64,000 nt of DNA. It comes from Fodinibius salsisoli. Its GTDB lineage: Bacteria; Bacteroidota; Rhodothermia; Balneolales; Balneolaceae. The first letter of the stretch is position 1; every line of letters starts with the position of its first letter. The position numbers and the translations under genes are program-made. The stretch covers positions 124,001 to 188,000 of the forward strand of contig NZ_JAGGJA010000001.1 in the NCBI RefSeq assembly GCF_026229185.1. Reading direction: 5' to 3'. The notes below the pieces were generated by a model. It saw only the letters and a list, made by a program, of their open reading frames with translations. It ran no database searches and was not told where the DNA came from. Shown here in pieces: positions 1 to 64,000 of this stretch.

Positions 1-35
1 CGCTTCCGTAATTATATTCTGGGTTCTCTTTTAGG

Positions 36-1112
36 TCATATTTTACTTCGATCCTCAATCCATGCTCCGCCGCGGTTATTGGAAATATATGCGCTCTCAG
101 CTGCGGCCATGGTTTCCAGGGCATCATCTACACAGGTTGGAAGTGTGGGTGAGGAACCTTCCACAAATCTCATCAGGCTTGCCATCGTGCCAATAAACGC
201 ATCGGGAAACCAGCTTGTATCCAGCTTCTGAGTTTGCCACCGGGGTTCTTTGTCCTCTTCCAGTAAGCAGTATTCAAATTTGTCTGGCTTTCCCTTGGGA
301 TAGTCCAGCAGCAGTCCCATCTTTGCCTTAATTGCACCTTTGGTTCCTTCCCATTTGATAAAACTTTCCTGATTCTCAGGACCAAACTCATGGTCATGAT
401 TCGTATTGATAACCGCGTGGAGAGTATCTCCATAGTCAAATAAAAGGGTGGTTCTTGTGGAAGAAATTTCTTTAGCCGGATGCCTGAGCGTTTTAGCCAT
501 CACGCCCTTTGGTGTCCCCAGGAAAGAGCGAATCAAATCGATATAATGAATGCTGTGATACATAATTTCCAGGCGCGGATGGTCCATCAGGCTGGGAAAT
601 ATTTCCCACGGAGTATGAGTTGTCAGTCGTACTTCCATGTCATAAATCTCACCAATCAACCCCTGATCGATAACCTGGCGGGCTGCACTTACAAAAGGAG
701 CATACCGAAGCTGAAAATTAACGGCTGCGGTTAAGTTCTTGCTTTTACAAATCTGGTGTATCTCTTTCGCTTCATTATAAGAGTCGCCCATCGGCTTTTG
801 AATCAAAACCGGAGCCCCATCCGGCAACTGTTTCAAGACCTTTCTTGATTGATCGGCCACCAGCGCAAGATCATAGACTGCATTTGACGGGGCCGCTGCT
901 ACGGCTTCGGCAGCGGAACTAAACACATGAGGAATATCATATTTCTCCGCAAGTTTTTGCGCTTTATCGACGGCAATATCAGCCAATCCATATACTTCAA
1001 AACCCGCTTTGCTGTAGGCCGGCAGGTGAGCATCTTTTACAATACCTCCAGCCCCGATAATAACTATTGGGGGCGGACCATCAGGCAACGGGGGCTTATA
1101 GTTTAGTTTCAT
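36..1112 (-). CDS. Gfo/Idh/MocA family NAD(P)-dependent oxidoreductase
   Basis: Cytoplasmic sugar-type dehydrogenase of the Gfo/Idh/MocA family, 358 aa from the chosen start. It shows an N-terminal Rossmann glycine motif (GAGGIVKDAH, residues 20-29), a Lys-Pro signature at 105-107 that reads QKP instead of the usual EKP, and a C-terminal catalytic-type motif (YHSIHYIDLIR). The reading frame is open to 1238, but the start at 1112 is preferred because its ATG overlaps the TGA of the upstream gene as ATGA, a translational-coupling arrangement, and the homologous region begins just after it. It is the last gene of an operon with a solute-binding-like protein and two CoA-transferases. The substrate is unknown; oxidation of a sugar or sugar-acid hydroxyl is inferred from the family. 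Confidence 0.85.
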   Translation of the reverse strand: MKLNYKPPLPDGPPPIVIIGAGGIVKDAHLPAYSKAGFEVYGLADIAVDKAQKLAEKYDIPHVFSSAAEAVAAAPSNAVYDLALVADQSRKVLKQLPDGAPVLIQKPMGDSYNEAKEIHQICKSKNLTAAVNFQLRYAPFVSAARQVIDQGLIGEIYDMEVRLTTHTPWEIFPSLMDHPRLEIMYHSIHYIDLIRSFLGTPKGVMAKTLRHPAKEISSTRTTLLFDYGDTLHAVINTNHDHEFGPENQESFIKWEGTKGAIKAKMGLLLDYPKGKPDKFEYCLLEEDKEPRWQTQKLDTSWFPDAFIGTMASLMRFVEGSSPTLPTCVDDALETMAAAESAYISNNRGGAWIEDRSKI

Positions 1113-2359
1113 GATCTCTGAGTAGCTGATATTTTCGAAATTGATTCTTGTGCCTCTTCCAGGATCCCCCTGACCGGGCGACTTGTATTCATCGTCTGCA
1201 AGACGGCCTCGTCGATCACTCCGGCCATTGCTGACCAATTGGTTTTACGGGGCAGCGTTTTTGCATTTTGATGCAAGGCTTCCAGCCGGTGGTAATAAGG
1301 TACTTCTTGATTCACTTCCGGATCATGCCAGGTTGAAAGGCGACAGCCGATGCCTCCCTTCATCGTAAGCAATTTGTCATTTCCCCTGGTTACTGCATAT
1401 CGCAAGAACTCATATCCAATTTTTTTGTGTTGACTCCCCTTCCCCAACACATACAGCCAATACACATTCAGGGATACTTTTGTGCCGCCAGAACTACGGG
1501 GGATGGATGTTATGTTTACATTACCTTTCGTTTTTGATTCTTCGTGGAATTCACAAAGCGAGGCAAAACCAAACCAGTTCACCATCATCGCCACTTCTCC
1601 CCGGGCAAAAGCCATACCCGCTTTCACGGAATCGAAATCAGCACATTGCGGATGCACCGCCTGTCGATCCTGTAACAGTTTGCGGTAAAATTCCATACCC
1701 TCTACTGCTGCTGAAGTGTTAAGAACAACTTCGCCATTCGCGTTTGTAAGCTCCCCACCTCTTGTCCATACCTGCAAGGCAAAATCAAAAACGGTATTAT
1801 GTCCATCCGGATAAGCCGCCCAGACTGATCCGTACAAATTGTCTTCGGGGCGGTGAAAGAAATGGGCGATATCTACGAAATCTTCCCATGTCTCCGGCGG
1901 TTTAAGTTCTTTTCTATACTCTTCTTTAAACTTTTGCTGTTCGTCAGGATCCTCAAAAAGATCAGTACGATAAATTAGGCACTCCGGTCCGTCATGAAAT
2001 GGCAAGCCAATAATGTCATCCCCGAACTGCTGCATCTTCAATAGTGATTCGGACCATCCGTCCGGAAATTCTATCGGAGGATTGCGGTCGATGTAAGGCT
2101 TCAGATTTTTGGCAGCCTCCTTAGCATAAAGCTCTGCAATCCAATCGGTATTGATAAGAGCTAAATCCCAAGACCCGTTCTTTAGGCCCTCCTGCGCTAC
2201 AGCTTCCCGATGCAGATCTTCCAGTTCCAGGGGTACGATATCTAACTCAAAGTCTGTGCCTCTATGGTGACAAAATTGCTCCCACATTTCCGCAATGGCC
2301 ACTTCAAACGGCTCAAAGATCCGTACAGCCATTTTGAGAGATGTTGTTTGCTTTGACAT
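1109..2359 (-). CDS. Solute-binding-protein-like protein without signal peptide
   Basis: A 416-aa protein resembling family 1 extracellular solute-binding proteins of carbohydrate ABC transporters. Seen features are an early beta strand with SBP-type spacing, the segment WDLALINTDW, the hinge-like FHDGPECLIYRTDLF, the FARGEVAMMVNWFG segment and a C-terminal helical part. It has no signal peptide and no lipobox: the N-terminus is MSKQTTSLKMAVRIFEPF, charged and soluble. No ABC permease or ATPase gene is nearby. It lies 19 bp after a CoA-transferase gene and overlaps the following oxidoreductase gene by 4 bp. It may therefore be a cytosolic ligand-binding or chaperone-like subunit of the CoA-transferase/oxidoreductase pathway and not a transporter part. 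That role is inference; the fold assignment is fairly secure. Confidence 0.75.
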   Translation of the reverse strand: MSKQTTSLKMAVRIFEPFEVAIAEMWEQFCHHRGTDFELDIVPLELEDLHREAVAQEGLKNGSWDLALINTDWIAELYAKEAAKNLKPYIDRNPPIEFPDGWSESLLKMQQFGDDIIGLPFHDGPECLIYRTDLFEDPDEQQKFKEEYRKELKPPETWEDFVDIAHFFHRPEDNLYGSVWAAYPDGHNTVFDFALQVWTRGGELTNANGEVVLNTSAAVEGMEFYRKLLQDRQAVHPQCADFDSVKAGMAFARGEVAMMVNWFGFASLCEFHEESKTKGNVNITSIPRSSGGTKVSLNVYWLYVLGKGSQHKKIGYEFLRYAVTRGNDKLLTMKGGIGCRLSTWHDPEVNQEVPYYHRLEALHQNAKTLPRKTNWSAMAGVIDEAVLQTMNTSRPVRGILEEAQESISKISATQRS

Positions 2360-2378
2360 AAATTCAATTCATCAATTC

Positions 2379-3539
2379 TCAATTCCTGCTAATGAGTTCT
2401 TTTCGGATACTCTTCGTGTGCTCCCCCAATTTTGGAGCTCCTACAGAAGATAAAAGAGGTTCACCATTAATTCTCAAGGGAGAACGAGTCGTCTGGGAAG
2501 TAAAACCATCCCCCATCTGCACCTTCTGGATCATATCCAACGCCTTAAATCCCTCGCTTTCTATAAGCTCATCCCAGGATAATACATCAGCACACCATAT
2601 ATCGGCCGGCTCCAATATTCTCAGCCATTCTTCGGTTGTTCGATCCCGGAGACGGTCAGCTAAAATTCTCTTTATTTCATCTCGTTGCTCATACCATTTC
2701 CTGGGATTGGTAAAAGCAAGCAGCTCCTCACATCCCAATAAATCACCCAACTCAGGAATTGATGCCATAGCCAGGGCCAGATAACCATCTTCCGTTTGAT
2801 AAATGCCATAAGGCGCTCCCAAATAAGCATGAGCGTTATTTTTTTGCGATCGGCTGATCTTTTCTCCGCCATCCTCGTAAAAGGTAGTAATCGTTTCAAA
2901 CTGGAAGTCCACAGCCGATTCAAGCATACTTACCCGGACAAGTCCTCCTTTTTGCTCCTGGTTGATGCCGCGCCGTACCAGGCAGGCCAGAAGCCCCTGG
3001 GCCAGGTGCACGCCTGTCAAAATATCCACAATCGACAATCCCATGGGAACCGGGCCATCACCGGCATTTCCGCTTAATCCTGTCATTCCCGACAGTGCCT
3101 GCACTAATAAATCCTGCCCGGGTTTATCCTTCCAGGGGCCTTCATTACCATATCCGGATATTTCTCCATAGATAATATCCGGGTTTACTTTTTGAACGGA
3201 TGGATAGTCAAATCCCAGGCGCTGCATGACGCCAGGACGAAAATTATGAATAACGATATCAGCCTTTTTGATCAACGCCCATACTTCTTGCTTTTCCTTT
3301 TCATTTTTAAGGTTAGCGGTAAAGCTTTCCTTATTTCTGTTGATAGCATGAAATACGGATGAATCCCCATTCATCTTTACATTAGAAATATACAATTCGC
3401 GACATATATCTCCTGTTTTGGGACGTTCTATCTTAATGACTTTGGCTCCAAAATCTGCCAGTTTTAAACTCGCCGAGGGCCCCGACAAAAACTGACTGAA
3501 ATCAACCACCAAAATATCTTCTAAAGGTTTCTGCATCAA
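2379..3539 (-). CDS. CaiB/BaiF family class III CoA-transferase (paralogue 1)
   Basis: A 386-aa class III (CaiB/BaiF, formyl-CoA-transferase type) enzyme that moves CoA between carboxylic acids through an aspartyl-CoA thioester intermediate. The N-terminal CoA-binding part ([29 protein letters not shown]), the NRNKES motif (residues 68-72), the [15 protein letters not shown] segment and the expected catalytic Asp143 within [12 protein letters not shown] are all present, followed by [17 protein letters not shown]. Length is close to the family norm. It lies 31 bp after a second CoA-transferase of the same family and before the solute-binding-like gene. The substrate acid cannot be read from sequence. 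The first or second Met could be the start. Confidence 0.9.
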
Positions 3540-3570
3540 TTTAGAAATAATAACTTATAATTAATCAAAT

Positions 3571-4752
3571 CTAATTCTCTTTCACTTCATGTATATTTTC
3601 TTCATACGTCATATCCAAAGCAAATTCTTTATCAATACCTTTGGTATGTTCGCCAAGCTGAGGCGCTGCAATTGAGCTGAAGAATCTCTTTTCATCAATA
3701 CGGATGGGACAGCGAGTTGTAGTCAGTTCTTTGCCGTTTGTAAGTTCCAAGGTTTGATCCATATCTAATATTTGATAAGCCTTGTGATTGAGAAACTCCT
3801 TATATCCCTTTACATCGGCACACCATATATCAGCCGGCTCTAACTGGGCTAACCATTCGTCGGTTGATTTGGTTTTAAAAACTGCACGAAGTTTATCCAT
3901 AATCTCATCCCGCCGATCAAAGTAATCCTTGTCAGAATAATCCCCCAGACTCTCTAACCCAACAATCTTTCCCAACTTATCGAGACCTGTCATTGCCAAG
4001 GCCAAATATCCGTTTACTGTTTTATAAATACCATACGGAGCTCCCAGGTAAGCATGGGCATTTCCTTGTTTAGCCCTGTTTGGCAATTTACCTCCATCAT
4101 TCAAAAAGGTTGTAATGACTTCAAACTGTAAATCCAGTGCCGTTTCCAGAAGGCTGATCTCAACATGCGCTCCTTCGTTTGTTTTACCTCTTTGAACAAG
4201 CGAAGCCAAAATTCCCTGTACCAAATAATTTCCACATAAGATATCGATAACAGACAACCCAAAGGGCGTAGGTAAATCTCCCCGATCTCCAGACAAATAG
4301 GTTAAACCGGACATGGCCTGTATCAACAAGTCCTGGCCCGGCTTGCCCGACCACGGACCGTCAGTTCCGTAGCCCGATATTTCAGCATAAACAATCTGTG
4401 GATTAATTTTATTAACTCTTTTGTAGTCCAACCCTAAGCTTTCCATGACACCAGGCCGGAAATTATGCGTCATAACATCGGCCCGGGCAATAAGATTTTC
4501 TACTTTCTGAAAATCTTCTTCCACTTTTAAGTTGGCAACATACGATTCTTTATTTCTATTTATGGTATGAAATAAAAGACTGTTATCATCAACATACATA
4601 CCTTTGATATCTATATTCCGACCCCCTTCGCCGGTTACCGGTGGCTCAACTTTTATAATACGTGCCCCCAGGTCGGCTAATTTTAAACCAGCCAAAGGGC
4701 CAGACATATATTGGCTAAATTCAAGGACAAGTAAATCTTCTAATGGCTTCAC
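3571..4752 (-). CDS. CaiB/BaiF family class III CoA-transferase (paralogue 2)
   Basis: A 393-aa class III CoA-transferase and close paralogue of the next gene; the two align over their whole length with matching blocks ([42 protein letters not shown]). The putative catalytic residue is Asp141 in PGQDLLIQAMSG. It is the first gene of the four-gene operon, after a 317-bp AT-rich gap. Tandem paralogues of this family can form heteromeric enzymes (succinyl-CoA:L-malate CoA-transferase SmtAB is a known pair), and a two-subunit enzyme is a reasonable reading here. The alternative is two enzymes with different acid substrates. The C-terminus carries a short acidic tail absent from paralogue 1. Confidence 0.9.
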   Translation of the reverse strand: MKPLEDLLVLEFSQYMSGPLAGLKLADLGARIIKVEPPVTGEGGRNIDIKGMYVDDNSLLFHTINRNKESYVANLKVEEDFQKVENLIARADVMTHNFRPGVMESLGLDYKRVNKINPQIVYAEISGYGTDGPWSGKPGQDLLIQAMSGLTYLSGDRGDLPTPFGLSVIDILCGNYLVQGILASLVQRGKTNEGAHVEISLLETALDLQFEVITTFLNDGGKLPNRAKQGNAHAYLGAPYGIYKTVNGYLALAMTGLDKLGKIVGLESLGDYSDKDYFDRRDEIMDKLRAVFKTKSTDEWLAQLEPADIWCADVKGYKEFLNHKAYQILDMDQTLELTNGKELTTTRCPIRIDEKRFFSSIAAPQLGEHTKGIDKEFALDMTYEENIHEVKEN

Positions 4753-5069
4753 TTTAGGCGTACTTACATAATATTTTCTTTATTTAAATATAAAATCATT
4801 TTTCAATAATAAAAATATGTTGCTAAATTTTTATTTTAGGTATTTCAATTTCATTAAAATATCTGCGCTAAAGAGTGTTTATAAACTGAGAAGCTATTAA
4901 ATTAAGACTGCAATTTGCTTAGCTCTCCGTTTTTAAAAAAACAGCAATGTAGGTCGAAATGAATATAGATTTTCCAAGACTGATGTCCCGTTGTAAGTGG
5001 ATTATTCAGAAATCACTATATCAGCGGAAACCAATCAACAAATACCCTTAAAAATTTGAGACAGGAAAC
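4753..5069. other. AT-rich intergenic region upstream of the CoA-transferase operon
   Basis: The 317 bp between the GH106 gene and the CoA-transferase gene are very AT-rich with no credible reading frame. No convincing hairpin, operator palindrome or full Bacteroidota-type promoter (TTTG with TAnnTTTG) was found by eye. It most likely holds the end of the pectin-locus transcript and the promoter of the CoA-transferase operon. Confidence 0.5.
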
Positions 5070-8012
5070 TTATTCAACAGATTTAACTGGAGTTAATTGT
5101 ACAGGTCCCAGCAGGCCAGACTCTTGCGGCTTCCATTCGGAAGCATCAAACAACCCACTCTCATTTCTATTTTCTCCCAGTCGAGCGGGGAAATTTACGT
5201 TGTAAAACTTCTTCCAAAAGATATTCTCTCGCTCCATATATGCAATACGATTTTCCATTGAACTGGCAACTTCAACCGTAAGCGTACTAGATCCAGAATC
5301 ATCAATTAACGTTGCAGGAATGAAAAGTTGATAAGGAGCTCCAATAACGGTTCCGACCTCCTCCCCATTGACAGTAACGCTTGCGCTCTCAGAAACTTTT
5401 CCAAGATCCAGTTGCCAACCCGCTCCCTCATGGCTGGGAACCTCGAACTCAATAGTATACTGAGCCGTGCCTGAAAAATTATGGTATTCGCTCCCCTCAA
5501 ATTTCGTCCACGACTGAAGATTATCCGTTGTTATTTCATCCGGGATCACGGGACCGCCTTCTAAAAATTCAATGGTCCAATCACCCTCTATAGCTTTAGG
5601 CTCGCCTGTTACAGCAAGATAGTTATAGGTAGTTGAATGTGTCTCCCCACTAAATGTTTTAACAATGCGTGATTCTCCCGGCTCCAGTTGCAGATATATT
5701 CGTGTACTTCCCTCAGATCCTTTTTTCATTTTGGCATATCCTTTACCATTCTGCATTGGATCAAAAATTGCTGCCGAAGAAGCTTCCACGGAGAGCGGAA
5801 CCCAACCGTCCACTTGTTTTTCGCTCCAATTAGTCACGAAATAATGATGCCCATCTTTGGAGGCCCGGCGGACGAACTCAAGCCCCTGGTCTGTCATCTG
5901 CTCGCGGTGAATCTTCCCTTCGCTTAACAACAAACTCAGGTCATCTGACAGCAGAACCTTTCCTTTTCCAAGCGAAGCGGATTGTAGTTGACCACTGTCT
6001 GTAAACTCCAGCTGGCCCAGCTGCTCCTTGAATGCTTTCTTATTCTTTTCAAGGTTGGATAATCCTGTTACCTTTTTTGGCAGCCCTTTGTACATCAGAA
6101 TCGTGCTGCCACCCTGTGCAAGCCGGAGTATATTTTCCAGCGTCCCCAGCGGCATATACTCAACGGCCGGGACCAGAATCGTTTTATAGGTCCCGCCTTC
6201 AGTATTAATGGCTTCTCCTGAAGATTCTGATGCTGTAATCTGACGGTCGGATACAAAATCAAAAGTATAGCCTTCTTCCTGCATCAGGTCGGCCGCTTCT
6301 TTAAAGGCTGTACCTTCAAACTGCTCATCAATACCCCCGTCGAAATGCTGAAGCATGGCCCGGCCCGGTTCTGCCCATCGGTCGTGAATTGGATAATAAA
6401 GCAATACATCGTTGTCGGCGTTGCCGGATTGCAGGAACGACTGTACCCGCCCCACATAACTGTTGAAAGCTTCAAAATGGTCCCAAAAAGGATTCGCAGG
6501 CTGGTAGTGAACCGCCGCATAAAACAGCCAGCCCGGCCAGCGGGCTTCATCAGGCGAATAGGCGGTTCCATGATACACGATATGATTCACACCACTGATG
6601 AAGTACCGATCAACTGCTGTCTTCGTCTCGGCCAGTGTAGCTTGGAAATGTTCATCCAGCCAGGTCGCCGCCTCTGCTGCAATTAGCGGCTTACCGGTTA
6701 CATTGGCTGCCGACGAAGCCATCTTGGCTCGCATAATATCGGTCCCCTCGGTCTCCGGGATATCACTGGATGCATACAGATCTAAGATGTTAGCGGGAGA
6801 CCCATGTGCCTGGTTACGTATGACAGCTTGGTTATCTTTTGCCCAAGATTGCCACGGCCGCGTAAACCTATCCAACAGTAAATCAGAAATTGTTTCCCTG
6901 AAATCAGTACGCACCCTCTCGGATTCTGCTCCATCACGCTCTTCATCCAGCAGGGCCGGCAGGTGGTTGCGAAGATCGTATCCCCTCCGCTGCTTAAACT
7001 CTTCAAAGAGTTTCGGGGTCCAGGCCGCTTCCCCGGACGCATCATCCACTTCATACGAATCGTTAAAGAAGGCGCGTAAGGACGATATATCTTGCCCCTC
7101 AAAGGCTTGGTCAAATTTACTTAAATAGTCATCAAGGGCTTCTTGAGAAAAATGGTCGATCACCAGTCCTTCTCCGCCGGGGGCTGCCCGTTCCACCATC
7201 TTGCCATGCCAGCCCTGGTACAGAGCGTAAAGGATCCAGTTGCCCTGCGGCGCCTGCCAGCTCAGCTTGCTATCGCCATCAACATTTTCAGTCAAGTCTA
7301 CTATTTTTCCGTCACCAGAATAAGCCATCACGGTTTGCAGCTCCAGCGGTTTTTCATAGCGGAGCTGACTAATAGCCAGAGACTGTAGATTTTCATTAGC
7401 TGAAACGGGTTCTTTGATATCTTTAATAGTGAGGTCCCGCTCCTCCGCTTGTTTTTGATCCGGATCGTTGAACCTTTTACCAATCATGCCGAGCATGGGC
7501 TCTTGCATGTACGTAAGGTCACGCTGAATATTTTGACCACCTTCGACATCCAAAATCTTGTACCGAAGATTTTTGCTGGCGTGCTCTTGCTCAGTCCACG
7601 GACCTCCAAAAGGCCAGCCAGTGCCGGTTGCCATATCGATTCCCAATCCCAAACGGTCCCCTTCCCGGAGCGTATGTTCCAGCATATCCATCCAATCTGA
7701 GGAAAGATAATTGATAAACTGGTCCTCGTAACCGGCGACTCCGTAGATGGGAGTAATCTCCACTCCCCCTATGTTCACGTTTTTCAGCTGCTCCAAATCG
7801 CTGGACAAATTTGCTTTATCCACGGCATTTCCTTGCCACCACCAGCGGGTCCAGGGTTTATTTTCTTCGGTAATTTCCGGCCAGGTGGGCTCTGTTTGAG
7901 CATATCCATCCAGCCCAAAAGAGAAAAGCAGAAAAGCAGTTAATAATCCTTTAAAGAAAAATTTTTCTATTTTTTTTGTAGCAAGCATATGATCAAAATT
8001 TTGGTTAGCCAT
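5070..8012 (-). CDS. GH106 family alpha-L-rhamnosidase
   Basis: A secreted 980-aa enzyme expected to remove terminal alpha-L-rhamnose from rhamnogalacturonan side chains or backbone ends. GH106 hallmarks are visible: the N-terminal block around TRWWWQG (residues 55-61), the stretch LGLGIDMATGTGWPFGGPW (about 121-139), a long (beta/alpha)8 catalytic region, and C-terminal beta-sandwich modules with a galactose-binding-like domain (WQLDLGKVSESASVTVNGEEVG). The signal peptide ends near GYAQ (residue 39). The start at 8012 lies 12 bp after the preceding gene; an alternative at Met9 (7988) would give a more conventional signal peptide. It is the last gene of the rhamnogalacturonan locus, directly after the PL11 lyase, and the rhamnose released would be the substrate of the nearby RhaM. 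Confidence 0.92.
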   Translation of the reverse strand: MANQNFDHMLATKKIEKFFFKGLLTAFLLFSFGLDGYAQTEPTWPEITEENKPWTRWWWQGNAVDKANLSSDLEQLKNVNIGGVEITPIYGVAGYEDQFINYLSSDWMDMLEHTLREGDRLGLGIDMATGTGWPFGGPWTEQEHASKNLRYKILDVEGGQNIQRDLTYMQEPMLGMIGKRFNDPDQKQAEERDLTIKDIKEPVSANENLQSLAISQLRYEKPLELQTVMAYSGDGKIVDLTENVDGDSKLSWQAPQGNWILYALYQGWHGKMVERAAPGGEGLVIDHFSQEALDDYLSKFDQAFEGQDISSLRAFFNDSYEVDDASGEAAWTPKLFEEFKQRRGYDLRNHLPALLDEERDGAESERVRTDFRETISDLLLDRFTRPWQSWAKDNQAVIRNQAHGSPANILDLYASSDIPETEGTDIMRAKMASSAANVTGKPLIAAEAATWLDEHFQATLAETKTAVDRYFISGVNHIVYHGTAYSPDEARWPGWLFYAAVHYQPANPFWDHFEAFNSYVGRVQSFLQSGNADNDVLLYYPIHDRWAEPGRAMLQHFDGGIDEQFEGTAFKEAADLMQEEGYTFDFVSDRQITASESSGEAINTEGGTYKTILVPAVEYMPLGTLENILRLAQGGSTILMYKGLPKKVTGLSNLEKNKKAFKEQLGQLEFTDSGQLQSASLGKGKVLLSDDLSLLLSEGKIHREQMTDQGLEFVRRASKDGHHYFVTNWSEKQVDGWVPLSVEASSAAIFDPMQNGKGYAKMKKGSEGSTRIYLQLEPGESRIVKTFSGETHSTTYNYLAVTGEPKAIEGDWTIEFLEGGPVIPDEITTDNLQSWTKFEGSEYHNFSGTAQYTIEFEVPSHEGAGWQLDLGKVSESASVTVNGEEVGTVIGAPYQLFIPATLIDDSGSSTLTVEVASSMENRIAYMERENIFWKKFYNVNFPARLGENRNESGLFDASEWKPQESGLLGPVQLTPVKSVE

Positions 8013-8024
8013 ATTTACAGTGGC

Positions 8025-9899
8025 CTATTGAACGATAGAAATATTCGGTTGTTTAGGGGTGGACATCTCCTCTCCGATATAGAAACCGGGATGTGGCGGC
8101 TGGTTATAAGCTACATTCTGCCAGGCAATACTCATCCGGTAGATGGGATCTTGCATGAGCGTTGTAAACCGATGCTGAGTGGGATTTGTAGTAGTATATA
8201 TCCGAAGTTCTTCCCCATCCTCAGATCGCCAAATCACTTCTTCCCGCCAGTCGCCCAGCAAATCGGCACTCAAAGCAGGCGTAGCTTTTGTCCAGTTATT
8301 GGAAGTTGCCCCTTCTGCCTCAAGCAGCAAGTCCGTCGTTTCCTCTTCCCAATTCCATTTGGTAATACGATTTTCGGTTAACAGTTCCCGCTGCAGATCG
8401 CCATCCCACCAAAGCGCAAAATTACACGACGCTGGCTTCTGTTGGGATATCTGTTCTCCCTTCACATTAAAAAGACCTTCAATACCTCCACCCCGTACCC
8501 AAACTTCGGTTCCCGGATACCGCGGGTCAATATTGGCAGCCAGTCCGCGGCCAGGCCCTTCGCCTTCGTCGCTGGCTGTAACCGAAGGCTTTTTCCAGAG
8601 TATTTCGCCCGAATCGGCATCGCGCAGATTGGCCCCGGCATCATCAAAGCGCTCCTGAATATGAAACACTTCCTTTCCCGGATAGTTGGGATCCAGATTT
8701 CCAAAGTGCAAGGCATCTCCATGACCGATGCCCGTAGCATACAAACCGGTTCCATCGTCGTCAATAGCGGCTGCCCCAAAAATTATTTCATCTTTATTAT
8801 CGCGATCTACATCGCCAATACTCAGCTGATGATTCCCTTCTCCGCTATAGGCTTTATGTCCGGGCATGCCATCTTCACTGTCAAAGGTCCACTGGTGGGT
8901 TAATTTGCCGTCTCGCCAGTTCCAGGCTGCCAGTACAGAGCGCGTGTAGTAGCCCCGGGTCATGATAAGGCTTGGACGCTCACCATCCAGGTAGGCTACA
9001 CCCGCCAGGAAACGGTCCATGCGGTTGCCATATCCATCACCCCATATTTTGTCAAGCTGATCTCTTGTCGGGGTAAGCGTTTCCGGATGGCGCGGCGGAA
9101 TGTAGTCGGTTGTAGCCAATGCTGCTCCCGTTTGACCATCAAACACCGTTAAATATTCCGGCCCCTCAAGGATATATCCCTCATCATTGCGGTAGTCCGC
9201 CTCTTTATCACCAATCACTTTACCCGTGCCATCCACTGTTCCATCGCCGGTTTTACAAGCAATTTCAGCTTGGCCATCGCTATCCAGGTCATACACGATA
9301 AACTGGGTATAATGAGCGCCTTCCCGAATATTCTTGCCCAAATTGATGCGCCACAGCTGTGTGCCGTCCAGTTCATAGGCATCCAGGATGGGCTCGTCGG
9401 TAAAGCCGGAGTGCGAATTATCATGCGAACGCCCGGTCATATGGACGACCAGCTCGTACTCCCCGTCGCCATCCAGATCACCTACAGAGGCATCGTTGGC
9501 TGTATATCCTTCGGGCGTATCTACCGGCACCGAAAGGTAGGGATGGGATTGATCAAACTGATACCTTTGGCTTGCCTCTCCTTCCTCGCCGTCAACAATA
9601 GGGCGGACGAAATAAGAAATTTTGCTTATATTCGCGGGGACTTTTTTATCCACAAAATTGGTGCCTTTTGAAAGCAGTGTTTTATTCAGCTTTTGAGGTG
9701 AGCCCCCGCCTGAAACACGATACAAATTAAAGGCCACATCAGGCGCATCTGATGCCAGCAGCCGCCAACTGATAAAGGCGCTGCCCTCTCCCTGGGGAAT
9801 CGCTACAACACCCCGATCGAGCTGCTCCATATGCCGCTGTGCCTTCGATGACTGTACGAAAAAAACAATTAATATCAATGCTAACAGCCCCTTCATCAT
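8025..9899 (-). CDS. PL11 family rhamnogalacturonan lyase
   Basis: A secreted polysaccharide lyase of family PL11 (YesW/YesX type) that cuts the rhamnosyl-galacturonosyl backbone of rhamnogalacturonan I by beta-elimination. The mature protein begins with the typical MEQLDRGVVAIPQGEGSAFISWRL block and continues through an eight-bladed propeller with repeated calcium-binding-like segments (DLDGDGEYE, DLDSDGQAE, DRDNKDE). The frame is open to 10064, but the first 55 codons run through a GC-rich intergenic repeat (9929-10017). The start at Met56 (9899), giving 624 aa, puts a normal signal peptide (MMKGLLALILIVFF, cut near SKAQ) at the N-terminus. It sits between rhaM and the GH106 gene. Confidence 0.93.
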   Translation of the reverse strand: MMKGLLALILIVFFVQSSKAQRHMEQLDRGVVAIPQGEGSAFISWRLLASDAPDVAFNLYRVSGGGSPQKLNKTLLSKGTNFVDKKVPANISKISYFVRPIVDGEEGEASQRYQFDQSHPYLSVPVDTPEGYTANDASVGDLDGDGEYELVVHMTGRSHDNSHSGFTDEPILDAYELDGTQLWRINLGKNIREGAHYTQFIVYDLDSDGQAEIACKTGDGTVDGTGKVIGDKEADYRNDEGYILEGPEYLTVFDGQTGAALATTDYIPPRHPETLTPTRDQLDKIWGDGYGNRMDRFLAGVAYLDGERPSLIMTRGYYTRSVLAAWNWRDGKLTHQWTFDSEDGMPGHKAYSGEGNHQLSIGDVDRDNKDEIIFGAAAIDDDGTGLYATGIGHGDALHFGNLDPNYPGKEVFHIQERFDDAGANLRDADSGEILWKKPSVTASDEGEGPGRGLAANIDPRYPGTEVWVRGGGIEGLFNVKGEQISQQKPASCNFALWWDGDLQRELLTENRITKWNWEEETTDLLLEAEGATSNNWTKATPALSADLLGDWREEVIWRSEDGEELRIYTTTNPTQHRFTTLMQDPIYRMSIAWQNVAYNQPPHPGFYIGEEMSTPKQPNISIVQ

Positions 9900-9928
9900 C
9901 CCCCTGATTACGGATAAAAACGCCGTAA

Positions 9929-10017
9929 CCTTCCCCCTTCGAAGGGGGACAGAGACCGTGGAATGCCACAATGTGGCCCCGGCTTGCCGGGATTCCACAA
10001 GGGCAGGGGGATGACTG
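9929..10017. repeat. GC-rich palindromic intergenic element, copy A
   Basis: A compact nested-palindrome element lies between rhaM and the PL11 gene. It contains the perfect palindrome CCCCCTTCGAAGGGGG (9933-9948), an outer GTGGAAT/ATTCCAC pair, and an inner GCCCCGGCTTGCCGGG-type hairpin around 9977-9991, ending in a GGGCAGGGGG block. On the minus strand it would form a strong stem in the leader of the PL11 message. It resembles the CCCCT/AGGGG-arm elements at 19575, 41483 and 42722 in design, though not in exact sequence. Confidence 0.75.
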
Positions 10018-10077
10018 CCTTTTAATTTATCTTGGAGCCTTGATCTTTGAGATATCGTAATCATATGTTCAATAATA

Positions 10078-10386
10078 TCATTTTAACTGAAAGACTTTTT
10101 TAAGCGGTTTTTCCACCGGGGAATTATCCGGATTAGTATCCATAATATCTTTCATGTATTTCCACCATTTTTGGACTACGGGATTGCTTGAAACATCCTG
10201 ATGCTCATCCTCGAGCTCCTGGTAGGCAAATAATGTACCCGTCTCTTCATCCAGGTATATGAGGTATTTACGAATTCCGGACTCCGCAAGCAGCTGTTCC
10301 AGCTCCGGCCATATTTCATCATGTCGCCGCTTATACTCTTCTTCATAGCCCGGCTTCAGCTTCATCGTAAAGGCGTGTTGTTTCAT
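10078..10386 (-). CDS. rhaM: L-rhamnose mutarotase
   Basis: A 102-aa cytoplasmic mutarotase that interconverts alpha- and beta-L-rhamnopyranose. It follows the RhaM family almost end to end: MKQHAFTMKLKPGYEEEY, then RRHDEIWPELE with the catalytic-type His22, Tyr41 in KYLIYLDEETG, the WWKYM block (residues 74-78) and the NPDNSP motif near the C-terminus. The length matches the family norm of about 104 aa. It follows the sulfatase gene by 12 bp and is the only intracellular enzyme in this half of the locus. This supports L-rhamnose as a main product of the locus. The isomerase, kinase and aldolase of rhamnose catabolism are not in the window. Confidence 0.96.
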   Translation of the reverse strand: MKQHAFTMKLKPGYEEEYKRRHDEIWPELEQLLAESGIRKYLIYLDEETGTLFAYQELEDEHQDVSSNPVVQKWWKYMKDIMDTNPDNSPVEKPLKKVFQLK

Positions 10387-10398
10387 AATCTTATCCTG

Positions 10399-11796
10399 TC
10401 ATTCAATCGTATAATTTACGCTATCGGCATCCGCTGAAAACTCCTGTTCCAGCCTTTTCTTCATCCCAGCGACTTTCTTAGGATATTTATCCATAACATT
10501 GTTTATCTCTTGCGGATCTTCAGCAAGCTGGTAGAGTTCATAGTCCGGCTCTTCATCCGGATGTCGGGTTCGAATGATTTTCCAACCCTGCGTAATGAAA
10601 CTTTCCTGCAGATGACCCCGAATATAAACCTCGCGTTCTTTCTCATAATCCTGATCCTGACCGGATACCTGAGGCCAAATATTTCGACCTTCAATACTAC
10701 AAGGCTGGGTATCTACGCCCGCAAGCGCTAAAAATGTCGGCATCAAATCTGTTACATTTACTAACTTATTGAAAGCACCTTGGTTGAGTTGCCCATCCCA
10801 GTAAAGTACAGCCGGCACCCTTATGCCGCCTTCATAATTTGAGGTTTTCCATCCACGATAGGGCTGATTACTGCCCAGCGTCCGATTGGGACCAAACTTG
10901 CCGTCGTACTGCCAGTCGGGCACCCATTCCTCCTGGGCACCGTTATCACTCATAAAAAGCACCAGCGTGTTTTCTTCGAGGCCCTCTTTCTTCAGGGTTG
11001 CTATAAGCTGCCCTATGCCGTGATCCATATGCGTCATCGCCGCAGCATAATCCAGGCGCGAGGTGTCGCTAATAACCCCTTGATATCTTTCTTTCCACTT
11101 TTCTTCTTCCTGCAAAGGCGTATGCGGAGCACTGTAGGCAACCTGTAAAAAGAAAGGGCTATTCTGATCTCTTTTTTGGCTCAGCCAGTCAATTGCTTCC
11201 TGAGTAATCAGGTCGGTAGCATGCCCTTCTTCGTCGATCAGCTTGCCATTCTTGTACCAGCTGGCGTCGCCGTTTTTATAGTTGTGGGTATACTGATCAA
11301 TCTGGCCGTGCAGGAAACCATAAGAATAATCAAATCCATAGGCGCCCGGACCACTTTCCGTGGTCAATCCCAGATGCCATTTGCCCATCAAGGCCGTTTG
11401 GTAGCCGGCTTGCTGTAATGCTTGAGGAAGAGTGGTGATAGAGTCGGGCAACGCCTTTTTGCTTCTGCCGCTTATGGGAACGACGATGCCCATTCTGCTG
11501 GCGGGCATCCCGGTCAGGAAAGCTGCACGGGTGGGCGAGCAGGTTGGAGCCACATAGAATCGAGAGAGAGCGACCCCACTTGATGCCATTGAATCGATAT
11601 TGGGCGTCTCAATTTCGGATCCGTGATAGCCGACATCATTCCAGCCCGCATCATCGGCCATAATAACCAGAATATTGGGCCGCTGGGTCTGCTGCGAATC
11701 GTCTGATCCTGAACAAGATACGGTCAGCAAAGAAACCAGCAGAGCAATAACTGCCATAAAAAAACTACATTTATTGCTGTCATTATCTTGCACCAT
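10399..11796 (-). CDS. S1-type sulfatase (FGly-dependent)
   Basis: A 465-aa exported sulfatase of the alkaline-phosphatase-like superfamily. The N-terminus has a hydrophobic signal followed by a lipoprotein-like Cys28 (LTVSC), though the lipobox is not ideal. The metal-binding start (NILVIMADDAGWNDVGYHG) and the formylglycine signature C86-S-P-T-R are intact, with the downstream GYQTALMGKWHLG and FLQVAYSAPHTPL blocks expected for the family. It needs a formylglycine-generating enzyme, which is not in the window. It lies between the GH31 gene (15 bp upstream) and rhaM (12 bp downstream) and is clearly part of the same operon. The target is probably a sulfated sugar on the same glycan; the subfamily was not resolved. 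Confidence 0.93.
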   Translation of the reverse strand: MVQDNDSNKCSFFMAVIALLVSLLTVSCSGSDDSQQTQRPNILVIMADDAGWNDVGYHGSEIETPNIDSMASSGVALSRFYVAPTCSPTRAAFLTGMPASRMGIVVPISGRSKKALPDSITTLPQALQQAGYQTALMGKWHLGLTTESGPGAYGFDYSYGFLHGQIDQYTHNYKNGDASWYKNGKLIDEEGHATDLITQEAIDWLSQKRDQNSPFFLQVAYSAPHTPLQEEEKWKERYQGVISDTSRLDYAAAMTHMDHGIGQLIATLKKEGLEENTLVLFMSDNGAQEEWVPDWQYDGKFGPNRTLGSNQPYRGWKTSNYEGGIRVPAVLYWDGQLNQGAFNKLVNVTDLMPTFLALAGVDTQPCSIEGRNIWPQVSGQDQDYEKEREVYIRGHLQESFITQGWKIIRTRHPDEEPDYELYQLAEDPQEINNVMDKYPKKVAGMKKRLEQEFSADADSVNYTIE

Positions 11797-11811
11797 AGTA
11801 CTGATAGATAA

Positions 11812-14346
11812 TCATTTTTCGATTGTAGCCGTAATGTCATCGCTACTACTGCCCGAAAGACGAATGTGCAGCTGACCGGACTCCTCATCAAAATACCAAG
11901 CGGCACTATGTATGTCATCCCTAAACGCAGCCAAACTTGACGCAGAAGAAATTTGCGTGCCATCTTCTTCAACGGCATCGGGTTTGTCGTCAAGATGGAC
12001 AAGCAGCTTATAGCCTCGCTCCGGCACCTCGTAATCTCCTTCGGGAGCTTCGACTCCAACCTCAATTTGATCATCAGAGTCCTCGGAGCTTATGGATGTT
12101 ATAGCATATTCCCCGTTTTCGTAATCCTTGCTGCTTCCGTCATCATCATAGATCTCAAAAGAAGACGTTCCGTGGGGAAAGATCTCCAGCGTCAGCGTAT
12201 CCGCGGGCTGCTCGCCCAGCGATTCAATATTATTTCGTTGTGGAAGGATCCCCCCAGCCTTGACAAAGAGCGGCAACTTTTCCAGTGGAGTCACAATATT
12301 ATGATACTCTTTGCCTTTGTACTCTTTGCCGGTCCAGTAATCGTACCAGGTTCCCTCTGGCAGATATACAATGCGAGTCTTTGCCCCTTTGGTCGTCACC
12401 GGCGCCACCAGCAGGTTATCTCCTAACAGGTATTCATCATCAATGCCGTATACATTTTCATCATCCTGATATTCAAGCACCAGCGCGCGCATCAGCGGCA
12501 TGCCGGTATTGTGCATCTCCCAGGCTTCGCTGTAGATATAGGGAATAAACCGATACCGCATGCGATCATACTTTTTGAAGATACGCTGAGCTTCCTCCCC
12601 GTAGTTCCAAGGTTCTTTGTAGCCGGGGTGATCCATCCCAAAAACATGCGCTATGGGACTAAACATGCCAAATTGCGACCATCGGATATATAGCTCAGGA
12701 TCAGCTTTGTGCTCAAACCCACCCATATTGTGCGACCAGTAGCCCACACCAGAAAGGCCCATATTCAGTCCTGCCCGGATGACCGGCTCAAAATATTGCC
12801 ACTCACTAGGCCAGTCACCCGCCCAGATGTATGGATACCGCTGGATACCGGCATAGCCTTCGCGCGTGAGATTAAATCCCCGCATGTTATTTTCTTTGCT
12901 AAATCGTTCAAACGGCACCTTGGCATAGGCCACCGGAAAGACATTGTGTAGTCGCTCGGCATCTTTGCCTTGTGGACCGACTTTATTGCTTTCATTCGCT
13001 TTACGTCCAAAGGCACTTCCCTCATCCGTTTTAAAGAACATCGCGCCCTGTTCCACCACCATGCTGACGCCATTCTCCCACCACCAATCTATGGCGGTAG
13101 AATCAAAGAAATTCACAAACTCACCGGAATTATCCGGCTCTGGGTAGACCATATTCGCCTCCCGGGCGCGATCCAGCAAGTTATACTTTTTTCCATTATC
13201 GTAACGGGGACGCACATGCAGGCCTACCATATCGTAGCCCATGGCATACAGACTGTCGAACATGGCCGTGGGATTATCGAAAGTTTCGCGCCACTCGAAA
13301 GTAGTAGAACCGTGGCCATTCTTTCCGAAGATGCGCCAGGTTGAATCCAGATGCAGGATATCGGCCGGGATGCCAAGCTCTTTAAACTTGCGGCCCAGAT
13401 TGACCACATAATCGGTGGAGGTATGTTCCTCATGTCCCCAAGTGCCCCCGCTGTACGTTCCCACATTGAGTCCGTGGGTAGCTTTAGGCGTCAACGGAGA
13501 CTTGCCGGTCACTTCAGTATAACTATCCAGGATGGAAGGGAATTCGGGTCCGTGAATAAAATAGTAATCCAATTCGCCAGCTGCTTTGAAGGAGTAACTA
13601 TCTGGATTGGAATGCCCCATATCCCAGGTAGATCTATAGGGCGTATGGAAAAAGATACCGTACCCGCGCGTACTCATAAAGAAGGGTACCGGGCTGTAAT
13701 TGGCCTCGAGAATGTTATAGGCACCAACAATATGCGGACGTCCCAGTCCCCGCCCTACATTCAGCTTAATCTTTTTACCCCGCTGATTGACGAAGTCCAT
13801 ACGTTCGCCGAACCCAAAAAACTGTTCTTCCGGGAAGAGCTTCTTCTTAACAGATACCGTATCTTGGTTCTTTACCATACCGCCTCCAGAACTGGCCAGC
13901 TTCTCTGTGGATAGTAACTCCCCACCTGACGAGTAAAAAGCGATTCGCAACGGAGCAGTTGAAACACGCAAGCGCAGATCGGTTGTCTCAAAATCATAAA
14001 AACCATCGCCCTCCGAAGACTCAACCTGCACCGGTCCCCAGTCATATTGGGTGACCATCCAGGGTTCCGGTTCCGCGAACTCTCCATCCCAACTGGCCCG
14101 CACCCGCACCATAGATGGAGTACAGAACTCCAGTTTAATATCGGCATTCGAAGTTGGAATCGTAATGATGTTACCTTCTTTTTCCCATTGCCCCACTGCA
14201 TCTCCCGGTGTTACCTGGGCATTCACCGGGTTGGCTATCAAGAAACAAAAAACGATACTCATGACAACTGACCAAGAGGTCTGCAAATTCCAATTGACAG
14301 CTGATGCTTCTGTTTGACTATACTTCACCCAATAATTCATCTTCAC
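11812..14346 (-). CDS. GH31 family alpha-glycosidase
   Basis: An exported 844-aa GH31 enzyme. The signal peptide is preceded by a long N-terminal region and ends near PVNAQ (residue 44); a start at Met29 would also give a short signal. After a beta-sandwich domain, the (beta/alpha)8 core shows LHLDSTW, the nucleophile region FFKTDEGSAFG with Asp441, and the acid/base region WAGDWPSEW with Asp511. The GFEHKADPELYIRWSQFGMFSP block follows, and C-terminal beta domains complete the family architecture. GH31 members include alpha-glucosidases, alpha-xylosidases and alpha-galactosidases; the exact specificity cannot be read here. It is co-transcribed with the sulfatase (15 bp) and probably trims side chains of the pectic glycan. 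Confidence 0.92.
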   Translation of the reverse strand: MKMNYWVKYSQTEASAVNWNLQTSWSVVMSIVFCFLIANPVNAQVTPGDAVGQWEKEGNIITIPTSNADIKLEFCTPSMVRVRASWDGEFAEPEPWMVTQYDWGPVQVESSEGDGFYDFETTDLRLRVSTAPLRIAFYSSGGELLSTEKLASSGGGMVKNQDTVSVKKKLFPEEQFFGFGERMDFVNQRGKKIKLNVGRGLGRPHIVGAYNILEANYSPVPFFMSTRGYGIFFHTPYRSTWDMGHSNPDSYSFKAAGELDYYFIHGPEFPSILDSYTEVTGKSPLTPKATHGLNVGTYSGGTWGHEEHTSTDYVVNLGRKFKELGIPADILHLDSTWRIFGKNGHGSTTFEWRETFDNPTAMFDSLYAMGYDMVGLHVRPRYDNGKKYNLLDRAREANMVYPEPDNSGEFVNFFDSTAIDWWWENGVSMVVEQGAMFFKTDEGSAFGRKANESNKVGPQGKDAERLHNVFPVAYAKVPFERFSKENNMRGFNLTREGYAGIQRYPYIWAGDWPSEWQYFEPVIRAGLNMGLSGVGYWSHNMGGFEHKADPELYIRWSQFGMFSPIAHVFGMDHPGYKEPWNYGEEAQRIFKKYDRMRYRFIPYIYSEAWEMHNTGMPLMRALVLEYQDDENVYGIDDEYLLGDNLLVAPVTTKGAKTRIVYLPEGTWYDYWTGKEYKGKEYHNIVTPLEKLPLFVKAGGILPQRNNIESLGEQPADTLTLEIFPHGTSSFEIYDDDGSSKDYENGEYAITSISSEDSDDQIEVGVEAPEGDYEVPERGYKLLVHLDDKPDAVEEDGTQISSASSLAAFRDDIHSAAWYFDEESGQLHIRLSGSSSDDITATIEK

Positions 14347-14382
14347 AATTTTGATCCTGTTAGTTCTAATTACGTAGTGCTT

Positions 14383-16539
14383 TTACTGCATTTTCTCAAT
14401 GTTTTCCCACCTGATGTTCCACTTTCCGTTATCCGGGAAGCCCGGGGTCTCCGTGTCAGGTCCGTTTTCCCATCCAGCGACCATCATGGCTACAGCGGTT
14501 AGTAAACCACCGTTGCCCGGCAGATACAACCGCAGCCGTTTATCCTGATAGTTATGTCCATTCTTCAGGTAGGTATTTTTGTTCATATCCATAAACAGGG
14601 CATCCACGGCCTTCTCGGGCATATCCAGTTTAGCAGCCGCCATGGCTATCATCGGATAATCCCAGCCCCAGGTACTCTCCCATATCCAGTGATCCTCAAT
14701 TTCATGATAGGTATTGGTCATAATCGACTCATCAACCAGCTCTGCCGAGGGGAGCATTCCATAGGCCCCGAGCACCACCGGGTGGTCATGCCGATATTTG
14801 TCGTTGGTATAAGCATTGGGTGTGAGTGCATTCGGAAGGTATAGGTTATCCTTCCGGGGTAGTGGCGCAAGATTATCCGCTATCTTCTGCCACCCTTTGT
14901 TGACAGGTAAATCCAACCGTTCCCTCCATTTCTGAGCAACCGACAAACCATAATGCCAGTAGGCCATCTCAAAGGGTGGATCTTTGGTGTTCATGGTTTC
15001 AAACAACTCCTGGGCAGGCTTTACGGGTCGGGTCAAATGGTACTTTCCGTCGGTAGAATCATAGGTTGCAAAGGAAGCCATAAACTCAGCCGTAGCAAAC
15101 ACACGGTCCTTATACTTTTCAAGCACTTCTTGACTTGGATTTTGCCGATAAAGCTCTTCTGCAAAATAGATGGGATGCGGTTGCTGCCAAACCAATACTT
15201 CACCCACGCTTGAAGGACTTTTACGTCCACCGGGACCCGTCATTTTTTGCCAGCGCACGCCATCATACCCCTGCCACTCTGCCGTTCCCCGGGCTTCATC
15301 CATCACTTTAGTGTACCAATCAAGGCTATTTTCTAAATATTCAATGCGATTCCAGAGCGCATAGTGCACTCCGTGCCACCAGTGCATTTCCAGGTGAAAT
15401 TTGCCGTACCAGCTGTTCATCGTCAGACCTGTCTCCTGGGGTGGCAGCGAGCCACTGGTCTGGATCTTGGTTAAATATTGCGATAAAACAACTCGTCGCT
15501 CGAGTTCTTCCGCCCGCGGATCGGTGGAGCCGGAAAAATCAATCGCGCCGCCACTCTCCCAAAAGGCTTCCCATTGCTGCCGACTGTTTTCTGCCGTCGC
15601 TTCAAATTCATCGGGTCCCTCTTCCTCTTCACTGAAGAGTACATTAAAGGCAAAGGTATCTTCAACGGTTTGAGGGGAAAGCTGAAAATGATGGGTTCCG
15701 ACTTCCGTCAATTTTCCAGCAGACTCCCACTGCAGATCAAGCCGGTAGTTTGTTTCATCCAGCGTTCTCTGAAGCCGGGCTTCATAATCAGACCCAGTGA
15801 TCAACTCTGTTTCATGTCGGTCGGGTTTAGTCCAGTCATAGCCCGGACAAACATGACAATCACTTCCATAAGGAAACTGGAATTTCACCTTAAGACGATT
15901 CTTGGCCACAAGCGGTGATTCGATGCGTACCGATATTTGATCCTGTTCCTGGTGGGCAAACAGCTCTACCCGTACGGGCTCACCATCTACCGTGTATTGG
16001 CTTTCAATTTTGCCGGTCCATAGATTCAGCGTTTGATCGATATTCTGTATATCCTGGATATCGGCCTCTTCTCCGTTTTCTTTCAGCAATGTTAGTCCCA
16101 CTAATCCCAAATGTAGACGATGCGGATTGGTTCGCAGCCAGTGGGCCGCCTCAGCGCCTCGTCCTTCATCCGGTTGTACAGCATAGGGCACTTCCCGACC
16201 GTCATCCGTGGTATAATATTTTGCTACGTCTTCCATGATATAGTTGCCGGTATTCGGGAAACTGTGCCATCCCCACTGCGACTGCGTGCCCAGCGGAATG
16301 CCCCGCTCGTAAAATTCCGGAAAGGTTTGAAGTCCTGTAGCCCCAACAGTAAAAGCAAATTCACCATTGCCTACGGACAAAGAATTCAATGAGTCAAACT
16401 CCATTATCTCCACATTATGGCGAGTGACCAAGGCATGGCGATCAATAAAATTTTGGGCTTGCAACCCGTTGTTAATCCCCATCAATAAAACTATGAGCAG
16501 TGTATTAAAAACAAATAGAAACGGCCGTTTTTTAAACAT
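14383..16539 (-). CDS. Exported six-hairpin glycosidase, GH65-like, specificity unknown
   Basis: A 718-aa exported protein with an (alpha/alpha)6 six-hairpin core. An N-terminal beta-sandwich starts HNVEIMEFDSLNSLSVGNGEFAFTV-like, as in GH65/GH95-related enzymes. The helical core carries LPPQETGLTMNSWYGKFHLEMHWWHGVHYALWNR and a C-terminal HWIWESTWGWDYPM block. The start was moved from 16605 to Met23 (16539), which gives a normal signal peptide ending near GLQAQ. It is preceded by a 262-bp gap containing a LacI-type palindrome at 16683-16698, so it may start its own transcript with GH31, the sulfatase, rhaM, PL11 and GH106. The family is not certain; an unsaturated-galacturonyl hydrolase role is possible because no GH105 or GH88 gene is present. 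Confidence 0.7.
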   Translation of the reverse strand: MFKKRPFLFVFNTLLIVLLMGINNGLQAQNFIDRHALVTRHNVEIMEFDSLNSLSVGNGEFAFTVGATGLQTFPEFYERGIPLGTQSQWGWHSFPNTGNYIMEDVAKYYTTDDGREVPYAVQPDEGRGAEAAHWLRTNPHRLHLGLVGLTLLKENGEEADIQDIQNIDQTLNLWTGKIESQYTVDGEPVRVELFAHQEQDQISVRIESPLVAKNRLKVKFQFPYGSDCHVCPGYDWTKPDRHETELITGSDYEARLQRTLDETNYRLDLQWESAGKLTEVGTHHFQLSPQTVEDTFAFNVLFSEEEEGPDEFEATAENSRQQWEAFWESGGAIDFSGSTDPRAEELERRVVLSQYLTKIQTSGSLPPQETGLTMNSWYGKFHLEMHWWHGVHYALWNRIEYLENSLDWYTKVMDEARGTAEWQGYDGVRWQKMTGPGGRKSPSSVGEVLVWQQPHPIYFAEELYRQNPSQEVLEKYKDRVFATAEFMASFATYDSTDGKYHLTRPVKPAQELFETMNTKDPPFEMAYWHYGLSVAQKWRERLDLPVNKGWQKIADNLAPLPRKDNLYLPNALTPNAYTNDKYRHDHPVVLGAYGMLPSAELVDESIMTNTYHEIEDHWIWESTWGWDYPMIAMAAAKLDMPEKAVDALFMDMNKNTYLKNGHNYQDKRLRLYLPGNGGLLTAVAMMVAGWENGPDTETPGFPDNGKWNIRWENIEKMQ

Positions 16540-16681
16540 GCTCACAATTAGCAAGGAGATATATTTTAAGTCCCTTGTTTTTTTACAATATCTATCAATC
16601 ATCACAATGTTTATGGTTATGTTCTTGCGCTCTCAGGTCTGTAAAAGTTCTTATTCTTGGCACCATTTCAATTAAACAAAG

Positions 16682-16699
16682 AGTACAATCGATTGCACA
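16682..16699. promoter_or_regulatory. LacI-type operator palindrome, site 1
   Basis: The 16-mer GTACAATCGATTGCAC (16683-16698) is a palindrome around a central CG with one mismatched pair; the core CAATCGATTG is perfect. A central CG and inverted half-sites are typical of LacI-family operators. A 17-bp run is identical to the site at 26207-26223. It lies about 140 bp before the start of the six-hairpin gene. The cognate regulator is not in the window. Confidence 0.7.
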
Positions 16700-16801
16700 G
16701 ATTGATCCAAGTTATTCCAAATTCGGTGCTCCAACTTCTAAGAGGGAACCAAACTCTTTTTCTACTGTGTTTTCTTTTTTCAGGTATTGAAAGATGACTT
16801 T

Positions 16802-19519
16802 TTAATTCCACGCGGGATGCTTTTCCGGCATCTGGTTTTCTATAAGTTCCAGGATCTGGATGGCATTCAGGCACCATTGTGCCGTTTCATTCGTTGAGGT
16901 CCAGGGACTCACTTCCATCGGGTGGAGGACCTCCGGACCAGAAATATTTATTGTTTCAAAACGCTGTTCGGGTTTTGGCCAGCCAGAGTTACCCAGGAAA
17001 TCTTTCCAAGCGCGCTCTGCCAGTTTGGGATCATCCAGCTGAACAGCAGCATAAGCCGTCAATCGTGCATGCCACGACTTAAAATTGCCATCGCCAACTG
17101 TTCCATCCGAAGAACTGCGGTCAGGTGAATCTTGTGGTATTGAATAGAGTCGGCTATAATTCAGAAATGTTTCTTCAAACCCTTCATGATCGATTAGATC
17201 CGTCAGCTCAAATAAAACTTCAGCTCCGCCCATAATCATGAGCAGGTGCGAGGTGTGATGGTCATACGGTTGTGCTGTATCATTCAGCAAACGACCGGTT
17301 TCCGGATAAAAGCCCAGTACGCCCGGACCTGAAAACAGCCCGTACCTCATCGACGCAATGCTGTCGAAGCCGTTCTTAATTTTCTCCAGATACTTTTCAT
17401 CCCCGGTACGTTCCCAGGCCGTCATCCAGTTACCTGCCAGGGCAAGCCAGTCGGGTCCTACCCGCAATCGTGTTGGGGCTTCGGTTGGATATTCGTCTGC
17501 AGGCATAGCCTTTCTCATAGGATCAAGTTTTGTATAAGACTCTTCGGTATCACTCACATTATGCATCAGGTCACCCGTGCGTTCGTCAGTGGTCAGGTAG
17601 TAGTAAAAACGTCGCAGGGCAGCCTGGCTGATCCGTGCTTCCTTGGCTCCATCGCCCCAATGAATTACATTGTGGCGAGTACCCAAATCTTCAAACCGTC
17701 CGGAATGGTACACATCCACTTCTCCAGTGTGGCGCGTCATGGCTTCGGCCATCCGGAAGATATCCTCGCGACCGGTGCGCAGATAGCTGTACCATAGCCA
17801 CATATCTGGAACCAATTCTGAATTAGCCCAGGCAAATCCCCCGACGTCGTATCGCCATTTATGGCGCACCCCGTCATAGCTGTGCATTACATCCCCATAG
17901 TCCCAGAAACCGTACCAACGACGCTGTTCAATCTCTTTCTGATATACCTCAATGGCCGCATCAAGTTTATCTTCTATCCATCGCTTGCCCGGAGATGAGC
18001 GATCGGGCAGACTCCAGACTCCAAATACATTGGCAGAGTGCAGATACTCCGGTGAGGCTGTAAGCAGGGGCGGATTTTGGCTGACATTAGACTTTGTAGC
18101 ATATTTTTTGTGTGAAGCAACCGATCCTTCTGGAAAAAGTGTTAATACATGTGTCCGTGCCACCCCATTAGCAATGCTAAACCCTTCCTGCACATCTTCG
18201 TAGCTGGCCTGTAAGCCATGGGCTTCAGTATCATAGTGGCGCATATCCATGGCCGGGGCTTCCGGCGACCACATCCAGACGTTGAGTGTTGCGACATCCT
18301 TAGTGGCGTCATTAATCTCGAGGTGAGACGGATACGTCTGCCAAAAATTTTGAAGTCCAACGCCCAGACCACCACTGACATCTCCCACAAAAGCAAAGCC
18401 GCTAGCGCGTGTGCCGGCGCCTGCTGCAATCCATTGCCCCTTGGGGCTCGTCCGTTTTTGAATGGTAAAGCCATCCGGACTCTCCTGCACTAATTTGAAA
18501 TCATTCCAGTCAGCTAAATCATTAATCAAACCTTGAACCGGTGGTTCAAATTCTTCTACGTTGGGCACGCGATTCCCCTTCTCCTGGGCGGGATAGACCG
18601 ACTCATCTTGGTAGCTGATGCGACGGCGGCTGGCCAACGGCTTTACCGGCTCGGCCCAAAGTCCCTGATCTTTCCCAGAGAAGCGAATGTGCCGGTTATG
18701 TACCTGCTCCCGCATAGGAACATCAAACTGGAGACCAAGTCCCTTAATGAAATCCTGTTGTTGGTTACCATCGTAGGTAAACGAGTGGACCATTTTTACT
18801 GGATTACTATCCGCATAAAAATAAAGTCGCACTGTAAAAGGCAGCCATTCGAGGGTTCCCTGGACTGCCTGATGCCTACCATCGAAACGGATTACCGCTC
18901 GAACCGGGCCATCCTGCTCAATACGTACCGAGTCAATACGGCTCACTGTTTTTTCCCGATTTGGTGGATTCAAAACATCCTCTCCGGGACCTTCCTGGTG
19001 TATCGCCACCAGTCGTGCAGAACCTGCTACTTTACGACCGTCAACCACGATAGAGTCGATAAGTGAACGCCCTCTCTCAGCCAAATGAGTTGCCATAGTC
19101 CCATTTTTTATCTTAATCTGTCCATCCTCTCGTTCGACTGAAAGTGGCGAGTCCAGCTGATTAGCTTCTTCTTTTTTCTCCACAACGGATAGCGTCAAAG
19201 GACCTTCATTTGTGGTATCAACCGTCGTAGCTAACCCGACCCATTTTAAGGATCCATCTGGCCAGTAAGCCGTAGGCCAGCTCTGTACAGGCAATCTACT
19301 TCCATTAGCCGTGGCAAGTGTAAACTGGATTCCTTTTTTTACTTCACCTTGTGGAAATGGCACTCCCCAACTCACGCCTGCAGGCACGTCGGGCGCTTGG
19401 TCTTTAAGCCAGTGTAATTTCACTCCGGAATCCTGACCTTGAGCAACTAACTCAAAGTTCATTCCAACACAGACAAAGACAAAACCAAGTACAACTAAAC
19501 TCTGTAAAACCTTTTTCAT
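16802..19519 (-). CDS. PL26-type exo-rhamnogalacturonan lyase (PcRGLX/YetA-like)
   Basis: An exported 905-aa protein with the three-part layout of PcRGLX/YetA-like proteins. An N-terminal RIFT-barrel-type domain runs from VKLHWLKDQAPDVPAGVSWGVPFPQG through WPDGSLKWVGL. A central beta-rich domain contains the ASGFAFVGDVSGGLGVGLQNFWQ region. The helical toroid includes RWYGFWDYGDVMHSYDG, HTGEVDVYHSGRFEDLGTRHN and HLLMIMGGAEVLFEL. Family PL26 members release unsaturated rhamnogalacturonan units from chain ends. The signal peptide ends near ELVAQ. It lies between the CE12 esterase (a 250-bp gap with repeat copy B) and the six-hairpin gene. The family assignment rests on recalled architecture and context. 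Confidence 0.82.
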   Translation of the reverse strand: MKKVLQSLVVLGFVFVCVGMNFELVAQGQDSGVKLHWLKDQAPDVPAGVSWGVPFPQGEVKKGIQFTLATANGSRLPVQSWPTAYWPDGSLKWVGLATTVDTTNEGPLTLSVVEKKEEANQLDSPLSVEREDGQIKIKNGTMATHLAERGRSLIDSIVVDGRKVAGSARLVAIHQEGPGEDVLNPPNREKTVSRIDSVRIEQDGPVRAVIRFDGRHQAVQGTLEWLPFTVRLYFYADSNPVKMVHSFTYDGNQQQDFIKGLGLQFDVPMREQVHNRHIRFSGKDQGLWAEPVKPLASRRRISYQDESVYPAQEKGNRVPNVEEFEPPVQGLINDLADWNDFKLVQESPDGFTIQKRTSPKGQWIAAGAGTRASGFAFVGDVSGGLGVGLQNFWQTYPSHLEINDATKDVATLNVWMWSPEAPAMDMRHYDTEAHGLQASYEDVQEGFSIANGVARTHVLTLFPEGSVASHKKYATKSNVSQNPPLLTASPEYLHSANVFGVWSLPDRSSPGKRWIEDKLDAAIEVYQKEIEQRRWYGFWDYGDVMHSYDGVRHKWRYDVGGFAWANSELVPDMWLWYSYLRTGREDIFRMAEAMTRHTGEVDVYHSGRFEDLGTRHNVIHWGDGAKEARISQAALRRFYYYLTTDERTGDLMHNVSDTEESYTKLDPMRKAMPADEYPTEAPTRLRVGPDWLALAGNWMTAWERTGDEKYLEKIKNGFDSIASMRYGLFSGPGVLGFYPETGRLLNDTAQPYDHHTSHLLMIMGGAEVLFELTDLIDHEGFEETFLNYSRLYSIPQDSPDRSSSDGTVGDGNFKSWHARLTAYAAVQLDDPKLAERAWKDFLGNSGWPKPEQRFETINISGPEVLHPMEVSPWTSTNETAQWCLNAIQILELIENQMPEKHPAWN

Positions 19520-19574
19520 TCTTTAATTTTTTGATAGTTAACATCAGTTCGATGTAAGAAATAAGCTATAAAAA

Positions 19575-19701
19575 TCTCCCCTCGAGGGGAGAGCCGTCCC
19601 GATTTTTCGGGAGGAGGGGTGTTTGGCCATCCTAAATAACACCTCCCGACCCAATTCGGCTTAAAAAAGCCAAATTGGGCCACCCTCCTGAAGGAGGGAT
19701 T
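19575..19701. repeat. GC-rich palindromic intergenic element, copy B
   Basis: A composite palindromic element of about 127 bp lies in the gap between the CE12 and PL26 genes. It includes the perfect palindrome TCTCCCCTCGAGGGGAGA (19575-19592), the stem TCCCGA/TCGGGA just after it, the pair GGAGGGGTGTT/AACACCTCC, the stem CCCAATTCGGCTT/AGCCAAATTGGG, and a closing CCCTCCTGAAGGAGGG. It could fold into a multi-branched RNA between two co-directional genes. Confidence 0.8.
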
Positions 19702-19769
19702 TTCTGGGAACCCTTGGTTAAAACATCCTTTATCTCAGACTCAAAGTAGTTATATAAATTACAGCCTCC

Positions 19770-21413
19770 TTATTCTACAGGCCTCAACCGGTAAACCCGA
19801 AAATCTGAATAGATGTGATGGGTATTCACCAGCCGAAAGCCAAACCATCCTTCCTCATATGCGAGGAACCGCTCGTTAGTATATCTCACTTCTTTAATAC
19901 TTCCATCAGTATTCGTGATCTTTACCATATCTCCGTTACGTATTTCATAAAAAACCTTACCATCCACGATGTATTGAATAACATCGTCAAAGACAACCAG
20001 CTGTATTGTATACGTCCTGTTCGGTTTAATAAGATACTCTTCCTGTCCATCTCTGCTTGTGAGAGCGAGGTGATTAGCAGGCTCGCCGTCTTGGGTGCGT
20101 GGGTATCGCCTGAATCGTGTCGTGGTATTGTCCCGTCCCCCCATACTTGCATAATAACCCTGCTGTTTGTGATAGGAGGTAAATGCCCCGGTATATTTGT
20201 CCTGATCAAACAGGGCGTCAGGAATCTTTGGATCCGAGGCATGCCAAAAAACATTGATGTCACGAACGACGATCCCCAGCTCATCTACGTAGGTTGAAGG
20301 AGCTTTGACCTTGTACGTAATTGCAACATTACCGCTAAACTTCTTTTTATTCCAGATGGTCGCTCCTCGTCCCGGCACTAATACTTCCAAAAAGCCATTC
20401 CAAAAGTCTACGCGTGGCTGGATGGGAGAATTCGCCTCTTCTATTTGAACCCCCCACACATCCGGATCGTCAAAATCACTTTGATACATAAGCTCACCAA
20501 CCTCAAAAAGCCCCTCTCCATAACCGGTTACAACGGGACGCGAAGCCTCTTCTGCCTTATTCCGGCGGGACGTCACTTTATCAGCTTTATCAGAAAACCA
20601 ATCACTCACCGGATTTTCTTGCAACCCTTTCAAAGCCGCTACGACCATCTTCGCACTAAATTGGGCTCCGGTACGCGTTGTATGCACCCGATCGTCCGAG
20701 AAGAACTTCTGCTTTTTTGCTTCACCCACTTCCTGGTATCCCTGAGTAATGATGTCGTTTAAATCCAGGAAAGGGACTCCTTCGGTCGTAGCTACTTGCT
20801 CGGCCCATGTTGCAAATTGCTCCTCATCATCAATTACATCTCCGTTCGTCGGTACCAGCGAACAGATGACTGGAATTGCTCCCCGGCTTCGAATATCCGA
20901 AATATAGGTTCGTAGATAGGAGCCATAGGTACGGACTGTTTCATCTTGGCGCGTCAGTTTATTGAAAATGTCTCTTTTTTCACTACCAATGCCATCCAAA
21001 ACGCCCCGGGCGCGACTGGTGTCGTTCACCGGACTGGCATCGTTATGTCCAAATTGGATGATGACTGCATCCCCGGCATCCAATAACTCGAGTTGCTGAT
21101 CCCAATAGCCCTGTGTGATATAGGTCCTGCTGCTACGTCCCCCCAGCGCCCGATTCACCACATTCACTTTGGTTGAGTCAAAATAAGCTCCCAGAAAACT
21201 TCCCCATCCCCATTTGCCGTTTGATCCGTCCCCGCTTCCATTCCTTACGGTGGAATCTCCCACCAGGTAAATAGAGGGTACGTTAGCATTAGCAGCTTTG
21301 GGCAGCAGGATGTCACGTTCATTGGCGTTCTGGGAATGAGCCGAGCCGACAAACAGGATTCCAATAATAAGTAACGAGCAACTGCATACCCCGAACTTCT
21401 TTAAATAAGACAT
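19770..21413 (-). CDS. CE12 rhamnogalacturonan acetylesterase with C-terminal DUF6250-like domain
   Basis: A 547-aa exported protein with two domains. The N-terminal SGNH hydrolase has the CE12 blocks: GDST with the nucleophile Ser54, the oxyanion Gly91 (RALGGRSSRTY), QFGHND with Asn124, and the Asp241/His244 pair in SDDRVHTT. The C-terminal half (about residue 300 on) is a concanavalin-like beta-sandwich resembling DUF6250, often fused to such esterases. It would remove acetyl groups from rhamnogalacturonan so that the lyases can act. The frame is open to 21467, but the start at Met19 (21413) gives a standard signal peptide ending near SAHSQ. A hairpin terminator lies between it and the upstream SusD gene. 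Confidence 0.92.
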   Translation of the reverse strand: MSYLKKFGVCSCSLLIIGILFVGSAHSQNANERDILLPKAANANVPSIYLVGDSTVRNGSGDGSNGKWGWGSFLGAYFDSTKVNVVNRALGGRSSRTYITQGYWDQQLELLDAGDAVIIQFGHNDASPVNDTSRARGVLDGIGSEKRDIFNKLTRQDETVRTYGSYLRTYISDIRSRGAIPVICSLVPTNGDVIDDEEQFATWAEQVATTEGVPFLDLNDIITQGYQEVGEAKKQKFFSDDRVHTTRTGAQFSAKMVVAALKGLQENPVSDWFSDKADKVTSRRNKAEEASRPVVTGYGEGLFEVGELMYQSDFDDPDVWGVQIEEANSPIQPRVDFWNGFLEVLVPGRGATIWNKKKFSGNVAITYKVKAPSTYVDELGIVVRDINVFWHASDPKIPDALFDQDKYTGAFTSYHKQQGYYASMGGRDNTTTRFRRYPRTQDGEPANHLALTSRDGQEEYLIKPNRTYTIQLVVFDDVIQYIVDGKVFYEIRNGDMVKITNTDGSIKEVRYTNERFLAYEEGWFGFRLVNTHHIYSDFRVYRLRPVE

Positions 21414-21456
21414 GCTAATATTATAGAATATGTTAACAACAAACATTGTGTAGCTT

Positions 21457-21502
21457 AAAAAAGCCACGCCAGAATTATAGGCAGCTACCTATAACTCTGG
21501 CG
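21457..21502 (-). terminator. Intrinsic terminator or attenuator between SusD and CE12 genes
   Basis: Read on the minus strand, the arms CGCCAGAGTTATAGG (21502-21488) and CCTATAATTCTGGCG (21481-21467) form a 15-bp stem with one mismatched pair and a 6-base loop. A short GTGGC spacer and six Ts (21462-21457) follow. It is the most convincing intrinsic terminator in the locus. Because it sits 29 bp after the SusD stop with enzyme genes downstream, it probably reduces enzyme transcripts relative to SusC/SusD. Confidence 0.82.
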
Positions 21503-21530
21503 GAGCAGTATAAATGTAGTTTCTACCTAA

Positions 21531-23102
21531 TTAGTATCCAGGGTTTTGATCTAAATTTGAATTTGCATCCAAAGCCTCCGTGGGGATAGGGAATAACCTG
21601 CGGTACTCTTCGGATGGCTCCTTAAACTCCCACGAGCTATTGGTAAACTGACCGAAGCGGATTAGGTCTCGTCTTCGCGACATCTCAAAAGCAAGCTCTC
21701 GTCCACGCTCATCCAGGATGTCCTGCAGGGTCAGAGAAGTTAGAGGTGAAGCATTACTTCGCTCTCTTACCCTGTTTACCAGCGCTAACGGATTACCAGT
21801 GCCTGACCGCAACTGGGCTTCAGCCTTGACAAGCAGGATATCCGCATATCGAATCCATGCGATATCGTTACTGGCATCACCGCCATCGGTATTGGGATCA
21901 AGCCCCCATTTTATCCATTTAACACCTGCATTCATCGGCTGATTTCGAAGGCCGTCAGCTTTGATAATTTCATAGGGTACAGGTCCTTGGTCCGACTCTC
22001 CTTCAACATATAACTCTGAGTTTCCATCCGGCACAATGCGTTCTACCATAACGGTATCGCCGGTACGGGGATCAGTCAGTGGTCCCGGGGTAAGGAACAT
22101 CTCTTTCCTAACATCTTGGTCTTCATATAACTCCACTACAGAAGGACGAGTCCCAAAACCATTTTGCGGAGTAAAGGGCAGGTCAAACAAGCCACCGGTA
22201 ATACCGGGAAGCACTTTCAGCACAAAAGGATGCCCGATCCCACCCGTTTCGTTGGGCGTATAGACACTGCCGAAAATCATTTCTTCGTTATTACTATTAT
22301 CCGCTGCAAAATTGGCGTGATAATCATCGAGCAAACGATAGGCACCAGAATTTATCACCTGGTCGGCATACTCTATAGCCATATCGTATTGAGCATCGCC
22401 GGTATAAACCTCAGCATTAAGATAGGTCGTTGCTATAAGGGCATAGACGGCTTCCTTGGTGAGACGGCCGTAATATTCTGCCCCGACATCATTAGCAGAG
22501 GGTAATACTTCTGCTGCAGCAGACAGTTCTTCGATGACAAAATCAAAAACTTCTGTCCGTGTGTTCTGCGTAGGCAGATTATTGGGATCCACTTTGGGCT
22601 CTGTAAAGATGGGTACATTTCCATAGAGATCCATTAGGTAAAAATAGGCATAAGCACGTAGTGCTCGTAACTCAGCAATGGGACCTTCCAGCCCATCCAG
22701 ATCGGAGCTGCGTAATGAACTGATCAAGGCATTTGCCTGACCGACGGTACCAAAAAGTTGATTCCAGAAATCGCCAATCCAAGCATGCGAGGGCGTCCAC
22801 TCATGGCGGGCCAGATTATGGAAATCAGGTCCATCCCACCACCCCTGAATTTTGGCATGAACCACCACCTGGTCGGTAGTAAGCTCTAAAACACGGTAAG
22901 GAGGACCCATACTCGAGATAGTAGCAAAATCTCTATAGACTCCAGACAGCGAGGTTAGGATTGATGACTCATTATCGTAATAATTATCCGGGGTAAACAC
23001 AGAATGCGGTTGTTCCTGTAACTCACAAGCCGGGAATATAACTAATAGCGCTACAGCTAACATAAGCAGCTGCTTATTTATTCTTTTCATTGATTCTTTC
23101 AT
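21531..23102 (-). CDS. SusD/RagB family outer-membrane lipoprotein (second pair)
   Basis: The glycan-binding lipoprotein lid of a SusC/SusD outer-membrane importer, about 523 aa. A lipoprotein signal ends at IFPAC, followed by the TPR-rich SusD body (WIGDFWNQLFGTVGQANALI, LRALRAYAYFYLMDLYGNVPI) and the C-terminal signature RRRDLIRFG and LFPIPTEALDANSNLDQNPGY. The start is placed at 23102 (Met8 of the open frame); Met12 (23090) is equally plausible. It follows the SusC gene by 44 bp and is ended by the hairpin at 21457-21502. The partner SusC has no STN domain, so this pair is not expected to signal through a FecR protein. Confidence 0.95.
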   Translation of the reverse strand: MKESMKRINKQLLMLAVALLVIFPACELQEQPHSVFTPDNYYDNESSILTSLSGVYRDFATISSMGPPYRVLELTTDQVVVHAKIQGWWDGPDFHNLARHEWTPSHAWIGDFWNQLFGTVGQANALISSLRSSDLDGLEGPIAELRALRAYAYFYLMDLYGNVPIFTEPKVDPNNLPTQNTRTEVFDFVIEELSAAAEVLPSANDVGAEYYGRLTKEAVYALIATTYLNAEVYTGDAQYDMAIEYADQVINSGAYRLLDDYHANFAADNSNNEEMIFGSVYTPNETGGIGHPFVLKVLPGITGGLFDLPFTPQNGFGTRPSVVELYEDQDVRKEMFLTPGPLTDPRTGDTVMVERIVPDGNSELYVEGESDQGPVPYEIIKADGLRNQPMNAGVKWIKWGLDPNTDGGDASNDIAWIRYADILLVKAEAQLRSGTGNPLALVNRVRERSNASPLTSLTLQDILDERGRELAFEMSRRRDLIRFGQFTNSSWEFKEPSEEYRRLFPIPTEALDANSNLDQNPGY

Positions 23103-23146
23103 AATACTATAAGCTTTTGACATTCATTTTGTATCGTATATCGGTT

Positions 23147-26100
23147 CTAAAACGATAAATTTACTCCCAACTGAAAGACGCGCGGTCGAGGGTAGGCTAA
23201 GTAATCAATACCTACGGGAGCAGATCCCCCGGTGTTGGTATTGGTTTGTACTTCGGGATCAAATCCTGAGTATCCGGTGATTACAAATAAGTTTTGACCG
23301 GTAGCATATAATCGAGCTTTGGAGACCAACGGCAATGAGGAAGTATCAAAGTTATAACCAAGCGTCAGGTTAGCCAGCCTTAAATAGCTTCCATCTTCTA
23401 ACCATTGAGAAGAAAACTGGGCAGTTTGCTCCGGACTTAATCCGTTCTGCTGTCTTTCCAAAGCTGTTTCCAGCACATTGCTACCCGGCAAAAGGTTGGT
23501 ATATGAAAATTCAGCAGCCGTATTGTTAAACACATCGTTGCCTATGGTCCCTCTCATGGTCACCGAGGCATCGAACCGTCTCCATCGAACGGAGTTCGTC
23601 CAGCCGTAGGTGAAATCCGGATTAGGATCGCCGATTTTTACAAGGTCAGCGCTACCGTCTCCGTCTTCATCCAGATATGTTTCCTGTCCGTTTTCATCGA
23701 GGCCGGTATACTTACGCCCCCAGAAAGTATTTAAGGGCAAGCCCGGCTTAATAATTTGGGTATAACCGTTTGAGGAACTGACGACTCCTGAAAGCGGACC
23801 GGTTCGAAAATAGTCGCGCTCGTACTGCTCATTTGAAAGCGAGATGACCTCATTTTCGTTGGTAGACCAGTTAACACTACTGTTCCAAATCAGGTCACCA
23901 CTTTGTATAATATCTGCATTCAGCGAAACTTCCAGGCCTTTATTTTCAACTTCGCCGACATTCGCCCACTGCGTATTCACTACCGAAGGGGCAGCCGTTG
24001 AGAAACTGAGCAAAAGATCGGTGGTCTTTTTCATATAATAATCGACTGATCCGGAGAGACGTCCCTGCCACAAACCGAAATCGAGACCAACATTTGTTTG
24101 CGTTGTTCGCTCCCATTTGAGATCGGGGTTGGCATAATTGCTGGGAAGCACGCTTGGAACGGCCTGCCCACCCAGTGAATATGTAGAAGAACCCGCAATG
24201 GAAAGCTGTTCCATAAAAAGGTTGTTGGGAATCTCCTGATTTCCGGTAACGCCATACCCCAGTCGAAACTTCAGGTTGTTAATAGCATCAACATTAAAGA
24301 AATCTTCCTCCGTAATATTCCATGCAACAGCACTGGATGGGAAAAGTCCCCAGCGGTTATTAGGACCAAACCGACTTGACCCATCACGCCGCAGTGTAAA
24401 AGTAAAGTTATAGCGATCCATCAGACGGTAGTTTAACCGACCATACACCGAGGCCAGCCTGTTAGCCGACTTACCGGATGTATTAACCAGTGTACTTCCT
24501 GATTGAATAAGATTCCATTTTACAGCATCCGAAGAAAAGTCATTGGCCTGCGTAAAAGTACTATTAACGACAAAGCGCTGAAATGAATAGCCTGCCAAGA
24601 AATTGATATAACTATTCTCCGATATATCATTCACATAATTGACCGTGGTCTCTATGAGGTTGCTCTCATTTTGTACTTTGTTGATCGAAGCGCGTCCATT
24701 TTCACTTGCCCCCACCGGATGCGAGGCCGGCACAAAACTATACCGGTTAAGGTCTTCCCTGTTATGACCCAGATTTACTGATACACTCAGTGTTTCCATC
24801 AGATCGTAGGTTAACTTCACATCACCCAGCAGCGTATTTCGTTCAGTAACATCTTCCAGCTGTTGCCATGAAACCGGATTAACGCGCAACTCTCCAATCT
24901 GGTAGTAACTGCCATCATTGTTATAAACTGGCAGTGTTGGAGACCAACGCAGGGCATCTTTTAACAGGTTACCTCCTTCATTTCCTATATTTGAAGAAAT
25001 AGCCGCATTATTTTGGTCTACTCTTGCTGCCATCAAATTTAAGTTGATCTGCAGCTTATCATCCATCGCTCGCTGTGTTAAGTTGATGCGGCCGGTGTAT
25101 TTCTCCAAATTGGAAGCCAGCGCAATACCCTCCTGATTATTATATCCGACAGAAGCCCGGTAATTGGTATTATCGGAGGTTCCACCAAATGAAATATTGT
25201 GGTTCTGCGATACTGAATTTCGGAACACCTGATCCTGCCATCTGGTTTCGGCTCCTTCATCCGGATATTCAAGTCCATTGTTTTCAGCATAACCCACATA
25301 CTGATCATGCGAAAGAAATGGCAATTGGCTCGGTAATGTTGAAACATTGACATAGCCATTGTAACTCACGGTTGTCTCAGAATAATTTTTTGTCGTAATC
25401 ATAATGACGCCATTCGCTCCCCGTGACCCATAAATTGCTGTAGCAGAAGCGTCCTTCAGGATGTCGATGGACTCAATATCTGATGGGTTCAGTGTGTTGA
25501 GGGGATTTGAAGGCATAGAATTAAAAGGAGAGGTCGATGAAGCCCCCGCGATGTTAATATAATTATCTGTAGAAGCCGTCTGCACCGGTACCCCATCAAT
25601 TACATATAGCGGATCATTGCCGGCAGAAATAGAACTTGATCCCCGGATACGAACTTCCGAAGCAGCACCCGGTGCTCCACTGCTCTCTACAATATTTACC
25701 CCGGCGACCTTGCCCTGCATGAGCTGTTCTGGTGCAAGAGATACACCGGCATTAAAGTCATCTGAGTTCACCGACGATATCGATCCTGTCACATCCTGGC
25801 GTCGTTGCGTGCCGTACCCAACGACGACCATCTCTTCACCCGTGATAGCCTGGGGCTGCAAGCTCACTTCAATTTGCTCTCTGCCGTTAATGGGCACCTC
25901 TGTTGTTTGATACCCTACGAATGAAAATATCAGTGTATCTTGTAGCGAAGGCACATTAAGCTCATACCTCCCTTCCCCATCGGTAGAAATACCGGTGGTT
26001 GTACCTTTTACTACTACATTAACACCTGGCAAGCTTTCTCCTGTCTGTTGATCAATAACCTGGCCTTCTACCGTAGTTTCCTGACCAAAAGCAGGAGTGG

Positions 26101-26170
26101 TCCACACTAACACTCCCAATAACATTAAAATCCATTGGGATAAAACGTTAAAACTAACTTTCTCTTTCAT
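23147..26170 (-). CDS. SusC/RagA family TonB-dependent transporter without STN domain
   Basis: An outer-membrane TonB-dependent glycan importer, about 1007 aa from Met19 of the open frame (26170), the start that gives a proper signal peptide (MKEKVSFNVL, cut near AFGQ). Domains in order are a carboxypeptidase-regulatory-like domain (VEGQVIDQQTGESLPGVNVVVKG), the SusC TonB-box/plug segment (EEMVVVGYGTQRRQDVTGS, then RIRGSSSISAGNDPLYVIDGVPV), and the 22-strand barrel ending VFQLGVNLSF. Unlike the two other SusC proteins here it has no N-terminal STN domain, so control by an ECF/FecR pair is unlikely. A LacI-type palindrome 34 bp upstream fits a repressor instead. It is the first gene of the downstream half of the locus. 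Confidence 0.96.
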   Translation of the reverse strand: MKEKVSFNVLSQWILMLLGVLVWTTPAFGQETTVEGQVIDQQTGESLPGVNVVVKGTTTGISTDGEGRYELNVPSLQDTLIFSFVGYQTTEVPINGREQIEVSLQPQAITGEEMVVVGYGTQRRQDVTGSISSVNSDDFNAGVSLAPEQLMQGKVAGVNIVESSGAPGAASEVRIRGSSSISAGNDPLYVIDGVPVQTASTDNYINIAGASSTSPFNSMPSNPLNTLNPSDIESIDILKDASATAIYGSRGANGVIMITTKNYSETTVSYNGYVNVSTLPSQLPFLSHDQYVGYAENNGLEYPDEGAETRWQDQVFRNSVSQNHNISFGGTSDNTNYRASVGYNNQEGIALASNLEKYTGRINLTQRAMDDKLQINLNLMAARVDQNNAAISSNIGNEGGNLLKDALRWSPTLPVYNNDGSYYQIGELRVNPVSWQQLEDVTERNTLLGDVKLTYDLMETLSVSVNLGHNREDLNRYSFVPASHPVGASENGRASINKVQNESNLIETTVNYVNDISENSYINFLAGYSFQRFVVNSTFTQANDFSSDAVKWNLIQSGSTLVNTSGKSANRLASVYGRLNYRLMDRYNFTFTLRRDGSSRFGPNNRWGLFPSSAVAWNITEEDFFNVDAINNLKFRLGYGVTGNQEIPNNLFMEQLSIAGSSTYSLGGQAVPSVLPSNYANPDLKWERTTQTNVGLDFGLWQGRLSGSVDYYMKKTTDLLLSFSTAAPSVVNTQWANVGEVENKGLEVSLNADIIQSGDLIWNSSVNWSTNENEVISLSNEQYERDYFRTGPLSGVVSSSNGYTQIIKPGLPLNTFWGRKYTGLDENGQETYLDEDGDGSADLVKIGDPNPDFTYGWTNSVRWRRFDASVTMRGTIGNDVFNNTAAEFSYTNLLPGSNVLETALERQQNGLSPEQTAQFSSQWLEDGSYLRLANLTLGYNFDTSSLPLVSKARLYATGQNLFVITGYSGFDPEVQTNTNTGGSAPVGIDYLAYPRPRVFQLGVNLSF

Positions 26171-26204
26171 GACCCTATATTTTTGGTGAATATTGCTGAT
26201 CCTT

Positions 26205-26224
26205 TTGTACAATCGATTGCACAA
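26205..26224. promoter_or_regulatory. LacI-type operator palindrome, site 2
   Basis: TTGTACAATCGATTGCACAA is a 20-bp palindrome with a single mismatched pair and a central CG, just upstream of the second SusC gene (34 bp before the ATG at 26170). It shares 17 consecutive bases with the site at 16683-16699, in the same orientation. Two such matches in gaps ahead of pectin-locus genes are strong evidence of a shared operator. I assign it to the LacI family by its form. Confidence 0.75.
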
Positions 26225-26313
26225 TCTTATTACACTTCTTCGTTTATGAAGAGAGGGCGAAACCTATTATCTACTGTCTTTTTATTGGGCCCACTCTCTC
26301 CACTTATAAGTAG

Positions 26314-26640
26314 TTACGATCTCTTGATGGTGGGGCGTCCTTCCATATCATTTTCAATCCGATCGAGAATTAAAGCCGGATCAATGGTATACAGCTTGAT
26401 AGTATGTATTGCAGGCTCCAATCCAGTGAAGATACTTGATTCTGTTGCTGTATTGGACAACACGTTCTGCTTCCATTCTTTACTTCGGCCATGTGTTATA
26501 TCAATAAGCCTACCATCAACCTGTACGCCCAGCTATATCTCAAACTGATCATCAATTGGATGTACCGGAAGAGCAAAAATTCAGGTCTCCCAAGTCAACG
26601 TCCAGCCGCCTGGTGGTACCTGGCTTATGAATAAAATTTT
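26314..26640 (-). pseudogene. Remnant of a GH115-family gene (C-terminal fragment)
   Basis: Reading the minus strand in one frame gives GH115-like C-terminal sequence broken by in-frame stops. After PPGGWTLTWET comes a TGA (26583-26581), then IFALPVHPIDDQFEI, then a TAG (26535-26533), then LGVQVDGRLIDITHGRSKEW and a tail with HTIKLYTIDPALILDRI, before a natural TAA at 26314. In GH115 alpha-glucuronidases the end of the protein has matching blocks (LPTHP, GRSEEWKQNVL, HTLKIYMVDPGVVLDRI). Everything before this segment is missing: the intact GH43 gene ends exactly where the fragment begins. It is a deletion scar and should not be annotated as a working enzyme. The overlapping open frame on the other strand is not a gene. 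Confidence 0.8.
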
Positions 26641-27636
26641 CTATGGTTGATACGGGCCCGTTACGACTATTTTGTCCCCGGAATCATCCACTTCAAAAAG
26701 ATGAGGTATGCGGATGTAGCGCCCGTCTACACTTTTGTGGCTGTGAACCGACATAAGCAACTTTCCTTCAAATGTGCGAAAAAGCATGCCATGCCCGAAA
26801 TTTGGCGGAGTGATTAGCTCCTCTTGGTGTACCCATGGTCCATCCAGTGTACCACTCTCGGAGTATGCCACCCCCTGTACATAATCATCAAAAGCCCAGC
26901 TTGTCCACAACATCCCCAACTTTCCGGTTTGCGTTTCGAATAACCAAGGGCCATCGGTAACCTTGTTGGGGGTTATATTTCCATCTTCATCCCGCTCCTT
27001 GCTCCAGGGAGAATCAGATGCCCGAAACAACACTTCTCCCTCCCCTACAGTACCTGACAAATCAGGTTTCAATTCAATTTTTTCCATGGTCCCGTTCCAG
27101 TTAATCAACCATTCCTCGCAGTAAATCATATACGGTTTGCCATCCTCACCGACCAAAAACGTGCCGTCCAACGTGGGGATATCCGGCGGCAAATACGTAT
27201 CGTCTTCCATGGGGACGTACGGGCCATCAGGTTGGTCACTAACCAATACATGACTGGCACGACGGTTAATGGCATTGCCCTTTACCGTATCGATAACCAC
27301 ATCCCTGTTGGTGAATGTGGCAAAGTAATAATACTTGCCCTGGTATTGATGCAGTTCAGCGGCCCAAATCATTGGACGTGGGCCCATCCATGAGTCAGGA
27401 TCGGTCTCTACAACCTGGTAAGGACCCGTCCAGGTACGCAGGTCCTTGCTTTCCCAAAGCAAGCCCCCCGTTCCGGTCATGTAGTAGGTTTGCGTTTTTT
27501 TATCAGCAAGGATGGCGGGATCGCTGAGCCTGATAGAGTCTAAGGGTACGTCTTCTCGTACTTTGGGTGCCCAATCTTGCGCAAAGAGTGGGGAAAAATT
27601 CAGGAGTAATATAAGTGCGGATAAAATAATTCTCAT
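26641..27636 (-). CDS. GH43 family five-bladed propeller glycosidase
   Basis: An exported 331-aa enzyme with the GH43 fold. A signal peptide ends near PLFAQ (residue 20). The catalytic-base region IRLSDPAIL (Asp39) opens blade one, TLDGTFLVGEDGKPYMIYCEEW lies mid-protein, and TDGPWLFETQTGKLGMLWTSW carries a likely catalytic Glu; the closing blade contains NFGHGMLFRTFEGKLLMSVHSH with a conserved His. Family members are mostly arabinofuranosidases, arabinanases, xylosidases or galactosidases; removal of arabinose or galactose side chains from rhamnogalacturonan is the likely role. The subfamily was not resolved. It lies directly upstream of the GH115 remnant and after a 493-bp gap from the PL1 gene. 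Confidence 0.9.
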   Translation of the reverse strand: MRIILSALILLLNFSPLFAQDWAPKVREDVPLDSIRLSDPAILADKKTQTYYMTGTGGLLWESKDLRTWTGPYQVVETDPDSWMGPRPMIWAAELHQYQGKYYYFATFTNRDVVIDTVKGNAINRRASHVLVSDQPDGPYVPMEDDTYLPPDIPTLDGTFLVGEDGKPYMIYCEEWLINWNGTMEKIELKPDLSGTVGEGEVLFRASDSPWSKERDEDGNITPNKVTDGPWLFETQTGKLGMLWTSWAFDDYVQGVAYSESGTLDGPWVHQEELITPPNFGHGMLFRTFEGKLLMSVHSHKSVDGRYIRIPHLFEVDDSGDKIVVTGPYQP

Positions 27637-28129
27637 CGTTTAAAAATGGTATGTTCGGATTCCAATGTTCAGTGTTTGCCTCCCACCAATATGATTCATC
27701 GGTATAAACTAAATAATTTGCATCTTATGAAGTATAGTATAAAACCTTGAAACACATTGCTGTACTTCATTTAACCTTGTTTTCATCGCTATCTGCGGTA
27801 TATTCTGCAGGAGCTTACAGAAAATCAGCAATAAGTTTATAAACGACTTATCAAACAATGTAAACATCACAAGACGAATAGTTACCCTATCTTTCAGCCG
27901 TGCTTTGAATCGGAGCAGACTTGTAAAACTCTGCTTCTGTCAAAAGTAAATCACACACTGTAGTGTAAGCTTCCCTTTTTCCCGAAGACTTATACCAAGT
28001 TCTATACTATCCTTCATCTTATTAGAGGCGGCGAAGGGAACAATCTACTTTTATTTAAATGATTTTCATCCACATAGGTAGAATAAAAAAATTAGATAGG
28101 CAGATTCCTTCTCTTATTTATGCCTTTTG
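27637..28129. other. Intergenic region between PL1 and GH43 genes
   Basis: The 493 bp hold no credible gene on either strand. Only small inverted repeats are visible, such as AGCAGA/TCTGCT near 27917-27938. No copy of the CAATCGATTG operator is present. It may contain a promoter for GH43, but none could be defined. The length is unusual for this compact locus, and decayed sequence is possible. Confidence 0.45.
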
Positions 28130-29392
28130 CTACTTTATAAGAGCATTAAGATACCGTTCGAGATTAGTATAGCCCTCTTTATTCACTTCATTATAATCCA
28201 TCTTGTTATTTGGATCCAGCCCTTTCGCCAATTCCCACTTGTCGGACATGCCATCACGGTCAGCATCTTTGGGAGGGGTTCCCCCGCTTATATCACCCGG
28301 TCCTGCTGTCGGTAAACCTGCTTCGTTACTAATCGTTTTACCTTTTTCACCCAAAGAAGTGAGTTCATTGATCAAAAATTGATCAACTTCATCGCGATGT
28401 AGAGACGAACCTACATGCTCAACAACCCAATTATAGGCTTCTTGAGTTGATCGCACAGTGACTGTGGGAAAATTGAACGGCTTCCTCATCCAGCTTACAG
28501 GTCCATAGACAGTCTGATCTATAATAGCTCCATCCAGGCGGCCATTCCTGTTATCATCATACCAATTTTTAGAAGCGTAAAGATGAAAGTTTTTATTCGC
28601 TCGATTAAATGGGGCACTCTTTGTTTCTGGACCTGCAATGAAATAATTATTGCGTACATTTGCTTCAGAATGGCGTCCTGAATCCCCCAGTATATACCCC
28701 GCTACAACCCAATTATAAATCACATTATTCACATACTGATTAATTCCCTTCACCTTAGGATTTCGGGTATGATTGTCGATATACAGACAACGCAGTATTG
28801 AAATTCCGCCCTCAGACTGTATGAGCCCCCCGGTTGAATGATTTTGCAGTCCCTGGCTAATAATAGAATTCTGAATGGTCACATTGCGTACTTCTCCATT
28901 GATATCGAAGGTGCCATCACGTCCCCAGCTAACCGATATATGATCAAAAATCATGTCATGACCGGAAGCAATGGCCATAGCATCCTTTCCTTTATCGCCC
29001 ACCTTCCCCATCCGGATTCGGATATATCGCGTTATGGTGTTATTGGCTTTTGAATACGAGAGTCCATTCCCATAAATAGTAATGCCCTCTCCCGGTGCTG
29101 TTTGACCTGCGATGGTAATGTTTGGAGCCACCACAATGCGAGATTTGATCTTAATAACTCCACCCACTCTAAAGATCACCGTTCGATGGGATTGGCTTAC
29201 CGCATCACGGAATGACCCTGGCCCCGAATCCTTCAGATTTGTCACAAAATATACTTCTCCACCTCTGCCACCCGAAGCATGGCGGCCAAAGCCTTCAGCC
29301 CCGGGAAAAGCAAGGGGCTGAGCGAGTACAGACAAATCTAAAAAAGTTAACAGTATGCCTGCAATAAGTACTCTAACGTTCATACCTATCAA
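28130..29392 (-). CDS. PL1-type pectate lyase with C-terminal calcium-binding repeat
   Basis: An exported 420-aa right-handed parallel beta-helix lyase. The mature start QPLAFPGAEGFGRHASGGRGGEV is typical of secreted pectate lyases. The helix contains VIFRVGGVIKI, NITIAGQTAPGEGITIYG, the active-cleft segment DMIFDHISVSWGRDGTFDI and the stacked Asn-rich coils (NNVIYNW, VRNNYFIAG). Near the C-terminus DADRDGMSDKWELAKGLDPNN is a thrombospondin type 3-like calcium-binding segment, followed by a short helix. It would cut polygalacturonate by calcium-dependent beta-elimination. It is the fifth gene downstream of the first SusC, 30 bp after the DUF4998 gene. The first or third Met (of MIGM) may start the signal peptide. 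Confidence 0.9.
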   Translation of the reverse strand: MIGMNVRVLIAGILLTFLDLSVLAQPLAFPGAEGFGRHASGGRGGEVYFVTNLKDSGPGSFRDAVSQSHRTVIFRVGGVIKIKSRIVVAPNITIAGQTAPGEGITIYGNGLSYSKANNTITRYIRIRMGKVGDKGKDAMAIASGHDMIFDHISVSWGRDGTFDINGEVRNVTIQNSIISQGLQNHSTGGLIQSEGGISILRCLYIDNHTRNPKVKGINQYVNNVIYNWVVAGYILGDSGRHSEANVRNNYFIAGPETKSAPFNRANKNFHLYASKNWYDDNRNGRLDGAIIDQTVYGPVSWMRKPFNFPTVTVRSTQEAYNWVVEHVGSSLHRDEVDQFLINELTSLGEKGKTISNEAGLPTAGPGDISGGTPPKDADRDGMSDKWELAKGLDPNNKMDYNEVNKEGYTNLERYLNALIK

Positions 29393-29422
29393 TTAACCCA
29401 ACATTCAAGGTTATTATTTTGG

Positions 29423-30607
29423 TTACCCACCATTTATCTCTGCAAAAAACCAGAATAAAAGGCCCGTCCCCCCCGTTCCTCCGAGCAGTACTTCGTCACC
29501 TGCTTCAAATTGTTTTTCCCAGACACTAAAGGTGCGGTCAGTACCATTTTCATCCAGTACGACCTGGGTGTCATTCATACTCCAACCCCGCTCCTGCAAC
29601 CATCTGTAATTACTTTCATCCAAACGATCATCATGCGCTGCATAAAAAGTTACCGTACCCTGCAGGTCTTCTCGTATCGTTACTGTTGCGAGGGGATCAC
29701 CTTCAATGCCTTCGGCTGACCAGGCTTTGGAATCATTGGCAGACCGGATAAATTCCAAGCCCTGGTAAGGCCCTACATCTCCGAATACGTAATCCCGATC
29801 AACATAAGATTTAACACCTGATTGCAAACCCGTTTCTGGCACCTCCCACGATGACGCACCATCATTCTGGGCTATGTCTGCAATGATATCGCCAATTCCA
29901 AAGCTAATCTCAGCTGGCGTTACCTCGGTCTTAAATGTATCAATAGCCATAGGACTGGGATGAAAGTAGGTGGTATATTCAATAATATCGTTACTCACCT
30001 CGTAGTCGTAATCTTCAAGAACACTACTTGTCTCTCCCTGTTCTATAACTGCCGTTTTTCTATCGCCTGATGCCGTCTGATAGTGAACCTCGGTATATAC
30101 CTCTGTGTCTTCAGCATCCCCCCATTCAATTTCTAACTGGTCATTAATAAAAAGCGTCTGTTCAAGGGCCCGGGAGAGTAACGAGTTAATATAACTCTCA
30201 CCATACACCTCACCAATGGTTGTTACATTGATTGACCGGTTTCTCTCCTCATCAAAGGTATAGATATCAAAAGTGTAGGATCCCCCTGCCATATCCGAAA
30301 GCATGATATTGACCATCCCGTCCTCTGCTTCTCGATCTATTGGTACTTCAAGAGAGTCGCTGCCATTGCGCCAATAGACCCTGGCCTTACTAACCGACGG
30401 GTCTGAGGGCAATGGAAATGATATTTGCACCCGATTCTTTCCGGGATAAACTTTAATAGAATCAGCGTTGGGAATGGCCGGATAGTCTATCGGCCCTCCC
30501 TCTGTAAATCCCTCATAAGAACTATGCATTGAATCACTACATGAGACAGAACTGATAGCTACCGCAATGATTGCCAATAAGAAATACTTAACGTGAATAG
30601 ATTTCAT
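29423..30607 (-). CDS. DUF4998-containing surface lipoprotein, putative glycan-binding
   Basis: A 394-aa lipoprotein (signal ending SSVSC at residues 19-23) with a fibronectin-like DUF4998 domain in the N-terminal half (IKVYPGKNRVQISFPLPSDPSVSKARVYWRNGSDSLEV). An Asp/Glu-rich beta region follows, with a C-terminal domain ending LLGGTGGTGLLFWFFAEINGG. In SusC/SusD loci a gene in this position normally encodes a surface glycan-binding protein of SusE/SusF type; that role is inferred from position. It lies between the DUF4959/DUF5000-type gene (62 bp) and the PL1 gene (30 bp). Confidence 0.8.
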   Translation of the reverse strand: MKSIHVKYFLLAIIAVAISSVSCSDSMHSSYEGFTEGGPIDYPAIPNADSIKVYPGKNRVQISFPLPSDPSVSKARVYWRNGSDSLEVPIDREAEDGMVNIMLSDMAGGSYTFDIYTFDEERNRSINVTTIGEVYGESYINSLLSRALEQTLFINDQLEIEWGDAEDTEVYTEVHYQTASGDRKTAVIEQGETSSVLEDYDYEVSNDIIEYTTYFHPSPMAIDTFKTEVTPAEISFGIGDIIADIAQNDGASSWEVPETGLQSGVKSYVDRDYVFGDVGPYQGLEFIRSANDSKAWSAEGIEGDPLATVTIREDLQGTVTFYAAHDDRLDESNYRWLQERGWSMNDTQVVLDENGTDRTFSVWEKQFEAGDEVLLGGTGGTGLLFWFFAEINGG

Positions 30608-30669
30608 AACGAATCAATTTAATAAAGTTCATTTTGTAGGCTTTACAATTTAAATAGCCTCATCTTCCT

Positions 30670-31887
30670 TTAGTTATATACTTCTTGTATGCTCCCCCAA
30701 AACCTAAGCTCTGCTATATACAACCAGCCGGTCACGCCTCCCCAATTCTCATTGACCTTAAATCTCAAATAGCGTACAGCAGGAGCATTTTCAGCATCGG
30801 GAATTTCAAAGTCTTCTCCATTGACACAACAATACTCGATGTCTTCATTTGTAGGAGGTTCCTGTCCGGAGGGCTTAATGGATTCAAAATCTCCCAATTT
30901 GGTCCAGCTCCCCCAGCTTCCATCGGAATTAGGATCGTTACTGCCCCATACCTCAAATTGTTTTACATCCCCCGAGTAATAGGCTCCGTCATTCGGAGAA
31001 TCATTATTTCGATGATAAAACTTAAACCGACTTAACCTGACTTTAACTCCCAAATCAATAGTAAACCATTGGGGCAAGCCCGTTGCCTTAGTATGGAAGA
31101 CATTAGAACTTTCATTCCACACGCCATCCCACATCGAATGTATGCCATCACCACAACAGTGAGGTTCATGCGAGTCGGTTGGCAAAGCTACTTCTGCAAA
31201 ATTTTCCGGGGCTAGTTCCTCTTCAAACAAAGGAGTTAATTCAGTGAAAATGGTGTCAGACCGATTATTCCAACGATCACGGATATATAGACCAAAGCGG
31301 CGTTGCTCAGCCGGAAAACCACGTGCAGCAAAGGTTCCATGCTGACTCTGGGTATAATGCTTATATGCTGAAACCACTTCTCCCGTGGAGTCTTCCATGA
31401 GTACATTCAGCATGAGATCTGCTTCAAAATCATTCTCAAAATTTACTTTAACCCCGCCAAAAGTCTCATTCATCGTCACTGTTTCAAACACATTGACTAC
31501 CGGCGGTGTTTGAGGCTCAATGGAAACGGTTACGGGTTCAGAGCGTTGCTCATCCTGTCCAACTGCATATATCTTTCCTTCATACTTACTAGCATCCGGA
31601 AAGCCTTCTACGGTGAGTACGTTTTTATAGTGAGAAACTTTCACCTCGCGGACATCATCATCTCCAATGGGAAATTCAGCTTCTACATAACGCAGGTTTT
31701 CACTCTGAGGCAAATCATAAGTGATTTTTGCTCCTCCGGGGATATTTTCCACTGCAATATTACTCACAGGGTCTGGGGCACTTGCATTGGTATCCGTTGG
31801 GAAGACACTATCCTTGCTCTTGCTACAGCTTAGCAGGGATGCGACCAACAACATTAAGGTCAGACAACAAAGTCTATCATTCTTCAT
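30670..31887 (-). CDS. DUF4959/DUF5126/DUF5000-type surface lipoprotein, putative glycan-binding
   Basis: A 405-aa lipoprotein with a clear lipobox (SLLSC). The N-terminal part (VSNIAVENIPGGAKITYDLP) matches the DUF4959 style, a second Ig-like domain follows (about residues 130-225), and the C-terminal part (about 230-400) is a galactose-binding-like F5/8-type domain of DUF5000 style (FTIDLGVKVRLSRFKFYHR, VKQFEVWGSNDPNSDGSW, RYLRFKVNENWGG). The C-terminal domain has two vicinal cysteine pairs (HCCGDG and YCCVNG), which could form disulfides. It follows SusD by 33 bp. The family is widespread in Bacteroidota loci and is thought to bind glycan at the cell surface. Confidence 0.83.
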   Translation of the reverse strand: MKNDRLCCLTLMLLVASLLSCSKSKDSVFPTDTNASAPDPVSNIAVENIPGGAKITYDLPQSENLRYVEAEFPIGDDDVREVKVSHYKNVLTVEGFPDASKYEGKIYAVGQDEQRSEPVTVSIEPQTPPVVNVFETVTMNETFGGVKVNFENDFEADLMLNVLMEDSTGEVVSAYKHYTQSQHGTFAARGFPAEQRRFGLYIRDRWNNRSDTIFTELTPLFEEELAPENFAEVALPTDSHEPHCCGDGIHSMWDGVWNESSNVFHTKATGLPQWFTIDLGVKVRLSRFKFYHRNNDSPNDGAYYSGDVKQFEVWGSNDPNSDGSWGSWTKLGDFESIKPSGQEPPTNEDIEYCCVNGEDFEIPDAENAPAVRYLRFKVNENWGGVTGWLYIAELRFWGSIQEVYN

Positions 31888-31920
31888 AACAAAATAAATT
31901 TTGAGTGTTGTATTAATTAA

Positions 31921-33819
31921 CTACCAACCTGGATTTTGAACCGTTTGTGTATTTGATAAGAGTATATCTTCATCCAATGGCCACAAATAATCGCGGGCAG
32001 TAAAACGCTGATCATATATCAGCCGCTCCCGATAATAGCCTTCCGGTGTTTCCTGGCTCAAGTCCCATCCAGTTATTGGTTCGTTCATCTCTTCATCAGC
32101 TTTCTTCCATCGGCGCAGATCCCAGAAACGTTTTCCTTCAAAGGCCAGCTCTATTAACCGTTCACGATGGATTATTTCTCTCATCCCCTCTTTTGTTGTG
32201 TACTTATTCGGGTTCTCAGAGTAGTTCGACCATGCTTCCTCAACGGGCGGAATTCCTGCTCTTTCGCGTATCAGGTTAATATAGGCGTGGACCTCAGCAG
32301 TAGGACCCTGCACTTCATTTAATGCTTCTGCATAGAGTAAATAGAGATCCGCAAGGCGCATGACGGGCCAGGGGTAACTTTCAACGGTATAGGTATCACC
32401 CGACCCTATTACGTTATTATAATTGACTAACTTCTTGGTCCAATAACCCGTTGCTGAATAAAACTTTGGGTTATACTGTGTCGCCGGATCCCCTTTCTTG
32501 TTGGATACATAAAATAGGTTCCCATCGTCGTCTAAACGGCCCTGTCCATACCAGATTCCTCCATCAAAGCCCATGCTTGCGTAAAAGCGAGGCTCTCGGT
32601 CAAAATGCAGCAAGGCGGTGGCATAGCCTTCCTCCAAGTTATATTTTTCGGATTCAGTAGCGACTTTAAGTTCGAACCGCCTTGAATAATCCCACGTCTT
32701 ATCTTCGGTAAGAGGCACTCCGTGATCACTATAGAACATCTCCGCAATCTTTATGGGTGGCGCAAGACTTCCCCGTAATGAACCGTTATCTATATAATCC
32801 GGATCGAGTCCCCGGGGCGTAGCAAGATTTTGTATCCCGTCGGCCATACTATTGGTATTTCCCCAGATAATCTCCGAGTTCCATTTTTCAGCTACACTGT
32901 TGCGAATACTCATCTTTGTTTTAGTCGTATCCGACAGTTCATATTGCGAAAACTGGGGCTGAAACTGGTACAATTCATAGCCCAACGACTCCGCTAAATC
33001 AATGGCTTCTTTGGCAGCATCAGCTGCTTTCTGCCATTTTTCCATCTCAAAAGTGGTATTAAATAACTCTTGTCCATCAGGGCCTTCAAAGCCTGCATAC
33101 CCTTCATTGCCATTAAACAAGGGACTGGCAGCCGTAACCAACACCTTGGCTTTTACGCCTAATGCAATAGCTTTTGTGACCCTTCCCAGCTCAGAAATTT
33201 CACTATTCACTCGGTCAGGCAAATCAGGGATAGCCTCATTCAGTAGCTGTTCGACATAGGCAAAACTTGAATCTACCGAAGCCCGTGATTGATCTACCTG
33301 TTCCCGGTCTGCAGATATCGGCACGTTATCTTTCACCACAATGATAGGTCCATACATTCGTATCAGCCAAAAGTGATAATAAGCCTTTAAAAATTTGGCT
33401 TCTGCTATCCAGCGATCTTTTTCTGATTGATTCATATTGGGTACCGAACCAATGTTATCCAGGAAAATATTGGTCTGCCGAATGCCTTCATATAAATCTT
33501 TTCCGCCATTCTCTCCCTCCCAATAATTTGAGTATGGATCCACTAATCGTTGGTTTCCCCGTGCGATCTGTACAGGCGCACTTGAAAAGCTTGGAGAAAC
33601 CCACACTTCATCACCTGCTAAAAAAGCAGGATTTTCGGTTTCACTTACATGCGATGGCATATAAGAATAGCACGTAAACAAAAAACGTTCGGCTGTACTG
33701 CGCATCTCAAACGCCTGATCTATTTCAGCAACATTATCCGGAACAATATCCATGAAGTCGGAACAGCCTGATAATGCGAACAGTAACGCAACTAATAATA
33801 TTTGTTTGGTTCTCTTCAT
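31921..33819 (-). CDS. SusD/RagB family outer-membrane lipoprotein (first pair)
   Basis: A 632-aa SusD-type lipoprotein with lipobox LSGC near residue 19. The long TPR-type body includes the usual WIAEAKFLKAYYHFWLIRMYG motif, and the C-terminal signature is EGKRFWDLRRWK and YLWPLDEDILLSNTQTVQNPGW. It is longer than many family members, in keeping with the large RagB-like group. It follows the STN-bearing SusC by 30 bp and is followed by two surface lipoproteins, making a four-gene outer-surface module for capturing pectic glycan. Confidence 0.96.
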   Translation of the reverse strand: MKRTKQILLVALLFALSGCSDFMDIVPDNVAEIDQAFEMRSTAERFLFTCYSYMPSHVSETENPAFLAGDEVWVSPSFSSAPVQIARGNQRLVDPYSNYWEGENGGKDLYEGIRQTNIFLDNIGSVPNMNQSEKDRWIAEAKFLKAYYHFWLIRMYGPIIVVKDNVPISADREQVDQSRASVDSSFAYVEQLLNEAIPDLPDRVNSEISELGRVTKAIALGVKAKVLVTAASPLFNGNEGYAGFEGPDGQELFNTTFEMEKWQKAADAAKEAIDLAESLGYELYQFQPQFSQYELSDTTKTKMSIRNSVAEKWNSEIIWGNTNSMADGIQNLATPRGLDPDYIDNGSLRGSLAPPIKIAEMFYSDHGVPLTEDKTWDYSRRFELKVATESEKYNLEEGYATALLHFDREPRFYASMGFDGGIWYGQGRLDDDGNLFYVSNKKGDPATQYNPKFYSATGYWTKKLVNYNNVIGSGDTYTVESYPWPVMRLADLYLLYAEALNEVQGPTAEVHAYINLIRERAGIPPVEEAWSNYSENPNKYTTKEGMREIIHRERLIELAFEGKRFWDLRRWKKADEEMNEPITGWDLSQETPEGYYRERLIYDQRFTARDYLWPLDEDILLSNTQTVQNPGW

Positions 33820-33849
33820 AACCTTTAATCTGTTTGTTAAACCTTTCGA

Positions 33850-36800
33850 TTAAAATGATACATGGATGCCCAGATTAAATACCTTCTGTATGGGATATCC
33901 CAGTCCCTCGCCCGCCATTTCTACATCCCAAAGGTCAAACTTACTCCAGGTGAGCAGATTGGAACCATTGGCATATATCCGTAAATCATCTACATAAAAC
34001 TGCTGAAGAAACTTCTGAGGCAGAGTATATCCTACCTCTAATTGCTTTAGGCGTACAAAGGAACCATCTCTCATAAACCAGGTACTGGTCTGCGAGTTAT
34101 TATCCGTTCCTATAGAGCTTGAACTTAGTCGCGGCCACAAGGCGTAGATATCGCGATCATCTTCAGACCAATGGTCTTCTGCATAAGCTTGCAAAAGCTG
34201 TTGATCTCCGATAAATGGGGTAGTTTGGCCAACATTAATCCAAAATGATGAGCGGGCCGATCCCTGGAAAAAGGCGGAAATATCCAGATTTTTATACCCT
34301 GCTGAGAAACCAAACCCATAGACAATTTCAGGAGTTGTAGGATAACCGATAGGGACCTGGTCTAATTCGGTAATTTCCCCATCACCATTCACATCACGAT
34401 ATTTTATATCTCCGCCCCCGTACTCACCAAAGTTTTGACGGGGCGCGTTATCCGCTTCTTCATCATCCACAAATAAACTCTCGGCAATATAGCCCCACCG
34501 TTGCTCGATCGGATAGCCTTCGCGAGACTTCCACCACTCCTGATCATATTCATATTCTTCATACGTCAAGTATTCACTGGTAGCATAGGTAAAATTAGCC
34601 CGTCCCTGGAGCCACCAGGTGTTCCCAAAAAACTGACTGTAATCCATTGATAAATCAAAGCCCCGACTAACAGCCTCACCAACATTGGCTTGTGGCGTAT
34701 CCGAAAGGCCCATTGATGCCGGGATAGCAACCCGGTCCATTAAAATATTATTGCGTTGCTCCCGAAAAATATCCGCCTGGATATTCAGCCTCTCAAATAA
34801 ACTAATCTCCAAGCCCAGGTTTAACTTTTTAGCTCTTTCCCAGGTAATAGCCGGATTCGAATAACGGGACAGCGACATCCCCTCTCGGTAATAACCATTA
34901 TCGCGGCCAAAAACGGCGCCTCTCGAAGCGTCATTCATATTCACATTCGACAGATATAGAAAGCGATCTGACAGGCTTCCAATGGCATCGTTTCCGCTTA
35001 AACCATAGGTAGCTCGAAATTTCAGTTTATCAACCTTATCGGCTATCGGCTCCCAAAAAGGCTCGTTGGACACATTCCATGCCACCCCTACCGAAGGGAA
35101 AAAGCCGAACCGGAAATCTTTATGAAACCGTTCCGAGCCATTGTACCCAAAATTAAACTCGGCATAATAACGACTGTCATACGTATAAGTGGCTCGACCC
35201 GCCAAGTTAACATTACGTCGGGGTAATGAAGACTGCAGGTCGCTGGCATTACTTGCCACCTCATTGCGCGTCGTAAAGACTAACAGGCCGCTTATATCAT
35301 GCTTATTTAAAAATGAATTTTGGTAATTCAACTCCGACTGCATGTAAAAGGAGGAAACGACGGTCTCAGAGCCCGGATTATAACTTAAATATTCTGTTCC
35401 TTCTCCCTCGTTAAGCAGGTTTATTTGATAGTTTCCTGAGGCCTGATCGAAGGAAGAAGTGGAATACCAAAATGGATCATAAGATCTGCTCACCTCGGAG
35501 AATGCCTCCCGCCGTGTATTCAACAGTCCACTCAATTTAAGGCCTTCCGTCAGAAAGGAAAGATCCTGCTCGGCCTCAAACTGGGCAGACATAACAGACC
35601 GGTTATAGTGTCGGTAGCCCCGAACCATTTCGGCATAGGGATTTAGCATATAACTCCCGCCTTCTTCATAATTCCCAAACATCGGATGATCGACATATTG
35701 ATGTTCATCATCGCGCTGATAAACGGGAGGAAAACGGACAGGGTCGGTGCGCATGACCATCTCGTATATTTCTGCTCCACCTTCGAGCGGACCTTCATAA
35801 TCATCAAAATCGCCACTTAGCTTAACAGCTATATCCGTGGTATTGGTTAAACTAATATCAACATTTGAGCGCAGATTATAGTTTTTCAGGTTAATATTGT
35901 TATTGAAGTTATTCCGATTGTCCACCTTCAGCACCCCATTATCCTGGTCCACAGAGCCTGCTACATAATAACGAGCTACATTCCCACCTCCGCGCACATT
36001 CAGGTTGATCCGTTGATTCATGGCGTAATCTTTAAACAGGGCTTCTCTCCAATCCGTAGAGGGATACATATAAGGATCAACGCCTAACTTTGTGTTATCA
36101 ATTTTTCTATCGGAGTAGGGCAAAACAGCAAGAGGATCGCGCGTGAGGGCTGCTTCATTATGTAACTCCATGTAGGTGATGGGATCGGCCAACTTAATTT
36201 CCTGTGTGGGCATGGAAATAGAATTTTCCATTCGTACAGAGATAGTAGGCTTACCCTGATACCCTTGTTTGGTTTTGATGAGTATCACCCCATTTGCAGC
36301 CCTGCTGCCGTACAATGATGTTGCGGTAGCATCTTTCAGAATAGAGAAACTGGCAATATCATCTGGTTCTAAGCGAGCTAACTCTGTTGATGACACTTCA
36401 ATATCGTCAATCAATATCAACGGGTCTTGTTTATAGCCAAAGGTCGTTACCCCTCTGATAAAAAAGTCAGCATTATCCTGGCCCGGTTCGCCACTCCGCT
36501 GGTAAGATATAACTCCGGCCATTTGTCCGGCTAACGAGGTTGTCAGGTTTCCACCTGAACTTGCTTTTTGCAGATCATCGGAACTGACAGAGGTAACGGC
36601 TCCAATTACATCTTCCTTTTCTTGTTCACCAAATGCCACAACCACCATCTCTTCTCCCTCAACAGTCTTGGGGGCTAACTCGATATTTATTTCGGTCCTG
36701 CCGGCTATGGGAACTTCCTGTCGTTCATAACCAACGAAAGTAAATATCAGAGTGTCTTGCAGCGAAGGTGCATTAAGTTCAAAGTATCCTTCCCCTTCCG

Positions 36801-37356
36801 TAGAAGTACCTGTATTGGTACCTTTTATCATCACGTTCACACCCGGAAGCGTCTCTCCTGACTGCGCATCCGTAACGGTTCCCGTGACTGTTTCTAATTT
36901 TGTTTTTAGCACAGGACTTAGTTTCTGCCTGATAATCAGTATATCCCGGTCAGGGGCTAAGGTTGCCTCCAGGTTGGTATCTTTAAGCAACACATTCAGG
37001 GCCTCATATATGGATACCCCATTTAAGTTAACGGTTACTTTTTTATTGGGAATAGCATATTCCTGATAAGAAAAGCCCACACCAACCTTTTCTGCCAGTT
37101 GGCTTAGTGCTGAAACCAGCTTTACATTGTCCAATGCAAGGGAAAGTTGCTGATAATCTGCCTCCTTTTTCTGATTTAGTGCAAACTGTCCCTCCAATTG
37201 ACTCTGTTGTTTTTCTTGTTTTAATTGGATTGAACCCGCAGACGCTAAGCCAGCTGAGGAAAAAGCCAGTAGCATAATCCCAATTAAGGCAACCGTTATG
37301 CTCTTCATCTGGGACTTATCCGGATGTTCTTTAGCAACTTTATTAAGCATTTTCAT
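33850..37356 (-). CDS. SusC/RagA TonB-dependent transporter with STN signalling domain (first pair)
   Basis: A 1168-aa outer-membrane TonB-dependent importer. After the signal peptide come an STN (secretin/TonB N-terminal) domain at about residues 73-144 (LDNVKLVSALSQLAEKVG through DRDILIIRQ), a carboxypeptidase-regulatory-like domain from about 155 (VTGTVTDAQSGETLPGVNV), the plug from about 245 (EEMVVVAFGEQEKEDVIGA) and a barrel ending KVFNLGIHVSF. The STN domain is the part that signals to a periplasmic FecR domain, and the FecR gene lies only 12 bp upstream. Several Met residues (1, 3 and 17) could be the start. Its substrate is probably a pectic or rhamnogalacturonan oligosaccharide. Confidence 0.95.
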   Translation of the reverse strand: MKMLNKVAKEHPDKSQMKSITVALIGIMLLAFSSAGLASAGSIQLKQEKQQSQLEGQFALNQKKEADYQQLSLALDNVKLVSALSQLAEKVGVGFSYQEYAIPNKKVTVNLNGVSIYEALNVLLKDTNLEATLAPDRDILIIRQKLSPVLKTKLETVTGTVTDAQSGETLPGVNVMIKGTNTGTSTEGEGYFELNAPSLQDTLIFTFVGYERQEVPIAGRTEINIELAPKTVEGEEMVVVAFGEQEKEDVIGAVTSVSSDDLQKASSGGNLTTSLAGQMAGVISYQRSGEPGQDNADFFIRGVTTFGYKQDPLILIDDIEVSSTELARLEPDDIASFSILKDATATSLYGSRAANGVILIKTKQGYQGKPTISVRMENSISMPTQEIKLADPITYMELHNEAALTRDPLAVLPYSDRKIDNTKLGVDPYMYPSTDWREALFKDYAMNQRINLNVRGGGNVARYYVAGSVDQDNGVLKVDNRNNFNNNINLKNYNLRSNVDISLTNTTDIAVKLSGDFDDYEGPLEGGAEIYEMVMRTDPVRFPPVYQRDDEHQYVDHPMFGNYEEGGSYMLNPYAEMVRGYRHYNRSVMSAQFEAEQDLSFLTEGLKLSGLLNTRREAFSEVSRSYDPFWYSTSSFDQASGNYQINLLNEGEGTEYLSYNPGSETVVSSFYMQSELNYQNSFLNKHDISGLLVFTTRNEVASNASDLQSSLPRRNVNLAGRATYTYDSRYYAEFNFGYNGSERFHKDFRFGFFPSVGVAWNVSNEPFWEPIADKVDKLKFRATYGLSGNDAIGSLSDRFLYLSNVNMNDASRGAVFGRDNGYYREGMSLSRYSNPAITWERAKKLNLGLEISLFERLNIQADIFREQRNNILMDRVAIPASMGLSDTPQANVGEAVSRGFDLSMDYSQFFGNTWWLQGRANFTYATSEYLTYEEYEYDQEWWKSREGYPIEQRWGYIAESLFVDDEEADNAPRQNFGEYGGGDIKYRDVNGDGEITELDQVPIGYPTTPEIVYGFGFSAGYKNLDISAFFQGSARSSFWINVGQTTPFIGDQQLLQAYAEDHWSEDDRDIYALWPRLSSSSIGTDNNSQTSTWFMRDGSFVRLKQLEVGYTLPQKFLQQFYVDDLRIYANGSNLLTWSKFDLWDVEMAGEGLGYPIQKVFNLGIHVSF

Positions 37357-37368
37357 AAGATTTGATTC

Positions 37369-38406
37369 CTACCTTTGATATTCATTGTTATCTGCGTTCT
37401 GATTCTGCTGTAGCCAGACTACCTCTTCTCCTTTTAGCTGATAATTGATCCGCAGGGTCATAGAAATGACCTCCAGAACCTTTTTAAGTGATTTACGTTC
37501 AAAATTGGTAGATACCGTTAATTTCTTGAGCCTATCATCAGAAAAGGAAAAAGATACATTATAAATGCGGCTGAGCTGCCGGCTTACCTGGTCCAGGCGT
37601 GCCTGATCATAGGCTAACCGACCATTCATCCAGCTCAAGTAATTATTTACTCCGAACCGCTCAATCTGGAGCGTTTCTTTCTGCAGATCCAAATGACCAA
37701 ATTGTCCCTCCGTTAACTGAGTAGCTGTTTCTTCGGCCTGTTGATCTGACCATATTGATACCTTTCCATCCGTGACTGCTACCTGAACATTCTGCTTTCC
37801 CGGTATAGCCCGAACATTAAAAGCCGTACCTAAATCTTTGACTGTGGCCCGATCGGTATGCACCACAAAAGGCTTTTCGTCATCTTCTCCTACTTTAAAA
37901 AAAGCTTCACCCTCCAGCATAACCTCCCGGGTGGACTGGTTAAAATCTGCCGGTATTTCGACTTTAGCATTGCTGTTCAACCTGATTTTAGTACCATCAC
38001 TCAAGGTTAATGCCTTTTGTTGGTCACTTCCGGTCACATAAGTAATGGGCTGGGATACATTCTTCTCCGGCTCAGGATTTTGAATCCATGCATAGTACGT
38101 CACCGAAACCAACAACAGGATGACTGCAGCCGCCACTTGCCCATAAGAAGAGAACGTACGCTTCGAGTCATGACTATATTTATCCTCCGGCTGGGTCTCA
38201 CCTTCAATGACATCCCACATTGTTTCTGACCGTATTTCAGACGTCATAGGCTTAATGTCCCCATCTTTTAGATGCCCAATATCTTGGTCCAACCTCTCCT
38301 CGAGGAAGGCTTGGCCTTCCGGCGTTTTCAGCCATTCCTTTACCTCTTCAACTTCCTCAGGCGTACATTGATCTTTAAAAAAATTTTCTACCTTCCTTCG
38401 ATCCAT
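37369..38406 (-). CDS. FecR family anti-sigma factor (pectin locus)
   Basis: A 345-aa inner-membrane anti-sigma regulator. The cytoplasmic N-terminal part (residues 1-85, acidic) is followed by one membrane segment at about 89-108 (YGQVAAAVILLLVSVTYY), a periplasmic FecR domain (QKALTLSDGTKIRLNSNAKVEIP, EVMLEGEAFFKV, HTDRATVKDLGTAFNVRA) and a DUF4974-like C-terminal domain (LKKLTVSTNFERKSLKKVLEVIS). It would hold the ECF sigma factor inactive until the STN-bearing SusC reports substrate. It is translationally close to that SusC gene (12 bp). Its sigma gene lies 796 bp upstream, much farther than usual. Confidence 0.95.
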   Translation of the reverse strand: MDRRKVENFFKDQCTPEEVEEVKEWLKTPEGQAFLEERLDQDIGHLKDGDIKPMTSEIRSETMWDVIEGETQPEDKYSHDSKRTFSSYGQVAAAVILLLVSVTYYAWIQNPEPEKNVSQPITYVTGSDQQKALTLSDGTKIRLNSNAKVEIPADFNQSTREVMLEGEAFFKVGEDDEKPFVVHTDRATVKDLGTAFNVRAIPGKQNVQVAVTDGKVSIWSDQQAEETATQLTEGQFGHLDLQKETLQIERFGVNNYLSWMNGRLAYDQARLDQVSRQLSRIYNVSFSFSDDRLKKLTVSTNFERKSLKKVLEVISMTLRINYQLKGEEVVWLQQNQNADNNEYQR

Positions 38407-39202
38407 AGTTTACTTCTTTAGCAATTATCTGAGGGTATTTTACTAACCCTTCATTATGAATACGTTTGCACAGACCGAAAGTATTAGAAGTTTTTTTAAA
38501 AATTTGCGGGATTTCCTTCTCTTTTTTTTGAAAATCCTTAATTAACAGGGAGGGTATAAGAACATAAGTATGCGGAAAATGGCTGCATATTCATCTGCCG
38601 TACATTGATAAGGAGGCCAAATATAAATCAATGTTAACGTCTTAAATATATAGAAGGGACGTGATTGATCAGGACTTTCGATATTTAAAGGTTGGTATTT
38701 TAATCCCGGACTTTACTGTGTTAAGGTGAGTTATAACCTCGGAAACCAACATGCCATGGTGGTGTTCCTGTTTTTGAACGATCAAAAAAGGAACCCAAAA
38801 ATCACCGTCTGAGAATCCTGAACCCAGCTCCGTCCTACAGGTGGGAGCATTTCAATGGTCCTTCCCGTTGGGTGCTCGCTTTTTGACATCCACCGGTATG
38901 AAATACTCCTGACCACCTTCCGGTCTCCGCTCAGGATTCATAGGCCGGAAAATTAGTTCCCGGTTTAAAATAGAACAAAAATTCATAGCTACTTATGCCT
39001 CATTTGGACTTCTGACCACGTGATTATCCAGCCGAGAGCAAATAACTTCTGAATTTGGCTCCTATTTTAGAATTCTTTTGGTAAGTCCGTAGCAAGGCAT
39101 AAAGAATATTAATTGGACCATACCCTATACCTTTATATCCATAACCTCTCAGTTATATTTAATTTAGGAGAGAAAGCTAAAACTGATAGCTGACGGCTGG
39201 AG
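38407..39202. other. Long intergenic region between ECF sigma and FecR genes
   Basis: The 796-bp gap has no credible gene. About 38730-38950 holds an inverted-repeat element (listed separately). The rest is AT-rich, including T and A runs at about 38490-38530. The second sigma/FecR pair in the window is only 127 bp apart, so this gap looks expanded. FecR transcription presumably needs its own sigma-dependent promoter here; no consensus was recognised. Confidence 0.6.
38741..38942. repeat. Inverted-repeat element in the sigma/FecR gap
   Basis: The region contains GTTCCTGTTTTTGA/TCAAAAAAGGAAC (38764-38793) as a near-perfect stem, the pair GCTCC/GGGAGC around CCTACAG (38827-38848), and the distant pair GAATCCTGA (38813-38821) with TCAGGATTC (38931-38939), which encloses the middle part. 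The nested layout suggests a mobile or structured intergenic element of the kind scattered through Bacteroidota genomes. It carries no protein-coding capacity. Boundaries are approximate. Confidence 0.6.
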
Positions 39203-39760
39203 CTACTGTATATCAGCATGTTTCTTTAAGTAGTTACGGACATACTTCGATCCTAAATAAAATTGTGTCTTTACGGTATTTACAGATACGTCTTTCTTGT
39301 CTGCTACCTCAGCATTGGAAAGGCCCTCAAAGTTTTTCATTTCAAAAACTTTACGTTCCTCCGGAGATAGGTTGTCTAACGCTTTATGGACCATCTCTCT
39401 ATATTCATCGTAGATGATCTTTTCAGCAGTTTTCTCCCTGCGCGGTTTTTGCTGCGATACCTTTTTAAACTCTTCTTTAACTTTTGTACTACTTTTTTGC
39501 TTACGAATGGTATCTATTAAATGGTTCTTCATCATTGCGAACAGATATCCTTTGAGAGAAGATTCCCTTAGCTTCGCTCTTTTATTCCAAATCTTGATAA
39601 AGATATCCTGAACGGCATCTTCAGCAAGATACTGATCTTTCAGGTAGCGCTTTGCAAGGAAATAGAGCTGCTTATGATATCGATCATATAACTTTTTGAA
39701 TGCCTCCCGATCCCCATCCCGGATCTTCTGCACCAATTGCTGGTCACTTATTCTTCCCAT
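39203..39760 (-). CDS. ECF-type RNA polymerase sigma factor (pectin locus)
   Basis: A 185-aa sigma-70 family protein of the ECF type. Region 2 covers about residues 20-90 (AFKKLYDRYHKQLYFLAKRYL, AEDAVQDIFIKIWNKR, KGYLFAMMKNHLIDTIRK) and region 4 covers about 125-180 (LDNLSPEERKVFEMKNFEGLSNAEVADKKDVSVNTVKTQ). It would direct polymerase to the SusC/SusD promoters when released by the FecR protein encoded downstream. It is a single-gene unit; the gap on each side is large (258 and 796 bp). An adjacent small basic linker (KQKSSTKVKEEFKKVSQQKPRREK) is normal between the two regions. Confidence 0.93.
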   Translation of the reverse strand: MGRISDQQLVQKIRDGDREAFKKLYDRYHKQLYFLAKRYLKDQYLAEDAVQDIFIKIWNKRAKLRESSLKGYLFAMMKNHLIDTIRKQKSSTKVKEEFKKVSQQKPRREKTAEKIIYDEYREMVHKALDNLSPEERKVFEMKNFEGLSNAEVADKKDVSVNTVKTQFYLGSKYVRNYLKKHADIQ

Positions 39761-39874
39761 AGAATTCCCTTATCATTCTTTGGTCTTCTTTAGATAAGAG
39801 ACTCTCAAAAGAAAATTCTACTCGTAATGATTTTGAAGAATTGGGAAAATTGAACTAAGAAAAGATATAAATGG

Positions 39875-39940
39875 TTGAGTTGCTTCTCTAAAAAGAGAAG
39901 CTAACTCAATCTTAAATAAGGTTACAATTCTTGTGTAACC
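39875..39940. other. Two consecutive hairpins between the Dabb and sigma genes
   Basis: TTGAGTTGCTTCTCT (39875-39889) and AGAGAAGCTAACTCAA (39894-39909) form a strong stem with a 4-base loop; GGTTACA (39920-39926) and TGTAACC (39934-39940) form a second. No run of Ts follows on the minus strand, so this is not a textbook intrinsic terminator for the Dabb gene, but it may still mark the transcript end or stabilise a 3-prime end. Confidence 0.6.
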
Positions 39941-40018
39941 AAAAAACTGTTTAAGCAAATACAGGAGCCAGAAACTAATTCTGACTAAAGCTAAACTACT
40001 TATTCCAATAAATGCCCA

Positions 40019-40453
40019 TCACTCCTCGCTCGCCCAGTAATCGATGACCAGCACATCTTCCATATGAGGTTCCAACACTTTTACAAAGGCTTTATGATCG
40101 GGATGAGGCAAATAGGTTTCACGATCTTCTTCGGTCTCAAAAGTAACGAAGAAGCAGTGCGTAAACCCTTTACTTAACCCTTCAGGACTATTATTGGTTC
40201 CCCACTCATAATCATCGATAACTGGTATTTTATCCTGAAGTGCTGAAAAAGCTTCCTCTACTTTAGTAATTTCCTGCTCTGTGGCATCTTCCTTAAACTT
40301 TATTAAAACGACATGACGCAATTCTTTATCATCCATAGATGTTTGATCCGATACTTCTTGTGCTTTTAACATGCTGGCCTGTCCCATTACGGGTATAGGC
40401 TGAATACAAGTAACAGATACTAAGACGACTAAAAAAAGTAAAGAGTATTTCAT
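40019..40453 (-). CDS. Exported Dabb (stress-responsive alpha/beta-barrel) domain protein
   Basis: A 144-aa protein: a signal peptide (MKYSLLFLVVLVSV, cut near PVMGQ), a short linker, and one Dabb ferredoxin-like domain from about residue 45 (ELRHVVLIKFKEDATEQEITKVEEAFSAL) to HPDHKAFVKVLEPHMEDVLVIDYW. Dabb domains form dimeric barrels; most have no known reaction, though some bind or convert small ligands. This one is predicted to be periplasmic or secreted. It is the last gene of the cluster with the epimerase, ThuA and PVC-type genes. Its role in that pathway is unknown. Confidence 0.85.
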   Translation of the reverse strand: MKYSLLFLVVLVSVTCIQPIPVMGQASMLKAQEVSDQTSMDDKELRHVVLIKFKEDATEQEITKVEEAFSALQDKIPVIDDYEWGTNNSPEGLSKGFTHCFFVTFETEEDRETYLPHPDHKAFVKVLEPHMEDVLVIDYWASEE

Positions 40454-40589
40454 ACCATCCTGGATTTATATTGCTAAATATATTTTAAACTATTACAAAT
40501 TTTCGCCTTTAGACTAAGGCCTTAACTAACCCATATAATTACCGGAATGCTGAGAGTATTTTCAAATAAAACCTCTGCATGGGAATATT

Positions 40590-41441
40590 TTAAAGGCCGT
40601 GTTTTTCACTCATCTGTTTAATAAAGGCATAACCCTGCTCAGCCACGTCCCAGGGCTTATTGTATTCGCGCCAAACATTGATAGAATTGGCAAAATCCGG
40701 ATCATCCCGGGTAAACGATTCAATGGTCAGCCACCCATCATAATCAATCTCCGAGAGTGTGGCAAAGGTCTCATCCCACGGCACATGTCCTGATCCCGGG
40801 GTGCCGCGATCGTTTTCGCTGATATGCACATGGCCCAACACGGGTTCGATAGTACGGATGGCTTCTCCAAGGTTCTTCTCCTCGATATTGGCATGATGGG
40901 TATCAAAGAGCGATTTTACATTGGGATGGTCTACCTGCTCGACGAGATGCAACAACTGACTCATCGTATTACAAAGGTAACATTCAAACCGGTTGATAGC
41001 CTCCGGAGCCAGCATAATATCCGCCTGTGCGGCATACTCTCCCGCCTTGGCTAACACTTCCGCGCTGCGCTTATACTCGTCTTCATCCGGAGCTTTGTCG
41101 GCGAAGGTTGCAAAAGCCGAATGCATGGGCCCACAAATGAGCTCCGCATTCAAATCATTTGCCCGGTCGATGGCCCATTTAATACGATCCAGTCCTTTTT
41201 GACGTACTTCTGCAGAAGGGCTAATGGGATTTTCCTCTGGATTCATGACCATTACACAGGTCATATCTAGCCCCAAATTACTGATCTCTTCTCCAAATTT
41301 TCGATAGGCATCTTTATCCTCAACTCCCAGGAAACATTCAATACCATCGTAGCCAATTTCTTTAAGGCGTTCTGCAACTGGTAACATTTCTTCTGAAATA
41401 GCCGCCGACCAGGCCAACAGGTTAAATCCAACTTTCGTCAT
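40590..41441 (-). CDS. D-tagatose/D-allulose 3-epimerase family sugar isomerase
   Basis: A 283-aa cytoplasmic TIM-barrel enzyme. The metal site and catalytic pair of ketose 3-epimerases are all in place: Glu147 in APEAINRFECYLCNT, Asp180 in LFDTHHANIEE, His206 in GHVHISENDRG, Glu241 in LTIESF. These match the spacing of the Pseudomonas D-tagatose 3-epimerase residues with a constant offset. Such enzymes invert C3 of free ketoses; some relatives act on sugar acids or 3-keto sugars. It lies between the Dabb gene and a repeat-bearing gap before thuA. Chemistry at C3 fits the proposed 3-keto sugar pathway. Family confident; substrate inferred. Confidence 0.82.
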   Translation of the reverse strand: MTKVGFNLLAWSAAISEEMLPVAERLKEIGYDGIECFLGVEDKDAYRKFGEEISNLGLDMTCVMVMNPEENPISPSAEVRQKGLDRIKWAIDRANDLNAELICGPMHSAFATFADKAPDEDEYKRSAEVLAKAGEYAAQADIMLAPEAINRFECYLCNTMSQLLHLVEQVDHPNVKSLFDTHHANIEEKNLGEAIRTIEPVLGHVHISENDRGTPGSGHVPWDETFATLSEIDYDGWLTIESFTRDDPDFANSINVWREYNKPWDVAEQGYAFIKQMSEKHGL

Positions 41442-41482
41442 TGTAGTTTTGTTATTTGATATTTTAATTACCGGTTAGTGGG

Positions 41483-41573
41483 CCAACCACCCCTGACCCC
41501 TCCTTCATAAGGAGGGGAATATTTGTATCCTATTTTTTCTCCCCTTATGAAGGGGAGATCAAGAGGGGTTGTT
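41483..41573. repeat. Palindromic intergenic element, copy C
   Basis: A long imperfect inverted repeat of two arms: CCAACCACCCCTGACCCCTC and the rest of the left arm (41483-41518), and a right arm (41538-41573) reading on the other strand as AACAACCCCTCTTGATCTCC and onward. Each arm contains its own smaller palindrome (CTCCTTCATAAGGAG, CCCCTTATGAAGGGG). It sits between thuA and the epimerase gene and would fold into a cruciform or a strong RNA stem. Confidence 0.85.
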
Positions 41574-41611
41574 AATATCATTATACCCAAACAAACACTT
41601 TAATTATGGTT

Positions 41612-42640
41612 TTACTTAAAATCAGAGGGTTTCATGCCTTTTTGATGATCCCCAAAGCCAAACATCGTGGGGTTGTAGGCTCCATCAATCGAAACGTCAC
41701 TTTCTTCCGGAATATCTTCTTCCATCTGTAATCCCCAGTAACTGGCATTGACCAACAGGCGGCGCAGGTCTTCGCTTTTTAAATCGACCGATGCGCCCAT
41801 CGTGGTTGTAAAAATCCGGCTGGTATTTCCGGCTTCACTAGTATACTCTTTCGTCCAGGCCACCGGCATTACCGACTTTTGCCAATTCAAGGAGGCTTCC
41901 GGAGTCATTCCCTCAGTCGGTTGTCCCCAGACCAACACATTAGGGTTGCCTTCCAGCTCCCGAACGCCATACACATCCGTCGGGCCCCAAATATCATCGA
42001 CACCTCTAAGAATGGGGTGTCCCTTTCGTTGTTCAATGCCATCTACCAGTCCTCGTGTGCCTTCCTCTCCGTGCACTCCGTGATGGTCGATCCATGTTTC
42101 TCCCAAAATTTGTCGGCCGAAACCACCTTCCCAGCCTTCCTGCTCACTGGCATAATCATATTTTGCATAGGGACTGTCGGTGTTTCGCTTATAATTAAAT
42201 GCATGCGTAGCGGTCCGCATCCCCAAGATAGGTTTGCCAGAATGGATGTACTCATCAATATATTTCATCTGCTCATCCGGCAGCTCCCGAAAGCGAGTAA
42301 ATAACACCATCAGGTCAGCTTCCTGTAATTGTTCCAGGCCGGGAATATTAGTTTGATGTTCAGGATCCACATTGCCTGTCTCCGGATCGATCGCAAACAG
42401 CACCGTAGTCTCAAATCCATGGTGCTTCGCCAGAATCTCTCCCAACAGAGGCAACGCTTCTTCTGAGCGATATTCCTCATCTCCACTCACTAAGACAATA
42501 TGTTTTCCATTTCCGGCCCCTTCCCCGGCCTCATACGAAATCCATTGCTCCCCTTGTTGAGCATCTACGCATTGGATATTTAATGAAGTCAGGAGAAGAA
42601 ATAGTCCGATACATATCGCTAACCTTTTTTCTATTGCCAT
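41612..42640 (-). CDS. Exported ThuA domain protein
   Basis: A 342-aa exported protein: signal peptide MAIEKRLAICIGLFLLLTS (cut near CVDAQ), then a ThuA-like class I glutamine-amidotransferase fold with HIVLVSGDEEYRSEEALPLLGEILAKHHG, DLMVLFTRFRELPDEQM, a GKPILGMRTATHAFNY core strand, and a WIDHHGVHGEEGTRGLV segment. ThuA of rhizobia belongs to the trehalose/maltitol utilisation operon that proceeds through 3-keto disaccharides; relatives in Bacteroidota and Planctomycetota are usually exported, as here. It likely acts on a 3-keto glycoside in the periplasm. It follows the large PVC-type gene by 209 bp. Confidence 0.85.
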   Translation of the reverse strand: MAIEKRLAICIGLFLLLTSLNIQCVDAQQGEQWISYEAGEGAGNGKHIVLVSGDEEYRSEEALPLLGEILAKHHGFETTVLFAIDPETGNVDPEHQTNIPGLEQLQEADLMVLFTRFRELPDEQMKYIDEYIHSGKPILGMRTATHAFNYKRNTDSPYAKYDYASEQEGWEGGFGRQILGETWIDHHGVHGEEGTRGLVDGIEQRKGHPILRGVDDIWGPTDVYGVRELEGNPNVLVWGQPTEGMTPEASLNWQKSVMPVAWTKEYTSEAGNTSRIFTTTMGASVDLKSEDLRRLLVNASYWGLQMEEDIPEESDVSIDGAYNPTMFGFGDHQKGMKPSDFK

Positions 42641-42721
42641 AGCTCTTACACTTTATCCGGTGTTTATAAATTCTGTTTAAACCTTGATAATGAATATTAA
42701 ATAATGCCTTAGTTGTAACGT

Positions 42722-42766
42722 AACCCACCCTATCCCCTCCCGTGGAGGAGATTAAAAGGTGGGTCA
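42722..42766. repeat. Palindromic intergenic element, copy D (short)
   Basis: AACCCACC (42722-42729) pairs with GGTGGGTC (42758-42765), enclosing CTATCCCCTCCCGTGGAGGAG. It is a shortened relative of the CCCCT/AGGGG-arm elements at 19575 and 41483, located between the large PVC-type gene and thuA. Confidence 0.7.
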
Positions 42767-42849
42767 AAAAAATAATAGGAGAAAATAAAATCCTTATACA
42801 TAATAGCTATTAATTTCTGATATACACTGTATAAGTTAAATCTTTATGC

Positions 42850-45800
42850 TTAATCAGGATGTTCTTCCAGCAGCTCCGCCGGTGTATAAAGTCCTTCTTT
42901 ATCCTTAACGGCGTTACGTACTTCTTTTACCTTATCGGCTGTAACAGGAGCTGCTTCATTACCAAATGCATTGCGAACATAGGTTGAGACTGCAGCCACT
43001 TCTTCGTCACTCAACATACCTCCAAAAGCGGTCATTGGTACCTGACCCGGATATTTTTCGCCAGCCACCTCAATGGGGCCCTGCAATCCTTTAAGTACAA
43101 TTTTAATGAGCCGTTCTTCCTGGCCTGTCACCCATTTGGATTCCGCAAGAGGTGGAAATCCCGAAGCCCCTTGCCCGTCCGGTTGATGGCAGGTTCCGCA
43201 AAACCCATCCTGCTCATAAATGTCTTTCCCCTTAATAAAAAGCTTCCTTGCTTCCCCTTCAAGATCAGTTTCAATCTTTTCCTGCTCTTTTTCTTCTTCA
43301 TCATGATAGGGTTTATCCTGCACATGGGCTACCGCTGCCTTCAATGGTTCTTCCATCCATTTATCCAGCGGATGGTTTTCGGCTTCATTTAGTATAGCCA
43401 TGCCTTCCTCTTCGCTTAACCAGGATGCGGCCGTAATGGCTTCCAGGCGGACCCTGCCATGCTCATCACCGGCCGCTTCTATCAATAGCTCTTGCCGATC
43501 GGCAAGCTGGTGGCCCATATAGCGGAGTACCCGAACTGCGGCTGCCCGCACCCGATGGTCTTCAGCTTTTAACAACTGGCGAAGCAGTGATTTATCCACC
43601 TTGTTAAGTCCCCAGGAAACCCATAGCGCTTCCAAGAGATGATGCTCATAGTCAGGACCATTCTCATCCAAATTCTGTGTCCATGTTTCGATATGGCTGA
43701 GCACCTCATCGGCATCACGGCTTCTGAGCTCGCGCCGGGTACGATAACGTGATCGATACTCAGGTAGCTTCAGGTTATCCAGCAATTGATCGATGCTGGC
43801 CCCGACAATTTCAGCAGGCTCTACGAGTGGACGCTCAGGGTACGTAATGCGATAAATACGTCCGTGCGAATGATCACGAAGCGGGTCGCGGGCGTTATGC
43901 TGCATATGGCCAATCAGTTTATTGTGCCAGTCAACGATATAGAGCGATCCATCGGGAGCAAATTCAGAATCAACGGGACGAAAATTCGGATCGGACGACT
44001 GCACCAAATCCAGACGGTGTTCGGTAGTGTAGCCGGTGCCCGCCTCCTGGACGTTGTGCATCTTCGTGCCTAAAAAGCCGATAGTATTATTGATCAACAT
44101 ATCGCCCTGAACCTCATCCGGGAAATGCCGGCTCGACACAAACTCAAGTCCCGATGTTGGGCGTACCATATGATCTTCCTCAATTAGATTTTCCGTCATT
44201 GGCGAGGCTTCTCCATATCTTGATTTAATAGTCGAAGGCATCATCCAGCGGACGTTCGGGCCGGATGTTTCTGCAAAAAAGTTTTGTCCCCACCGATCAA
44301 AGGCGATACCCCAGGGATTGGGAATGGAAATCTGAGCCGTGCGCTCCAGTCGTTTACGTGCGGGATTATAGCGGTAAAATCCACCATCTGTTGCGCGAAC
44401 CGGGCCATAGGATGTTTCTACATTTGTGTGCAAAAAGACGCCTTCGCCCATGTAGATCGCGCCCGACGGGTCGGCCGTGTAAGCGCTGTGGGCATGGTGC
44501 GTATCGTGGTCATCAAAACCACTGAGCACCACCTTTCTTTGGTCAGCTTTATCATCTCCATTGTTATCTTTGAGCAACACCATATCAGAGCCCTGGGAAA
44601 GGTATACCCCCTCCGGGGCAAGCTCAAATCCAACCGGCAGGTGTAGACTATCCGCAAAGACGGTCTGCTTATCTGCCTGGCCGTCGCTGTCGGTATCCTC
44701 AAAAATAAGAAGCTTGTCGTTGGGCTTATCGCTCCCGGGTTTGTAATGGGGATAACTGGGCATCACGGCTACCCATGCACGTCCTTTGTTATCAAAAGAT
44801 ATCTGAACCGGATTGGCGAGATCATTAAACTGCTTTTCTGAAGCAAACAGTTCTATTTCATAACCCGGTGCTGTTTCAAATTTGTCGAGGGCCTCTTGTC
44901 CATATAAATATTCCGGATCTCCGTGCCCGTAAGCATCGGACCTGTAATTTGTTTTAACTTCGGGCAGCTTTTTCGTCTTGGCATCCGCCTCCTCCATATC
45001 CATCACCTCGCCGTTGAGAGCCTTCCAGATGGCCGTATCCCTGATGGCAGTCATTTGTCGAATCTTGTCAATCTCATAAGGATAGTTATCCGGACCATAT
45101 GGTTTATACCTTCGGCCATAGACATGTACACCATTGGGAATTTTATAGTCGTTTTCCCACATCCAGTTCTTTTCCATCACCATATTATGGACCTGCGATC
45201 GGCGTTCTGCTACTTCTGGTTCCTTGTCTCCAAAAATCTTATCGGCCAGTAGATTGGCAAACTTTTTATAGCCCTTTTCGTTGAGCTGTGATCCATCGAT
45301 GGTCAGCGCTTGCCTACTATTCCCAAACCATTCTTTAGTCGGTGCATAGACATCTACAAAAGATACCTTCTTCTTTTGAGCCACTTCCTGCATCCCATCC
45401 GTGTAGAGTGAAAGTCTTTCGTTTATTCGTTGACCATCGGGCACATCAAGGCTGTCAGATAAATTTTCGAACGCTATGGGAGAAATAATCGCAAGCTTCG
45501 GCGGATGCTCTCCATTATAATCTTGCTTGAGGGTATGATCTATAAAAGCTTCCAACTCGGCTTTATAGGCATCAAGACCTTCTTTGCCTTCAAAGGATTC
45601 GTTATAGCCAAAAAAAGCAATAATGATATCGGCTTCGAGCTGGGTTAGCCAGGTATCCGGTGTTGGATAATGACCCACGCTGGATGGTTCGGCCGCCAGC
45701 TCATCCTGAAATTGCGCCGCTCCCGGAAAGGCCCAGGGCGAATTACGAGCTGCATGGGGCCGAAAGCCGGGCGTATTTCCGGGATCTGATATATTCCGGA

Positions 45801-46056
45801 TATAAAGCGAACTATCCGGATAGCGAAGCTGCATTTCGGTCTCAAAGTGACCGAAGTCCATCATTCTCGACCCCAGGTTATTCCCCATCAAAACGATATG
45901 AGAGCCTTTCTCAAAAGTTAACTTTGGCTCTTCTGTAGCCGAGCAGCCAGATAGTATGAGTAGCAAGGCAAGAATTTTTGCCCATTGCGCATAATAATTG
46001 TTAAACGACTGTTTGAATTTTGTGTCCACTATTGGTTTTAATGTTGGATAAGACAA
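42850..46056 (-). CDS. PVC-type lipoprotein: SGNH hydrolase, propeller dehydrogenase, HEAT and cytochrome c fusion
   Basis: A 1068-aa lipoprotein (lipobox LSGC). Residues about 50-275 form an SGNH-hydrolase-like domain (HIVLMGNNLGSRMMDFGHFE, LTIDGSQLNEKGYKKFANLLAD). A sorbosone-dehydrogenase-like beta-propeller of PVC type follows (about 390-760; NPVQISFDNKGRAWVAVMPSYP, DSEFAPDGSLYIVDWHNKLIGHMQHN), then HEAT-type repeats, then a cytochrome c domain with C953-G-T-C956-H957. Such fusions are thought to oxidise sugars at the cell surface or in the periplasm with electrons leaving through the heme. It starts 3 bp after the SusD stop, so SusC, SusD and this protein are likely made together. Function is inferred from family and context. 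Confidence 0.88.
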   Translation of the reverse strand: MSYPTLKPIVDTKFKQSFNNYYAQWAKILALLLILSGCSATEEPKLTFEKGSHIVLMGNNLGSRMMDFGHFETEMQLRYPDSSLYIRNISDPGNTPGFRPHAARNSPWAFPGAAQFQDELAAEPSSVGHYPTPDTWLTQLEADIIIAFFGYNESFEGKEGLDAYKAELEAFIDHTLKQDYNGEHPPKLAIISPIAFENLSDSLDVPDGQRINERLSLYTDGMQEVAQKKKVSFVDVYAPTKEWFGNSRQALTIDGSQLNEKGYKKFANLLADKIFGDKEPEVAERRSQVHNMVMEKNWMWENDYKIPNGVHVYGRRYKPYGPDNYPYEIDKIRQMTAIRDTAIWKALNGEVMDMEEADAKTKKLPEVKTNYRSDAYGHGDPEYLYGQEALDKFETAPGYEIELFASEKQFNDLANPVQISFDNKGRAWVAVMPSYPHYKPGSDKPNDKLLIFEDTDSDGQADKQTVFADSLHLPVGFELAPEGVYLSQGSDMVLLKDNNGDDKADQRKVVLSGFDDHDTHHAHSAYTADPSGAIYMGEGVFLHTNVETSYGPVRATDGGFYRYNPARKRLERTAQISIPNPWGIAFDRWGQNFFAETSGPNVRWMMPSTIKSRYGEASPMTENLIEEDHMVRPTSGLEFVSSRHFPDEVQGDMLINNTIGFLGTKMHNVQEAGTGYTTEHRLDLVQSSDPNFRPVDSEFAPDGSLYIVDWHNKLIGHMQHNARDPLRDHSHGRIYRITYPERPLVEPAEIVGASIDQLLDNLKLPEYRSRYRTRRELRSRDADEVLSHIETWTQNLDENGPDYEHHLLEALWVSWGLNKVDKSLLRQLLKAEDHRVRAAAVRVLRYMGHQLADRQELLIEAAGDEHGRVRLEAITAASWLSEEEGMAILNEAENHPLDKWMEEPLKAAVAHVQDKPYHDEEEKEQEKIETDLEGEARKLFIKGKDIYEQDGFCGTCHQPDGQGASGFPPLAESKWVTGQEERLIKIVLKGLQGPIEVAGEKYPGQVPMTAFGGMLSDEEVAAVSTYVRNAFGNEAAPVTADKVKEVRNAVKDKEGLYTPAELLEEHPD

Positions 46057-46059
46057 AAG

Positions 46060-47565
46060 TTAGTATCCTGGGTTTTGAATAAGGTTTTGGTTATTTCGCA
46101 GCTCGTCTGCCGGAATTGGATAAAGCAATTCGCGCTCTGTTAATGTTGGACCATACACAAAGCTATGACCAACATAATCATCAAATTCTTCTGTTTCCAG
46201 ATTATATGCCTTTCGAATACGAACCATATCGAACCATAATTTATTTTCATAACTGAGTTCATGCCATTTTTCTTCCCACACGGCTTCTCTGAATTCAGCT
46301 TGTGAAAGCCCGGATAGGTCAGGTATCTCGGCCCGGCGACGAATACTATTTACAGCCTCGTATGCAGAAGGAGTCGGGCCATTATTTACCTCATTCTCGG
46401 CTTCGGCATAAATTAACAAAACTTCTGCATAACGAAACAGTGGCCAGTTTCTACCTGACTGTGCTGACGAAAGATGTGTTTCGGTGTCAAAGAATTTATA
46501 AATATACCAGTTGCCCACATCAATTGTATCTGTACGGTCGGTTGCTCGGGTAAACTCTCTAAAATAAAACTGCTTTTCCTCCGCTCGTTTATCTCCAGAC
46601 TCATACGTATCATAGAATTCTTGCTGAACGTAAATCCCACCGGTTTCGGCTGAAAGTACGGAAATATCCTGATTATAGGGAAGTGTTACACTTTGCAAAC
46701 CTGTGTGCCCAGCTATGCTTTCCTCAAATTGGACCATAAAAATATGTTCGCCCGTATTTTCGGTAGCATCGCTATGTAAATCATCATAGGAATCGAATAA
46801 GGTATACTCTTCAGAATTAATGACCTCTGCGGCCTTATCCCTGGCAAGTTGATAATATTCTGCTCCAGCATCCAAGGGTTGCCCCGCCATCGTTAAGTAG
46901 ACACTTGAAAGCAAGGTCTTAACGGCTCCCATTGTCACACGACCACTTTGGTTATTAAAAGGTAAGCCAGAATTCTGCTCTACCCAGGTTAAGTCTTCGA
47001 TAATGGCATTATAGACATCCCCCACAGGTGACCTTTCAGGGGCCAGTTGCTCTGAATTTAATCCAACAGGTTCTAATATTAAGGGTATTTCTCCAAAAAG
47101 CCGGACCAAGGTAAAGTAATAGTAGGCTCGTAAAAACCGAGCTTCGCCCAGGAATTGATTCTTCTCCGATTCATCCATCTGGATATCTGGAATATTGGCA
47201 ATAGCCTCATTGGCATTGGCAATACCCCGATAATAGCTTTCCCAATAGGTCTCACCGTAATCGTTGGCTGCACTATTGTCAAGCTGCCGGATATCCAAAC
47301 TATTGGTAGCCTGCCCCAATTCAGTATTAGCAATCCCCGTTTGGAATTCGGTCATCAGCCATGTGGCCCCGCCAAAGCCCCCGCCTCGTACCGACCGAAG
47401 ATCTTGATAAATTGAACTCACAGCAGCCTCCGCGTGTGAAGGTTGTGTATAATAATTATCCTTAGTAAAACTTGAAGGATCGGACTGTGACAAAAAGCTA
47501 TCACAAGCTGACATCCCAATTACAATCATCCCAGCAATCAAAGAGTAATAAATTGTATTTTTCAT
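46060..47565 (-). CDS. SusD/RagB family outer-membrane lipoprotein (third pair)
   Basis: A SusD-type lipoprotein, 501 aa from the start at Met12 of the open frame (47565), chosen because it gives a standard lipoprotein signal (MKNTIYYSLIAGMIVIGMSAC). The body includes FLGEARFLRAYYYFTLVRLFGEIPLI and the C-terminal signature WHELSYENKLWFDMVRIRKAYN and LYPIPADELRNNQNLIQNPGY. It lies between the STN-bearing SusC and the giant PVC-type gene. The imported substrate should be the one oxidised by the latter, probably a glycoside or disaccharide. Confidence 0.95.
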   Translation of the reverse strand: MKNTIYYSLIAGMIVIGMSACDSFLSQSDPSSFTKDNYYTQPSHAEAAVSSIYQDLRSVRGGGFGGATWLMTEFQTGIANTELGQATNSLDIRQLDNSAANDYGETYWESYYRGIANANEAIANIPDIQMDESEKNQFLGEARFLRAYYYFTLVRLFGEIPLILEPVGLNSEQLAPERSPVGDVYNAIIEDLTWVEQNSGLPFNNQSGRVTMGAVKTLLSSVYLTMAGQPLDAGAEYYQLARDKAAEVINSEEYTLFDSYDDLHSDATENTGEHIFMVQFEESIAGHTGLQSVTLPYNQDISVLSAETGGIYVQQEFYDTYESGDKRAEEKQFYFREFTRATDRTDTIDVGNWYIYKFFDTETHLSSAQSGRNWPLFRYAEVLLIYAEAENEVNNGPTPSAYEAVNSIRRRAEIPDLSGLSQAEFREAVWEEKWHELSYENKLWFDMVRIRKAYNLETEEFDDYVGHSFVYGPTLTERELLYPIPADELRNNQNLIQNPGY

Positions 47566-47611
47566 AATGGTAGAAATAAAAAGGTTATGATTAGCCACAG
47601 TGTAACTTTAG

Positions 47612-50600
47612 TTACAAGCTGATATTCAGCCCAAGGAGAAAAGTTTTGGCTTTAGGATATTCAAAGTACTGTGCCCGCCCCCTTGAGAATGGCGACCCGG
47701 AGGTTGATACTTCCGGATCATAACCTCTGAATTCTGTGATAGTAAATAAATTTTGTGCACTTGCATATACCCTTAAGTTGCGAATACTCCAAGGGGCCAG
47801 TGCATCGGGTGAAAAGGTATAAGACAAGGTGAAGTTTCGTCCCCGAATAAACGATCCGTCCTGTATTCTATGGGTATCATTATCCGTATCGTAACCGGCT
47901 TGTGTTGGCCGTAACTGGGCAACAGGGGTATCCTGGTTCTCTGGTGTCCAAGCATTAAGAACGGATCCTAAACTATTAGCAATCCCTACCCTATCTTCGG
48001 TAGAATGAACCGCCTCCCACATCACATCATTACCGTACACAAACTGTATATCAGCCGAGAATTCAAAGTTTTGGTAAGAAACGGTATTAATAAAACTACC
48101 ATAGCCATCCGGAATACCATTACCTATTGGAACCCGATCATCCTGATTTATGGCTCCATCATTGTTAACATCTTTATACTTGATATCCCCAGGCAGTCGA
48201 TTGTACTGAGCGGCCTCTTCTGCTTCATCGGTATTCCAGGTTCCCTGCGCAACATATCCCATAAAGGTGTTGACGGGTAATCCTTCACGGATAATACTAC
48301 CGGCACCGCCACCGTGCACACCGCCGCCAGTTTCAATATCAGACCCTCCGCTTAGCTTTAGAACCTCATTCTGGTTAATAGACAGATTAAAGTCAGTACT
48401 CCATGTAAAGTCAGACTGCTGAATATTATACGTGCTCAGCGTTAACTCGATACCCCGGTTTTCCATACTGCCAATATTTTCAAAAACAGAGGAATACCCA
48501 CTGGTCGTTGGAAGTGGTCGGTTCAACAGCATATCTTCTGATTTGCGGCGATATACATCGGCTTCAATAGATACCCGGTCATTAAATAACCCCAACTCAA
48601 GCCCAATATCGAACTGCTTGTTGATTTCCCACTTTAAATCAGGATTTGCAAGTCTATTTACCCCTACACCTGTATATCTGGTATTATTAAAGATAGCTGT
48701 GTAGGTTCCTAAACCGGCTTGGTATTGGTAGTTAGCAATTTCGGAGTTTCCGGTATGTCCGTAGCTGGCACGAACTTTGAGGTCGGATATGAAAGAAATA
48801 TCCTGCATAAAATCTTCCTCCGAAACCCTCCACCCTATAGCTCCGGAAGGAAAGAAGGCATACCTGTTGTTTTTACCGAATCGAGAAGAACCGTCGACAC
48901 GACCCGTTGCCGTGAACAGATACTTATCATTATAAGTATAGTTTAATCGTCCGAAATATGAGGCTAACGTATATTTGTTCTTGCTCGAGCTCGGAGGCTG
49001 TGGATTATTGGCAATTCCCAGATTATTGTACTCAAAATAGTCATCCAAAAAGCCTTGTGTAGATGCCGTTGAAATTTGAGCTGAGGAAACCTGTATTGAT
49101 TGTCCTAACAAAGCATTAATGGAATGGACATCATTAAAATCGTTGGTATAATTCAATGTATTTTCGAATTGCCAGTCTTCATTATTTTCACCGGTAATAC
49201 TGGCCGTCCCATTCGCATTACGTGATAAATAGGGAATCGTTCGCCCATTATAAGTCCGTACATCCTGATTGACAATATTCGCACCAACTAATGTTTTCAG
49301 ATTCAGCTTCTCTGAAAAAGTAATATTCGTATGAAAACTGGCAACAATATTTTTAGTCGTGTAATTATTGATGGCTTCTTGCGACACCCGCTGCTGGTTG
49401 GGTCCCCCCTCCATTCCGGGATAATCTTCATTGCCGGCCCATGTACCATCCGGATATTTTACAGGTACAATGGGTATCGATTCATATAACATTCTCATGG
49501 ACCATCCATGAAGTCTCTTTTGCTCTTGATTACTATAGTTAAGGCTACCTCCTGCACTTAACCAGTCATTCACTTTTGTTTGCAAATTAAACTTGCCCGA
49601 ATAACGCTTAAGCCAAGAATCGGTCATTACCCCTTCCTCATCTCTATAGGATAGGAAAGCACCATAGGTGGTTGCTTTATCTCCTCCGGAAATGGACAAC
49701 CCATGATCCTGTGTAATAGCTTCTCTAAAGGCTACATCCTGCCAGTCTGTATTATATATGGGATTTCCGTTTTCATCGAAAAGTCGGGGATCATCTCGTT
49801 TGGTAGTTGGATTTGTATATTTACCGGCCGCAAATCCCGATGGATCGTATTTGGCAGCGTTTTCATAGGCAATCTCTTCAACCCGCAAGAATTCTTCAGC
49901 ATTTAAGACATCAATTTTTTTAGAAACCGTTCCCACACTGACGGACCCGTTATAGTTCACTCGTACCCCTTCCTGTCCCTGCTTGGTTGTAATAATCACC
50001 ACCCCGTTGGCTCCACGAGCTCCATAAATGGCGGTTGCTGAGGCATCTTTGAGCACTTCTATAGACTCAATACTACCCGGGGGTATGGAATTGATCGGAC
50101 TTATCCCACCCTGCATATCCTCTACATTCATGATCACCCCATCGACGACATACAGCGGACTGTTGGTATTACTTACCGAGCTACTACCGCGTATTCTAAT
50201 GGTCGGTTGTCCCCCGGGGGCACCAGAGCTTAAGGAAATATCCACTCCTGATACCTTACCAGCCAAGGCTTCAGAAATATTTGTTGCCGACTGTTGTTCT
50301 ATAGCATCAGCGTCTACTGTACCTACCGAGCCCGTCAGGTCCGATTTTTGCAAGGTACCATACCCGACCACAACCATTTCTTCGCCTTGGATTGCCTGAG
50401 ACTGTAACTCAATGTTTATCTCTGTTCTGCCGTTAACAGGTAGCTCTTGCGTTTGATAGCCTACAAATGAAACGATCAGTGTATCTTGGAGCGTAGAAAC
50501 ATCAATCTCATATTGGCCCTCGCTATCCGTAGATGTTCCCATCGTAGTTCCTTTGACTATCACATTAACACCAGGCAGTGGCATGCCATCCTGAGCATCC

Positions 50601-51007
50601 GTTACCGTTCCTGTTATAGTTTCATCCTGGGTCACAAAACTGGAAAGAGAAGGTTGCTTTTTTTCAACAAGAACATAGGTCTCTTCATCGATCTGCCAAT
50701 AATTGATATTAAGCATTGTTAGAATATGCGCCAGATCATTACCTGTTGAATTTTCACCAAAAGACAGCTGTTCTAAATCTACATATTTGTCAGCAATGAC
50801 TTTATCTTCATAAAGAAATGTAACATTGTAGTCAGCTTTGATATCATCAAGCACTTCTTCAAGAGATACAACTTGTCCCTTTAGCTCTAAAGCTGAACTG
50901 GCTAATAACGGTTTTTCAATATCCTGTCCATATATCTCTCCCGTTGATACTAAGGGGATAAAAACTAATACAAGTAAAAGGTGCCATATGCTTTGTCGTT
51001 TTTTCAT
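47612..51007 (-). CDS. SusC/RagA TonB-dependent transporter with STN domain (third pair)
   Basis: A 1131-aa outer-membrane importer. Signal peptide ends near IYGQ (residue 28); the STN domain lies at about 42-116 (LKGQVVSLEEVLDDIKADYNVTFLYEDK through YVLVEKK); the carboxypeptidase-regulatory-like domain from about 130 (ITGTVTDAQDGMPLPGVNV), the plug with EEMVVVGYGTLQKSDLTGSVGTV, and a barrel ending FLLGLNISL follow. The STN domain and the FecR gene only 14 bp upstream show a surface-signalling system. It is the import gate of the oxidative glycoside locus. Confidence 0.95.
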   Translation of the reverse strand: MKKRQSIWHLLLVLVFIPLVSTGEIYGQDIEKPLLASSALELKGQVVSLEEVLDDIKADYNVTFLYEDKVIADKYVDLEQLSFGENSTGNDLAHILTMLNINYWQIDEETYVLVEKKQPSLSSFVTQDETITGTVTDAQDGMPLPGVNVIVKGTTMGTSTDSEGQYEIDVSTLQDTLIVSFVGYQTQELPVNGRTEINIELQSQAIQGEEMVVVGYGTLQKSDLTGSVGTVDADAIEQQSATNISEALAGKVSGVDISLSSGAPGGQPTIRIRGSSSVSNTNSPLYVVDGVIMNVEDMQGGISPINSIPPGSIESIEVLKDASATAIYGARGANGVVIITTKQGQEGVRVNYNGSVSVGTVSKKIDVLNAEEFLRVEEIAYENAAKYDPSGFAAGKYTNPTTKRDDPRLFDENGNPIYNTDWQDVAFREAITQDHGLSISGGDKATTYGAFLSYRDEEGVMTDSWLKRYSGKFNLQTKVNDWLSAGGSLNYSNQEQKRLHGWSMRMLYESIPIVPVKYPDGTWAGNEDYPGMEGGPNQQRVSQEAINNYTTKNIVASFHTNITFSEKLNLKTLVGANIVNQDVRTYNGRTIPYLSRNANGTASITGENNEDWQFENTLNYTNDFNDVHSINALLGQSIQVSSAQISTASTQGFLDDYFEYNNLGIANNPQPPSSSKNKYTLASYFGRLNYTYNDKYLFTATGRVDGSSRFGKNNRYAFFPSGAIGWRVSEEDFMQDISFISDLKVRASYGHTGNSEIANYQYQAGLGTYTAIFNNTRYTGVGVNRLANPDLKWEINKQFDIGLELGLFNDRVSIEADVYRRKSEDMLLNRPLPTTSGYSSVFENIGSMENRGIELTLSTYNIQQSDFTWSTDFNLSINQNEVLKLSGGSDIETGGGVHGGGAGSIIREGLPVNTFMGYVAQGTWNTDEAEEAAQYNRLPGDIKYKDVNNDGAINQDDRVPIGNGIPDGYGSFINTVSYQNFEFSADIQFVYGNDVMWEAVHSTEDRVGIANSLGSVLNAWTPENQDTPVAQLRPTQAGYDTDNDTHRIQDGSFIRGRNFTLSYTFSPDALAPWSIRNLRVYASAQNLFTITEFRGYDPEVSTSGSPFSRGRAQYFEYPKAKTFLLGLNISL

Positions 51008-51021
51008 AATTATAATCCCTT

Positions 51022-52101
51022 TTATTTTTTCGTTTCTGTGCGACCTATTTCAATTGTACTATCTGCTTGCTGTACAACTGGCTCATCCAATATTTTGGAC
51101 AATGCTCTTTTTAAAATGTTGAGGTTGGTGCTTTTTATTGATCCCGATAGAACCCTTTGTTTTAGTTCAGTTCTACGGAAAATAACTCTTACGCCATAGA
51201 TATCTTCTATACGTTGAGCGATCTCTTTTAATGGTGTCTTATCGAAATGCCATTCATCGTTTACCCATGAGGTATAAACCGAGGCTTTGACCCTTTGCAG
51301 ATCTGCTTTAAGATTTCCTGATACATAATGAGCCATTTCATTTGGCTTCATAACAAATGATGTATCAGATTGTGTAGAATCACTGCCGATCTTTATCCTT
51401 ATCTTTCCCTCACTGAGAACGGTCCGGGTTCCTAAAGAAGAAGATTTGACGACAAATTCAGTCCCCACAACTTCCACCGTTCCATCAGATGTATGCACCC
51501 TGAATAATCGTTGGTCATCACCTGTCAGTTGAGTAATATCAAAATAGGCTTCTCCTTTCAGCCAAACATCTATACTCTGTTCTGACCGGGCAGAAGAAGT
51601 ATACTCTAAACTGGAATTTGCATTTAAAATGATGACAGATCCATCACTGAGTCTAAATGATTTTTTCTCTCCATAAGCAGTACTAAACGCCCCGTTGACG
51701 GCCTGCTGCTCATTTAAATGATCAGCACTGTTGGTATTGAAGGCCGAGTAAAAACCGACTGATACAACCAAAATTATCAAGGCGGTGGCTACTGCTCCCA
51801 AAAAAACCTTGGGGGAATATATTGAGGTTATATTGCTTCCTCGTTTTGTATGTTGTTGGCTCCCTGAATATATAGAAGTCTCAAACTTCTTGAGTTCGGC
51901 CTGTACATCCGGTACTGTCAACTCATCCGATCGGGTTAAACGAATCAGTTCTTCTGCCTGATGCACTATTTTTTCCCGCTCTTTATGCTCTGACATCCAG
52001 TTTTCCCAATATGCTGCCTCTGCCACTGAGCTCTTTCCTTTTATCCACCGGACAAAAGAATCGTTTGTTAATAATTTTTCTATTTTCGTATCGGGCATCA
52101 C
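51022..52101 (-). CDS. FecR family anti-sigma factor (glycoside locus)
   Basis: A 359-aa anti-sigma regulator: an N-terminal cytoplasmic part (residues 1-95), one membrane segment at about 99-119 (VFLGAVATALIILVVSVGFYS), a FecR domain (GEKKSFRLSDGSVIILNANSSLEY, VWLKGEAYFDI, VHTSDGTVEVVGTEFVVKSS) and a DUF4974-like end (LKEIAQRIEDIYGVRVIFRRTELKQRVLSGSI). It follows its sigma gene by 127 bp and precedes the STN-bearing SusC by 14 bp, the standard arrangement. Confidence 0.95.
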   Translation of the reverse strand: MMPDTKIEKLLTNDSFVRWIKGKSSVAEAAYWENWMSEHKEREKIVHQAEELIRLTRSDELTVPDVQAELKKFETSIYSGSQQHTKRGSNITSIYSPKVFLGAVATALIILVVSVGFYSAFNTNSADHLNEQQAVNGAFSTAYGEKKSFRLSDGSVIILNANSSLEYTSSARSEQSIDVWLKGEAYFDITQLTGDDQRLFRVHTSDGTVEVVGTEFVVKSSSLGTRTVLSEGKIRIKIGSDSTQSDTSFVMKPNEMAHYVSGNLKADLQRVKASVYTSWVNDEWHFDKTPLKEIAQRIEDIYGVRVIFRRTELKQRVLSGSIKSTNLNILKRALSKILDEPVVQQADSTIEIGRTETKK

Positions 52102-52228
52102 GGAAAAATTTCTGGCTGTTTTCTACAATAGACACAGCCAAAACTCCTTTGTACCGGATTTTCTATTATTTAATACGAAATTATTTCTGTAGCAGGTAAA
52201 CTGGACAGTATGATAAAGCCTAAATGCT

Positions 52229-52819
52229 CTACGAGAGGTGACTTTTTAACCTTTTAGTAGCCTCATATATAAGATTACGTACTCGTTGATGAGACAAAGC
52301 CATTACATCAGCAATCTCCTTATTCCGTAAGCCATGCTGCAGTCGCAAGAAAAGAGCCTCTTTTTGTTTATCTGTCAACACCTTATAGGCTTTCTCCAAA
52401 CGCTCTTTTTGTTCTACTTTTCGTTCTGCTACAACAATTTCATCTTCAATTGTTCGGGGTAAAGAAATAAAGTTCTGCATGTATTCTTTATTTCTCCGAC
52501 GACGAGATTTCAACTGTTTCTTTTTTCGGAATAAAATCCTTCTCAATGACTTAAGAAGATAAAATGTAACAGATTCTGCCCGCCCAATATCCGCCCTATT
52601 ATTCCATAGCTTCAAAAAAAGTTGTTGAATACCATCTTTGGCAGCTTCTTCATCAGATAGAAGTTTCATCCCATATCGGTATAACTTGGCATAATATCGT
52701 ACAAAAAGCTCCGATAACGCCTTCTCATCTCCGCCGCGAAACGCCTCCCATAACTCTTCCCGGGAACATTCGTCTCGGCTATCAATGTAACTCGATTGTA
52801 TATACCTAGCTTCTTGCAT
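52229..52819 (-). CDS. ECF-type RNA polymerase sigma factor (glycoside locus)
   Basis: A 196-aa sigma-70 family ECF protein. Region 2 reads LWEAFRGGDEKALSELFVRYYAKLYRYGMKLL and AKDGIQQLFLKLWNNRADI, with an arginine-rich linker (FRKKKQLKSRRRRNKEY), then region 4 (AYKVLTDKQKEALFLRLQHGLRNKEIADVMALSHQRVRNLIYEATKRL). It probably activates SusC/SusD and the genes behind them when freed from the FecR protein. It resembles the third sigma factor at 63278 more than the one at 39203. Confidence 0.93.
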   Translation of the reverse strand: MQEARYIQSSYIDSRDECSREELWEAFRGGDEKALSELFVRYYAKLYRYGMKLLSDEEAAKDGIQQLFLKLWNNRADIGRAESVTFYLLKSLRRILFRKKKQLKSRRRRNKEYMQNFISLPRTIEDEIVVAERKVEQKERLEKAYKVLTDKQKEALFLRLQHGLRNKEIADVMALSHQRVRNLIYEATKRLKSHLS

Positions 52820-53111
52820 TATTACCTTTAAACAGTTTCTCTTCCGTTGAAAACCGGAATAGCCAATTGACTGTAACCGGAAAAATCACCCTTTTCCACT
52901 AATTTTCCGAGCTACTATGCTGTAAAAAAACAGCCATGACATGTAACTGATCTGATAAACTGAATCATATATCCATTATCCTCCCTAATCATTACTAAAG
53001 AGACAGCGGAATAATAGATCTACTTGATTTATTATTTTATTTCGACATTCAATATTTATGGATATATAAAAAGGTTTTGAAGATATATACCTTTCATTTT
53101 GGCTTATTAAT

Positions 53112-53150
53112 AAAAAAGCCCACTACCCTCAATTTTGAGGGAGCAGGCTT
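53112..53150 (-). terminator. Intrinsic terminator after the PVC-type cytochrome gene
   Basis: Read on the minus strand, AAGCC (53150-53146) and CCCTC (53141-53137) pair with GAGGG (53130-53126) and GGGCTT (53121-53116); a T-rich tract (TTTTTT within 53117-53112) ends it. It lies 25 bp after the stop of the gene at 53176 and closes the operon running down from 63.0 kb. The remaining stretch up to the sigma gene (52820-53111) holds no other visible structure. Confidence 0.8.
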
Positions 53151-53175
53151 ATGGTGTAAGGAAATCGTTTTCTCG

Positions 53176-55803
53176 CTATTCTTCTGTTTTCTGAAACATA
53201 TCGTCATCAGGATTTCCACCAGATTCCAGATAAGCCACCAAATCTCTTAGCTCTTCTTCATTGAGCGTATTAATGAGTCCGGCCGGCATTTGGGAAACGT
53301 CCATCGGTTCTACAGACGTTACCTGTTTTCGTGGAATGATCCTGGGTTCCTGATCCGGATTTCTGCTATAGACTTTTAGCTGGTTCTCTTCTTCTATAAT
53401 TAGGCCAAATACCGTACTTCCATCCTTAAGGGTGACTTCAGAACTACTATACTGATCTGAAATAAGTGCACTGGGTTTGATTACCGCTTCCAGTAACCCT
53501 TCGGTTGAAAATCGATTACTCACCGTACCCAAATCCGGGCCAATGTTTCCTCCATAACCATCAAACCGATGGCAGGTAGCACAGCTTACGGCGAAAAAGG
53601 CATTGCGGCCGTTTTCAAAATCCCTGTTTTCGAGGTGGCCCTCTACCGCTTCTTTAGCTTTAGCAACTGTCCACTCTCGTCCGGGACCTTCTGGTGGTTG
53701 AATTTCAAAGTCCGGTTCTTTCGATAAGCTGACGCCTGTCAAATCTGAAACCGCTTCTCGCTCTTTTTCGGAGGCATTGCTTAAGGCTTCCGCCCTCATA
53801 TTGGTAAGGAAACCGGTATAACTTTCTCCTCCCATACTGTCGGCCGCCTGATTGATGAAGGTAAAATATTCGCGCCGTTGATCGATAGACCAACCGTTAC
53901 GAAGATTCCGCAACATAAACGCATATTCCAGCTTATGGGTTGGCGGAGGATTATCAATCATCTCCTGGATAGTGCCCCCATAATCCTCATTTCGATCCAA
54001 CAGCCCACCCCAATCCGGGGGAGGGGTATTCCCCTCTTTTTGCATCAGCGTCAGTGCTTTTTCAATAACGCGATCATCTTTCAGGTAAACCAATACCCGT
54101 ATCAATTCGGTATTAAGCCGTTTGTCATCACTGGGCAATTGCTCCTGCAAGACATCAACTATTTTGCTTCGTTCCTCTTCATTTGGATCACCCAATCGCA
54201 TAAATATGAGCGCCATCGCCCGTAAATAACCGAGCTTTTCTTCCGTATTCAGTGACGGGAGGTCAAGTTCCAGCAGTGCATTTATAGCCTCAGAGCGCTG
54301 TTCTTCAGACCCGGTGCGAGCCAGCGCAACCAAACTGGTTATACGTGCCTGTGGCCGCTCTTCTGCCAATGCTTTATCAACCCAACTGCTCGTGGATTGC
54401 GACTCGATGGCTACCCGAGCTGCGTTTCGCAACAGCCGATCTTCACTATCCAGGTAGGGCCAGGCCGTTGCAATAGCCTCGGGATCTTCATTCCCATGGA
54501 ACGATTCCAGTTGATGACGCAGCTCGCGTTGCTTTTCTGCTTCGGGATGACTCTCAGGCTCAGCGGGAGCTGTCGATTCATCTCCGGTATATTTCACCCG
54601 GTATAGTTTGGAATCCTGCTCTCGCCCACCGGTGATAAAATACATGGCTCCATCTTTGCCAATGACGGCATCCGTCAAAGGCAATGGACTACCAGATAAA
54701 AATTCTTCGGCTTCGGCCGTATAGCCTGCTCCCTCGGCCGTCAGGTGAAAGGCATACATGGTGCCGAAGGTCCAGTCGAGTCCAAAAAGAGCTCGCTGAT
54801 AGCGCGCCGGGAACTTCGCACCCTTACCGAATAATAGTCCGGTAGGTGAGCCCGGCCCAATATTAAGCAGCGGAGGCAAGCTATCTTCATAATACGGTTT
54901 CCACTTTCCACTTCCACCGCGCCATCCGTAATCGCTACCGCTTACAACGTGTACCAGCCGAGTGGGGCGATACCAGGGCAGCCCCATATCCCATTCCATA
55001 TCTGAATCATAAGTAAACAATTCGCCATCCGGATTGATCGCAGCGTCATAAATATTACGATATCCCATGCTTATCATTTCCCACTGGCTGGCATCAGCGT
55101 TGATGCGAGCGATATATCCACCGGGCGCCATAATACCACGCGCATGCCCCCGAGCATCCCACTGGCGGGGCAACAGGATATCTTCTTCCCAATTGGCGAC
55201 TCGGCTTTTCGTCAACTCTGGGGGCGGGGTATGGTTTCCATTAACCACGTACAATCCTTCACCATCGGGAGTGGGCACAAGCGCATGATTTCCATGCTCT
55301 CCTCCTTCTCTGGGACCTCCCAGATACTCCATGACATCAAAGATGCTGTCATTTTGGGTATCCTTTAACCGAAAAACACCTTTTCCATTTAGATTCGTAT
55401 AAAAGTGATCGAAAGCCCAAACCATACCCTGTGCTCCTGAAACAGGCATTGTCAATTCTTCGACTTTAACATTCGTCGTACCGGAACTATCTTCTACCGT
55501 CACTTCATACATGCCCTTTCCCTGCTGGTCAGACGCATACAGTTGTCCTTCAGGTCCTACCGACAAACTGACCCAAGAGCCCTGGCTATTTCGTGGAACG
55601 CTGTAGACGAGCTCTACCTCAAAACCAGATAGCGTTGTAATCTCTTCAGGATTAGCGGATTCTTTTTGCTCTTCGCTTTCCTCCTCCGCCCCCTCTTGTT
55701 GTTTTTGTTTACACGCAAATAATAGAAATCCCGATAAAAAAAGGATGGCCAACGACTGGACGCTTATTGGGGCTGGGAACCATTGATTTATTTTAATACT
55801 CAT
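53176..55803 (-). CDS. PVC-type propeller, HEAT and cytochrome c lipoprotein
   Basis: An 875-aa lipoprotein (lipobox LFAC near residue 31, then a Glu-rich linker). A sorbosone-dehydrogenase-like beta-propeller follows (about 55-405; LSVGPEGQLYASDQQGKGMYEV, NALVPTPDGEGLYVVNGNHTPP-type blades, HVVSGSDYGWRGGSGKWKPYYED, TDAVIGKDGAMYFITGGREQD). HEAT-like helices cover about 420-690, and the C-terminal heme domain carries C741-A-T-C744-H745 and the LISDQYSSSEVTLKDGSTVFGLI segment typical of this group. Unlike the gene at 42850 it has no SGNH domain. It probably oxidises a sugar and passes electrons through heme. It is the last gene before the terminator. Confidence 0.88.
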   Translation of the reverse strand: MSIKINQWFPAPISVQSLAILFLSGFLLFACKQKQQEGAEEESEEQKESANPEEITTLSGFEVELVYSVPRNSQGSWVSLSVGPEGQLYASDQQGKGMYEVTVEDSSGTTNVKVEELTMPVSGAQGMVWAFDHFYTNLNGKGVFRLKDTQNDSIFDVMEYLGGPREGGEHGNHALVPTPDGEGLYVVNGNHTPPPELTKSRVANWEEDILLPRQWDARGHARGIMAPGGYIARINADASQWEMISMGYRNIYDAAINPDGELFTYDSDMEWDMGLPWYRPTRLVHVVSGSDYGWRGGSGKWKPYYEDSLPPLLNIGPGSPTGLLFGKGAKFPARYQRALFGLDWTFGTMYAFHLTAEGAGYTAEAEEFLSGSPLPLTDAVIGKDGAMYFITGGREQDSKLYRVKYTGDESTAPAEPESHPEAEKQRELRHQLESFHGNEDPEAIATAWPYLDSEDRLLRNAARVAIESQSTSSWVDKALAEERPQARITSLVALARTGSEEQRSEAINALLELDLPSLNTEEKLGYLRAMALIFMRLGDPNEEERSKIVDVLQEQLPSDDKRLNTELIRVLVYLKDDRVIEKALTLMQKEGNTPPPDWGGLLDRNEDYGGTIQEMIDNPPPTHKLEYAFMLRNLRNGWSIDQRREYFTFINQAADSMGGESYTGFLTNMRAEALSNASEKEREAVSDLTGVSLSKEPDFEIQPPEGPGREWTVAKAKEAVEGHLENRDFENGRNAFFAVSCATCHRFDGYGGNIGPDLGTVSNRFSTEGLLEAVIKPSALISDQYSSSEVTLKDGSTVFGLIIEEENQLKVYSRNPDQEPRIIPRKQVTSVEPMDVSQMPAGLINTLNEEELRDLVAYLESGGNPDDDMFQKTEE

Positions 55804-55871
55804 TTCGCAGAGGCTGAAATTAATATTTAAACACTTTTAGTGGCGATCCTACAACACTTTTCCTTTATCTC

Positions 55872-56582
55872 TTAAAGTTCTTTTAGACGAAGGTTACGAT
55901 ATTCAACCTTCATGGCGGGACCTTGATGAATTTGGAGCCCCAGCAATCCCTTACCTGCTGCTTTTGATCCATCATCCGTGGTTACGCTCATCACCTGGCC
56001 GTTCAGAATATGGATCAATGTATTCCCCCGCGCAATCAGATGAAATTCATTCCAGCCATCTTGGTTAATAACCTTTCCCAGTTCTTCCTTTTCTCCCAAT
56101 GACCCTATTTCATCCGGCACATTATCTTTACCAACATGTGTTATTTGTCCACGCAACGCCAGAAATGCACGACCTTTTTCCTCATAAAGCTGACCGCTCC
56201 ATTTATTGGGACCGTCTAAATCGGCCTGGTAACCTTTTAAGATATCTTCTTGGCCATTCACGGTTTTACTCCGGTAATTGATGCCGCTGTTTCCTTCCGG
56301 CGAAATCCGGTATTCCACCTTAAGTTCAAAATCTTCAATCTCCTGCTCCCAAACTAAAAAGGTGTTCTCATCCAAGAGACCATCTTCTTTCACCTCGCCA
56401 ACCAAAACGCCATCTTCAAACCGCCAGTAATCCAGTTTACCATTCCAATTGTCAAAAGTTTCTTCGGTTAGTATCTGCTTAAAACCTGCATCCTCATCGG
56501 CGGCCGGCTCTGGAAACTGAGCATATAAAGAAGAGCTGGAGATAAAGATGATTCCAAATACGATTAAAATAAATTGCTTCAT
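55872..56582 (-). CDS. Exported DUF1080 (3-keto-disaccharide hydrolase family) protein
   Basis: A 236-aa exported protein with the DUF1080 jelly-roll fold: signal peptide ends near SLYAQ; core blocks are ILTEETFDNWNGKLDYWRFEDGVLVGE, DFELKVEYRISPEGNSGINYRS and a C-terminal MKVEYRNLRLKEL. The family (PF06439) is described as 3-keto-disaccharide hydrolases after work on 3-keto glycoside pathways. It would cut the glycosidic bond after oxidation at C3. It lies 14 bp after an alpha/beta hydrolase gene and 68 bp before the PVC-type cytochrome gene, which could supply the oxidation. Confidence 0.88.
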   Translation of the reverse strand: MKQFILIVFGIIFISSSSLYAQFPEPAADEDAGFKQILTEETFDNWNGKLDYWRFEDGVLVGEVKEDGLLDENTFLVWEQEIEDFELKVEYRISPEGNSGINYRSKTVNGQEDILKGYQADLDGPNKWSGQLYEEKGRAFLALRGQITHVGKDNVPDEIGSLGEKEELGKVINQDGWNEFHLIARGNTLIHILNGQVMSVTTDDGSKAAGKGLLGLQIHQGPAMKVEYRNLRLKEL

Positions 56583-56596
56583 AATATCTTTATTGA

Positions 56597-57403
56597 TTAC
56601 CCATTATTATTTAGCCACTCACAGACGCGGGGATTAAAATCTTCTATATTTTCCCAGTGAAATGCATGACCAGATTTTTCATATAAAAAAAGTTCAGAAT
56701 TAGGCATTGCTTCGGCCACTTCATGAGCCATCCACGCAGGAGTAAACATGTCTTCCTCTCCGCCAATCACCAGGCACGGCTGTTCAATATCTGGCAGTTC
56801 ATCCAATACGTCATGATTGATACATGCTTCGGCCTGACCTTCCAGCCCGTGCAGAGGTTGCGGTTCGGGATCTGTGGCAGCCTCCTGCTGTCCATCGACC
56901 ATATCCTGGTAAAATTCATCGTCATCCCAGCTCGTTTTGTCGAAAATGAGCAGCTGAATAAAATGCTGAAAGTGCTCGGGCCTTAAACGAGCTTTGGCCC
57001 GCACCATATGCTCGAAAATAGCTTTAGCTTTGCGATCACACCGGGCCCAGGGACACATCTGTACCATACAGCTCACTTTTTCCGGATGCCGCAACGCTAA
57101 CTGCTGGGCAATAGGACTGCCCATAGAAACACCAACAACTCGTGCCTCAGGGATCTCTAATGCGTCCAGAAGGCCCGCATAATCATCGGCCATCTGGGCC
57201 ATGGCATAAGGCGGTTCCGGCTTGTCAGAACGGCCGACCCCCCGGTTGTCTACGAGGATGCACCGAAAATGCTCTTCCCAATAGGCTGCATGATCTTCCC
57301 ACACTGAACCCGGCGCTGTAATCCCCATGATCAGCAATAAAGGATCACCGCTGCCACGCTCTTCATAGTGAATTTTTATTCCATTTGAATTGACATAAGG
57401 CAT
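56597..57403 (-). CDS. Alpha/beta-hydrolase fold protein
   Basis: A 268-aa cytoplasmic alpha/beta hydrolase. Seen are the oxyanion region LLLIMGITAPGSVWEDHAAYW, the nucleophile elbow GVSMGS with Ser93, a likely acid Asp in LVIGGEEDMFTP, and the catalytic His in YEKSGHAFHWEN. It has a cap region rich in acidic residues. Family members include esterases, lactonases and C-C hydrolases. In this operon an aglycone ester or a sugar lactone would be reasonable substrates; neither can be chosen from sequence. Confidence 0.85.
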   Translation of the reverse strand: MPYVNSNGIKIHYEERGSGDPLLLIMGITAPGSVWEDHAAYWEEHFRCILVDNRGVGRSDKPEPPYAMAQMADDYAGLLDALEIPEARVVGVSMGSPIAQQLALRHPEKVSCMVQMCPWARCDRKAKAIFEHMVRAKARLRPEHFQHFIQLLIFDKTSWDDDEFYQDMVDGQQEAATDPEPQPLHGLEGQAEACINHDVLDELPDIEQPCLVIGGEEDMFTPAWMAHEVAEAMPNSELFLYEKSGHAFHWENIEDFNPRVCEWLNNNG

Positions 57404-57458
57404 AAAAAAAGTGTTTAATTAATGCTTTTCTGATATCAGGGATTTCCCAAGGTTCATA

Positions 57459-58289
57459 CTATTCAATAGCCGGGAGCAGGCTGTTGGTTATCCATTCACC
57501 GTCATGTAAGGTTACCTTGTCAGGATTTTCTACTGCCAGGGGCGCCTCGTCCTCACAAATGATCCAGCCGTCGTAGCCTATATCTTTAAGCCACTGCGTA
57601 ATCCCAACGAAATCCACTTTGCCTTCCCCCATGAGAGCAAACTCATGTTCCCCGGCCCAGTCTTTGTAATGCACCAGGTTAATTAAGGACTCGTATTCCT
57701 TCATCTTGGTCAATGGATCCATCCCGCCATTAATGATATGACCAACATCCGGGGTCCATCCGGTAGCTTCAGGATCTAATCCCTGCAATATGATATCATA
57801 ATCTTCTTCGGTTCGGGTGATGGAAGAGGCCGGAGAGTTCGGATGAAACGTGCATTCCACTCTTTTTTCTGCTGCTCGTCTCGATACGCGATTCACATTT
57901 TTGATTAAATTCTGTCTTCTTTCGACAATATTATGGCGCCCCACCGGATTATGAACCGTACAAAGCAAGGCATCGGGGAACTGCTGCAGCAGTTCAATAA
58001 TTTGATCCGCCTTTTCCCGCTCCTCTTCAGTTTCCCGGGGGTTATTCCAGTCTAACGTCAGGGCAATGGCAGCCAATTCAATATTCTGCTCTTTCAACTT
58101 AGGCTCAAGACGATTGGGATCTTCAAGCTCTCCCATCCAGAAAGCAATCGGCTCAATACTTGAAAAGCCAGCCCGGGCCGTTACTTCAATCATGTGCCCA
58201 AGCTGTCCCTCGTTCCCTTTGCCATTGCCGTCCATAAACCAAGTATAAACTTCAGCACCAAAGCGAAAAGAGTAGTCGTTTTCTATCAT
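57459..58289 (-). CDS. TIM-barrel sugar (phosphate) isomerase/epimerase, AP-endonuclease 2 family
   Basis: A 276-aa cytoplasmic TIM-barrel protein of the xylose-isomerase-like (AP_endonuc_2) superfamily. Likely metal-binding positions are seen in ECTFHPNSPAS, WTPDVGHIINGG, LVHYKDWAGE and ICEDE near the C-terminus. IolE/IolI and keto-sugar dehydratases/epimerases belong to this group, and related genes with Gfo/Idh/MocA dehydrogenases are known in 3-keto glycoside clusters. It lies between the cupin gene (70 bp) and the alpha/beta hydrolase gene (55 bp). The exact reaction is not known. Confidence 0.82.
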   Translation of the reverse strand: MIENDYSFRFGAEVYTWFMDGNGKGNEGQLGHMIEVTARAGFSSIEPIAFWMGELEDPNRLEPKLKEQNIELAAIALTLDWNNPRETEEEREKADQIIELLQQFPDALLCTVHNPVGRHNIVERRQNLIKNVNRVSRRAAEKRVECTFHPNSPASSITRTEEDYDIILQGLDPEATGWTPDVGHIINGGMDPLTKMKEYESLINLVHYKDWAGEHEFALMGEGKVDFVGITQWLKDIGYDGWIICEDEAPLAVENPDKVTLHDGEWITNSLLPAIE

Positions 58290-58359
58290 ATATTGTTATG
58301 AGTTAAAATTTTCTGATCGGATTCGCATATTATTCTTCGACCGTATGCATTACATACTG

Positions 58360-59577
58360 TTATAAATTCAAGTCAGGGTTATTGGGACCGAAATGCTTGA
58401 GCATCACGATCGGATCGGTTTGCGAGTGATTTACAATTTTAACGCCCTCGGCTGCCGCTTTTTCACTGACAAAGTACTCATCGTGCGTCAGCTGATCGAA
58501 CCGAATCAGGGATGGGGTTTCGATATCCCAAACACCCATTTTCCCATGGCCTTGCATCATAATCATGCCATAGGCTGCCGCATCTTCGATGACTACCGAT
58601 TCACCGGGAAGTACCGTCAATTCTTTGGCGCTAAAGGCTTCCGATTTGTAGCAAATCCATTTCTCGACGTAGCCTTCAGTTTCCATTTGGTCAACTGGCT
58701 TCACAGGCTTTGGATCCATAAAACATTTTTCCTGAAGGTTAGGATCCACATTTAGATCCCAATCTAGCACATCTATTAAATGTTGATAGTTACCCACGCG
58801 ATCTTCAGGAGTATCTTTCCACAGAAGTTCTTCCGGCACAATAGCATCGCCCACCAGTGATTGATACATGGCAAAAACATCCGAAGCTTTTTGGGGCTCA
58901 TAAGTACAGAGGCTTCCGGGCGCGTGAAGCAGTCCAGGAGGAACATTCCAGCCTGTCCCCGGCTGCAAGCGTTGGGCGGAGGAGAGATTCGTAATTTTAT
59001 TGTCGCCCTCGGTAAAATTTTTCAAGCATTCCAGCACTTGCTCTTTCGTCGTCCCGGGATTCAAGCCAAAAAAGGTATATGGAAAGTCTCCGCCGTGATT
59101 ATTGACCTGCGGTGGAAAATAATAGGCTTCCGGCTTCCCGTTTTGGCCCGTTAATTTTGCATGTTCATCGCGATGATGTACGTGATGCGGCAGGGCGCCT
59201 TTGTTGTCAAAAAATTTGGAATACATGGGCCACGACTCATATTCATCCCAAATGCGATCGCCGAGCAACTCACCTTTCAACTCGCTGACTGCCTCCTTCA
59301 ACAAGATGCGTTCCGTCGTTCCGTTGTGTTCGAAAATGACTTCGCTCAGACCCTCGATCTCGCCGGTCAATGGACCATTATCAGCAGGTGTAGTAGAAGA
59401 AAACCACCGTTCGTCGATCCCTCCTCGTTCGCCTCCCAGCGCATAATAATCATCGGGGTGTAGCTTAATTCTGCGTCCCGGCACACAAAAAGAGCGAGGC
59501 ACCCAGTTTGGTGCCAACCGTAAAATTCCTTCTCCCTGTTCAAATGCCTGCTTTGCTATGCTTGAATTGTTACTCAT
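58360..59577 (-). CDS. ManA-like cupin, putative sugar isomerase
   Basis: A 405-aa cytoplasmic double-cupin protein similar to class I mannose-6-phosphate isomerases, but divergent. A His-rich metal site is seen in LPHHVHHRDEHA, a second set in GTGWNVPPGLLHAPGSLC (with a conserved P-P-G-x-x-H-A), and a C-terminal cupin half with LTVLPGESVVIEDAAAYGMIMMQGHG. The first 40 residues (LRLAPNWVPRSFCVPGRRIKLHPDDYYALG) are unlike ManA. It lies between DUF4432 epimerase and TIM-barrel genes. A role in isomerising a keto sugar or sugar acid is inferred. Confidence 0.75.
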   Translation of the reverse strand: MSNNSSIAKQAFEQGEGILRLAPNWVPRSFCVPGRRIKLHPDDYYALGGERGGIDERWFSSTTPADNGPLTGEIEGLSEVIFEHNGTTERILLKEAVSELKGELLGDRIWDEYESWPMYSKFFDNKGALPHHVHHRDEHAKLTGQNGKPEAYYFPPQVNNHGGDFPYTFFGLNPGTTKEQVLECLKNFTEGDNKITNLSSAQRLQPGTGWNVPPGLLHAPGSLCTYEPQKASDVFAMYQSLVGDAIVPEELLWKDTPEDRVGNYQHLIDVLDWDLNVDPNLQEKCFMDPKPVKPVDQMETEGYVEKWICYKSEAFSAKELTVLPGESVVIEDAAAYGMIMMQGHGKMGVWDIETPSLIRFDQLTHDEYFVSEKAAAEGVKIVNHSQTDPIVMLKHFGPNNPDLNL

Positions 59578-59677
59578 TGTCTTCCTAATCTATTTAGTTA
59601 TGTATAATCTTATTGCGAAAAACTCCACTATTTTTTCCGTTGACTAAACACCTATTAACTATTAACAAGTAACTAAT

Positions 59678-60724
59678 TTAGTCCTCCACGGTTAATGTAA
59701 TATCATAGGTTCTGGTTTCACCCACATTGAGCTCGATGAGGGTTCCTTCTTCGCGCGCTTTTGATTGCCCAATGGGCGGATGGGTACAAGGTTCGAGCGC
59801 GGTAACATACTCCTTCTTACCCCAGTGTTGCCAGTTGGTTAGCCAAGGGAGCTGCTCTTTCTCAAACTCCATCGAAAGCCTCAAACCCAAGTTTGTATTT
59901 TGGATTCCACACCGGCAGATTCCCTCCTCATCAGTTTTAGCATCAATAAAAGCCACGGCCTCGGCGCTTCCGCTATGTGTGTCCAAAGGAGGACTGCATT
60001 TTTTAAAGTCATTAAATTGATTAAATATCTGTCGACTTTGTTCATTCGGAGCTTCCCAGTCGCCTTCCCAAAGTAGCTTAGCCCCTTCATCAACCAGTGG
60101 CCAACCAAAATTACAGTGATATAGAATCATATGTGGCGCCGGCTCATTTCCGAGGTTGGTCACCTCATCATGGATATAAATGGATGATTCGCCAAGCCTG
60201 GCCGAAATTGTTCTTTTAAGTTCCAGATGGGGACCAAAAACCGTACTCTGTACCATCCGGCCCGTAATACTCATTTCCGGTTGCTCGGCTTTCAGGTCAG
60301 GTTGTAGAATAGACTCTATCGTTGCAGGGGTATGGCTGATAGTATCGTGAAGCCCCCGTACACCGTGCTCGTCTTCTTCCGGTCCGCCCACGTGGGTAAG
60401 TCCGCAGGTGGTGAGCAACCCTCCTCCAAAAGAATCGAGCCAGGTTGCTCCCTCTACAGCTGCCGGATTGGGAGGCGTTACCCCCGAATGACTGATCCAG
60501 GCTAAGCTGTGGGCACCGTAAAAAGCCCCGGCAATATCCATGGCCCGGTCTAACACTACCTTAAAACGAAGACCGCTCCCCGTATTGATCCAGGCTACCC
60601 TTGTTCCTTTGCCTTGCCCATTATCAAGGATCGCTGTTTCAATACCACCCACCTGTTGATGATTTGATACTTTTTGTCTCCATCCTGTCGAGGCAAAGCG
60701 GGGTTTCTGAGGATCTGACATCAA
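59678..60724 (-). CDS. DUF4432 family aldose-1-epimerase-like protein
   Basis: A 348-aa cytoplasmic protein with the galactose-mutarotase-like beta-sandwich of DUF4432. Motifs seen are GLRFKVVLDRAMDIAGAFY, SLAWISHSGVTPPNPA, LLTTCGLTHVGGPEEDEHGVRGLHD and HMILYHCNFGWPLVDEGAKLLW; the His and Glu/Asp positions resemble the catalytic ones of mutarotases. It could change the anomeric form of a sugar or keto sugar in the pathway. It lies 66 bp after the Gfo/Idh/MocA gene. Confidence 0.87.
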   Translation of the reverse strand: MMSDPQKPRFASTGWRQKVSNHQQVGGIETAILDNGQGKGTRVAWINTGSGLRFKVVLDRAMDIAGAFYGAHSLAWISHSGVTPPNPAAVEGATWLDSFGGGLLTTCGLTHVGGPEEDEHGVRGLHDTISHTPATIESILQPDLKAEQPEMSITGRMVQSTVFGPHLELKRTISARLGESSIYIHDEVTNLGNEPAPHMILYHCNFGWPLVDEGAKLLWEGDWEAPNEQSRQIFNQFNDFKKCSPPLDTHSGSAEAVAFIDAKTDEEGICRCGIQNTNLGLRLSMEFEKEQLPWLTNWQHWGKKEYVTALEPCTHPPIGQSKAREEGTLIELNVGETRTYDITLTVED

Positions 60725-60790
60725 GAGTAATTAAATTAAGGTTATCACTAAACTAATCATGTGTTTCATTAATCCTAATGAGCACAAAAT

Positions 60791-61945
60791 CTACCACTCA
60801 ACGCCTGTTTCTTTCCAGCTTCCCGAAGCGGCAGAATCGAGGATAGCTTCACATACTTTCTGCGTCTCCTGGGCATCCTTAAATGTTGGATGACAAGGCT
60901 CGCCTGTCTCCAGGCTTTCCAAAAATTCAGCTACCTGGTGCAAGAAGGTGTGCTCGTACCCAATTGAGGTCCCGGGTATCCACCATCGATCCATATACGG
61001 ATGCTCACTCTCCGAGACATGGATTGACCGCCATCCGTGCACTTTGTCATCATCCTCGTAATCAAAAAACTCCAGGCGATTCATATCATGCAGGTTCCAG
61101 CGGAGCGATGCATTTTCTCCGTTGATTTCCAGGGTAAATAGTGCTTTATGACCTCGGGCATAACGTGTAGCTTCAAACAAACCCAAAGAACCATTTCCAA
61201 AATGGCACTGGAAGGAACAGGCATCGTCAATTTTGACTTCTTTCTCTTCGCCTGTCTCCTGGTGAACCCGTTCCTTGACAAACGTTTCGGTCATCGCTGA
61301 CACATCGTCGATGCTTCCGTTAAGCCACATAGCGGTATCTATGCAGTGGGCTAACAGGTCGCCCGTTACGCCCGATCCGGCCACCTCCTTATCCAGACGC
61401 CATAAGGCTTCTCCGCCCTGGGGCACATCCGGACTAATGGTGAAATCCTGCAAGAAATTAGAACGATAATGAAATATGCGCCCCAGCTTACCTGAATCAA
61501 TAATATTTTTGATTAAGGTGACCGCCGGAACACGACGGTAGTTATACCAAACGGTATTCGGAACCCCTGCTTCTTCAACGGCCTCCAGCATTCGCTTTCC
61601 TTCCTCAACAGTACGTGCCAGTGGCTTTTCGCAGAGAATCATCTTCCCTGCCTCGGCCGCTGCAATAGCAATTTCGGCATGCATATTGTTGGGCGTACAA
61701 ATATCAATGGCATCAATATCATCCCTGGAGACCAGTTTTCGCCAGTCGGTTTCGATAGACTCATATCCCCATTGATCCGCAAAAGACTTAAGCTTATCCT
61801 CAGATCGAGCGCTTACGGCCTTGAGTACGGGTTTATATTCCAGCTCTGGGAAAAAATTGTTAACGTTTTTATATCCATTGGTATGAATTCTGCCCATAAG
61901 GCCATATCCAATCATGCCAATTCGCAGTTCTTTCTTTTCTGCCAT
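60791..61945 (-). CDS. Gfo/Idh/MocA family oxidoreductase (glycoside locus)
   Basis: A 384-aa NAD(P)-dependent dehydrogenase. The Rossmann motif is [13 protein letters not shown] (residues 9-21), the canonical EKP is at 106-108 (CEKPLA), and the active-site His is in [14 protein letters not shown]. The C-terminal sheet domain is complete. Family members oxidise sugars, inositols or their keto derivatives, including C3 oxidation of glycosides. It lies 35 bp downstream of a TIM-barrel isomerase gene, a pairing common in inositol and 3-keto sugar pathways. No signal peptide, so a cytoplasmic step is expected. Confidence 0.92.
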
Positions 61946-61980
61946 CGTATTCAGGTATTTAATTTGATATGTATTTCAAT

Positions 61981-63024
61981 TTATTCTGACCAGCCGTGCT
62001 GTTCGCGCACCGAAATCATTGCCGCTAAAATGTCATTCCAGGTTTGTTGCTTCTTCATAACCTCGTTGGGAAACATGCAGCCGTCCCAGCAGATATGCTT
62101 AAATGCTTTGGTCAGCTCACCATCCTCATCCCGGAGCCAATGGCCTGCATCTTTGGCGATGTCAAGCCGTCCGTTGGGATCATCAGGCAAACAGTGCCGA
62201 CCCGTTTTGTCGTGCGTTCCGGAGCCGAAGACCGATCCATCGTTCTGGGCCACATGGAAGTCGATGGTCCACGGACGCAGGGCTGCCGTCATTTTTTTCA
62301 ATCCCTTCTCAAGCTCATCACGATGATCCCACTCAAAATCTTCCGGCAGGATGCGATCATCGGGCTTGTTATATCCAAGCAGGTACAACAGCGTATGGGC
62401 CATATCGGCCTGGAAACCAATATTAGGTCGATCAACGGCTTCCAGGGTATTGACCATCGTCTTCCAACTTTGCATGCCGCCCCAGCAGATTTCACCTTCA
62501 GCAGCAAGTTGTTCCCCATAGTCAGCTGCTACATCACAGGCTCGGCGCCATGTTTGAGCAATGCGCTTCGTATTCTCCACCGGATCTTCAGCCCAGCTCG
62601 CTGGGTCAGTAGCTGAATCAATTCGGACTACCCCGTGTGGACGAATGCCATGATCGCGCAATGTCTTCCCGATCTTGCACGACTTTTCTACTTGCTTCAC
62701 AAAGTTATCCCGATCCTCCTTGCTTCCCATTGCCGATCCGCCACCAATATCCGGCCAAACGGGGGCTACCAAACTTCCCACCTCTAAATTTCTGCCTGCA
62801 ATACTGTCGGCCAATTTTTTTATTTCACTTTCCGTACTGTCAATATCTATATGAGGATCGAAAAGAAAGAGGTCGATTCCATCGAACTTTACACCATCGA
62901 CTTCTACAGCTGCGGTAAAATCAAGAAGAGTATCGAGCCCAATAGGTGGTTCCGAATCAGGACCTTTGCCTACTACGCCCGGCCATGCTGCATTATGTAG
63001 TTTCGGATAAGTATGTTCTTGCAT
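61981..63024 (-). CDS. TIM-barrel sugar isomerase/epimerase, AP-endonuclease 2 family
   Basis: A 347-aa cytoplasmic TIM-barrel enzyme, longer than the 276-280-aa relatives elsewhere in the window. Likely metal ligands are in [33 protein letters not shown] and [13 protein letters not shown]. The extra C-terminal part holds [27 protein letters not shown]. It is the first gene of the operon that runs to the terminator at 53112. Its relation to IolE-like dehydratases or keto-sugar isomerases is likely, but the reaction is unknown. Confidence 0.82.
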
Positions 63025-63144
63025 AGGTAATAAGTTGAAAGGTTCAAGAGCTTGTTCTTATTCTAATAGAAAAAAGCCTCCCTTTATTAAGAGACCCTAA
63101 TCCCTATTTTCTACTATAACAATTTTCTTAAAATATTTCCCTTT

Positions 63145-63239
63145 TAAAAAATACCAGGCCCTGACCATGAGAATATCATAGCCCTGGGAGCCTGGCATAA
63201 TTAGCTATAACCCAAAGGGGGATAAGAAAAGGTTATAGC
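63145..63239 (-). terminator. Tandem hairpins after the third sigma gene, the second with a T run
   Basis: Read on the minus strand, GCTATAACC (63239-63231) and GGTTATAGC (63212-63204) form a perfect 9-bp stem with an 18-base loop. A second stem follows, pairing CCAGGC (63195-63190) with GCCTGG (63159-63154) around an inner CCAGGGC region, and then TATTTTTT. The second looks like an intrinsic terminator. It would separate the sigma gene at 63278 from the TIM-barrel operon. Confidence 0.7.
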
Positions 63240-63277
63240 AAATTTAAATCCTTATTGCAGTTCACTGTAGCTATTAT

Positions 63278-63877
63278 TTATTGCTCTACTACATTCTGCA
63301 TTTTGATAATAGCCTTTGACACATGATTATAAACACTCTGCTTATTAATGCTCATCACCTCGGCAATCTCATTATTTGATAATCCCCTATAATATTTGAG
63401 GTGTATAGCCTGCCGCTGTCGTTTACTTAGTGCCTCAATAGCTATTTTCAGCTGTTCCTTTTGGCTGTTCGAACATTCATGGCTAATGATTGACTGCTCA
63501 ATATTTTTTTCGTCTTCAAGGAAAGACTCCCGATAATCATAATTTCGTTCGGATCGGTTTCTCTGCTTTTCAAGCCTCCTGAAAATTATTCTTCGCAATG
63601 ACGTTATGAGATAAGACCTTACCGACCGAGCCTCATTAATAGTATCCCGTTTATTCCAGATAACTAAGAACAGTTCCTGGATAGCATCTTTTACTAAAGA
63701 CCGCTTGGGAATAATGCGGTATCCATACTTAAATAACCATGAATACGAAGTGTTGAATAACTGGGACAAGGCTAACTTATTTGATCCTCGAATACCAGAC
63801 CACAACTCATCTAGATTCGATCCCCTATTATTCGTTCTTCCCGATAAACCTTGGGCCATCCCTACACTCAAAGACAT
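63278..63877 (-). CDS. ECF-type RNA polymerase sigma factor without adjacent FecR
   Basis: A 199-aa sigma-70 family ECF protein. Region 2 reads LWSGIRGSNKLALSQLFNTSYSWLFKYGYRII and VKDAIQELFLVIWNKRDTI; an Arg-rich linker follows (FRRLEKQRNRSERNYDY), then region 4 (ALSKRQRQAIHLKYYRGLSNNEIAEVMSINKQSVYNHVSKAIIKM). No FecR or SusC gene follows it within the window; the next gene is a metabolic isomerase beyond a terminator. Any partner could lie upstream of position 64000 or elsewhere. Met7 is an alternative start. Confidence 0.92.
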   Translation of the reverse strand: MSLSVGMAQGLSGRTNNRGSNLDELWSGIRGSNKLALSQLFNTSYSWLFKYGYRIIPKRSLVKDAIQELFLVIWNKRDTINEARSVRSYLITSLRRIIFRRLEKQRNRSERNYDYRESFLEDEKNIEQSIISHECSNSQKEQLKIAIEALSKRQRQAIHLKYYRGLSNNEIAEVMSINKQSVYNHVSKAIIKMQNVVEQ

Positions 63878-64000
63878 ATATACAAAAAGTTTATTGCAAA
63901 AAAATTAAAAATAAATATCAATAAATCCCCCTGCTTCATCCGCCAAAATAAATTGCTTATAGCATTTTAATGGCCTTATCACTATGTTTTGAACATATGT

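Follow-up and report, generated by a model that had tools for sequence, protein, structure and literature searches.

An exported GH65-like protein family without a Pfam or NCBIfam name in a rhamnogalacturonan-I locus of Fodinibius salsisoli

Unsaturated uronyl hydrolases of families GH105 and GH88 are built as an (alpha/alpha)6-type toroid, and the catalytic domain of GH95 works with an Asn/Asp base pair. The kojibiose hydrolase FjGH65A is described as using E472 as general acid and E616 as base, with W343, D344, K538 and Q539 forming subsite -1 and W391, E392 and T407 forming subsite +1; according to the same description, the subsite -1 residues are fully conserved across GH65 (PMC8626586). 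An account of Bacteroides thetaiotaomicron has GH105-type enzymes acting on rhamnogalacturonan-I (RG-I) oligosaccharides, which a GH106 rhamnosidase with GH28 rhamnogalacturonidases then finishes, GH28 taking care of the GalA-Rha step (PMC8002723).

The protein considered here, called X below, is encoded in a 64,000-nucleotide stretch of the Fodinibius salsisoli genome (the window; contig NZ_JAGGJA010000001.1). The first-pass annotation had placed its reading frame at 14383-16539, and this proves to be a real minus-strand frame. The frame opens at GTG 16605, an alternative start giving 740 aa, and the in-frame ATG 16539 begins a signal-peptide-like stretch (MFKKRPFLFVFNTLLIVLLM); relatives of X are mostly 704-775 aa long and preserve the frame with no stops. 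Because the start resembles a signal peptide, a phosphorylase role for X seems unlikely. X lies among the following features; where a Pfam name (PcRGLX, for example) stands beside a PL or GH number, the number is the family taken to correspond.

5070..8012, minus strand: GH106 alpha-L-rhamnosidase (PF17132)
8025..10064, minus strand: PL11 rhamnogalacturonan lyase (PF21348, E 6.6e-224)
10399..11796, minus strand: sulfatase (domain match)
11812..14346, minus strand: GH31, directly downstream of X (domain match)
14383..16539, minus strand: X, exported GH65-like protein of 718 aa (ATG 16539 to stop 14383)
16682..16699, minus strand: operator-like near-palindrome TGTGCAATCGATTGTACT upstream of X (chance expectation 0.05)
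16802..19519, minus strand: PL26, PcRGLX-type exo-rhamnogalacturonan lyase, upstream of X (PF21346, E 1.1e-171)
19770..21467, minus strand: GDSL rhamnogalacturonan-acetylesterase-like protein with DUF6250 (similarity to a solved relative)
21531..23123, minus strand: SusD-like protein (domain match)
23147..26224, minus strand: SusC-like TonB receptor (domain match)
26206..26223, plus strand: second operator copy TGTACAATCGATTGCACA at the SusC gene start (near-palindrome)
28130..29392, minus strand: pectate-lyase-like protein, the third lyase (phmmer match with a pectate lyase of known structure, E 7e-30)

Judged by its gene content, X sits in a genuine RG-I locus. The three lyases reported at first pass were recovered as the PL11, PL26 and pectate-lyase-like proteins, and X does head an operator-linked gene block, with operator copies upstream of X and at SusC where 0.02-0.05 matches would be expected by chance. 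The best solved relative of the protein at 19770-21467 is a rhamnogalacturonan acetylesterase (E 1.8e-28), and its GDSL domain is fused to DUF6250. Elsewhere in the window, the region 40590-63024 carries genes for Gfo/Idh/MocA proteins, sugar-isomerase-type TIM barrels, a 3-keto-disaccharide hydrolase, cytochrome c and DUF4432, and looks like a 3-keto-glycoside pathway. ECF sigma/FecR pairs are found at 37369-39760 and 51022-52819, each adjoined by SusC/SusD genes.

The absence of a GH105 or GH88 gene, noted earlier for the locus, extends to the whole genome. PF07470 (GH88/GH105) has no match among the 38 window ORFs scanned or in the genome, which is 98.12% complete. KduI (PF04962) was likewise not found in this genome. 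Since PF07470 and KduI are both absent, the usual unsaturated-galacturonate route is, as far as these profiles tell, missing in two tested parts, genome-wide and beyond the X locus. Four GH28 genes are present on other contigs.

X had been called a protein of unclear family, and this description stands. It matches no Pfam or NCBIfam model, and as a single sequence it gives no confident match to any solved chain; a search of open-licence papers found no report on the X family or on DUF4450, a frequent neighbour discussed below. A link to GH65 emerges through its relatives: when 66 of them are made into a profile, a PDB search with it yields GH65 enzymes (best E 1.9e-5). Weak matches occur among the 66 themselves: 17 to PF03632 and 25 to PF14498 (GH65N_2) at E<=1, and 21 to the NCBIfam kojibiose-hydrolase model at E<=0.01. 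PF03632 at E<=0.001 is not matched by X and has no matches in its genome. Compared by hhalign, the X relatives score 97.2% (E 4e-11) against a set of GH65 hydrolases and 91.8% against a mixed GH65 set. X has no profile similarity to the GH105 neighbours (1.5%), on which ground, at profile level, it is rejected as a GH105 relative, and neither the Pfam GH95 catalytic model nor a single-sequence hhalign comparison with a GH95 gives a significant match. A second distant GH65-like exported protein, with a weak PF03632 match, was seen in a Flavobacterium genome (L102:631-2742).

The AlphaFold2 model of X (pLDDT 93.3, pTM 0.91) contains the N-terminal beta-sandwich and (alpha/alpha)6 barrel of GH65. 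Its best PDB match is FjGH65A (7fe3), an alpha-1,2-glucosidase (Foldseek E 4.4e-25), and the overlay with GH65 that the first-pass annotation had proposed gives Z 36.6 by VIA, with an rmsd of 2.7 over 581 aligned residues at 15% identity. Human PGGHG (GH65-type, 9sd8) also aligns well, including the region of its acid E430 (Z 32.7 over 554 residues), although identity over the aligned region is 15% and its base E574 has no conserved acidic counterpart in X. GH95 and GH139 alpha-1,2-fucosidases match the fold over its full length (Z 23-28) at 12-15% identity. Among the best 50 fold rows, alpha-1,2-active enzymes fill several other top positions and GH105 structures do not appear; viral structures at E<=0.001 are solely GH65/GH95 proteins of algal viruses. 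GH105/GH88 enzymes share with X an RG-I gene context, whereas X does not match PF07470, and GH105 is thus a neighbour with no detectable relationship. The model and the N-terminus together back the earlier view of X as an exported, six-hairpin, GH65-like protein. Read from the model, X would be an exported enzyme placed near GH65 and GH95 (clan GH-L type, with a beta-sandwich and an (alpha/alpha)6 barrel) in a family without a Pfam or NCBIfam name; confidence in the fold is high.

The active site sets X apart from GH65 proper. FjGH65A residues were mapped onto X in a joint alignment, with the FjGH65A orthologue L101 (792 bits) as a bridge. The acid E472 aligns with X E533, which is kept in 66/66 relatives, whereas the tested subsite residues are replaced by others that are themselves conserved: W343 by L405 (61/66), D344 by E406 (66/66), W391 by K454 (66/66) and E392 by M455 (65/66). 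F625 likewise corresponds to Y694 (66/66). At the K538/Q539 columns the X relatives do not keep KQ, although the alignment is uncertain in this region. The base E616 is lost, with no conserved acidic residue at the matching loop in the relatives; hhalign and MAFFT disagree on this loop, the former placing the invariant N685 at the base position and the latter a gap. At this loop, D688 is an Asp in only 50/66 relatives. With the acid kept and the base and tested subsite residues replaced, X is by alignment GH65-like in fold and general acid yet falls outside GH65, and is ruled out as an ordinary member of that family. Invariant residues include H404, H411, R451, K454, D607, H608, D649 and H684, with K402 (65/66) and H408 (64/66) nearly so, and the basic ones among them may form a pocket that suits an acidic sugar. 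MAFFT sets H404/E406 near the GH95 N-I-N-T-E-M stretch, with low confidence.

Relatives of X are common, with at least 569 genome stretches confirmed in a contig scan, 80 loci of which were kept. The locus counts that follow are not phylogenetically independent. Genes within 10 kb of X include GH28 (43/80), DUF4450 (32/80), GH105/88 (25/80), PL11 (24/80), GH2 (18/80), GH106 (16/80), RhaT (9/80) and a rhamnulokinase-type gene (7/80). At least one of GH28, GH105, PL11, GH106 and DUF4450 occurs in 58/80 loci; in the 22 others, where 65 of the 96 listed neighbours were scanned, there is no shared theme beyond Gfo/Idh/MocA (6), GH31 (3) and GH43 (3). The immediate neighbours (<300 bp, on the same strand for downstream genes) are PL11 (14/80), GH105 (10/80) or DUF4450 (8/80) downstream, and DUF4450 (15/80) or GH106 (8/80) upstream. 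For example, the same-genus genome G012 has a GH78 rhamnosidase about 100 bp upstream of X, followed by GH106, and a Planctomycetota MAG has PL26 97 bp upstream. The upstream slot is held by rhamnosidase-type genes: GH106, GH78 and DUF4450. The DUF4450 proteins near X (L050:6381-9782 and 31 other loci) are mostly 1130-1240 aa long. A DUF4450 model (pLDDT 79) has alpha-L-rhamnosidases as its best VIA-align matches (Z 28) and GH94-type phosphorylases as its top Foldseek rows. DUF4450 and GH106 occur together in 4 of the 58 RG-I-marker loci against 8.8 expected (p=0.007), an exclusion that is lost over all 80 loci (p=0.26). In a phylum sample of 394 genomes, X was counted at full length in 26, leaving out one fragment and 22 weak GH65-like matches. 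PL11 is present in 16 of these 26 genomes and in 4 of the 368 others (p=2e-18), and X is carried by 16 of the 20 PL11-bearing genomes. Together, these comparisons describe a real, common, GH65-like family that has no Pfam or NCBIfam name and a probable role in RG-I use.

Our tentative reading, held with somewhat less than even confidence, is that X is an inverting exo-alpha-glycosidase acting beside a rhamnosidase on RG-I, most likely on GalA-alpha-1,2-Rha. Confidence in the RG-I role is good and that in the substrate is low. X would act on RG-I oligosaccharides in concert with an alpha-L-rhamnosidase: the rhamnosidase would strip the terminal rhamnose, exposing the GalA-alpha-1,2-Rha bond that X would then cut. 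E533 would protonate the leaving oxygen, and water would be activated by a base not of the GH65 type, perhaps H404/E406 or another invariant Asp/His, while K402, R451, K454 and several His would accommodate the acidic sugar. The enzyme working in partnership with a rhamnosidase would be an alpha-1,2-galacturonosidase, and alpha-1,2 bonds are the target of several enzymes of the GH65 type. The GalA-Rha role is weakened by the presence of GH28 near X in more than half of the loci, and the four GH28 genes of this genome add to the case that X may duplicate an existing activity on that bond; the 22 loci showing none of the five RG-I markers also count against it.

The same logic bears on the reading of the first-pass annotation, in which X is the missing unsaturated-galacturonyl hydrolase, cutting delta-GalA-alpha-1,2-Rha in place of GH105. 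That bond is alpha-1,2, and the genome has no PF07470 match. Within the order (128 genomes), seven genomes have strong PL11 or PL26; three of them carry X without strong GH105 (G000, which is X's own genome, G012 and G075), two carry GH105 without X (G024, G035), two carry both (G021, G127) and none carries neither. This pattern of substitution is not significant (n=7, p=0.43). The tree groups the X proteins of the window and G012 with those of Bacteroidota resembling Pontibacter, Rufibacter and Chryseolinea in a clade of 15 rows (SH-aLRT 100), apart from those of G021, G065, G075 and G127; this placement suggests that X reached this lineage horizontally, without GH105. Six of 67 X genomes examined lack strong GH105, five of them in the window X clade. 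Against this, the relatives of X track GH105. Strong GH88/105 (E<1e-40) occurs in 23/26 X genomes of the phylum sample and 67/368 others (p=2e-13), and strong GH105 in 37 of 40 further genomes reached through X loci. The ten loci counted above with GH105 directly downstream include 6/15 rows of the window X clade, and the closest relatives outside the genus are among them. The conserved X residues are identical in groups with and without GH105, and KduI, which the usual downstream route requires, is missing too. Adjacency and co-occurrence rule X out as a general GH105 substitute, a missing-step role is unsupported as its general function, and replacement of GH105 is retained as an improbable rival on account of the small pattern within the order. 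Family, fold, export, operator block and GH105 gap stand from the earlier description, and the filling of that gap by X is unsupported: the gap is real, and X probably does not fill it. A related long shot is that X, using its GH65-type acid in a direct inverting attack, cuts unsaturated galacturonyl-alpha-1,2-rhamnose and is the sole enzyme to do so where a lineage has lost GH105 or never possessed it.

A somewhat unlikely alternative is that X takes off an RG-I side chain or decoration (e.g. alpha-galactose, alpha-L-fucose/galactose or alpha-glucuronate) and not a backbone sugar. GH31 adjoins X in the window and in 4/80 loci and lies 135 bp away in L105, GH43-type genes adjoin it in 13/80, a GH95 gene follows it in L040, and alpha-1,2-fucosidases are among its nearest fold families in the best 50 rows. 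However, X is more strongly linked to the backbone lyase PL11 and rhamnosidase-type genes, and its many conserved basic residues also count against this reading. It is also doubtful that X is an alpha-L-rhamnosidase of a new kind: the (alpha/alpha)6 fold and the RG-I and rhamnose-use context (RhaT, rhamnulokinase-type genes) would suit one, but GH106, GH78 and DUF4450 rhamnosidase-type genes already adjoin X, and its fold is closer to GH65 (Z 36.6 for FjGH65A) than to the rhamnosidase 4xhc (Z 21.0).

In summary, if X is an RG-I exo-glycosidase, as we favour, a widespread step of pectin breakdown still awaits assignment. Direct attack by X on the unsaturated substrate, if true, would give this step a second chemistry, alongside the hydration of the double bond by GH88/GH105. 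The genome also raises the question of how PL11 and PL26 can serve an organism that lacks GH88, GH105 and KduI.
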